The notes below the pieces were generated by a model that saw nothing but the letters and a program-made list of their open reading frames with translations, was not told the origin of the DNA and searched no databases. Shown here one piece after another: positions 1 to 33,531 of a stretch of DNA of 33,531 bases. The position numbers were made by a program, and so were the translations under genes. Each line of letters starts with the position of its first letter. Within the stretch, counting starts at the first letter, position 1. The DNA lies in assembly GCA_903869365.1 (NCBI GenBank), contig CAIPYV010000123.1, forward strand, positions 1 to 33,531. Direction: 5' to 3'. This stretch comes from an uncultured Chlorobiaceae bacterium (GTDB lineage Bacteria > Bacteroidota > Chlorobiia > Chlorobiales > Chlorobiaceae).

Positions 1-1638
1 ACTCACTCTAATTGGTGATAAAAAATATTCTGGTAGAAAAGTAATAATGCCAACACGAACAATTCCGAGAGGGCGTTCAAACTGCTCAAAATTATATGTT
101 AACCTTACCTTCTCGCTTTTAACATTAATAGCAATAGTTTTCTCCAGTATTCCATGAATAAGACGTACTGTTGCGCTAATCCACAATTCATTATCTTTAT
201 GCATAATTTTTGGCACCACCCATTCAAGATCGGTAACGCGACTTTGCTCTCCAGGAACCTCAATGATAACTCCACCTGAATAAAAGTCCGCTCCAAGAGC
301 AATATTATTAAAATATCCTTGCGGTAAGGTACCAATAAGAGGTTCAAAGTTATGCGAAATGAATGACAGAGATTTAATGGCAAGGCCTCGCCGTGCATTT
401 ACAACAAGATGGACTTTAGGAGTCTTTATTGACCACAATATCCCTTCATCATCCTGCGCAATCTGAACATTTTCCTCCCATATATCTTTATTGACGATTT
501 TTGCAGAAGGAAACTGCTCATTAAAATTTTGACCTGCCTGTATATTAATAACACGATCAAGAGCTTCTTTCCATCGATCGGCAGTAATGTGCGTGCGCAG
601 ATCACTCGACCATAGTTCGCAGAGTTCCCTCCAATTTTCATCAGAAGAATAGCCTTTATGCATTAAAGAGTGGTGTATCTGATGACATACAGTATTCAAC
701 CATAAATCGTCTCTGCCCGTAACAGCCCAACGGGTGATGTTGTATTTTGCCTGTTTTTTCACAGGGACTGGATGGCTTGCAGAAGTTAAACGAGCAATAT
801 TTGGACTTGAAGTAACTGTATTAATATTCAACGCCCGTGAAGGACTTAACCATTCAAGTCCGATCTTCTCTACCTTCAGCCTGTTACATATACGCTGAAA
901 CCGTTCCCACTCACCTTCTTGATGAAGTTTTGATTCAACGGTAAATCGACCTGGACGGTAATCAAAAATTTCAGCATCATTACAATAAATAGGCAACAAC
1001 GCCTGGTCCTTGGTTACGCGTCTTTGCACATACTCCATATACTCAGATACTGGAATATCACCATGAACAACCCGTTGCAAACGCTGAAACAAGATTGAAT
1101 CGGACCATAGTACTGGCAAAAACTTTTCCCTGCATCCCAAGGCATGGGTTGGAGTTGCTGAAAGTGGTGCGTTATCCAACCCTAAGGCAAGGCGAACATT
1201 ATCCCTGTCCATAATGATTCCTTTGTAACCAGCTTCCACATAGATATCAACCATACCGGACGAAAAGGCCATCTCGTTAACGAGCGCAATCCGAGGAGTT
1301 ACCCCCACCAACTGCCGATAAGCATCAAGTCCAAGCTTCTGATTCCAGTGATTCACTTCATAAGGAACCAGTGGCCCAATAATCTGAGACCATCCGCTAC
1401 CGATCAGTTCGCATTGATGAGCAGCAAGCATCCGTCGAAACCGCACAACCCACGATTGATCAAGTAAAGCAATTTGCTGAAGGGTCCATCCAGTCAACTC
1501 AATTCCTATGGGGATACCTGTTTTTTTTGCAAGTTCAAGCAATGGCCAGTAGCACTTGCTGATTACTTCCGGACGAGACTCTGTCTTTATCGAAGAGAAT
1601 GCCAAATTGAGGTGAAAAATCAGATAACCCTGCGCCAT
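1..1638 (-). CDS. GH57-like glycoside hydrolase/glycan-modifying protein (3' end beyond window)
   Basis: The frame is open from an ATG at 1638 to the left edge: 546 residues with no stop, so the C-terminus lies outside. The N-terminus (HLNLAF near residue 9), the block ELIGSGWSQIIGPLVP (77-92), NEMAF (121-125, E122 a candidate nucleophile) and YCNDAEIF (218-225, D221 a candidate acid) match the order of motifs in GH57-type (beta/alpha)7-barrel proteins. GH57 enzymes are alpha-glucan hydrolases or transferases, but members inside polysaccharide clusters have uncertain substrates. The start is 2 bases after the stop of the PseG-like gene, so it is probably translated from the same message. I infer a role in trimming or modifying the glycan made by this locus; substrate unknown. 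The residue roles come from motif memory, not an alignment. Confidence 0.72.
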   Translation of the reverse strand, partial: MAQGYLIFHLNLAFSSIKTESRPEVISKCYWPLLELAKKTGIPIGIELTGWTLQQIALLDQSWVVRFRRMLAAHQCELIGSGWSQIIGPLVPYEVNHWNQKLGLDAYRQLVGVTPRIALVNEMAFSSGMVDIYVEAGYKGIIMDRDNVRLALGLDNAPLSATPTHALGCREKFLPVLWSDSILFQRLQRVVHGDIPVSEYMEYVQRRVTKDQALLPIYCNDAEIFDYRPGRFTVESKLHQEGEWERFQRICNRLKVEKIGLEWLSPSRALNINTVTSSPNIARLTSASHPVPVKKQAKYNITRWAVTGRDDLWLNTVCHQIHHSLMHKGYSSDENWRELCELWSSDLRTHITADRWKEALDRVINIQAGQNFNEQFPSAKIVNKDIWEENVQIAQDDEGILWSIKTPKVHLVVNARRGLAIKSLSFISHNFEPLIGTLPQGYFNNIALGADFYSGGVIIEVPGEQSRVTDLEWVVPKIMHKDNELWISATVRLIHGILEKTIAINVKSEKVRLTYNFEQFERPLGIVRVGIITFLPEYFLSPIRVS

Positions 1639-1640
1639 AC

Positions 1641-2627
1641 CTAATCCATCATAGCAAAAACTGCCTGCACAAATTTATGATCACCCTGTACTGATAACTT
1701 CTTTCGAGCGCACTGTGAAAAAGAAGCTGCCAACAGATCGTTATACATTAATTTCTTTAGCTTATCCACTGCATCGATTTCATCCCTGGCTACCAAGGCA
1801 ACCCCTTCTGCGGCAATTACTGCGAGTTCCGCATCGTCTTTATTCCCGTATGGAGAAAACACAACCGTCGGCACACCATAATAGAGCAACTCAAAAAAAC
1901 TTACGCCATAAACGGTAATGGCATAATTTGAACTTACCATAAGATCGTCCAAACGAGATGGCGCTTGATGATTCATTATCGAAAACTTTGGAGAAACTGG
2001 AAACACCGGTTGTTCGGAATAAGGCCCCGTTACCCAATGCAGTTCAGTGTCAACTAACAGAGCTTCATTCAACAACATTGGCAATGACTTTCCCAAACCA
2101 GTGGCATCAGTCCCCCCGGTCAAAACAAGAACTTTCTTGCCATACATCCATTCAGAAAAAGGAGATATTACATTCAGCAGAAAACAGTCCCACCCATACA
2201 AAACGGGTACTGCACAACAAAACCCTTCTGGGGGCGAAAAACCAAATGAGGGTATAAAAACTAAATCTAAATTACCTTGATGTGTAATAAAGCCATCCAC
2301 ACTAATGATTTTGCAATGACCCTTCCTCAACTCTATCAAAAGTCTATCAATATCAGCGGGAACCAAACGTGGATGCAAATCAAATACAACTACCTTGGCG
2401 GCAGTAACCTGAGCAAACTCCGAAACTGATTCAAGCAAATTGTTCCCAAGCCCTATAAACATATGATCATACTCGCTTAAATCGGTACGTTGAATCGTTT
2501 CCCCCTGTATCAACAGGTGGACTTCAGCGCCAAGATGCTCACGAAAAGCTTTAGCAATAACAAGTGAGCGCGTCAAATGTCCAAGTCCCAGAGATGAACC
2601 AGCATGACAGACAATCAGAACATTCAT
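1641..2627 (-). CDS. PseG/SpsG-like nucleotide-sugar hydrolase or GT-B-fold transferase
   Basis: A 328-residue protein with the PseG layout. The N-terminal loop GLGHLTR (14-20) places a histidine at residue 17, as in the PseG family, where it is the catalytic base. A middle VFDLHP segment and a C-terminal half with VLTGGTD and YGVSFFELLYYGVPTVVF resemble the GT-B nucleotide-binding half. PseG removes UDP from UDP-2,4-diacetamido-2,4,6-trideoxy-altrose before condensation by PseI. SpsG relatives in spore-coat clusters are annotated as transferases. Its start overlaps the stop of the NeuB-like gene by 4 bases (ATGA), supporting a consecutive step. Sequence is divergent from canonical PseG, so exact substrate is uncertain. 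Confidence 0.7.
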   Translation of the reverse strand: MNVLIVCHAGSSLGLGHLTRSLVIAKAFREHLGAEVHLLIQGETIQRTDLSEYDHMFIGLGNNLLESVSEFAQVTAAKVVVFDLHPRLVPADIDRLLIELRKGHCKIISVDGFITHQGNLDLVFIPSFGFSPPEGFCCAVPVLYGWDCFLLNVISPFSEWMYGKKVLVLTGGTDATGLGKSLPMLLNEALLVDTELHWVTGPYSEQPVFPVSPKFSIMNHQAPSRLDDLMVSSNYAITVYGVSFFELLYYGVPTVVFSPYGNKDDAELAVIAAEGVALVARDEIDAVDKLKKLMYNDLLAASFSQCARKKLSVQGDHKFVQAVFAMMD

Positions 2628-3499
2628 GCAAGATCACCCTGACTCTGCAGTGCCCACTGAGCACGAATCTCTTTCATAGGGCGCAGTCCATCAGAAGGAT
2701 CTGCGCGCCACAAACGGTCTGGAAGTTCAGAGGAAACAGGTTCCTTGATACCATTGCCATCAGCTTCTAACCCTTTATTTACCTCTCGAATAACTTCACC
2801 AATTTGATGAGGCAGCCAACAATGGCCCGCTCCAAATTCTTCTCCCTTACCATCAAGATCAAGATGAAATTCAATTACCTGTGCACCCCAACGATGAATC
2901 GCCCGATAAATAACTGCTGGCTCCACCGTATGATCAGACCAACCTACTTCACAGCCGGTTGCATGTCGGATGGTCTCTATGGCAGCAAGGTTCGCCTCTT
3001 GGTATGGAGTTGGATATGCTGATGTACAATGCAGCAAGGTAGGCGAAAAACAACCATTCTCTCGAAGCACATCAACCGCATGTTTGATTTCGTCCATTGT
3101 TGCCATTCCGGTCGAAAGAATCACCGGTTTGCCTGTTCGTGCACATGCAGTAAGCAAGACGTCCCAAAGCAATTCGTAGGATGCAATTTTATAAAAAGTT
3201 ACATACTGTTCAAGCTCACTAACAGCATCAAGATAGAACGGGGTACAGGAAAAATCAATACCTACCTCACGACAACGTTGAGCAAGTTGTGGAACAAATT
3301 CCAGCGGCAATTCCCATTGCTTACGATTACGATGCCTCTCCGAACGGTCTAAAATTTCTCTTGAAAAAAGCTGATCAATCTTGAACAGTTGAAATTTTAC
3401 TGCAGAGCATCCAGCATTAGCCGCAGCATCAATAAAATCGATCGATCTTGACAAATTACGATCATGGTTGCTGGATACTTCAGCGACAAATTCAATCAT
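2624..3499 (-). CDS. NeuB/PseI-family nonulosonic acid synthase lacking SAF domain
   Basis: A 291-residue protein with the NeuB TIM-barrel signature. VSSNH (8-12), AVKFQ (33-37), WSDHT (187-191) and the EFH/GHCW histidines (212 and 226) sit where metal and phosphoenolpyruvate ligands lie in the family. These enzymes condense phosphoenolpyruvate with a six-carbon amino sugar to give a nine-carbon 2-keto acid. Typical NeuB/PseI proteins run about 335-350 residues and end in an SAF (antifreeze-like) domain. This one stops after the barrel, and the stop is followed at once by the PseG-like gene, so the short form is not due to the window edge. It overlaps the ATP-grasp gene by 4 bases. It is the only synthase seen here, so it may serve the pseudaminic pathway or a variant substrate. 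Confidence 0.82.
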   Translation of the reverse strand: MIEFVAEVSSNHDRNLSRSIDFIDAAANAGCSAVKFQLFKIDQLFSREILDRSERHRNRKQWELPLEFVPQLAQRCREVGIDFSCTPFYLDAVSELEQYVTFYKIASYELLWDVLLTACARTGKPVILSTGMATMDEIKHAVDVLRENGCFSPTLLHCTSAYPTPYQEANLAAIETIRHATGCEVGWSDHTVEPAVIYRAIHRWGAQVIEFHLDLDGKGEEFGAGHCWLPHQIGEVIREVNKGLEADGNGIKEPVSSELPDRLWRADPSDGLRPMKEIRAQWALQSQGDLA

Positions 3500-4719
3500 T
3501 CCTCAACCTTCACATAAATACATTTAAGTGCCTGATCTACCTGAATCAGAACCTCATCTCGATTATCCCCAGAGACAATCACATATCCAAATCTATCAGA
3601 ATGCATGCGAATCTTGGGCTGTAGCTCACCCTGTTTGCGGAAAAAACCATAAGAAAGCAAGCTTGGGATCTGCCTCAATTTCTCTTCTCCTTCTATACTA
3701 CTAATTATCCCATCAGGGGGAAACCAATAACGAATCGCCGTAGCTCGATGAAATTGTGGAATCAATTTGGAAGAAAAAACAGTTTCTCCCAAAGAATATG
3801 AGATAACTGCATCTACTAAACTGACTCCAGTAGCCGAAGGTATCTGATGTGTCGCAAACCATCCACCTGAAAGTCGAGCAGCAAGTTCAATAATCAGCGG
3901 TTGACCCGCATGATCTATAACAATATCCCCTTTAACAATGCCAGCAGTAATACCTATTGCAGCTGCCCCCCGAAGGATAACGTCATCTATCAACTCCCTG
4001 GTTTTTGCGTCGAGAGGAGCAGGGATTGTACCTCCATCTTCAATAATATTTGGCCTGAACTGCTCAAGACGGGCATAGTTTCGTTCAGCAATAGCGGGAG
4101 TAAAACATTTTCCATCAAGAATAAAAGATTCTGTGGAGAGCTGCATTCCCGGAATAAACTTTTCGAGAATCAACCGCCCGGAATCCCCCCAACTCTTTGA
4201 TTCTCCAAAAGCCCATTCCGAATCGACCTCGCTATTAATGAGTAATACCCCTCTGGCACCCCTTCCATCAACCGGCTTCAATACAAAATCCTGCTTACAG
4301 TCATCATTAAGGTAATCGCGTAACTGTGTTGCGGTATCGACCCTTGCAAACCATGGACAAGGCACACCCTCTGCGACAAATCTCTCTTTCATCAACAGTT
4401 TATCCGTAACACATGTTGCGGCCTCCAAGGAAATCGAAGGTAGAGCTAAAGAATGGGCAACACGAGCTACAGTAAACGGCACATCGTTGGCTATCGTCAT
4501 TACTCCATGCACTGGGTGTTCCTGATGAAACTTTAAGGCAGCCTTTTCAGTCGCATCAGCATCACGGGTAGAAACAAGAATTTTATAGTCGGCTAAATCA
4601 AACCCCGGAGCGTAGGAATCCATATCAGTACCTACGATAATCAGACCACGTTTTTTGGCCGCCTCATAGGCAGGAACCTGCTCCACCCCTGCCCCGACAA
4701 TCATCAGGGTTTTAGCCAA
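3496..4719 (-). CDS. ATP-grasp carboxylate-amine ligase-like protein
   Basis: The protein starts with a nucleotide-binding-like pre-ATP-grasp strand (TLMIVGAG) and has the ATP-grasp core: VTDKLLMKERF, VLKPVDGRGARGV, ILEKFIPG and IIELAARLSGG, the last carrying the metal-binding acidic residue. ATP-grasp enzymes activate a carboxylate as an acyl-phosphate and join it to an amine, thiol or other nucleophile. I chose the TTG at 4717-4719: it gives the expected family N-terminus and has a GGAGGG ribosome site 7 bases upstream, inside the end of the SDR gene. The longer in-frame ATG at 4782 would overlap that gene by 71 bases and adds residues unlike the family. It overlaps the NeuB-like gene by ATGA. 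A nonulosonic acid has a free carboxylate, so amidation or amino-acylation is possible but unproven. Confidence 0.78.
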   Translation of the reverse strand: MAKTLMIVGAGVEQVPAYEAAKKRGLIIVGTDMDSYAPGFDLADYKILVSTRDADATEKAALKFHQEHPVHGVMTIANDVPFTVARVAHSLALPSISLEAATCVTDKLLMKERFVAEGVPCPWFARVDTATQLRDYLNDDCKQDFVLKPVDGRGARGVLLINSEVDSEWAFGESKSWGDSGRLILEKFIPGMQLSTESFILDGKCFTPAIAERNYARLEQFRPNIIEDGGTIPAPLDAKTRELIDDVILRGAAAIGITAGIVKGDIVIDHAGQPLIIELAARLSGGWFATHQIPSATGVSLVDAVISYSLGETVFSSKLIPQFHRATAIRYWFPPDGIISSIEGEEKLRQIPSLLSYGFFRKQGELQPKIRMHSDRFGYVIVSGDNRDEVLIQVDQALKCIYVKVEE

Positions 4720-5461
4720 AATACATCCCTCCGTTAACGTTGATTGTTTGACCTGTGATATATGCAGCATCTTCGCTAACAAGGTATGCTACAGCTGAAG
4801 AAACTTCTGAAAGATGCCCAATTCTTCCAATGGGAATATTTTTTACTTTTTCTTTTCCTGCATCTGTATTTATTTCTTGAGCTGACATTTCCGTATCCAC
4901 TAAGCCAGGAGCAACAGCATTAGTTGTAATTCCTTTGCTTGAATAAACTTTTGCTAAAGAACGCGTCAATCCTATTAATCCCGCTTTAGAGACCGCATAA
5001 TGAATCTGGTTCACGCCACCCCATTGCCCACCAATTGATGTAATATTTATGATCCGCCCCCAACCAAGCTTCAGCATATCAGGCAACACTTCCTGGGCAC
5101 ATACAAAAGAACCTCGAAGGTTAATATTTAACATGTTATCCCAATCAGCATCCGTGATGGTCTCAAAAGGCTTCTCTTGCGCAATAGCAGCGTTGTTCAC
5201 CAGAACTGCAACTTTACCCCATTTTAATCTGACATTTTGCAATGCGGCATTGACACTACTTCTATCTTCGACAACCATTTGAACAACTAAAGCCTTACCG
5301 CCGTTTCCTATAATCAGGCTTGCAGTTTCTTCTGCCTTAACTCGATTTGTACAGTAGGTTATGACAACAGGATAACCTAAAGAGGCTAACGTTACAGCAA
5401 TACTTTTACCTATTCCGCGACTTGAACCAGTAACCAAAGCAATACGTTGATCGTGCATCAT
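4712..5461 (-). CDS. SDR-family oxidoreductase, FabG-like
   Basis: A 249-residue classical short-chain dehydrogenase. It has the TGSSRGIGKS cofactor loop near residue 11, the NNAA motif near residue 89, a catalytic serine (NITSIGG), YAVSKAG (Tyr-x-x-x-Lys) and the C-terminal GQTINVNGG typical of FabG-type proteins. It reduces a keto group or oxidises an alcohol with NAD(P). FabG in fatty-acid synthesis normally sits with fab genes. Here the neighbours are a transketolase pair (2 bases upstream) and the ATP-grasp gene (8-base overlap), so a sugar or sugar-acid ketone is the likely substrate. Two start codons, MM, lie together at 5461 and 5458; either would serve. Confidence 0.85.
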   Translation of the reverse strand: MMHDQRIALVTGSSRGIGKSIAVTLASLGYPVVITYCTNRVKAEETASLIIGNGGKALVVQMVVEDRSSVNAALQNVRLKWGKVAVLVNNAAIAQEKPFETITDADWDNMLNINLRGSFVCAQEVLPDMLKLGWGRIINITSIGGQWGGVNQIHYAVSKAGLIGLTRSLAKVYSSKGITTNAVAPGLVDTEMSAQEINTDAGKEKVKNIPIGRIGHLSEVSSAVAYLVSEDAAYITGQTINVNGGMYFG

Positions 5462-5463
5462 TT

Positions 5464-6438
5464 TTAAAATTTATTCTTACGAGCAATTGCCTTATAGGCC
5501 GCATCTGCAATATATTGCCCAGTTAATTGGTATTTTTCAGCTAATTCCTCCGGCTCACCAGATTCACCAAATGTATCTCGAACCCCTATAAACTCAATAG
5601 GACAAGGTGCATGCTGTACAATAACTTCTGCTACAGAGCCACCTAATCCACCGATAACATTATGATCCTCAGCTGTCACGATAGCACCAGTATCCCTTGA
5701 ACACTGCACCAACAGATCAACATCAATAGGTTTTATAGTTGACATATTGACCACTCGGGCAGATACGCCTCTTTTTTCAAGAATGGCGGCGGCATCTAAA
5801 GAACGGGCAACTTCGACCCCGCATGCTATAATTGAAACATCAAAACCGTCACGCAATACTTGACCTTTTCCAATCTTAAATGTATAATCCAAAGGTAGTA
5901 TACAACGCGAAGGACTTCTGCCAGTTCGCATATAAACTGGACCGTCAAAATCAAGTATCGCTCGCGTTGCTAAAGCTACTTCAAGGGAATCGGCTGGAGA
6001 AATTACTGTCATTCCCGGAATAGCTCTGAAGGCTGCAATATCCTCTAATGTCTGTGCAGAACCTCCATCCGGGCCAACATCAAGACCAGGGTGGCTTGCG
6101 ACAATTTTTACATTTCGCTTACAATAAGCTACCGATAGCCTTACCTGCTCATAGGCCCGCAAACAAAAAACACCGAACGCTGTAACAACGGGAATTAGTC
6201 CAGTGCTTGCCATTCCGCCAGCGGCGGCTATCATATTTTGTTCTGCAATCCCAAACTGAAAGAATCTATCAGGATACGCCTTTAAAAAATGATGCGCTCC
6301 AGTCCCTCCTGCAACATCAGCATCAAGTACAACAACATTAGGATAATGCTCAGCCAACTGCGATAAGGCTAAGCCAAAAGCTTCCCTTAGAGAATCTCCT
6401 GAATAAGCAATTAAAGATGGATCATTGTTTTGTGTCAT
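5464..6438 (-). CDS. Transketolase C-terminal subunit
   Basis: A 324-residue protein with the pyrimidine-binding and C-terminal domains of transketolase. GIAEQNM (63-69, E66) is the glutamate motif that activates thiamine pyrophosphate, followed by HPGLDVGPDGGSAQ and VISPADSLEV. It pairs with the N-terminal half encoded 4 bases upstream to make one heteromeric enzyme that moves a two-carbon ketol unit. Housekeeping transketolase is often a single chain of about 650 residues; split pairs are common in archaea and in specialised biosynthetic clusters. Its place among nonulosonic-acid genes suggests a sugar-tailoring role rather than the Calvin or pentose phosphate cycle, though that is inference. 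Confidence 0.9.
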   Translation of the reverse strand: MTQNNDPSLIAYSGDSLREAFGLALSQLAEHYPNVVVLDADVAGGTGAHHFLKAYPDRFFQFGIAEQNMIAAAGGMASTGLIPVVTAFGVFCLRAYEQVRLSVAYCKRNVKIVASHPGLDVGPDGGSAQTLEDIAAFRAIPGMTVISPADSLEVALATRAILDFDGPVYMRTGRSPSRCILPLDYTFKIGKGQVLRDGFDVSIIACGVEVARSLDAAAILEKRGVSARVVNMSTIKPIDVDLLVQCSRDTGAIVTAEDHNVIGGLGGSVAEVIVQHAPCPIEFIGVRDTFGESGEPEELAEKYQLTGQYIADAAYKAIARKNKF

Positions 6439-6442
6439 AGCT

Positions 6443-7288
6443 TCAATACCAAAAAGTACCGTTTAAATAACTTTGAATCTGAAGAGGAGTTGCTCCTAAA
6501 TCAAACAAGGCTTGTTCGAGTTGTTGACTTGTAATCTTAACACTACCGTGCCACGAAGGAACGCCCTCCATAAAAGAGACTCCCTTTCCTTTCAATGTAT
6601 GACCAATGATGATGCTGGGTTGGCCTTTATAATCTTTTGCTTTATTAATAGCGGCTTCTATTTCGTACTTGTTATGCCCATCTATTTCCTGAGCTATCCA
6701 ATTAAAGCTCTTCCATTTATCAACAATAGGCTCAAGTCCCATAACATTTTCATTGAGGTCATCGCTTTGCAACTTATTGTAATCAACAATTACACAAAGG
6801 TTATCCAACCTATAATGAGCAGCACACATAGCGGCCTCCCAGACTTCACCTTCCTGCATTTCGCCGTCTCCAATAATAACATATACACGAGAGTCAATAT
6901 TCTGATACCTTAACCCTAATGCCATTCCAACTGCAACAGAAAGACCTTGACCAAGAGAACCTGTACTGGTTTCAACCCACGGTGTATTAAGTACGTGAGG
7001 ATGACCTTGCAAAGGGCTTCCGAGATGACGTAAAGTTGTGGCATACTTAGGATCAATTAGCTCACTTCTCCCTGCAGCCGCATAAATAGATGCAACAGAA
7101 TGCCCTTTAGAAAGCACTAATCTGTTTCTATGGAGTTGTTGCCAATCGATTGTTTGATAAGGCAGTTCGTATTTCCAAAGATATGCAATAAAATCAGCGC
7201 AAGATAAAGAACCTCCGGGATGACCTGAGTTGGCATGGTATAGTAATGCCAGGGCATCTCTCCTAATAAGCGTTGCAAATTCAGTCAT
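6443..7288 (-). CDS. Transketolase N-terminal subunit
   Basis: A 281-residue protein holding the thiamine-pyrophosphate domain. It shows SGHPGGSLS (21-29), KGH (61-63), and the GDGE...N thiamine motif (GDGE at 140-143, N171). All the expected pyrophosphate and metal contacts visible by eye are kept, so it should be active with the partner encoded next. It is the first gene of the coupled run that continues through the SDR, ATP-grasp, NeuB-like, PseG-like and GH57-like genes. The 30 bases before it separate it from the FkbM gene. Confidence 0.9.
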   Translation of the reverse strand: MTEFATLIRRDALALLYHANSGHPGGSLSCADFIAYLWKYELPYQTIDWQQLHRNRLVLSKGHSVASIYAAAGRSELIDPKYATTLRHLGSPLQGHPHVLNTPWVETSTGSLGQGLSVAVGMALGLRYQNIDSRVYVIIGDGEMQEGEVWEAAMCAAHYRLDNLCVIVDYNKLQSDDLNENVMGLEPIVDKWKSFNWIAQEIDGHNKYEIEAAINKAKDYKGQPSIIIGHTLKGKGVSFMEGVPSWHGSVKITSQQLEQALFDLGATPLQIQSYLNGTFWY

Positions 7289-7318
7289 AAATCATAATAT
7301 TTATATTCAGACATATGA

Positions 7319-8392
7319 TTAAACATAAGCGTAAACGATTGTTTCAAATAAATGTTGAGAATGATGACCTAAATATAATTTATACTCAGGACAAAGTTCT
7401 TTGATTAAAATTGGCACCTCCCACAAGTCATCGAATTTATGATAAGAACATATTTGCAGGCGGGGTTGAGATTTTGAAATAGTGTTCGCAGCGCCTTTAA
7501 GTGCCTGAATTTCACTGCCTTCTATATCCATCTTAATTAAATCAATTTGCAACTCTTTTATTTGTGCAAATTCATCTATACTTGTAACATATATTTCACA
7601 TGTGCCAAATTCATCAATCTCATACTGCATCGTGTTATCTTTGTCAGTATTAAACTTTAAGAATGAAGTGTTAGAATATAATCCACTGTTTACTTGAAAT
7701 ACTGACAAAGATAAATTATTTGAAATCACATTCTGAGTAAGTCTTTTAAATGTTTCGTTTTCTGGCTCAAATGAATAAATATGACAATTTCCTTTTAGCT
7801 CACTACTGAATTTCAAAGCAGTATCACCTTCCCAAGCCCCTCCATCAATAATGGTATCACCAACCCGGGGCAGTACATATGGATGGAAATACTCCTCAAA
7901 TAGAGATGAGGTTCCGCCATTAGACCCTAACGAATAACGAAATTTAACTAAATGATTATATAATGAACGAGATTGATTATCATCAAAAAGCTGAAAAGCA
8001 TATTCAATTCGAGCCATTGCATCATCTAGGCCCTGAGGGTTAAAATGCCCAAACCACCTATTAAAATCAAAACAGAACCCAAAATAAAATAAACTCTTAA
8101 CGCCAATTTCTTTTAATTGAACAAAAATATCAGCATAATAGTCACTACTAACAAGAACAGGTATATCTGGATATTCCAGTAATTTCTTAGGTGACCATAT
8201 TACGACGCCATCAATGGAATTCCCATGTTTGCATATATCGTTATCACAAAAAAAAAGCACCTCTATTCCCTTTGATTTAAGCACCGAGAGAGCATATGTA
8301 CCAGAGAGAGAAGCACCAAAAAGAATAACTTTCCTGTTTGACTCAAGAAAACTGATTACATTTATAGGGTTGGATACTTTTATAAAATCCAT
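7319..8392 (-). CDS. FkbM-family methyltransferase with N-terminal Rossmann-like domain
   Basis: A 357-residue protein. The C-terminal half (about residues 170-357) is an FkbM-type SAM methyltransferase: DTIIDGGAWEGDTALKFS as SAM motif I and DLIKMDIEGSEIQALKGA as the family motif. The first 110 residues hold a small Rossmann-like domain (VILFGASLSGTYAL, FFCDND, LVSSDYY) like that found before FkbM or PglD-type domains in surface-sugar enzymes. FkbM proteins usually O-methylate sugars or polyketides. The gene is strikingly AT-rich: two sampled lines at its 3' end are about 25 and 35 percent GC. That points to a different origin from the flanking genes. Substrate unknown. Confidence 0.85.
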   Translation of the reverse strand: MDFIKVSNPINVISFLESNRKVILFGASLSGTYALSVLKSKGIEVLFFCDNDICKHGNSIDGVVIWSPKKLLEYPDIPVLVSSDYYADIFVQLKEIGVKSLFYFGFCFDFNRWFGHFNPQGLDDAMARIEYAFQLFDDNQSRSLYNHLVKFRYSLGSNGGTSSLFEEYFHPYVLPRVGDTIIDGGAWEGDTALKFSSELKGNCHIYSFEPENETFKRLTQNVISNNLSLSVFQVNSGLYSNTSFLKFNTDKDNTMQYEIDEFGTCEIYVTSIDEFAQIKELQIDLIKMDIEGSEIQALKGAANTISKSQPRLQICSYHKFDDLWEVPILIKELCPEYKLYLGHHSQHLFETIVYAYV

Positions 8393-8462
8393 AGTAATTT
8401 ATTTACAAGTTTATTTGTACACTATAAATAATAGCACAATAGCTTATTGTTGACCGGATTAA

Positions 8463-9704
8463 TTAATACACTCGCACAGAATCATATAACAGTTTAATAA
8501 CAGTAGTCGGCACATGCATTTTCTCCGCTGCTTGAGCAATACTCTCTTGTCCCCCATAGCTTGAAATAACTAGAAGACAATCGTTCCAATCAATTTCTCC
8601 AAGAATTTCAGGAGAATGTATATGCAATCCACGCCAAGTTTTACCTTGTTTTAAAGGATCACTATCAACAATCACATACTCACGTTCATGGTCTTGATGA
8701 AACAGTGGTGTTACTTGATAGAGAAATTCACTATGCATACCTCCACCCCAAACTACCATTCGTGTTGTTTTAGGCCAAGATTCTAATTTTCGTGCAACCA
8801 CTGCAAGATTTTGATGCCAATGTTCAAAATATTCAGATACTTTTATTCGATCAGCTACATCTCCTATAATATCATCAGACGTTGCTATTGGCTTGGCCAA
8901 AATGCGATGCCCATTATAGTCCGGCATCTGTTGTCTTTCCAAAATCTCCCATCCGGCCCGTTTCATGAGATTTCCAAGACTATGCATACTAAAATGGGTC
9001 ATATGTTGGACTGACAAAAAACCATTTATATCATTGGTTTTCCCATTTTCAAGAACGGGTACTTCTATGACTAGCTTTGTTTCATGATGCGATATTGATC
9101 TCATATGTTTGAGAACTTCAAAGGGATTTGCAAGATGCTCAAGTACATGAAAAAGACTTATTACATCTGGCTCAATGGGAGACTGAAAAGTTTCAAATGC
9201 ACCATGAATAAGTTCAATATTATCACCGCACCTTTCTTGACCACGCGTAATTGATGGCGCATCAATATCTACCCCAATTTTACGGATATTATTAGGCAAA
9301 CGGTCTAAAAAACGACCATCATAACAACCAACATCAAGAAATACAGAACCTTCGTCGAGTAACCCTCTCTTAGCCAGCCAACCCTGCTGTTCTTTCGGAC
9401 GCCCTTGTGTTGAGCCATAACTTTGCCCTGCCTCTGCAAATAAAATGTCAAAGCCTGTCGATGTATAACAGGGATTCAAATAAACAGCATGACATTTCTG
9501 ACATTGTACTTCTCTAATCTCTGTTCGTTTAGGATTCTCTACTGAATCACTAAAAAACTGGAAATCGTCAAAAACAAGTATGGTTTTACATTCGAGGCTC
9601 CCACAGATAGGGCATGGTCTATACGCTACCAGTACTTGGTTCTTATGATTGCCGACAAAGCTGTTGAATTTTGCCCATGGTAATGGAACTGATGAACGTT
9701 TCAT
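8463..9704 (-). CDS. Zinc-finger class I SAM methyltransferase (sugar C-methyltransferase type)
   Basis: A 413-residue three-part protein. The N-terminal zinc-binding region has CPICG (C31, C34) and CQKCH (C68, C71). The middle is a class I SAM methyltransferase with VFLDVGCYDGRF (121-132) and LFHVLEHLANP. The C-terminus is a Rossmann-like domain (VVWGGGMHSEF, VIVDSDP) as in sugar C-methyltransferases of the TylC3/NovU type. Those enzymes methylate carbon or nitrogen on nucleotide-linked deoxysugars. A 70-base spacer separates it from the FkbM gene. Its upstream neighbour is a chimeric gene remnant that begins with a related zinc-binding N-terminus. Confidence 0.84.
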   Translation of the reverse strand: MKRSSVPLPWAKFNSFVGNHKNQVLVAYRPCPICGSLECKTILVFDDFQFFSDSVENPKRTEIREVQCQKCHAVYLNPCYTSTGFDILFAEAGQSYGSTQGRPKEQQGWLAKRGLLDEGSVFLDVGCYDGRFLDRLPNNIRKIGVDIDAPSITRGQERCGDNIELIHGAFETFQSPIEPDVISLFHVLEHLANPFEVLKHMRSISHHETKLVIEVPVLENGKTNDINGFLSVQHMTHFSMHSLGNLMKRAGWEILERQQMPDYNGHRILAKPIATSDDIIGDVADRIKVSEYFEHWHQNLAVVARKLESWPKTTRMVVWGGGMHSEFLYQVTPLFHQDHEREYVIVDSDPLKQGKTWRGLHIHSPEILGEIDWNDCLLVISSYGGQESIAQAAEKMHVPTTVIKLLYDSVRVY

Positions 9705-9751
9705 TTGAAGTTATTCTTTAGAGTGATGTATGATTAGTATCAATCGGTTAA

Positions 9752-10005
9752 TTAGATGCTGTACAATGCCTTAAACATCAGTTCAGCTCGTTGCCAATCT
9801 TCTATAGTATCGATATCCTGAACTTGATGCCTTGGAAGTATAATCGGTATGGCTGCATTTGAAAACGCTGACACTTCATTGAGGACTGCTTCGGACTATG
9901 CTTGAATCCGCAGATCTGGCAGTCAATAACATCAAACTCATTCTGAGATGCTACTACTTCGCCTTTATGACCTATCCATTCTTTACTCTGTAAGGCCTCT
10001 GACAT
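9752..10005 (-). pseudogene. Chimeric remnant: methyltransferase 5' end joined to cytidylyltransferase 3' end
   Basis: Two gene ends meet near 9895 in different frames. From 10005 to 9895 the frame gives 37 residues, starting MSEALQ, running through EFDVIDCQICGFKH: the N-terminus of a zinc-binding SAM methyltransferase. From 9895 to the TAA at 9752 another frame gives 47 residues with IPIILPRHQVQDIDTIEDW, matching the end of a PseF/NeuA-type cytidylyltransferase. It aligns with LPLILPRHKVQDIDTFEDF in the intact gene at 12085-13650. The natural start reads into the wrong frame and stops at 9802. I read this as a deletion that removed the methyltransferase body and the front of a second cytidylyltransferase. 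No function is expected. Confidence 0.85.
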
Positions 10006-10009
10006 AAAA

Positions 10010-12088
10010 TTATTCTTTTGTTAATCGTTGAAATCCGGAGTGGTGAACTGGTGTTTGAAGCTGGCTTGCAGTTTTATCGGCGGCTAAAAGAGCAAATACA
10101 TCGTGTATAGCTTTTTGATAACTGTCAAGGTCTGCGCTTTGATGTGCGAGAGATGGCTTAAATTGCCGAAACCCTAAAAATCCCCATTTGAGCATTTCAA
10201 TTGTGAAAAGAGTCTCCAATTCTACTGCATTAGTACTCTTAAAGGAAAACGCGGCAAGTGATGGTAATCCTGTTACCTTGATTTCTAATTTATGCAGTTC
10301 AGCCGCATCTCTCCATATCTGCTTTACCCTATTCCCCGTTTCAATGAGATGCTTTTCAACACTTAATCTTTGATACTTTTTTACCGTTGCCAGAGCTGCA
10401 GTCGGGCCAACGCGCTCGGTCCAGTTTGTGCTGGAAATAAAGGTGGATTGTGCTGCCTGCATAACCTTTTCAATACCCATAACCACCGACATTGCATAGC
10501 CGTTGGCCATGGATTTTGCCAGTACCGCAATGTCTGGATATACACCATAGTTACGGTGGATGCCACCGGCACACATCCGGAATCCACTGGTAATTTCATC
10601 AAAAATGAGAACAGCACCGATCTCTGCAGCCAGCTCACTCAATGCTTTGAGGTATCCGGCCGGAGCATCTTCGCCTCTGGCTGGTTCTATTAGAATTGCG
10701 GCAATCTGCTTTTCCTTTCCTTTAATTTTTTCGCGCAGTGAATCAATATTATTCGCATCAAAAGGCATTGCTGTTCCGGCTAATCCCCTTGGGACTCCGT
10801 TCGGTTGAAGACCTGGCATGAGTTGACCATCGAGACCGGCACTGTCTGCCAAATTTGCGGCCAGGTACCAATCGTTCCAGCCATGATAGCCACTGAACAT
10901 GACAAGATCACGATGGGTATGTGCTCTAGCAATTCTGATGGCCATTCCCATGGCCTCTCCCCCACTTCTGGCATAGCGCACCATACCGAACCATGGATGA
11001 AGAGCAATAAGCGCCTCGGCCAATTCGACTTCTTCGGGACAGTTAAGAGAACTGTTGACCCCGTTGCGAAGAGCATTGACAACGGCATCATCAACTTCAT
11101 CATCTGCATAGCCAAGAATACAGGCACCTACTGCCATGATGGACATGTCGATAAACTCCCGTCCATCCATGTCCCATACCCTGCAGCCTTTGGCTTTGGA
11201 ATAATAGGAGGGCCATACTTCTGGAGCAAACATCTCTGGACGCTTTGAGAGAAGTTGCGTGCCTCCAGGAATAAGGTTTATTGCTCGTTTATACAGTGCT
11301 ACACCTTGACTTTGTTTAAGTTCTTCAAGAGTATACATTGTTTTATTATCATTTTTTAGTGACCGAAGATATCCCTCGTTTCGAATGATATCGCTGTTGA
11401 TAAGCATGAGGTCCGGTTCTTGCTCCAAAAGGAAGAGCACATCGGAAGCAAGAAATAGACTACCACTCCTCTGCAGCCTGGCGAAAACAGCCTGAAGAAA
11501 TTCGTAATCCCGGGGTTCATCAAGTGTCCAGCGATGGTGTGATAGTCCCGTAAATTTTTTCAACCCCCCATTCTTAAAAAGTTCGGGATGTTTTTCGAGA
11601 TAGGGCCCAACATGCTCTCTCTCTGACTTTAACCTGGCTTCGCGCCAAGCCCGCTCAAGTGCGGCAAACTTAAAAACTGTACAATCAAGACCATCGGGAA
11701 ATTCGCCTGAGAGACCATAATAATCATACCCTCCCTCCAAAAAGCCGGTAACAACTTCGTCAACAATTGTCGGATCGATTGCAGGACAATCGGCAGTAAT
11801 ACGCACAACAGCATCGGGGTGATCAGTTTTAGCGGCCTGATAGTATCTGTCGAGAACATCATCAAGACTGCCTCGATAACAGCTTATACCTTGTGATTCA
11901 CACCATGACTGAATAATGTTGTCTGTTGGATCAGTTGATGTGGCAACGATAACTTTGGATATTGTTGTACATACCTGTATACGAGTTACTACATGCTCAA
12001 GCACTGGTTTACCCACCAACTGCATTAAAACCTTTCCTGGCAATCGGACTGAACTCATTCTCGCCTGAATGACAGATATGACATTCAT
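10010..12088 (-). CDS. SpsF-type cytidylyltransferase fused to class III (GSA-type) aminotransferase
   Basis: One open frame encodes two enzymes. Residues 1-245 are an SpsF-like nucleotidyltransferase (IQARMSSVRLPGKVL, VRITADCPAIDP, HRWTLDEPRDYEF). Residues 250-690 resemble glutamate-1-semialdehyde aminomutases and class III aminotransferases: RSGGEAM, FSGYHGWNDW, IFDEITSGF (D501 in the longer numbering) and LAKSMANGY with the PLP lysine (K529). The start at 12088 forms an ATGA overlap with the upstream gene and gives MNVISVIQARM, the usual SpsF beginning. An in-frame ATG at 12100 would add four residues. The pair probably aminates a sugar and activates a product with CMP or another nucleotide. 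Which substrate goes with which domain is unknown. Confidence 0.88.
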   Translation of the reverse strand: MNVISVIQARMSSVRLPGKVLMQLVGKPVLEHVVTRIQVCTTISKVIVATSTDPTDNIIQSWCESQGISCYRGSLDDVLDRYYQAAKTDHPDAVVRITADCPAIDPTIVDEVVTGFLEGGYDYYGLSGEFPDGLDCTVFKFAALERAWREARLKSEREHVGPYLEKHPELFKNGGLKKFTGLSHHRWTLDEPRDYEFLQAVFARLQRSGSLFLASDVLFLLEQEPDLMLINSDIIRNEGYLRSLKNDNKTMYTLEELKQSQGVALYKRAINLIPGGTQLLSKRPEMFAPEVWPSYYSKAKGCRVWDMDGREFIDMSIMAVGACILGYADDEVDDAVVNALRNGVNSSLNCPEEVELAEALIALHPWFGMVRYARSGGEAMGMAIRIARAHTHRDLVMFSGYHGWNDWYLAANLADSAGLDGQLMPGLQPNGVPRGLAGTAMPFDANNIDSLREKIKGKEKQIAAILIEPARGEDAPAGYLKALSELAAEIGAVLIFDEITSGFRMCAGGIHRNYGVYPDIAVLAKSMANGYAMSVVMGIEKVMQAAQSTFISSTNWTERVGPTAALATVKKYQRLSVEKHLIETGNRVKQIWRDAAELHKLEIKVTGLPSLAAFSFKSTNAVELETLFTIEMLKWGFLGFRQFKPSLAHQSADLDSYQKAIHDVFALLAADKTASQLQTPVHHSGFQRLTKE

Positions 12089-13650
12089 AATTGTGACCAA
12101 TAGGATGGGTTGAGAAGCATTTCATCTTCAACATGAAAATCAGGCTTACTATGCACTATATCACTTCCGGATGCAATAATAATTTCCTGTAATTGAGAAG
12201 TACTATCCACTCCAACAATAAATTTGTCAATTTCTTGATACGTTAGCAAAAAACTTATACAAGCCCGGATTGGTGATATATTCTCTTGCGATAGCCAACT
12301 ATACCACTTTTTCCACAACTTTCTCCATTTTAAAAACTTAGATGGGATGGCATCGAATGGCATCAATAATAAGCCTTGCAAAAAAACTGAACGTACATGC
12401 AGTTCACAATCATGATCTTTAAGCTTATACAACCATCCAGTGGTTTTTAAGCGTTGATCCATGATATTAAAAGGGGCTTGCACGATATCGAACTGATATT
12501 GATGAATCAGCTCATCCAATTGGCTAGGAGCATAGATTGATACTCCGATTTTCTGTACTACACCAGATTCTTTCAAATATTGCAATGCTTGATAAAGTTT
12601 TTTTCCATTCAAACCTAACAACTGCTCCGGGCGATGCAGCAACAGACCATATAGCTTAGCAACACCAAGCAGAGAAAGAGATACAGCAATCTGCTCTTTC
12701 ACCCACTCACCTACATTTGTACAATCATCGGGCAGTGCAAACAATTTGGTTACCACGTTATAGTCTTTAACTCCAATTTTACCCAGAGTGGCTTCGCTTT
12801 CTCCATAAGCTCTTGCAGTATCCAATACGTGTATGCCATTTGCAGAGGCCAGTTGCAATATTTTCTGTGCTTCATGAGAATCAATCTGACCGGTTTGATT
12901 AGCAATTCCGTATTGCATCCCAAACTGGGCGGTACCAATACAAAGTTTAGATACTCTCTTCTTTTGAGACTGTATATATGCATACATGGACTCAGCTACA
13001 CTAAAATCCTCAAAGGTATCAATATCCTGCACTTTATGCCTGGGCAGAATAAGCGGCAAGGATTTATGTGAAAATACAGGTAGATCATTCAATACTGCAT
13101 CTGGGGTAGCAAAATAAAATTGCGCGGCATCATGATATGCAACTTCTAAATCCTGGGATCTTGTCTTGTAATATCTCTTCTGAAACATTACGACATCGCC
13201 ATGTTTCATTATTTTCAGAGCTCTTTGAATAGGAAAAGGATACGTTGTAACCGTAAAGGAGATCTTGCGACCACTTTTTACAAGCATCGATAAACCTTGA
13301 ACAAGATCAGCTGATGTAATAAATGGAGCAGTAGCATATATAGTGCAGACAAAATCAATCTGTCCAAGATGTTCAATGCCCCATTGTAATGCATGTTTAA
13401 TGACTGGACCGGTGGCAACATAATCATCTGAGAGCTCAGATGGTCGCATAAACGGGACTTCAGCACCTAAGTTTTTTGCAACTTCAGCGATTTCTTTGCA
13501 GTCAGTGGATACAATGATGTGATCAAACAACCCTGATCTCTGGGCTGCTTCTATAGACCAAGCTATCAACGGCTTACCAAAAAAGTTTTTGATATTTTTC
13601 TTTGGTATACGCTTGCTTTGCCCACGTGCGGGAATAATTGCGATGTTCAT
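12085..13650 (-). CDS. PseF/NeuA-type CMP-nonulosonate cytidylyltransferase fused to aldo/keto reductase
   Basis: A 521-residue fusion. Residues 1-228 are a cytidylyltransferase: IPARGQSKRIPKKNI (6-20), STD (48-50), and ILPRHKVQDIDTFEDF (201-216) with the family DID motif. That domain activates the nonulosonic acid as its CMP form. Residues 233-521 are an aldo/keto reductase: CIGTAQFGMQYG, VLDTARAYGESE (D277 and Y282), TKLF (K302) and LLHRPE (the catalytic-tetrad histidine). The two are joined by only a few residues. An AKR beside a CMP-sugar gene suggests reduction or oxidation of the sugar. It is 34 bases downstream of the methyltransferase and overlaps the next fusion gene. Confidence 0.9.
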   Translation of the reverse strand: MNIAIIPARGQSKRIPKKNIKNFFGKPLIAWSIEAAQRSGLFDHIIVSTDCKEIAEVAKNLGAEVPFMRPSELSDDYVATGPVIKHALQWGIEHLGQIDFVCTIYATAPFITSADLVQGLSMLVKSGRKISFTVTTYPFPIQRALKIMKHGDVVMFQKRYYKTRSQDLEVAYHDAAQFYFATPDAVLNDLPVFSHKSLPLILPRHKVQDIDTFEDFSVAESMYAYIQSQKKRVSKLCIGTAQFGMQYGIANQTGQIDSHEAQKILQLASANGIHVLDTARAYGESEATLGKIGVKDYNVVTKLFALPDDCTNVGEWVKEQIAVSLSLLGVAKLYGLLLHRPEQLLGLNGKKLYQALQYLKESGVVQKIGVSIYAPSQLDELIHQYQFDIVQAPFNIMDQRLKTTGWLYKLKDHDCELHVRSVFLQGLLLMPFDAIPSKFLKWRKLWKKWYSWLSQENISPIRACISFLLTYQEIDKFIVGVDSTSQLQEIIIASGSDIVHSKPDFHVEDEMLLNPSYWSQL

Positions 13651-13683
13651 ATAAAATTCACAACAATAAAAAGACTTGTATCA

Positions 13684-14412
13684 TTAAGAGGAAGCTAAAA
13701 CAAGAATATCTTCTCTTGATCCACCAAAAGGCAAATTGATCGATTGGGGCAACAAAAAAGAGTCAAATCCTTTATTCCTAATAAATGCTATCAAGTCAAG
13801 CACAACAGCATCATCAAAAGTTATCAGCTCTGTATCAATATTCAACACAACGTCCTCATAAGTTTCAGCTTCTCTGACGAGTGCTTCCCATTGCGCTGAA
13901 ATTTTTTTGCCCTCAGTTGATCTTAAAAAACGAGATTTTTTCGTTGTATTGGGCAAATCGCCTATCAGCATGCGTCCTCCCGGGCTCAATAGAGAAAGAG
14001 CCCGAGTTATAAATGTCAGTACTTCATGAATATTACTTAGACAGTGTAATACTGAATAAATGATAATCTTGTCAAAAGAAGTTTCAGGTAAACTCATCTC
14101 AAGAAAATCACCGGAAAAACAATGTATCTTAGTTTCCGAGTCAAACCGATGCTTTAAACGAGAGAGCGATGCCTCATTGTCAATGCCTGTCGACGTTCTG
14201 CAAAAACTTGAAAGTGGCACGAGCAGGTTACCTGGGCCACAACCGATTTCAAGTAGTGAATCGGTAACTTTCAGTTCCAACTTGCTCAACAAATCAAACA
14301 ATATTCTTCTTTCACCTTCAGACTGAAAAGAATACCGACCAGAGACTTCAGTGTTATTGCGATCCTGCATTGATGCAAGATGCTTGTAATTTTCAAAAGA
14401 AACTTTACTCAT
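13684..14412 (-). CDS. Class I SAM-dependent methyltransferase
   Basis: A 242-residue protein with a clear SAM motif I, LLEIGCGPGN (53-62), followed by TGIDNEASL, FDKIIIYSVLHCL and LLSPGGRMLIGDLP, the ordered motifs of the Methyltransf_11/25 type. It has no signal peptide or membrane segment, so it acts in the cytoplasm. The start is 8 bases after the stop of the DegT-like gene, so it is cotranscribed with the pse genes. It probably methylates a sugar or its N-acyl group. The acceptor cannot be read from the sequence. Confidence 0.83.
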   Translation of the reverse strand: MSKVSFENYKHLASMQDRNNTEVSGRYSFQSEGERRILFDLLSKLELKVTDSLLEIGCGPGNLLVPLSSFCRTSTGIDNEASLSRLKHRFDSETKIHCFSGDFLEMSLPETSFDKIIIYSVLHCLSNIHEVLTFITRALSLLSPGGRMLIGDLPNTTKKSRFLRSTEGKKISAQWEALVREAETYEDVVLNIDTELITFDDAVVLDLIAFIRNKGFDSFLLPQSINLPFGGSREDILVLASS

Positions 14413-14420
14413 AGGAATAC

Positions 14421-15407
14421 CTATTCAAATTGCGTACCAAAAACTGATTTTAACAATGACGAAGAAATATCCTGATGAACTGGTAACGGCGCAACTCTTT
14501 CCCATCCATTTTTTGAATAATCACAGGTCAAGTTCATTGAACGCAAACCAGCACTGAACGTGGACTCCGAGCCCCACCACTTTATAGAACAATTTGCCAC
14601 TTGAACAGGTATGTTTGAAGGCAGACGACCGGCATCCACTGGAAAAATTATGTTTACAGCAGATTGAAGGCCCTTAAGCAAGCGTATTTTAGACTGAACT
14701 AATTTAGGGATAGAATTCAAGTGAGCTTTTATTTGGCGAAGTGCAAAATCAGGCAAACTTCCATTCAATGATTCAGTACCATGCCAATAAATACCAGCCA
14801 TCTCAGAATGATTTCCTGCGATGCGCAATAACGCCTGAATGGTCCGGAATTTAAGACGATCTTCACGTATTCCTCGCAGTCTTTGCGCATCCTCGTCATT
14901 TCTACAAAAAACAACGCCGCCCCAGAAGGTTGCAATCACCTTCGGTAACGACCAAAGCACAAAACGCCCTTTACAGGCAAAAGGGTTTGTACCTGGCACA
15001 AATAATGTATCTACAGCATCTTCAATAACCGTTGTACATGGCTGTAACCCATCATGGCGGTGTACAAACCCCCACTGGTGATATATCAAAGCGATCTTTG
15101 CATGCTCAATCTCTGTGGTGGATGGCGTTGCATGCCGAGCTATCGATTCAAGAACACAATGACTTGAATAAGGTGGACACCAACAGATATCCGTCCTAAA
15201 AATATCCAACATCTGCAAGATGGCAGTCAACCCCGAACGAGCACTTGAAAATAAAACCGGCACTGCGTCAGGGTATAATGTTGCGAGTTCCGCTTCTATA
15301 TCTGACGCACAAACTTTTGAACCAAAAATAAAACTGCTCAAATTCGAACTAGGTTTAGGCCACAAGAAATATGATTCCATAGTAAACTGCCATCGTTTTA
15401 AGCTCAT
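14421..15407 (-). CDS. Divergent DegT/DnrJ-fold PLP protein (putative aminotransferase)
   Basis: A 328-residue protein that keeps the landmarks of sugar aminotransferases in reduced form: SSARSGLTAIL (54-64), ALIYHQWGF (106-114), VIEDAVDTLF (127-136, with the cofactor-ring aspartate at 130) and LWSLPKVIATFWGGVVF, with K156 in the PLP-lysine position. It is shorter than PseC or PglE (about 385 residues) and its substrate region is unlike theirs. It could be an active aminotransferase with odd specificity, or a non-catalytic fold. An inner ATG (M10) could also be the start, giving MESYFLWPKPSS. It sits 11 bases after the acyltransferase gene. Confidence 0.65.
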   Translation of the reverse strand: MSLKRWQFTMESYFLWPKPSSNLSSFIFGSKVCASDIEAELATLYPDAVPVLFSSARSGLTAILQMLDIFRTDICWCPPYSSHCVLESIARHATPSTTEIEHAKIALIYHQWGFVHRHDGLQPCTTVIEDAVDTLFVPGTNPFACKGRFVLWSLPKVIATFWGGVVFCRNDEDAQRLRGIREDRLKFRTIQALLRIAGNHSEMAGIYWHGTESLNGSLPDFALRQIKAHLNSIPKLVQSKIRLLKGLQSAVNIIFPVDAGRLPSNIPVQVANCSIKWWGSESTFSAGLRSMNLTCDYSKNGWERVAPLPVHQDISSSLLKSVFGTQFE

Positions 15408-15418
15408 GACCCATGTCG

Positions 15419-16462
15419 TTATACTGCTTTATGTGTCAAGCAATAATACGGAAATATATGTGTTGCAAATCCCTGTTTGAATTTTCCAATTGATATCTCC
15501 TTATCAGTAGGCTTTGTACTATCCTGAATATAGGGCCTTGCTCCAATTTTATACCATCTAACTCCGAGCTTCTTGAGTTCGGTTATAGCTCGATATTGAA
15601 CAAGATGACCTAACGGTTTATCAAAAAGTGTGCGATCATAAGCCGCAACTGCGTATAGACCCTCATCAGTTGTGACGTTAAAAAAACCGCCACCAACCAT
15701 TTCACCTTTACTGTTTCTCAACCATACCAGAAAAGCACGCTTACTCTTAATTTCTTGATGATGCAAGTTCCATGTTTCAACTGATCGAGTTACTCGACCA
15801 GCAACTTTACAGTGCAGTGCTCGAAATTCCTGCCATACCTGATAATTTCCATCAGAATCAAAAACCCCAACAGACCATAAATTTTGCCCGGACACTATAA
15901 GTGATTTATAACTTTTCCGAAAATTTTTTTTAATTTCAGAAATATCAAGTTGAATATCTATATAACACTCATGATTTAAATTACATACCGCACCATGCGC
16001 CATAGACTGCATATGCCACTCACTCATACCAATTGAGTTAGTAAAAGATTCCCCACTCCTCCATTCACTTATTTGAGAATCAATTACAATTGAATTTGCA
16101 AGTTCAAGACATGATTTTATAATTCGCTTACGAGAAATTAATGGGCAATTCGAGACAAACACAGGAGGAAGAACAGGTAGCCCTTGAGATGTCAATTTTG
16201 CCACACCGTCGTTCATTGACAAGCTCAATGGCCATAGAGCAGCAGGTTTATTATTCCAAAATATTATAACAGATAGATCGAACCAACTCCCACCATGACC
16301 CTGCTGGTATACAAGCTGATAGTCAAGACTTGCATTTGAATAAGCTACAGGCTTATATGGTAATCGTAGAAATGTTTCCTCCCACAAATCTTTATTCTCG
16401 ACTCGTTTTATAATTGGCAATTTTGCTGACTTAACGATATTATTCAATTGATCAAGCAGCAT
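15419..16462 (-). CDS. FemAB/GNAT-fold N-acyltransferase-like protein
   Basis: A 347-residue protein without close resemblance to the small GNAT enzyme PseH. The C-terminal third carries the FemAB/GNAT pattern: GEMVGGGFFNV, LGHLVQYRAITELKKLG, then WYKIGARPY near residue 310. The N-terminal part includes YQQGHGGSWFDL. Proteins of this fold acylate amines, including sugar amines and peptidoglycan side chains. It lies 7 bases after pseC, exactly where the N-acetyltransferase of the pseudaminic pathway is expected, and no other acetyltransferase is seen in the locus. I infer that it supplies the 4-N-acyl step, or adds a different acyl group. The function is not proven. Confidence 0.62.
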   Translation of the reverse strand: MLLDQLNNIVKSAKLPIIKRVENKDLWEETFLRLPYKPVAYSNASLDYQLVYQQGHGGSWFDLSVIIFWNNKPAALWPLSLSMNDGVAKLTSQGLPVLPPVFVSNCPLISRKRIIKSCLELANSIVIDSQISEWRSGESFTNSIGMSEWHMQSMAHGAVCNLNHECYIDIQLDISEIKKNFRKSYKSLIVSGQNLWSVGVFDSDGNYQVWQEFRALHCKVAGRVTRSVETWNLHHQEIKSKRAFLVWLRNSKGEMVGGGFFNVTTDEGLYAVAAYDRTLFDKPLGHLVQYRAITELKKLGVRWYKIGARPYIQDSTKPTDKEISIGKFKQGFATHIFPYYCLTHKAV

Positions 16463-16469
16463 GATTATC

Positions 16470-17642
16470 CTAACCTCTTAGCAATTTGACTATTGTCTCA
16501 AAGACATAATTTTGCTGCACGTCAGTCAGGCCAGAATAGATCGGTATGCTGATAGCCTCTGAATAATATGTCTCTGCCTGTAAACAGTATCCAGCGATGA
16601 ATCCCATCTTTTCATAATAAGGCTGACGATACACAGGAATGTAGTGCAAATTAACAAGTACCCCTTCAGTACGAAGGGCATCATACACTTGTCGATACGT
16701 CTTCTCGATTTTACCAAACTTCAATCGAATAACGTAAAGATGGTAGCTAGAATAACCGTCGGGATGTTGCCATGGGGTAACTACAGGAATATCTGAAAAC
16801 ATCTGGTCATACCGATTTGCAATTGCATGCCGTTTGACAACAAACTCATCAAGCCGCTTCATCTGGCTCAATCCTAAAGCAGCATGGATATCGGACATCC
16901 TGTAGTTAAAACCAAGACCTATCTGCTGGTAGTTCCATAGCTCTTCTGCAGGACGATGGTACATATCTGTGACTTCAGTTGTAATACCATGACTACGAAG
17001 TAGACGCATACGGCCGGCCAATCTCTCATCATTTGTCAGTGCCATGCCTCCCTCCCCTGTTGTGATGATTTTGACTGGATGAAAGCTAAATACAGTAATA
17101 TCGCTATAGTAACAGTTGCCAATAGGTTTGTTTTGATAACGACCACCAATAGCATGAGAGGCATCTTCAATGATTTTGAAACCGTATCGATGGCTTAACA
17201 CATGCAAACTCACCATGTCACAAGGTTGACCACATAGATGGACTGGAATAACGACTTTTGGCAGGGTACCTCCCTTTTCAGCCTGTTCAAGCTTTTCCTG
17301 CAGACGATCAACGCTCATGTTATAACTTTGGGGATCAATGTCCACAAAATCCACTTTTGCACCACAATACAAGGCACAGTTAGCACTAGCCACAAAAGTG
17401 ATCGGTGTGGTCCAGACGACATCACCTTTGCCTACTCCCAAAGCAAGACAGGCAATATGCAACGCGCTCGTTGCGCTGTTGACCGCTACTGCATACTTAG
17501 CACCACAATAACTTGCAACAGCTTTTTCAAATGCAGGAACAACGGGGCCTTGTGTTAAAAAGTCCGATTGCAACACATTAACGACTGCATCAATATCAGC
17601 TTGGTTAATATCCTGATGTCCATACGGGATCATCGGTGTCAT
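16470..17642 (-). CDS. pseC: UDP-4-amino-4,6-dideoxy-N-acetyl-beta-L-altrosamine transaminase
   Basis: A 390-residue DegT-family aminotransferase. It transfers the amino group from glutamate to C4 of the 4-keto sugar made by PseB. The family start IPYGHQDINQADID, SATSALHIA (56-64), TTPITFVASANCALY (78-92), IIEDASHAIGG (157-167) and SFHPVKIITTGEGG with PLP lysine K191 all agree with PseC. Length matches the family. Its ATG overlaps the pseB stop by 4 bases (ATGA); a second ATG three codons in is also possible. It acts in the cytoplasm as the second enzyme of CMP-pseudaminic acid synthesis. Confidence 0.92.
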   Translation of the reverse strand: MTPMIPYGHQDINQADIDAVVNVLQSDFLTQGPVVPAFEKAVASYCGAKYAVAVNSATSALHIACLALGVGKGDVVWTTPITFVASANCALYCGAKVDFVDIDPQSYNMSVDRLQEKLEQAEKGGTLPKVVIPVHLCGQPCDMVSLHVLSHRYGFKIIEDASHAIGGRYQNKPIGNCYYSDITVFSFHPVKIITTGEGGMALTNDERLAGRMRLLRSHGITTEVTDMYHRPAEELWNYQQIGLGFNYRMSDIHAALGLSQMKRLDEFVVKRHAIANRYDQMFSDIPVVTPWQHPDGYSSYHLYVIRLKFGKIEKTYRQVYDALRTEGVLVNLHYIPVYRQPYYEKMGFIAGYCLQAETYYSEAISIPIYSGLTDVQQNYVFETIVKLLRG

Positions 17643-18637
17643 ATTTTACCGATCATTTTCAAGTTCTGCCTAATCCATATTTGCAGGGTTTTTATGCTCA
17701 TCCATTCGGTATTGTTGTTGGAACAATAGGTAAAGTCCAGAGCAACTTTTTTTCCACCATGAATGCGCTGAGGGTCACTGCTCCAGTTATGGATTGCCGG
17801 AAGTATCTTGTAATGCATTTCATATTCATAGGTATGTGGAGCATCCTCGAAACTGATCATCTGCTCGTGCAGTTTTTCACCTGGACGAATACCGACAATT
17901 TCGTGGTGCGCGTCGGGTGCAACTGCAAGGGCAATGTCAATCAATTTCATCGATGGGATCTTTCTGACATAAATTTCACCACCAACGGTATCCTCAAACG
18001 CATGCCATACAAGCTCAACACCTTCTCCAAGAGTAATCATAAAGCGAGTCATCCGATCATCTGTAATGGGTAATGAACCTTTTTCGGCAAGGGTCATAAA
18101 AAAAGGAATCACTGAACCGCGGGAACCCATAACATTACCGTATCGTACCACTGCAAAGCGGGTCTCTGCACCACCAGAATAAGAGTTCCCTGCAATAAAG
18201 AGTTTGTCTGACGTTAATTTTGTTGCACCATACAGATTCACTGGACTACTCGCCTTGTCTGTTGAAAGCGCCACAACACGTTTAACACCTTGATCTATGC
18301 AGGCATCAATAAGATTCATGGCTCCAAGGACATTGGTTTTAACACACTCGAACGGGTTGTATTCGGCTGTGGGGACAATTTTGGTTGCTGCGGCATGAAC
18401 AACATAGTCAATGCCATTAAGTGCACGTGCAAGGCGATCTTTGTCTCGTACATCACCGATGAAGAATCGTACCCTTGAATCGTCAGGGTAAAGTTTGGCC
18501 ATTTCCCACTGTTTCATCTCGTCACGGGAATAGATAACTAAGCGGCGCGGGTTGTATTTGGCGAGAGTTAACGGAATGAAGGTTTGTCCAAATGAACCGG
18601 TGCCGCCGGTGATAAGGATCGAGGAGTTAGTGAGCAT
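17639..18637 (-). CDS. pseB: UDP-N-acetylglucosamine 4,6-dehydratase (5-inverting)
   Basis: A 332-residue FlaA1/PseB-type extended SDR. It has the GGTGSFG cofactor loop (11-17), YSRDEMKQWEMA (36-47), GDVRD (61-65), HAAATKIVPTAEYNP and the catalytic STDKASSP with YGATK (Y136, K140). It removes water from UDP-GlcNAc and inverts C5, giving the 4-keto-6-deoxy-altrose product used by PseC. It is the first committed enzyme of pseudaminic acid synthesis. Its size matches the family and no key residue appears lost. It is followed directly by pseC. Confidence 0.94.
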   Translation of the reverse strand: MLTNSSILITGGTGSFGQTFIPLTLAKYNPRRLVIYSRDEMKQWEMAKLYPDDSRVRFFIGDVRDKDRLARALNGIDYVVHAAATKIVPTAEYNPFECVKTNVLGAMNLIDACIDQGVKRVVALSTDKASSPVNLYGATKLTSDKLFIAGNSYSGGAETRFAVVRYGNVMGSRGSVIPFFMTLAEKGSLPITDDRMTRFMITLGEGVELVWHAFEDTVGGEIYVRKIPSMKLIDIALAVAPDAHHEIVGIRPGEKLHEQMISFEDAPHTYEYEMHYKILPAIHNWSSDPQRIHGGKKVALDFTYCSNNNTEWMSIKTLQIWIRQNLKMIGKI

Positions 18638-18714
18638 TGGGGAAAAAAAGTACTGAGTTTTCTGAGTGCTGAGAAAGGCTTGACGGTGTTATAGAGGGCG
18701 ACTCTATTTGTTTT

Positions 18715-18739
18715 GTTGGGGTTCAGGAATCACCCCAAC
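18715..18739. repeat. REP-like 8-bp palindrome with 9-base loop
   Basis: GTTGGGGT (18715-18722) and its exact inverted match ACCCCAAC (18732-18739) flank a 9-base loop. The element abuts the TAG stop (18740-18742) of the aminotransferase gene and continues as CCTACG into its end. It resembles repeated extragenic palindromes of the form GTAGGTTGGG...CCCAAC that I recall from several bacterial genomes. No T run follows on either strand, so it is not a standard intrinsic terminator. It could mark a past recombination point or stabilise the message end. Confidence 0.6.
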
Positions 18740-19894
18740 CTACGACCTGTTGATGGTGTTCAGGAGTGTGTCGGCTACTTTTTGTCGTTCGGTTTCGGTC
18801 ATTAGGGAGCCGGAGGGGAGGCAGAGACCTTTGTTAAAAAGGGTCTCGGAGACTCCGCTTATGTAGCTTGGATAAGGTGTAAATATGGGTTGGAGATGCA
18901 TTGGTTTCCAGAGTGGTCGGGTTTCTATGTGGTATTGGTTCAGTTTAAGGCGTATATCTTCATGGGTTACTCCTCCGGTCTCGGCTGGGTTAATCAGGAT
19001 GGTGGTCAACCAGTAGTTTGAATGGTAGCGTTGGGAAGTCTCGGTTAACAACGTGATGCCTTCTGTCTGTTTAAAGGCGTTACGATAGAACGTGTTATGT
19101 TCTCGTCTTTTGGTGATTCGGTCGGTCAGCACTTCCATTTGTCCGAGGCCGATGCCGGCACAGATATTACTCATTCGATAGTTGTACCCGATTTGGGAGT
19201 GCTGGTAGTGTGGTGCCGGGTCGCGGGCCTGGGTTGAGAGAAAGGTGGCCTGGCGGCAGAGGGTTTCGTTGGAGGATATGAGAGCTCCGCCGCCTGATGT
19301 GGTTATTATTTTGTTGCCGTTGAAGGAGTATACGCCCATGATACCGTAGGTGCCGCAGTGGTGCCCGTCGTAGGTTGAGCCGAGTGCTTCGGCGGCATCT
19401 TCAAGAACGGGGATATCGAACTCTTTTGAGATGGCCATGATGCCTTCCATATCGGCTGGCATGCCGTAGAGGTGGACGACAAGGATGAGTTTCGGCTTTT
19501 TTCCGGTTTTTCGAATCCTTTCCTTAATGGCTTGCCTTAGCAGGTTGGGGTCCATGTTCCAGGTCGAAGGTTCTGAATCAATAAAAACGGGTCGTGCCTG
19601 GAGATAGATAATCGGGTTGGCTGAAGCGACAAAGGTGAAGGTGGAACAGAGTACTTCATCGCCTGGCTGGACGCCGAGTATGATGAGGGCAAGATGGATG
19701 GCTGCCGTGCCTGAGGAAAGGCATGAGCAGGCTGCAGTGCCGGAATAGGTGCGAAGGGCCTCTTCAAAATCAGTGACATTCTGCCCGAGCGGGAATACCT
19801 GATTACGCTCCATTGCATCAACAACGTACTTCATCTCACGACCGCTCATGTGGGGTGATGAGAGACGGATCATTTCGGGGGATTCGGTTGACAT
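18740..19894 (-). CDS. PglE/EpsN-like sugar aminotransferase (DegT/DnrJ/EryC1)
   Basis: A 384-residue PLP aminotransferase of the type that makes UDP-4-amino-4,6-dideoxy-GlcNAc in bacillosamine pathways. Landmarks are SSGTAAIHLAL (60-70), LCSTFTFVASANPI, VLEDAAEALGS (163-173) and FNGNKIITTSGGG (191-203), where K195 is the PLP lysine. PglE and EpsN relatives share the SFNGNKI motif, unlike the SFHPVKI of PseC. It is separated from pseB by about 100 bases that include a REP-like palindrome. Its codon and base use look GC-richer than the genes after it. No matching acetyltransferase or dehydratase other than pseB lies nearby, so it may belong to a separate sugar pathway. Confidence 0.87.
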   Translation of the reverse strand: MSTESPEMIRLSSPHMSGREMKYVVDAMERNQVFPLGQNVTDFEEALRTYSGTAACSCLSSGTAAIHLALIILGVQPGDEVLCSTFTFVASANPIIYLQARPVFIDSEPSTWNMDPNLLRQAIKERIRKTGKKPKLILVVHLYGMPADMEGIMAISKEFDIPVLEDAAEALGSTYDGHHCGTYGIMGVYSFNGNKIITTSGGGALISSNETLCRQATFLSTQARDPAPHYQHSQIGYNYRMSNICAGIGLGQMEVLTDRITKRREHNTFYRNAFKQTEGITLLTETSQRYHSNYWLTTILINPAETGGVTHEDIRLKLNQYHIETRPLWKPMHLQPIFTPYPSYISGVSETLFNKGLCLPSGSLMTETERQKVADTLLNTINRS

Positions 19895-20490
19895 CGTATA
19901 CTATGCTATTACTGCTGGGGCAAAGAGTGAGGGCCGAGGATTAAAGCTTCGCTTCTTTCAGTCACATGATTGAGAGATTCATTTCATATAGGAGAAAATT
20001 ATACGACGCCAAATTTGGAAGAAGATATCAGATACATCCCTTATGGAATAACTGTTTTCTATTGATAAAATAAGCAATTATCTTGCCATAACGCCTTTCA
20101 CACACTCTACCTGTCAATAATGACAAGATTAAGTGATCGATTGAAATTATCGTAAATTACTGTATTTTAGCTTGTTAAGTACTATCCTTGCGTTATTCCG
20201 AATCTTTTACGCTTCTATATCAATGAGGTTTACAGCATTTATGTGACTAATCTCAGCATGACTCAAAATATCTGATTATGTCTCATAAAAAATCTACCCA
20301 ACAAGCATGAAGAATTTCGCTTTGGATAACATATTGCTTCTTCAGAGGTTCGGAGGATGAAAAGAGTTAGAACTTCCCCGGAAAACCTGATAAGCTCTCC
20401 ACGCAAAGCTACTGTAGATGGTATCTAAAGAAAATTAACCCTTCTGATGGTTATAGAGTTCCCAATGGAGCAGGGAATCAACATTGAAAT
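19895..20490. other. Non-coding stretch of about 600 bases, no recognised gene
   Basis: Neither strand holds a frame that I recognise. The longest plus-strand frame with protein-like character in the last 120 bases is about 37 codons (it includes CRWYLKKINPSDGYRV) and it has no clear start or ribosome site. The stretch is AT-rich in its middle. It separates the sugar-synthesis genes from the export/kinase genes and must contain the promoter of the minus-strand sugar operon if transcription starts there. I could not point to a convincing promoter or a T-tailed terminator. Confidence 0.5.
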
Positions 20491-22911
20491 TTATAGTTTT
20501 TTGACTTTTTCATCATACCCGTAATTTCTATAACCATAATTTCTATAACCATAATTTCTATAACCGAAAGATTTTGGTTTGCGTGGATCAATAAGGGCAA
20601 TGCCAAGTATGTGCGATTTTAAAAAACCATCAGATACGTACTCTTTCAAAATCCGTCTTTGTGTATAGTACAATCGGGCAGTAAGAAGTATGCCATCAAC
20701 AGAGTGAGCAAGCTGTGCTGCATCGCTTAAAAATAATGGAGGGCTGTCGAAAAAGACTTTATCGAATGTGCCTTCAAGCTCTTTGATAAGATCCTGCATT
20801 TTCTCCGATCCAAGCACTTCATTGGGATTGGGTATTTGTTTCCCCGCAGTAAGTACGAAGAGATTCTCTATGGAAGTTGGTTTAAAGAAGCTGGCATCAA
20901 TTGCTCTCTGCTCGCTGAAAAGATAATCGGTAAGTCCCTGCTCTCTCTTGATCTTAAATATGTTGTGCTGTTTAGCAAGACGCAGGTCACAATCAACAAT
21001 CAGGGTTTTTTTACCGCTGATCGCAAATGCAGTTGCAATATTGGAACAGATCGTTGATTTTCCTTCCCCGATTGAGGTGCCTGATATAATAATTGTTTTG
21101 AGCGGTTCATCGATACGGGAAAAAATAAGTGCTGTTCGAAGCATGCGGAAAGACTCAGCAAATCGAGAAGATAGGTTGTCAGTTAAGAGCGGTGCAAACT
21201 TTGCAGGAGGCATGGGAACCCCTGAAATTGAAGATTGGTTTGTTACTCCAGATATTTTTTTTCGTAATGGTGCTGTTTTTTCCTGATAGAGAGAGCTGAG
21301 CGTTGATTGAATTTTAGAAAGTGTTCGATCACCATTTTGATTAATAAATGGTATGACCGAAAAAATATTAAAGCCGTAATTCTTAAAAAACAAATCGTCT
21401 TTGACGGTATCGTCCAAGTTCTCTGCCATAACGACATAGGCTATAGAGAGTAAAACTCCAAAGAGCAGAGCCATGATGATACTGTTATTTGGGCTGGCAT
21501 TTTCCGGTATAGATGGACGAAATGCATTGCCGATAATAGAGACATCTCCTACTTCCGAGGCAAGCATTATCCGGCTTTGATCGAGCTTCTCTTTGAGAGA
21601 TATGTAGGTTTTTCTTGCAACATCAGAGTCTCTCTGCAGTTTCAGGAAGTTTTGCTGTTTTGTGGGTAGTAACCTGATTTTGGCATCGTAGGTTTGCTTG
21701 AGTCGAGTGTATTCCCCTGCACTGAAGGTGAGATTGTTGAGTTTTCTCTGGATCTGAAGCTTCTCGGAAATGAGATCGAAGTTGTTTTTCTGTGTCTTGC
21801 CTGCATAACCTATTTCACCGGCTATCTTACTGCGGCTGAGCAGTTCATAGCGAGTTTTCACGGCTTCAAGCTGCTGCTTTTTTGTTTTGACTTCCGGGTT
21901 ATCAGAGCCTTTGTCAGCGGCTGAGCGAACATAGTCTGCTTCACGCGTTCTGATCTCTTCGAGTATCGTGCCAAGTTTTGCATCGACATTCTGTGCGATT
22001 TGTGAACTGAGTTGTCTATCGGTTTCGGAGAGTTTCTTTTCAAGAAATTCAAGACTGTTTTGTGCAATACGGTATTCAGCCATTATCTCATTGTATCGGG
22101 CATCGGCCTGGGTAAGCTGGCCGAGCAACTGCGAAACATTACCGGAAACCTCAAAGATTTCATTGTCCTTCATATACTGTGAAAGCTTTTTATCGGTTTG
22201 TTCAACCTCTTTCGCCTGCTCATCCAGCATAAGAGCTATATACTTGTTCGTTTCAAAGTACTTTTCAGAATTGCGACTGATACTTGTGTTTCTATAGACT
22301 CGACCAAGGGTGTTGGTTAAAAAAACGGATTCATCTGGAAAAGGACTTACCACCGAGATTTTCAGCAAATTTGTTTCTCGCACAGCATCAACTCTGATAC
22401 GACCGCTTAATTTCTGGGCATATTGGCGCAGGCGTTCCTCAGTGATTTGCCCAGAGATCAGTATTGTCTTTTTATCTTCATTGATTCTGGAAGAGGGAAA
22501 TTTTTCTGACTGCCAACGATCCAGGGCTGAACGGTAGTGACGCTTTCCGAAGAATTCGAGCGAATCCCTTTGGGAACTTTTGAGAAGATCATTAACCACA
22601 AGCTCGGCAATGGGCATTGATCGAAGCAGTTCAGCATCTCTTTTGGTATCGGATTGAGAGGTGGAGCCGAAAAATGAGTCGAAAGGGCTGTTGGAAGTCC
22701 GGGTAATCATCAACATCGACTCAGCTCGATATTGAGGAATTTTTAGCTTATGGTTAACATAGGCAAAAAATATTGACAGAAAAAAAATAAGGATTATTGT
22801 GTATTTACGGTGCGTAAAATAACCAATAATCTCTTTAATAGTTAATTCCGGCCCTTGTGACTGCTCGAAATCAGACTCGTAACTCTGTTGCCCGGGGTGC
22901 TGCTCAATCAT
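20491..22911 (-). CDS. Wzc-like polysaccharide co-polymerase with bacterial tyrosine kinase domain
   Basis: An 806-residue inner-membrane protein. A Wzz-type domain has two membrane segments near residues 37-50 and 478-495, with a long coiled-coil periplasmic region between them. A cytoplasmic BY-kinase domain follows: Walker A GTSIGEGKST (611-620), Walker A' LIVDCDLR (637-644) and Walker B VFFDSPP (719-725). It controls polysaccharide chain length and export through tyrosine phosphorylation. The C-terminal tail has seven tyrosines from a threefold GYRNY repeat, as expected for autophosphorylation. I chose ATG at 22911 (MIEQHPGQQ). The longer start at 22974 would run into the upstream gene and add 21 unconserved residues. 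Confidence 0.88.
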   Translation of the reverse strand: MIEQHPGQQSYESDFEQSQGPELTIKEIIGYFTHRKYTIILIFFLSIFFAYVNHKLKIPQYRAESMLMITRTSNSPFDSFFGSTSQSDTKRDAELLRSMPIAELVVNDLLKSSQRDSLEFFGKRHYRSALDRWQSEKFPSSRINEDKKTILISGQITEERLRQYAQKLSGRIRVDAVRETNLLKISVVSPFPDESVFLTNTLGRVYRNTSISRNSEKYFETNKYIALMLDEQAKEVEQTDKKLSQYMKDNEIFEVSGNVSQLLGQLTQADARYNEIMAEYRIAQNSLEFLEKKLSETDRQLSSQIAQNVDAKLGTILEEIRTREADYVRSAADKGSDNPEVKTKKQQLEAVKTRYELLSRSKIAGEIGYAGKTQKNNFDLISEKLQIQRKLNNLTFSAGEYTRLKQTYDAKIRLLPTKQQNFLKLQRDSDVARKTYISLKEKLDQSRIMLASEVGDVSIIGNAFRPSIPENASPNNSIIMALLFGVLLSIAYVVMAENLDDTVKDDLFFKNYGFNIFSVIPFINQNGDRTLSKIQSTLSSLYQEKTAPLRKKISGVTNQSSISGVPMPPAKFAPLLTDNLSSRFAESFRMLRTALIFSRIDEPLKTIIISGTSIGEGKSTICSNIATAFAISGKKTLIVDCDLRLAKQHNIFKIKREQGLTDYLFSEQRAIDASFFKPTSIENLFVLTAGKQIPNPNEVLGSEKMQDLIKELEGTFDKVFFDSPPLFLSDAAQLAHSVDGILLTARLYYTQRRILKEYVSDGFLKSHILGIALIDPRKPKSFGYRNYGYRNYGYRNYGYDEKVKKL
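20520..20567 (-). repeat. 15-bp tandem repeat encoding the GYRNY tyrosine tail
   Basis: Within the end of the Wzc-like gene, a 15-bp unit that reads GGTTATAGAAATTAT on the coding strand occurs three times, the last with one base change (TAC for TAT). It encodes GYRNY three times, then GYDE. The unit is a multiple of three, so copy-number change would lengthen or shorten the tail without breaking the frame. Boundaries are accurate to within a few bases. Confidence 0.85.
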
Positions 22912-22930
22912 GAAATATTTTTTTCTGTTA

Positions 22931-23500
22931 TCACAAGCTTTTAATATAGTATACACCGGTAGCACCAGAAACAATCAAACCAATATAACGAGCAATCATT
23001 TCGATGGTTACACCGTTTTTTTCCGGAATGATGACGGTGTCGTTCGGCTTGACAACAATAAATGCAGAACGATCACCTTTATCGAAGTATCCCCTCAGAT
23101 CAACTTTATAGGCCTGTATACCATTACTGTCAGGTTTTTTCCTCGAAACAAGCACTTTTTTTAAATTTGCATTCTCCTTGATACCCCCAGCAAGTGTAAT
23201 AATGGAGGCGAAATCGGCATTTTCCTGAACCAGTACTTGACCCGGCTTATTAACCGCGCCAAGTACGTTAACAATCATGAGAATGTTTCCAACGTCGTCA
23301 GTAAAATATGAGTCTTGAACCAAGGGGTAATTGGGGCCAGTCAGTGCTTTATAACTTGAGGATGGTTCAGAAGAAACCGGAAAGGAATTTTGACTGAGTG
23401 AAGAACTCCCCTGATCAGCTAATGCCTGGGTGTTCCAGCAAGATAAAAACAGGCATTGCAGTGAAAGAGTGAAAACTGTAACAATTTTTAGAAAACGCAT
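22931..23500 (-). CDS. Small SLBB-domain exported protein (polysaccharide export related)
   Basis: A 189-residue protein with an N-terminal signal peptide (FLKIVTVFTLSLQCLFLSC), where FLSC could be a weak lipobox. It has one SLBB-like domain near residues 75-155: VNVLGAVNKPGQVLVQENA, FASIITLAGGIKENA, then VKPNDTVIIPEKN. The end (MIARYIGLIVSGATGVYYI) is a hydrophobic segment. Wza-type export proteins pair an N-terminal Poly_export domain with SLBB domains; that first domain is missing here. It lies 19 bases upstream of the Wzc-like start, so the two are probably cotranscribed and act together in export. Confidence 0.8.
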   Translation of the reverse strand: MRFLKIVTVFTLSLQCLFLSCWNTQALADQGSSSLSQNSFPVSSEPSSSYKALTGPNYPLVQDSYFTDDVGNILMIVNVLGAVNKPGQVLVQENADFASIITLAGGIKENANLKKVLVSRKKPDSNGIQAYKVDLRGYFDKGDRSAFIVVKPNDTVIIPEKNGVTIEMIARYIGLIVSGATGVYYIKSL

Positions 23501-23667
23501 AGCAGACTTTTTATTACTAAAAAATTAGCTCACAACAATCACTCGCTGAAAGATTTACACGAATTTCAGACTTCTCTTTTCTATACTGTTGACAGGATAA
23601 GAGTGTGCAAGGTATTCTGTCGTCCCAAGTGTCAACGGCAGCGCTCAAATCTCATCGTGTTGGTCGC

Positions 23668-23931
23668 TTAATTACGCGCTGCTTTCGGCGGCAGGTATTC
23701 TGTTTCTTCAGGTGCAGGTGCAACCGGAGCTGCTTGAACAACCTGGGGAGCGGGAGCTGCTGGCGTCACCAAGGCAGGAGTCTCAACCCAGTTTGGAACG
23801 ATTGGCGTAATAATTCCCTGTATAACATTATCTGAGCCATTTGCTCCGAGCAGTGGTGTAGAGACAAATGATAACGCAATAAAGCTCAGCATGGATGACC
23901 GAGCTGCCATTTTATTAAGAGTAGTGTTCAT
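23668..23931 (-). CDS. Small secreted Pro/Ala-rich protein, unknown function
   Basis: An 87-residue protein I do not recognise. Residues 8-30 form a signal peptide (MLSFIALSFVSTPLLGA). The mature part begins NGSDNVIQGIITPIVPNW and ends in a Pro/Ala/Val-rich, disordered stretch (about residues 55-75) and a charged tip. The start codon is at 23931, with an inner ATG seven codons in. It lies 12 bases after the stop of the outer-membrane-protein gene, so they are probably cotranscribed. I infer a surface or periplasmic product linked to that gene or to export. No catalytic motif is visible. Confidence 0.6.
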   Translation of the reverse strand: MNTTLNKMAARSSMLSFIALSFVSTPLLGANGSDNVIQGIITPIVPNWVETPALVTPAAPAPQVVQAAPVAPAPEETEYLPPKAARN

Positions 23932-23943
23932 ATTGATACGGTT

Positions 23944-24753
23944 TTATAACGTTACACCGGTTCCGATTCCTAAAATGAAGCGTACACCATCTCCTGAATA
24001 TCCTGTCAGATCTACAGCTCCTGCTGTTATGACTATCGGGATTGAATGGTTGATGAAAAAAGTTTTCGAAATACCGGCATTCAAATTGATTCCGTTCCAG
24101 TCTGTAATAAAGTTGAATTCGTTAAACATCTCATAGGCTATGTTGCCGAAAACGTAAGTTCCATGCTCTCCCTTGCCCGCTAAGATATCCTCCTGTGTTT
24201 TATTGCCGAATTGTCCATTGCCGGCACCTATACTGAAGTGGAGTCGAGTTGTTTTGTTGTCCGCATTAATAAAGGGTGACGAAAGTACTCCCTTGCTATA
24301 TACAATATAATAGCTTTTTTCTGAATCGGTGCCAGAACTGAGCATTAAATTCTGGGCACCTACGGCTACGGCACTCGCGGAACCAAGATAACGGTGCAGA
24401 TGGAATGACATTCCATAACGATTCCAACCAGTCATATCATACTGTGTCAATGCAGCCTGAAGACCGAGATTTTTTACCGGATTTCCAATCCCCAAACCTA
24501 CAGCGGCGCCACCATCACCAACCTGATTGCTGGCAGACGACGCATGATAGTATGCACCACGTGATACTACTCCAACACCTGCAAAAATGGTACCGTTCGA
24601 GGCTCCCCAGCCAACAGGAGTGGTCAGTGACTTGCCATAGATATTTGGAAGAATAGTGGATGCTGCAGGATCCTCGGCATACAGTGAACAAGCAGAGAAA
24701 ACTATAATAACCGTCATGACTGCAGCAAGATAGCTCTTCATAACAATGTTCAT
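23944..24753 (-). CDS. Predicted outer-membrane beta-barrel protein, unknown function
   Basis: A 269-residue protein with a signal peptide (MKSYLAAVMTVIIVFSACSLYA). The mature part is rich in Gly and alternating hydrophobic residues, for example VGWGASNGTIFAGVGVVSRGAYYHA and FINADNKTTRLHFSIGAGN, and ends with GVRFILGIGTGVTL. This pattern is typical of small barrel porins or transporters. The last residue is a leucine, not the usual aromatic. Two start codons (MNIVM) lie within 15 bases. It is divergent from the phosphatase gene over a 147-base spacer. I cannot name its substrate. Confidence 0.65.
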   Translation of the reverse strand: MNIVMKSYLAAVMTVIIVFSACSLYAEDPAASTILPNIYGKSLTTPVGWGASNGTIFAGVGVVSRGAYYHASSASNQVGDGGAAVGLGIGNPVKNLGLQAALTQYDMTGWNRYGMSFHLHRYLGSASAVAVGAQNLMLSSGTDSEKSYYIVYSKGVLSSPFINADNKTTRLHFSIGAGNGQFGNKTQEDILAGKGEHGTYVFGNIAYEMFNEFNFITDWNGINLNAGISKTFFINHSIPIVITAGAVDLTGYSGDGVRFILGIGTGVTL

Positions 24754-24900
24754 GCTTTTACATTTATTATTATTTTTTACCCATCAGAATCGGTAAATAC
24801 GAAAAGGCCATAAATCACACGTCCTGCTTCAGTCCAATTTAAAATTAATCAGTGAATTTATATCAAGGGAAACACGAAAAAAAAGTCAAATAGAAGAAGT
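24754..24900. promoter_or_regulatory. Divergent intergenic region with promoters in both directions
   Basis: These 147 bases separate a minus-strand gene from a plus-strand gene, so both need promoters here. On the minus strand, TTGACT is followed at 17 bases by TTGATA, which could be a sigma-70-type pair, but it is a weak match. The plus-strand start has AGAAG shortly before the ATG at 24901. No operator is evident. Confidence 0.35.
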
Positions 24901-25593
24901 ATGCGACCTGTATTATCTGAAATCCGGCGTATTATAGCCATAGGAGATGTTCATGGATGCCTGTTCTCCCTGAAAAAACTGATTGAACTGATTGAACCGG
25001 AAAACGACGACCAACTGGTTTTTCTGGGCGATTTTATTGATCGGGGCAATCATTCAAAAGGGGTGGTTGACTATCTGATCGAACTCGACTCATCGTACTC
25101 GTGCCATTTTCTCATGGGTAATCATGAGTTGATGTTTCTTGATTATGTTGAAAACAAAAACTCGGCTGAATGGATGGCTAACGGTGGATCGGCACTGTTG
25201 AAATCCTACAATAGTCCGCCATTGCGTGATTTTCCTCAGGAGCACCTTGCTTTTTTGCGAGGCTGCCACTACTTTATTGAAACAGATAACTATTTTTTTA
25301 CTCATGGCGGCCTTGATCCTGAACTTTCCATCAAGGATAATCTGCGTTACTATAAGCCTCATGATTTCTGCTGGCAACGGATGCATCTGCGTCAGGAATT
25401 TCTTGACAACAATGCTTACAACTGGGAAAAAACGCTTGTCTGCGCCCATACTCCTGTGAGTAACCCTGTTCTGTTTGAACGACTCATCGCTATTGATACT
25501 GGTTGTGTTTATAACAATAATCCGCTCCTGGGCAAATTAACGGCCGTTGTGATACCGGAAAGGCGCATTGTTCAAACCAAAAACATTGATTAA
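24901..25593 (+). CDS. PPP-family serine/threonine or diadenosine phosphatase
   Basis: A 230-residue metallophosphoesterase with the full PPP signature: GDVHG (15-19), GDFIDRG (43-49) and GNHE (73-76), followed by the C-terminal histidines in HGGLDPEL and AHTPVSNP. These bind two metals and hydrolyse phosphate esters. Bacterial members act either as protein serine/threonine phosphatases or as Ap4A hydrolases; size and motif order fit the PrpA/ApaH group. It could be a stand-alone regulator. A 7-bp inverted repeat (25593-25599 and 25614-25620) follows the stop without a T run. Confidence 0.87.
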   Translation: MRPVLSEIRRIIAIGDVHGCLFSLKKLIELIEPENDDQLVFLGDFIDRGNHSKGVVDYLIELDSSYSCHFLMGNHELMFLDYVENKNSAEWMANGGSALLKSYNSPPLRDFPQEHLAFLRGCHYFIETDNYFFTHGGLDPELSIKDNLRYYKPHDFCWQRMHLRQEFLDNNAYNWEKTLVCAHTPVSNPVLFERLIAIDTGCVYNNNPLLGKLTAVVIPERRIVQTKNID

Positions 25594-25690
25594 GTTCCAC
25601 CTGATTATTACTTTGGAACTATGATAGTATTTCTATATTTGTATTCTTGACCACCCCCGAATTGACAGGGATATTTGCCAACTCTTCATT

Positions 25691-26200
25691 GTGATAGCTA
25701 TGTGCCCACAAACAAAAACCAACACGCAATCTGCGGAAAATTTAGAGCATGAGATTGCTTCTCTGAAAACCACGATTGAGTCACAGGACAGGGAACTGAC
25801 GAGAGTTGCTGCGGCAATTACTGAGAAATCGGCAATTTTGCGGAATCTTCTTGATCAGATTTATGCTCTTGAAATTGACTCAAGTGTTAAAAGAGTGATG
25901 ACAGACACTTGTCTGCATCTGATCGACAAGGAGATTACAGAGAAACGACTGAACATGGAATTAACCGAGTCTGATTCAGCGTTTTTATCGAAACTTCAGA
26001 AAAAACATCCCAACCTCAGTCAGCGGGAGCTGAAAATATCCGTCCTTGTCAAGTTAAACTACGATACAAAGGAGATTGCACGTTCTATCGGTATAACGAC
26101 AAGAGGCATGGAAAGCATACGATACAGAATGCATCACAAGCTGGGATTAGGGAAACATGAGTCAATAAAGAGCTATCTATCAGATCTCGCTGTTTCATAA
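25691..26200 (+). CDS. HTH transcriptional regulator with N-terminal coiled coil
   Basis: A 169-residue protein. Residues 17-65 form a long heptad-like coiled coil (ENLEHEIASLKTTIESQDREL). Residues 108-160 are a LuxR/GerE-type helix-turn-helix: LSQRELKISVLVKLNYDTKEIAR, then GITTRGMESIRYRMHHKLGL. There is no receiver or sensor domain, so activity may depend on dimerisation through the coil or on a partner protein. The ORF starts at GTG 25691; an ATG three codons later (25700) is equally likely. No strong ribosome site is seen for either. Target genes unknown. Confidence 0.78.
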   Translation: MIAMCPQTKTNTQSAENLEHEIASLKTTIESQDRELTRVAAAITEKSAILRNLLDQIYALEIDSSVKRVMTDTCLHLIDKEITEKRLNMELTESDSAFLSKLQKKHPNLSQRELKISVLVKLNYDTKEIARSIGITTRGMESIRYRMHHKLGLGKHESIKSYLSDLAVS

Positions 26201-26216
26201 TCAGTTCTACACACCT

Positions 26217-27497
26217 TTACGATGTCCTGTGGAATTCGTGCAGAAGATTGAGGTTCAGGAAATAGACTGAACCTCCAAAAACAAACCCGCTGAGGCTGAG
26301 AAGCATAACATTTTCAAGAAAGAATGCCACGATGATGGCTGTTGCTGCAAATAAAAGCACCGTCAGCTGCCGGAATGCTTTTTTTCTGGTCTCTACGCCA
26401 AGAATGGCGGAGAGTACCGAATCGCCCCGGAGCGGGTCAAGAGAGTTGGAACGGACGATGTATGGTATCACTATGTAGATCATGCCGATAAATGAGCAGG
26501 TTATCCAACCGAGCAGCGCTGCATGGGTATGAGCGTGGTAGATCCACATTCTGTCGATACGCAGAGGGGGAACAGTGCCGAACGCTACTCCTTTGAGGAA
26601 GTAAATATTCATGATCCCGAAACCGCTTGTAGCAAAGAGCAGGGCCAGGCCGCTCAGGAGAAAGGCAAGTGCTGGATGATGGAAGTTGTTTTTGAAAAAG
26701 TTGTAGAGGTAGAGAGTGAAACTGCCGAGAAGTGCCATGACGCCGAAGAGCAGGGTGTGGCTGATAAGCATCATCCCTATATAGTTACCCATCAGAATAA
26801 CGATGAGAAAGAGCAGTACACCACCGACAAACATATAGAACCAGAGGCTGAAGAGGCGCTTGACAAGTTCACGCTTTGAGGATCTGCTCCAGGCATAAGT
26901 GTAGAGGAAGCCCATGACGCTGATGCTGAGAGGGAACGAGGATCCAAGAAAATAGGAGGACTGGGTGACAAAAAACGGAATAATGGCTTGATGGGGAAAG
27001 GCTTCTTTGAGACCGAGGGTAAAGAGGCCGAGGTTGGCGTTCAGGAGAAAGAGAACATCAAAAATGTAGTATCGGACGGAGACCTCTTTCCAGATTTCGG
27101 GAATTGACAGGGTGGTAAAAATCTCCCTGATCGGCCCTGCAACGAGAATCATGAGCACCAGGCCGGTCAAGGCTTTGAGGATCGGCCACTCCATAGCGAC
27201 GGCAACCGTGATCATGACGAGACAAAGTATGACGATAGAGATGTAGCGCTTCTGCTTCAGTGGATCAATTTTAAGTTCCGGATAGATTGCCGCAGTGAGA
27301 TAGCGGTTAAGGATGAGTATTGCAAGATTGCCGAAACCGATAAAAAAGATATAGGGATGGAGCTTCAACAGGAATTGACTGCCCATCATAACTCCACCTG
27401 CGCCAAGAAAGGAGGCTGTGGTAATGACAATAACTGAAACAGAAAGGAAAAGTCGGGCAACGGTGCTCAACGTCCCATCAAAACGGTGCGTTTTCAT
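26217..27497 (-). CDS. Multi-pass membrane protein, heme-copper oxidase subunit I/NnrS-like
   Basis: A 426-residue protein with roughly twelve hydrophobic helices. The motif MWIYHAHTHAALLGWITCSFIGMIY carries H321, H323 and H325 and resembles the conserved helix of CcoN/NorB-type oxidase subunits and of NnrS-family heme proteins. H47 (LKLHPY) and H247 (LLISH) are further candidate ligands. The full set of oxidase copper and heme ligands is not obvious to me, so it may bind heme without being a complete oxidase. It overlaps the DoxX-like gene by 4 bases (ATGA), implying a joint product. Function is inferred from the motif only. Confidence 0.68.
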   Translation of the reverse strand: MKTHRFDGTLSTVARLFLSVSVIVITTASFLGAGGVMMGSQFLLKLHPYIFFIGFGNLAILILNRYLTAAIYPELKIDPLKQKRYISIVILCLVMITVAVAMEWPILKALTGLVLMILVAGPIREIFTTLSIPEIWKEVSVRYYIFDVLFLLNANLGLFTLGLKEAFPHQAIIPFFVTQSSYFLGSSFPLSISVMGFLYTYAWSRSSKRELVKRLFSLWFYMFVGGVLLFLIVILMGNYIGMMLISHTLLFGVMALLGSFTLYLYNFFKNNFHHPALAFLLSGLALLFATSGFGIMNIYFLKGVAFGTVPPLRIDRMWIYHAHTHAALLGWITCSFIGMIYIVIPYIVRSNSLDPLRGDSVLSAILGVETRKKAFRQLTVLLFAATAIIVAFFLENVMLLSLSGFVFGGSVYFLNLNLLHEFHRTS

Positions 27498-27817
27498 TCT
27501 GGTGGCAGGGGTTTTATTTTGTTGATCTCAAGCAGGGCAACCAAAGAGAGTGCAATAAGCGACACATTCAGGGTCAACGGGTTGAACGGCAAGGTGAACA
27601 TTGCTGGCTCAAAAAGAAGAACGAAGAGAAGGAGGCCTGTCAGTGCCACGATATTGAGCCAGATTAGCCAGCGCCATGCAGTGACAAGGAGCAGAAACCC
27701 AAAGAGTATTTCCCCTGCTCCAATCCAGATAATTGCCTCGCAAACCCACTGATAGACTGGGATAACGTGACCAAGAAGGTCAATTTCACCGCGGCTCTGG
27801 CAGACTATTTTAGGCAC
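27494..27817 (-). CDS. DoxX-like small membrane protein; true start upstream, unclear
   Basis: A 107-residue protein with three to four membrane helices (WIGAGEILFGFLLLVTAW, LIWLNIVALTGLLLFVLLF, NVSLIALSLVALL). It is DoxX-like, a family of small membrane proteins in quinone or redox systems. The listed start is GTG at 27817, but the frame stays open upstream and encodes LLLCRVALAFSWIYQGAV, the expected first helix. No ATG, GTG or TTG precedes that part. An ATT at 27886 or 27883 would give about 130 residues, the family size. The upstream edge of the open region is a heptamer repeat. Either an unusual start is used or the start was lost. Confidence 0.62.
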   Translation of the reverse strand: MPKIVCQSRGEIDLLGHVIPVYQWVCEAIIWIGAGEILFGFLLLVTAWRWLIWLNIVALTGLLLFVLLFEPAMFTLPFNPLTLNVSLIALSLVALLEINKIKPLPPE

Positions 27818-27886
27818 CGCACCCTGGTATATCCATGAAAAAGCAAGGGCAACCCTGCACAGAAGTAAAGTAGGTGTCTGAATAAT

Positions 27887-27907
27887 AAGTTGAAAGTTGA
27901 AAGTTGA
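27887..27907. repeat. Heptanucleotide tandem repeat, three copies
   Basis: AAGTTGA is repeated three times without change between the stop of the RND gene and the start region of the DoxX-like gene, and is followed by an A run. Such heptamer repeats are common in some bacterial lineages. It sits where the native start of the DoxX-like gene should be. Copy number could vary by slippage. Confidence 0.8.
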
Positions 27908-27914
27908 AAAAAAT

Positions 27915-30900
27915 TCAAGAGTTTACAGTGCCTTTTGCCCAGCGAAACGTTGCTAAGCGGGAGCGCAGTTTGTCGAACCAGACGTAGACTACAGGAATTA
28001 CCAGCAAGGTTAAAAACATCGAGCTGGCAAGACCACCGACGAGGGCTACGGCAAGACCGGATTTCCATTCCGAACCTGAACTGCCGGAGAGGGCAATAGG
28101 GAGAAGGCCGAAAATAAGAGTGAGGGTGGTCATGAGAATGGGACGCAGCCGTTCTTTTGCTGCTTCATTGATTGAGTCATTGATGGCCATGCCTTCGAGA
28201 CGGAATTTATTGATGAAATCGACAAGAAGAATCGCATTTTTCCCTACCAGCCCGACAAGCATGATGATGCCGAGAATGGTGAAAATGCTGAGGGATTTAC
28301 CGGTAAGGGCAAGTGCAAAGAGCGCTCCGATAATGGCAAGGGGAATGGAAAACATCACCACCATTGGCCAGACGTAGGAGTCGTAGAGAGCAACCATGAT
28401 GAGGTAGACAAAAATAATGGCGACCATGAAGGCCATAAGGAGGGTTGAAAAGGACTCGCCCTGACGCTTGAGGTCGGATTCATAGGCATAGGAGAGTGTT
28501 GAGGGCATGAGGCCTCGTTTTTTCATATTGGTCATTACGCGTTCGATATCCTGCCCGATGCTTCCAACAGGGCGTCCAATAACCTGTGCCTTGACCCATA
28601 CGGCATTGTTGCGATCTTTGCGCTGCAGCAGCGTATAGCCGCGGTCTTGCTCAAAGCTTACAAACTGACCAAGCTTGACCATATCGCCCTGCGGGGTTCG
28701 GAAGGTTATCTCAGCAAGGGTGGAGGTGTCCTGACGGTAAAACTTGTCGAGCATGACCTTGATATCGTATTCATCCCCTCCATCACGGTATTTTCCTGCT
28801 TCGTCACCTGCATAAGCGGTGCGTAGAGCTGCTCCGACATCGGCAATTGAGAGACCGAACGTGGCCATTTTTTCACGATCAACAACAATGCGCATTTCCG
28901 GATTGCCTACCCGTGAGGTCAGCTTGACATCTGCTGTGCCGGGGATGGTTTTGATGCTGTCCCGCAAGGCTTCAGCAACACGGGTGACCTGACTTCTCAG
29001 AGGGCCGCTGATGATGACAGCAACCGGCGTTTCATTGGCTGTTCCAAAAATTCCTATTGGATTGATGCTCGCTTTGAGACCAACAACATCCTTGAGATTG
29101 GTGCGGATCGCCTGCATGACATCACCCGTGGAATTTTTCCGTTCCTCTTTCGGGGAGAGCCTGACGTTGAGTTCGGAGATGTTATCGGCACTCTGGTTGA
29201 AAAAGCCTTCACTGGAAGCTCCGACATTGACAAGGAGTTTTTTAACATCCGGCATGGCCGAGAGACGGTGTTCCACCATTCTGGTCAGGCGGTTGGTCTC
29301 TTCAAGATTGGTGCCGGGCTCAAGCTCCAGCATGACGGAAAACTCGCCACGGTCGGATACCTCGATAAACTCCCCTCCTATCTTGCCGAAAATAAGCAGG
29401 CTGAAGGAGGCGGCAAGCAGGAGTATCGCGCTGAAAAAGACTTTGCGGGGATTACGGAGACTCCACTGCAAAAGATCGAGATAGAACTGGCGAAAGCGCT
29501 GATAGTTTTGTTCGAAAGCGATGGCAAACTTTTCGAAAAAGTTTCTGCCAGTAAGCTTTTCGACTTTAGAGAAGCGTGAAGCAAGAAGCGGTGTCAGGGT
29601 AAAAGAGACAAACAGGCTGACCAGGGTGGAGATCACCATGACGACGGAAAATTCGCGCAGGATGTTACCCACTATACCACTGACAAGAGAGAGCGGCAGA
29701 AAGACAACTACATCAACGAGGGTGATGGAGAGTGCTGTAAAGCCTATTTCATTTCTGCCCAGAAGAGCTGCGCTACGGGGCTCTTCACCACGTTCAAGGT
29801 GTCGATAGATATTTTCGAGCACCACAATGGAGTCGTCCACCAAAACACCCACGACCAGTGAAAGAGAGAGAAGCGTCATGAGGTTCAGGGAGAAGCCGAA
29901 AAGGTACATGCCCGTGAATGTGGTAATAAGCGAGGTCGGGATTGAGACAAGCACAATGAGCGAGTTGCGCAGGCTGTGCAGAAAAAGCATCATGACAAGA
30001 GCCACAAGAAGAACGGCAAGCATGAGATCGTGCTGAACAGCAGTAACGGCTTCGAGCGTAAAGGTTGAGGCATCCTGGGCTATATCGAAGGAGAGATTTT
30101 TCTCCTTGTAGAGTTTTTCAAGACGGGTAAGCGCTACCCTTGTGAGGCGACTGACATCAACGGTGTTGGCGTCGCTCTGTTTCATAATCATGATGCCGAC
30201 GGAGGCCCTGCCGTTCAATCGTGTGAGCGTAGAAATCTCCTTAAAGCCGTCTTCTACTTCGGCCACATCACGCAAAGTGACTTTACCGTTCGGGGTGGAT
30301 CGCAGAACAAGATCCTGCAATTCCTGAAGGTTGCTGAATTTTCCGGCGAGCCTGACAACAAACTGACGGTCGCGATCATCAATCTTGCCGGTCGGAAAAT
30401 CGAGATTGGCCTTTCCGACCTCTTTGAGGAGATCCGGTACGGTCAAGCTGTAGCTCTGAAGGCGTTGAAGATCGATATTAACCCGGATTTCCCGCTCGCG
30501 TCCGCCGAGCAGATAGACCTGCCCTACCCCGGCAACGCTTGAAAGAAGTGGTTTGATATCGTCCTTGAGCATCCGGTAAAAATCGGTATCGGAAAGAGAA
30601 GAGGTAGCGCCAATACGAAGTACCGGAACCTCGTCAAGTGCAAAACGAGTAATGACAGGCGGTTTTGCGTCGTCAGGAAAACGGTCTCGCACCTCATTGA
30701 TTTTGCGCTGTGCATCCTGGAGAGCTTTTTCAATATTGGCGGAGTTTGAAAACTCAATGGCTACGATTGATAACCCTTCAGTTGATGTTGAGGTGATCGA
30801 TGCTATTTTTTCAATGGCAGAAACTGCCTCCTCTACCGGTTTGGTGAGTGAGGTCTCAACTTCGCTTGGAGAGGCGCCGGGATAGCGGATGGAGACGGTG

Positions 30901-31034
30901 ACAACAGGTGGTGTCATTTTAGGCAGCAGCTCATACTGCAGCTGGCCATAGCTGAAAAGGCCGAGAATGGCAAGTACGGTAAAGAGGACAACGATAAGCG
31001 TCGGGCGTTTTATGGCGAGTTCGGTAAGCGTCAT
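27915..31034 (-). CDS. RND efflux permease (AcrB/HAE1 type)
   Basis: A 1039-residue inner-membrane transporter, full family length. The N-terminus (ELAIKRPTLIVVLFTVLAI) and VSIRYPGASPSEVETSLTKPVEEAV are typical. The proton-relay helix GVLVDDSIVVLENIYRHLE keeps both aspartates, and the second half repeats the pattern with GLVGKNAILLVDFINK. It pumps drugs, solvents or lipids outward using the proton gradient. It needs the adaptor encoded upstream (4-base ATGA overlap) and an outer-membrane TolC-type channel, which is not in this window. The aspartate pair suggests an organic-substrate rather than a heavy-metal pump. Confidence 0.95.
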   Translation of the reverse strand: MTLTELAIKRPTLIVVLFTVLAILGLFSYGQLQYELLPKMTPPVVTVSIRYPGASPSEVETSLTKPVEEAVSAIEKIASITSTSTEGLSIVAIEFSNSANIEKALQDAQRKINEVRDRFPDDAKPPVITRFALDEVPVLRIGATSSLSDTDFYRMLKDDIKPLLSSVAGVGQVYLLGGREREIRVNIDLQRLQSYSLTVPDLLKEVGKANLDFPTGKIDDRDRQFVVRLAGKFSNLQELQDLVLRSTPNGKVTLRDVAEVEDGFKEISTLTRLNGRASVGIMIMKQSDANTVDVSRLTRVALTRLEKLYKEKNLSFDIAQDASTFTLEAVTAVQHDLMLAVLLVALVMMLFLHSLRNSLIVLVSIPTSLITTFTGMYLFGFSLNLMTLLSLSLVVGVLVDDSIVVLENIYRHLERGEEPRSAALLGRNEIGFTALSITLVDVVVFLPLSLVSGIVGNILREFSVVMVISTLVSLFVSFTLTPLLASRFSKVEKLTGRNFFEKFAIAFEQNYQRFRQFYLDLLQWSLRNPRKVFFSAILLLAASFSLLIFGKIGGEFIEVSDRGEFSVMLELEPGTNLEETNRLTRMVEHRLSAMPDVKKLLVNVGASSEGFFNQSADNISELNVRLSPKEERKNSTGDVMQAIRTNLKDVVGLKASINPIGIFGTANETPVAVIISGPLRSQVTRVAEALRDSIKTIPGTADVKLTSRVGNPEMRIVVDREKMATFGLSIADVGAALRTAYAGDEAGKYRDGGDEYDIKVMLDKFYRQDTSTLAEITFRTPQGDMVKLGQFVSFEQDRGYTLLQRKDRNNAVWVKAQVIGRPVGSIGQDIERVMTNMKKRGLMPSTLSYAYESDLKRQGESFSTLLMAFMVAIIFVYLIMVALYDSYVWPMVVMFSIPLAIIGALFALALTGKSLSIFTILGIIMLVGLVGKNAILLVDFINKFRLEGMAINDSINEAAKERLRPILMTTLTLIFGLLPIALSGSSGSEWKSGLAVALVGGLASSMFLTLLVIPVVYVWFDKLRSRLATFRWAKGTVNS

Positions 31035-32134
31035 GGTGCAGTCTGTCCTTTCTTCTGGCCAATGACGAGGAGTGCGGAACCGTTGAGAAGCTCCGTCTGG
31101 CCGCTGGTTACCACACTTTCACCTTCTTTGAGGCCATCAAGAACTTCGAGATCCTTCTGCAACTCCATGCCGGCAATAAATGGGGTTAAAACCGATTTTC
31201 CGTTGCGAACGACAAAGACTTCGGGTTTCCGGATACCTGAAACAAGGGCGATACGGGGAACAAGAAGCGCTGTGCGATGACCTTCTCCTGTTGTAATGAC
31301 TCTCGTAAACATACCGGAACGGAAAGCGGCATTTTGCGGGTTCTGCAGAAGCACTTCCACTCTGCAGGTGTGGTCGCGACCTGATTTGTCGCTGACGGCG
31401 CTTACCTTGCCGATGAATCGCTGTCCTGGATAGGTGTCGCTGGTAACCGTCAGGGCTGTGCCTGGAACAAATTTGATGATTTCTCGTTCGGGGACAAAGA
31501 TGATGATCTTAACCTTTGTCATGTCAACCATGTGTGCAACCTTCAGCCCCTCGTGAAGCAACTCCCCCTGCTCGACAAAGCGTGAAGTGACCGTACCTGT
31601 AAATGGAGCCTTGACTTTGGCATCGTTGAATTTTCTTGAGGCTGCGACAAATTCGGCTTGCGCCTCTTCGTTCTGGAGCTGCACAGCCTCAAAGGCTGAC
31701 AGCGGGACCGCACCTTCGACATAGAGGGTTTTATAGCGTTCAACATCGCGTTTCGTCTGGCGATAGTGGGCATCAGCCTTGCGCTGACGTGAGGCTGCAA
31801 GTTCATCGTCGACAATGAACAACGTTTCGCCGGCTTTTTTGTGTGAACCTGGTTCGGCTGATACTTTGCGAACCTGACCGGCAGATTCTGAAAAAATATC
31901 GGCTTCCCGGAACGCCTCAACGGTACCAACGGTACTGAAGCTGTCGCGAACTGCTGCTTTTGAGACCGGAGCAACAGTCACTGGAATAAGGTCGAGAGGT
32001 TTTTGTACAAGTACTTTTCTGGGCTCACGATGCTGAAATAACCAGAACAGTGAGAGCAGAAGCAGCAGCACCAAAATGACAGAGAGAAGTTTGTTTTCTT
32101 TGAGCCTTTGAATTATTGTTCGGTCGTTCTTCAT
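31031..32134 (-). CDS. RND periplasmic adaptor (membrane fusion protein)
   Basis: A 367-residue protein. An N-terminal membrane anchor (LLSVILVLLLLLSLFWLF) is followed by the lipoyl half GQVRKVSAEPGSHKKAGETL, an alpha-helical hairpin (about residues 115-170), then the second lipoyl half and beta-barrel (VKAPFTGTVTSRFVEQGELL, VFVPEREIIKFVPGTALTV). It links the inner-membrane pump to an outer-membrane channel. The 3' end overlaps the permease start, so both come from one message. No TolC gene follows or precedes it in the window. Confidence 0.93.
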   Translation of the reverse strand: MKNDRTIIQRLKENKLLSVILVLLLLLSLFWLFQHREPRKVLVQKPLDLIPVTVAPVSKAAVRDSFSTVGTVEAFREADIFSESAGQVRKVSAEPGSHKKAGETLFIVDDELAASRQRKADAHYRQTKRDVERYKTLYVEGAVPLSAFEAVQLQNEEAQAEFVAASRKFNDAKVKAPFTGTVTSRFVEQGELLHEGLKVAHMVDMTKVKIIIFVPEREIIKFVPGTALTVTSDTYPGQRFIGKVSAVSDKSGRDHTCRVEVLLQNPQNAAFRSGMFTRVITTGEGHRTALLVPRIALVSGIRKPEVFVVRNGKSVLTPFIAGMELQKDLEVLDGLKEGESVVTSGQTELLNGSALLVIGQKKGQTAP

Positions 32135-32210
32135 GAGCTATAGAGGAAAATAGTGATAAAAAAAGCGAACCGAAGTCCGCTTTTCCTTATCGGTAACAAG
32201 ATCACGCGTT

Positions 32211-32942
32211 TCAGCAGAAGTGGCTTGCAATGGAACACGATATGTCGGCAGAAGCCTTGACATGCTCAATAATTGAAAGAATGCCTGTAAGATTGGTGAT
32301 GTTCTGATCGGTAACCGATGACTTGATCTTTGCAACTCCCACATCATAGAGAGCCTTAATCTCATTCATCATGACGAGTGTCTCACTGGCATGTTTAGCG
32401 TTGCCGCTGACAAAAGCCTCAACCGCCTTTTTGATCATTTCGGCGGTAATGTCGCCCATGGGTTTCAAGCCATACTCGTCCTTGTGCAGTTCCTGCACAT
32501 TGGCAAATTTTACATACTCCGCCTTGTCAGCTATATTGAGAGCCAACTGTGCCAGTCGTTCAAGCTCACGGAGGATCATCCGCGCCTGTTTGATAGCCTT
32601 AAGATCTTCCTCACCAAGATTCTGGAAGGTCGCATAGGCAAGGGTAAGATATTCGACTTCGAACTTCCCTTTGCGGATATATGCCTCATCAAACTTGAAG
32701 GCTGAAGAGGCAAGCTCAATGTTGCCCTTTGTTGAAGCCCTGATACTGAGCATCAGGTTATTTTCAACGTTGGATGAAAGTTTGGTAAGCTTCTGCTTAA
32801 GTGATTCAAGCTGCACATAGACTGTGCCTTGGGGTTTTATGGAAAGACCAAACTTGTCGGGGTCGATCTTGATGGTAAATGCTTGAGGAGTTTCTGAGGT
32901 TTTCGGTGAGTCTCCGAAAAATTTGCCTAACAGGTTAGCCAT
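32211..32942 (-). CDS. PhoU-family helical protein (divergent)
   Basis: A 243-residue, mostly helical protein with PhoU-type features: EVEYLTLAYATFQNLGEEDLKAIKQAR, LRELERLAQLALNIADKAEYVKF and EMIKKAVEAFVSGN. PhoU proteins bind metal clusters and tune phosphate uptake through the Pst transporter and PhoR. It has an N-terminal extension of about 60 residues not seen in the partial PhoU next to it. I chose ATG at 32942 (MANLLGKFFGD). The TTG at 32951 would add three residues. It is one of two PhoU-like genes in a row. No pst genes are in the window. Confidence 0.75.
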   Translation of the reverse strand: MANLLGKFFGDSPKTSETPQAFTIKIDPDKFGLSIKPQGTVYVQLESLKQKLTKLSSNVENNLMLSIRASTKGNIELASSAFKFDEAYIRKGKFEVEYLTLAYATFQNLGEEDLKAIKQARMILRELERLAQLALNIADKAEYVKFANVQELHKDEYGLKPMGDITAEMIKKAVEAFVSGNAKHASETLVMMNEIKALYDVGVAKIKSSVTDQNITNLTGILSIIEHVKASADISCSIASHFC

Positions 32943-33074
32943 AGGGTTCAAACACCATGCTTATGTTAAAAAGAAAAAAACAAAGTGCCCTTAATTTAGC
33001 AGACCTGCAAGGTTAATTCCAAGAAAAAAACAAAAATGCTGTGACTCTCACGGAAGAGGGGGTTGCCAGGACTC

Positions 33075-33531
33075 CTACTCATCAAGGGATTCGAGCAGGT
33101 TTTCATAGAAATCACCCTTGTGGCGGACGATTTCACCGGTTACCAGATAAATGACTTCACGGGCAATCATGGTTGCGTGGTCGGCCATACGTTCGATATA
33201 ACGCGATATGCTTAATGCCGCTATGAGTTCGTCGACATTGGCGGCCTCGATTTTCATCAGCCTCGTTACCTTTTTAAAGGCCGCCCGATGCATGACATCA
33301 ATCTCCTCATCAAGAGCACAGACATCATCAGCAAGATTACGGTTTTTGGAGATGAACGCCTCAATGGAGTGCTTCACCATATCACCGGCATGCACACCCA
33401 TCTTTTCAAATTCAAACGATTCGAGCATCTCCGGACTGATTTCGGGCATACGGTCAATGATATGCACTGCAAGGTCACCGATACGTTCGAGATCATCGTT
33501 GATCTTGATGATGGTGACAATGGTGCGCAAG
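33075..33531 (-). CDS. phoU: PhoU phosphate-signalling regulator (5' end beyond window)
   Basis: The last 151 residues of a PhoU protein; the start is cut by the right edge. LRTIVTIIKINDDLERIGDLAVHI holds the PhoU metal-binding helix, and SRYIERMADHATMIAREVIYLVTGE is the matching second repeat, as in canonical PhoU. PhoU represses Pho-regulon signalling when phosphate is high. The leading TTG-like codon at 33530 is an internal residue, not a start. Pst transporter genes probably lie beyond the edge. Confidence 0.9.
   Translation of the reverse strand, partial: LRTIVTIIKINDDLERIGDLAVHIIDRMPEISPEMLESFEFEKMGVHAGDMVKHSIEAFISKNRNLADDVCALDEEIDVMHRAAFKKVTRLMKIEAANVDELIAALSISRYIERMADHATMIAREVIYLVTGEIVRHKGDFYENLLESLDE

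Follow-up and report, generated by a model that had tools for sequence, protein, structure and literature searches.

A pseudaminic-type gene cluster in which a split transketolase, an SDR and an ATP-grasp ligase may take the place of PseH

The published precedent for the gene set considered here is sfmABCDE (SO_3261-3265) of Shewanella oneidensis, a flagellin modification operon with available knock-outs and glycan masses (PMC3765264). Its genes encode a 290-aa NeuB-type synthase, a TPP enzyme, an SDR of the 3-oxoacyl-ACP-reductase type, a SAM methyltransferase and an ATP-grasp protein, and the organism possesses PseB and PseC and no clear PseH, PseG, PseI or PseF (PMC3765264). The flagellin nonulosonate is plain mono-N-acetyl pseudaminate, C11H18N2O6, with one acetyl, a basic group and no added carbons. 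The flagellin also bears a nitrogen-free methylated part of C9H16O7, C10H18O7 or C11H20O7; neither the structure of this 236-264 Da part nor the reactions were assigned in the 2013 paper (PMC3765264). Deletion of sfmB, sfmC or sfmD abolishes the whole flagellin modification and soft-agar motility, whereas the mutant in sfmE, the ATP-grasp gene, still swims and shows a smaller mass shift (PMC3765264). The first-pass annotation of the present locus knew of no described pathway with this set of genes, for which the sfm operon is, its reactions aside, a precedent (PMC3765264). In the open literature nonulosonic acid, transketolase and ATP-grasp were not found together, and pseudaminic acid with ATP-grasp led to the sfm paper.

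The window, the whole stretch of DNA that was analysed, is one entire contig of 33531 bases (G000:C123). All seven ORFs of the first-pass annotation were confirmed in it on the minus strand, the described gaps of 2-4 bases or overlaps of 4-8 bases hold, and the profile matches agree with the families that it named. The N-terminal (ThDP-binding) subunit of a split transketolase, TktN (6443..7288; PF00456, 2.7e-45), is separated by 4 bases from the C-terminal subunit TktC (5464..6438; PF02779/PF02780), whose active site is altered, and 2 bases further lies a FabG-like SDR reductase with YxxxK (4712..5461; PF13561, 5e-60). The SDR gene overlaps by 8 bases that of an ATP-grasp carboxylate-amine ligase (3496..4719; PF02655 and PF18603, an L-amino-acid-ligase C-terminal domain) when the TTG start at 4719 is taken in a frame open from 4782. 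Overlaps of 4 bases then join the ligase to a short NeuB/PseI-type synthase of 291 aa (2624..3499; PF03102, 7.9e-64), and this in turn to a divergent PseG-like UDP-sugar hydrolase (1641..2627; TIGR03590, 4.8e-14, below cut-off), which a GH57-like gene follows after 2 bases (1..1638; PF03065, 4.4e-12). The last ORF is incomplete because the contig ends within it; full-length relatives have ~650-670 residues, and the structural model of the one in G014 matches 1k1x with Z 27.9 over its full length. E122 and D221 are invariant in 16 homologues and correspond in the alignment to the catalytic Glu/Asp pair of the 4-alpha-glucanotransferase from T. litoralis, and the GH57-like protein is thus predicted to have the family fold and its catalytic pair.

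PseB, PseC and PseF, absent from the first-pass annotation, lie at 18637-12085 and are oriented like the seven-gene run, so the pathway begins upstream. PseB, the inverting UDP-GlcNAc 4,6-dehydratase (17639..18637; TIGR03589, 521.8 bits against a cut-off of 407.75), PseC, the aminotransferase that forms the 4-amine (16470..17642; TIGR03588, 556.1 against 423.5), and PseF, a cytidylyltransferase fused to an aldo/keto reductase of PF00248 (12085..13650; TIGR03584, 307.5 against 205.7), all exceed curated cut-offs in one region, which therefore constitutes a pseudaminic-type cluster. The same strand carries an SpsF-type cytidylyltransferase fused to a class III (GSA-like) aminotransferase (10010..12100; PF02348, PF00202), a class I SAM methyltransferase with a Zn-ribbon-like start (8463..9704; PF13489, 1.3e-17), which likely acts on the acid discussed below, and an FkbM-family methyltransferase (7319..8392; TIGR01444, 2.4e-20), present in loci L052 and L074 too, which likely O-methylates that acid. 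Upstream of the cluster, also on the minus strand, are wzc/wza-type export genes (20491..23500), recognised from the translation read by eye and from 40-42% similarity to an equivalent pair in G010; the product here is therefore probably destined for surface polysaccharide.

The PseH profile TIGR03585 matches nothing in G000, G014 or G010, and across 11 cluster-holding genomes no match exceeds its cut-off; in L041, L047, L050 and G010 the genes run from PseB to GH57 with no recognised acetyltransferase. Two core enzymes are homologous yet divergent: the PseI profile gives the window NeuB 171.4 bits (cut-off 340.3), and TIGR03590 gives the PseG-like protein 52.6 (cut-off 153.6). The NeuB has no C-terminal SAF (antifreeze-like) domain, profile matches stopping at model position 260-271 of ~328. 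The PseG-like protein retains the GLGH motif and is predicted to adopt a GT-B fold (pLDDT 94). Its model matches PseG 3hbn (Z 22.4, 3.1 A over 261 residues), a score equalled by other GT-B enzymes, and the fold search therefore says GT-B only; its sequence finds nothing at 0.001 among solved structures. A viral origin was rejected, since viral contigs contain no gene for a relative of this protein.

Both halves of the transketolase have their best solved relatives in Carboxydothermus hydrogenoformans (the N-chain 6yak for TktN, 3.7e-74; 6yaj for TktC, 1e-89). When the window pair was aligned with seven cluster homologues, the C. hydrogenoformans enzyme and human transketolase, TktC was seen to carry Ala for His in DGGSAQ, where transketolases conserve an active-site His/Gln (yeast H481), and Gly for the phosphate Ser in AGGTG, and to keep the Arg, His and Arg of the donor phosphate site (equivalents of human R318, H416 and R474). 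Six of the eight pairs, that of the window included, combine Ala and Gly with the kept phosphate residues; L069 and L072 do not have the His to Ala change. The cluster enzyme thus appears to be a specialised transketolase variant, with the domains and phosphate residues of the family and without its His and Ser. Among the other thiamine enzymes of such clusters, the VRYPRG arginines are absent from all four DXS-type proteins, and all 14 ALS-type proteins have Phe instead of Trp574. The ALS-type enzymes retain an Arg matching the acceptor-carboxylate Arg of AHAS. A second, housekeeping split transketolase, 50% identical, is located at C12 of the same genome and found in two sister genomes too, and a DXS-sized relative is located at C30; the cluster pair is therefore an extra copy. 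That the pair serves solely central metabolism and has its place in the cluster by accident, as its retained sugar-phosphate site might suggest, is very improbable and was rejected: the housekeeping pair exists separately in the genome and its sisters, the active-site changes are common to cluster copies, and in unrelated phyla, too, such a pair adjoins SDR, ATP-grasp and short NeuB.

This recurrence was followed in 53 short-NeuB loci plus the window (54 rows) from more than ten phyla. The pattern is a TPP enzyme, be it split transketolase, DXS-type or acetolactate-synthase-type, adjoining an SDR and an ATP-grasp protein, each of a single family. Of the 22 loci having both genes, 20 separate TPP enzyme and SDR by no more than 26 bp, and in 16 of 20 no more than 20 bp lie between SDR and ATP-grasp; ATP-grasp is present in 34 of the 54 short-NeuB rows versus none of 24 ordinary-NeuB loci. 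The gene order is above chance, because short-NeuB relatives in many phyla hold the three genes together, and the conservation that the first-pass annotation had suggested looking for exists, the homologues being more than unrelated neighbours. Some TPP-type loci have no PseC or a different SDR spacing. In other loci the module position is filled by uronate/aldonate-type enzymes (UxaC, KduI, mannitol-DH family); L047, from Methylomicrobium sp. wino1, is of the UxaC type. The ATP-grasp, whose nearest solved relative is the L-amino acid ligase 3vot (2e-16), forms separate clades for the UxaC type (100/99), the KduI plus two SDR type (100/100) and the Gfo/Idh type (100/100), and the TPP-type rows cluster, the long branch L073 excepted. 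For the same 31 loci the ATP-grasp tree needs four changes of module label, the minimum, versus six on the NeuB tree, and the window and G010 share 76% identity in NeuB and 27% in ATP-grasp. The acid-building genes appear to have been exchanged between species, with the sugar-making core constant, in many bacterial phyla. Within one ATP-grasp group the Tkt, ALS and DXS rows are intermixed, the window Tkt row being sister to the G014 ALS row (their ATP-grasp proteins are 78% identical) and the L074 Tkt row to the L078 ALS row, and the SDRs of the window and of every TPP-type locus fall in one clade (100/99); therefore the three TPP classes would feed the same later enzymes.

What acid they might make can be approached through S. 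oneidensis. By family, size and order the window and sfm are alike in having short NeuB, TPP enzyme, SDR, methyltransferase and ATP-grasp together, and L074 repeats the sfm gene order with Tkt replacing ALS. They differ in that Sfm has an ALS-like enzyme and the window a split transketolase, in that the window cluster retains PseF, PseG-like and GH57, and in that it adjoins wza/wzc-type rather than flagellar genes. A 274-genome sample (the class of L047) searched for Shewanella gave other flagellar loci and none recognisable as S. oneidensis. Of 18 acids tried, each combined with a C2 from pyruvate, reduced once and joined as an amide, hexuronate or its ketogluconate isomers alone yield the Sfm series, with 1, 2 or 3 CH2. 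The published formula corresponds to hexuronate plus C2 from pyruvate plus 2H, bound as an amide and methylated one to three times, and we therefore propose that the TPP enzyme and SDR extend a hexuronate, which the ATP-grasp couples. This identity would be a retro-fit to the published formula, which heptonate- or KDO-like acids made without a C2 step, and also a methylated octose, match as well.

Two other placements of the C2 unit have to be weighed. In yersiniose, YerE and a reductase partner add a two-carbon branch to the sugar. An ALS-type TPP enzyme with an SDR resembles this YerE/YerF-type logic, and such a pair could likewise put a branch on a sugar nucleotide or nonulosonate precursor, the ATP-grasp attaching an unrelated amino or organic acid. 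Loss of all modification in the sfmB, sfmC and sfmD mutants, unlike sfmE, is what core-sugar enzymes would give; if these three genes only made the acid for SfmE, all four mutants should be alike, unless, as an extra assumption, SfmE couples unfinished acids into dead-end sugars. A branch on the core is nevertheless unlikely, being disfavoured by the S. oneidensis core without extra carbons; a C2H4O branch on a hexose or deoxyhexose does not yield C9H16O7, as only an octose-like residue does, and the ATP-grasp clade tracks the precursor module, for which uronate enzymes can stand in. Alternatively, 2-oxo acids could be the starting material: the TPP enzyme would join them into an acetolactate-like compound, the SDR would reduce it, and the ATP-grasp would couple the resulting small, branched hydroxy acid to the amine. 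The AHAS-like Arg of the ALS-type enzymes is consistent with this, and so short a route needs no uronate source; there is no obvious common source of free hexuronate at any locus, and no evidence points to GH57 as one. We consider it improbable to a similar degree, as the S. oneidensis formulas are not obtained from small 2-oxo acids, acetolactate could already come from housekeeping ALS, and the normal acceptors of DXS and transketolase are aldehydes.

Our preferred reading, with a probability of roughly 0.55, is a pseudaminic-type pathway in which an exchangeable acid module and an ATP-grasp amide ligase replace the PseH step. PseB and PseC would produce UDP-4-amino-4,6-dideoxy-L-AltNAc. With a ketose phosphate as donor, the split transketolase would transfer a glycolaldehyde C2 to the aldehyde group of some carboxylic acid, for which a hexuronic acid is the likeliest candidate; the SDR would reduce the ketone formed, and the neighbouring methyltransferases may O-methylate the resulting octonic-type acid. 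The ATP-grasp would convert the carboxylate of this acid through an acyl phosphate into an amide; the nitrogen would be that of the free 4-amine, which PseH acetylates in the usual pathway and which becomes N7 of the finished nonulosonate. The PseG-like hydrolase would then take off UDP, the short NeuB condense the sugar with PEP, and PseF form the CMP-sugar, destined for surface polysaccharide, or flagellin in many relatives. The amide-ligase logic is well supported, and the product of the TPP enzyme and SDR is rather probably the acid that the ATP-grasp couples; that this acid is a C2-extended hexuronate has somewhat less than an even chance. The scheme assigns no step to GH57. The C2 transfer, reduction, nonulosonic condensation and carboxylate activation of the first-pass annotation were right in kind; C2 addition to the nonulosonate precursor is probably not, because the Sfm core is plain mono-N-acetyl pseudaminate (PMC3765264).

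More tentatively, the loci may form a combinatorial acyl system, in which three thiamine-enzyme classes extend a hexuronic acid by C2, the acid is then completed by reductase and methyltransferases, and an ATP-grasp specific to the module attaches it to the nonulosonate amine, with modules exchanged between phyla around a constant core. If this is true, the lengthening of uronic acids by C2 into octonic-type acids, and the use of these as N-acyl groups, would be new chemistry, and each sfm gene of S. oneidensis would gain a reaction, the 236-264 Da part included, which would also account for a genome without clear PseH. Flagellar and surface sugars would then be varied by exchange of a single cassette for acid synthesis together with the ligase that fits it, and the model yields exact mass predictions for cultured strains.

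Compared with the pseudaminic pathway PseB-C-H-G-I-F of Campylobacter and Helicobacter, the window possesses equivalogs of PseB, PseC and PseF together with PseG-like and PseI-like proteins; it differs in having an ATP-grasp instead of PseH, and in a PseG-like protein and a SAF-less NeuB far under the equivalog cut-offs. The split transketolase of C. hydrogenoformans (6yaj, 6yak), the top match of both halves, likewise consists of two chains, whereas in the window enzyme Ala and Gly replace the active-site His and Ser, respectively, and the pair is an extra genomic copy. The L-amino acid ligase BL00235 (3vot) shares the PF18603 type of C-terminal domain with the window ATP-grasp, but at about 63 bits only, and the substrates are expected to differ. 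Finally, C. jejuni pseudaminate carries a 5-N-(2,3-di-O-methylglyceroyl) group dependent on the aminopeptidase-like Cj1295 (PMC3068675); this system is a chemical precedent, in that the amine of a pseudaminate bears an O-methylated hydroxy acid in amide linkage, as in the proposed product, and it differs in the N5 position, in its dependence on Cj1295 and in that no TPP enzyme is described for it.

The seven genes belong to a real, conserved and modular pathway, which is a previously undescribed variant of the Sfm/pseudaminic kind. All lie on the minus strand; the window is itself an entire contig of 33531 bases, taken from a draft genome of 2.93 Mb. The tight packing described in the first-pass annotation holds (gaps of 4, 2 and 2 bases; overlaps of 8, 4 and 4), the ATP-grasp gene starting with TTG at 4719, and family profile searches agree with its assignments of split transketolase, SDR, ATP-grasp, NeuB, PseG-like protein and GH57. 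It overlooked three genes upstream in the same direction, namely PseB (521.8 bits, cut-off 407.75), PseC (556.1, cut-off 423.5) and a fusion of PseF with an aldo/keto reductase (307.5, cut-off 205.7); since all three exceed their cut-offs, the core is of pseudaminic type. The PseG-like protein (52.6 bits vs. cut-off 153.6) and the NeuB, scored as PseI (171 vs. 340) and lacking a SAF domain, are divergent. PseH (TIGR03585) gave zero matches in this genome and two sister genomes, and none above cut-off in eight more cluster-bearing genomes.

Two adjoining cytidylyltransferase fusions, SpsF-aminotransferase and PseF-aldo/keto reductase, occupy 10010-13650, and in relatives PseF alone alternates with aldo/keto reductase, SpsF and aminotransferase. 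Within the cluster at 14421-16462, a TIGR04422 PLP-enzyme neighbors a TIGR04421 FemAB protein, both above the curated cut-offs of these hypothetical equivalogs. The GH57 gene is incomplete and runs off the contig end. Its relative in sister genome G014 gave a good predicted model (pLDDT 87) that aligns along its entire length with Thermococcus litoralis 4-alpha-glucanotransferase (Z 27.9; rmsd 16.6 Å, probably reflecting domain orientation). E122 and D221 are unchanged in all 16 homologues. The protein is likely to be a retaining glycosidase or transglycosidase that is active. The modeled GT-B fold of the PseG-like protein is compatible with PseG, not specific to it.

Conservation of the gene order, which the first-pass annotation proposed to search for, was found: TPP enzyme, SDR and ATP-grasp recur together at short-NeuB loci of many phyla. 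With the short NeuB as query, 84,980 species genomes gave 53 loci of its clade (49–83% identity), spread over more than 10 phyla. We annotated 54 rows (scan loci plus the window, minus two loci duplicating sister genomes) with HMMs built from the loci, and found ATP-grasp in 34, SDR in 31, GH57 in 32, PseG of either type in 36 and a TPP enzyme in 25. Every TPP locus has an SDR gene or a fragment of one, except L061, which ends 440 bp past the TPP gene; the four TPP loci without ATP-grasp (L061, L068, L069, L080) all end near the TPP gene or SDR. ATP-grasp is absent from all 24 ordinary-NeuB loci of the same scan, whose ALS-like matches score 134–460 vs. 731–892 in cluster loci. At L092–L098, L101 and L111, beside ordinary full-length NeuB, an ALS-like TPP gene is frequent (mostly about 400 bits) with no cluster-type ATP-grasp, a separate NeuB and TPP association.

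Short NeuB occurs in 4 of 394 genomes of the phylum, a rarity that suggests horizontal transfer. The window's genome encodes another short NeuB-like protein, of 289 aa, in L035 (G000:C36:10000-22000) at 5661-7275, adjoining a HAD-phosphatase-like ORF judged by eye; such proteins of about 290–310 aa recur throughout the genus and may be KDN- or KDO-type synthases. Of the 54 rows, 17 have flagellar or Maf genes no farther than about 10 kb away. The cluster in the window neighbors wza/wzc-type export genes, which makes a polysaccharide the likelier target.

The genes between Pse core and short NeuB differ among loci. Eight rows have a split transketolase there, 14 an ALS-type and four a DXS-type enzyme; four have UxaC with SDR and methyltransferases, three a KduI-like protein with two SDRs, two a Gfo/Idh-like protein and two an IMPase, which in one case is accompanied by an enzyme of the mannitol-dehydrogenase family. 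Between the window and sister genome G010, NeuB is 76% identical but ATP-grasp only 27%, whereas ATP-grasp is 78% identical between the window (transketolase) and G014 (ALS-type). Over the same 31 loci, module labels change four times on the ATP-grasp tree, the minimum, vs. six on the NeuB tree, although long branches (L073, L044) make details of the former less reliable. The three TPP labels intermix within one ATP-grasp group and within one SDR clade (support 100/99). On our reading of these comparisons, ATP-grasp would recognize the product of the module, and the three TPP classes would yield similar products; its proposed role as an amide ligase is well supported by the comparative data. 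At L072:7634-11976 (Bacteroidetes), two TPP classes occur together, DXS-type and split transketolase, next to SDR and ATP-grasp. L039:4399-9936 and L052:6840-9989 carry Fe-ADH-like gene(s), a short TPP-binding gene (phosphonopyruvate-decarboxylase-like by eye) and full-length NeuB, possibly a second PEP-condensing chain-extension route to the acid.

Active sites of the TPP enzymes were compared at residues whose functional roles in transketolase, DXS and AHAS we assume from general knowledge of these families. The cluster transketolase, closest to the split enzyme of C. hydrogenoformans, retains the residues that correspond to human R318, H416 and R474; human S345 is replaced by Gly, and the human Q428/yeast H481 position by Ala, as in five other cluster transketolases, while L069 and L072 retain His. 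Both arginines of VRYPRG are missing in all four DXS-type enzymes, and all 14 ALS-type enzymes share an inserted stretch and Phe at plant AHAS Trp574. A housekeeping split transketolase is located on another contig (C12) of the genome.

The best-documented relative, sfmABCDE of Shewanella oneidensis, comprises genes for a NeuB protein of 290 aa, a TPP enzyme resembling IlvB, an SDR of the 3-oxoacyl-ACP-reductase type, a methyltransferase and an ATP-grasp, in an organism without clear orthologs of PseH, PseG, PseI and PseF (PMC3765264). Its glycan consists of C11H18N2O6 plus a nitrogen-free C9H16O7, C10H18O7 or C11H20O7, differing by methyl steps, and the 274 part behaves as though it bore a free amine after loss of the outer part (PMC3765264), which we infer to be an acyl group leaving an amide as a lactone. 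Hexuronate (C6H10O7) plus C2H4O and 2H minus H2O gives C8H14O7, and one, two or three CH2 then give all three formulas exactly. When 18 candidate acids were combined with a pyruvate-type donor, the only fits were hexuronate and the ketogluconates isomeric with it; by the same arithmetic, octose and hepturonate- or KDO-derived acids without a C2 step also match. A uronate-derived acid would be our choice because other modules hold UxaC, KduI and mannitol-dehydrogenase-family enzymes. Deletion of sfmB, sfmC or sfmD abolishes the modification wholly and that of sfmE partly (PMC3765264), so the model needs an extra assumption, namely that SfmE would couple unfinished acids into dead-end products. 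A chemical precedent for such acyl attachment is found in Campylobacter jejuni, where di-O-methylglycerate N-acylates pseudaminate (PMC3068675).
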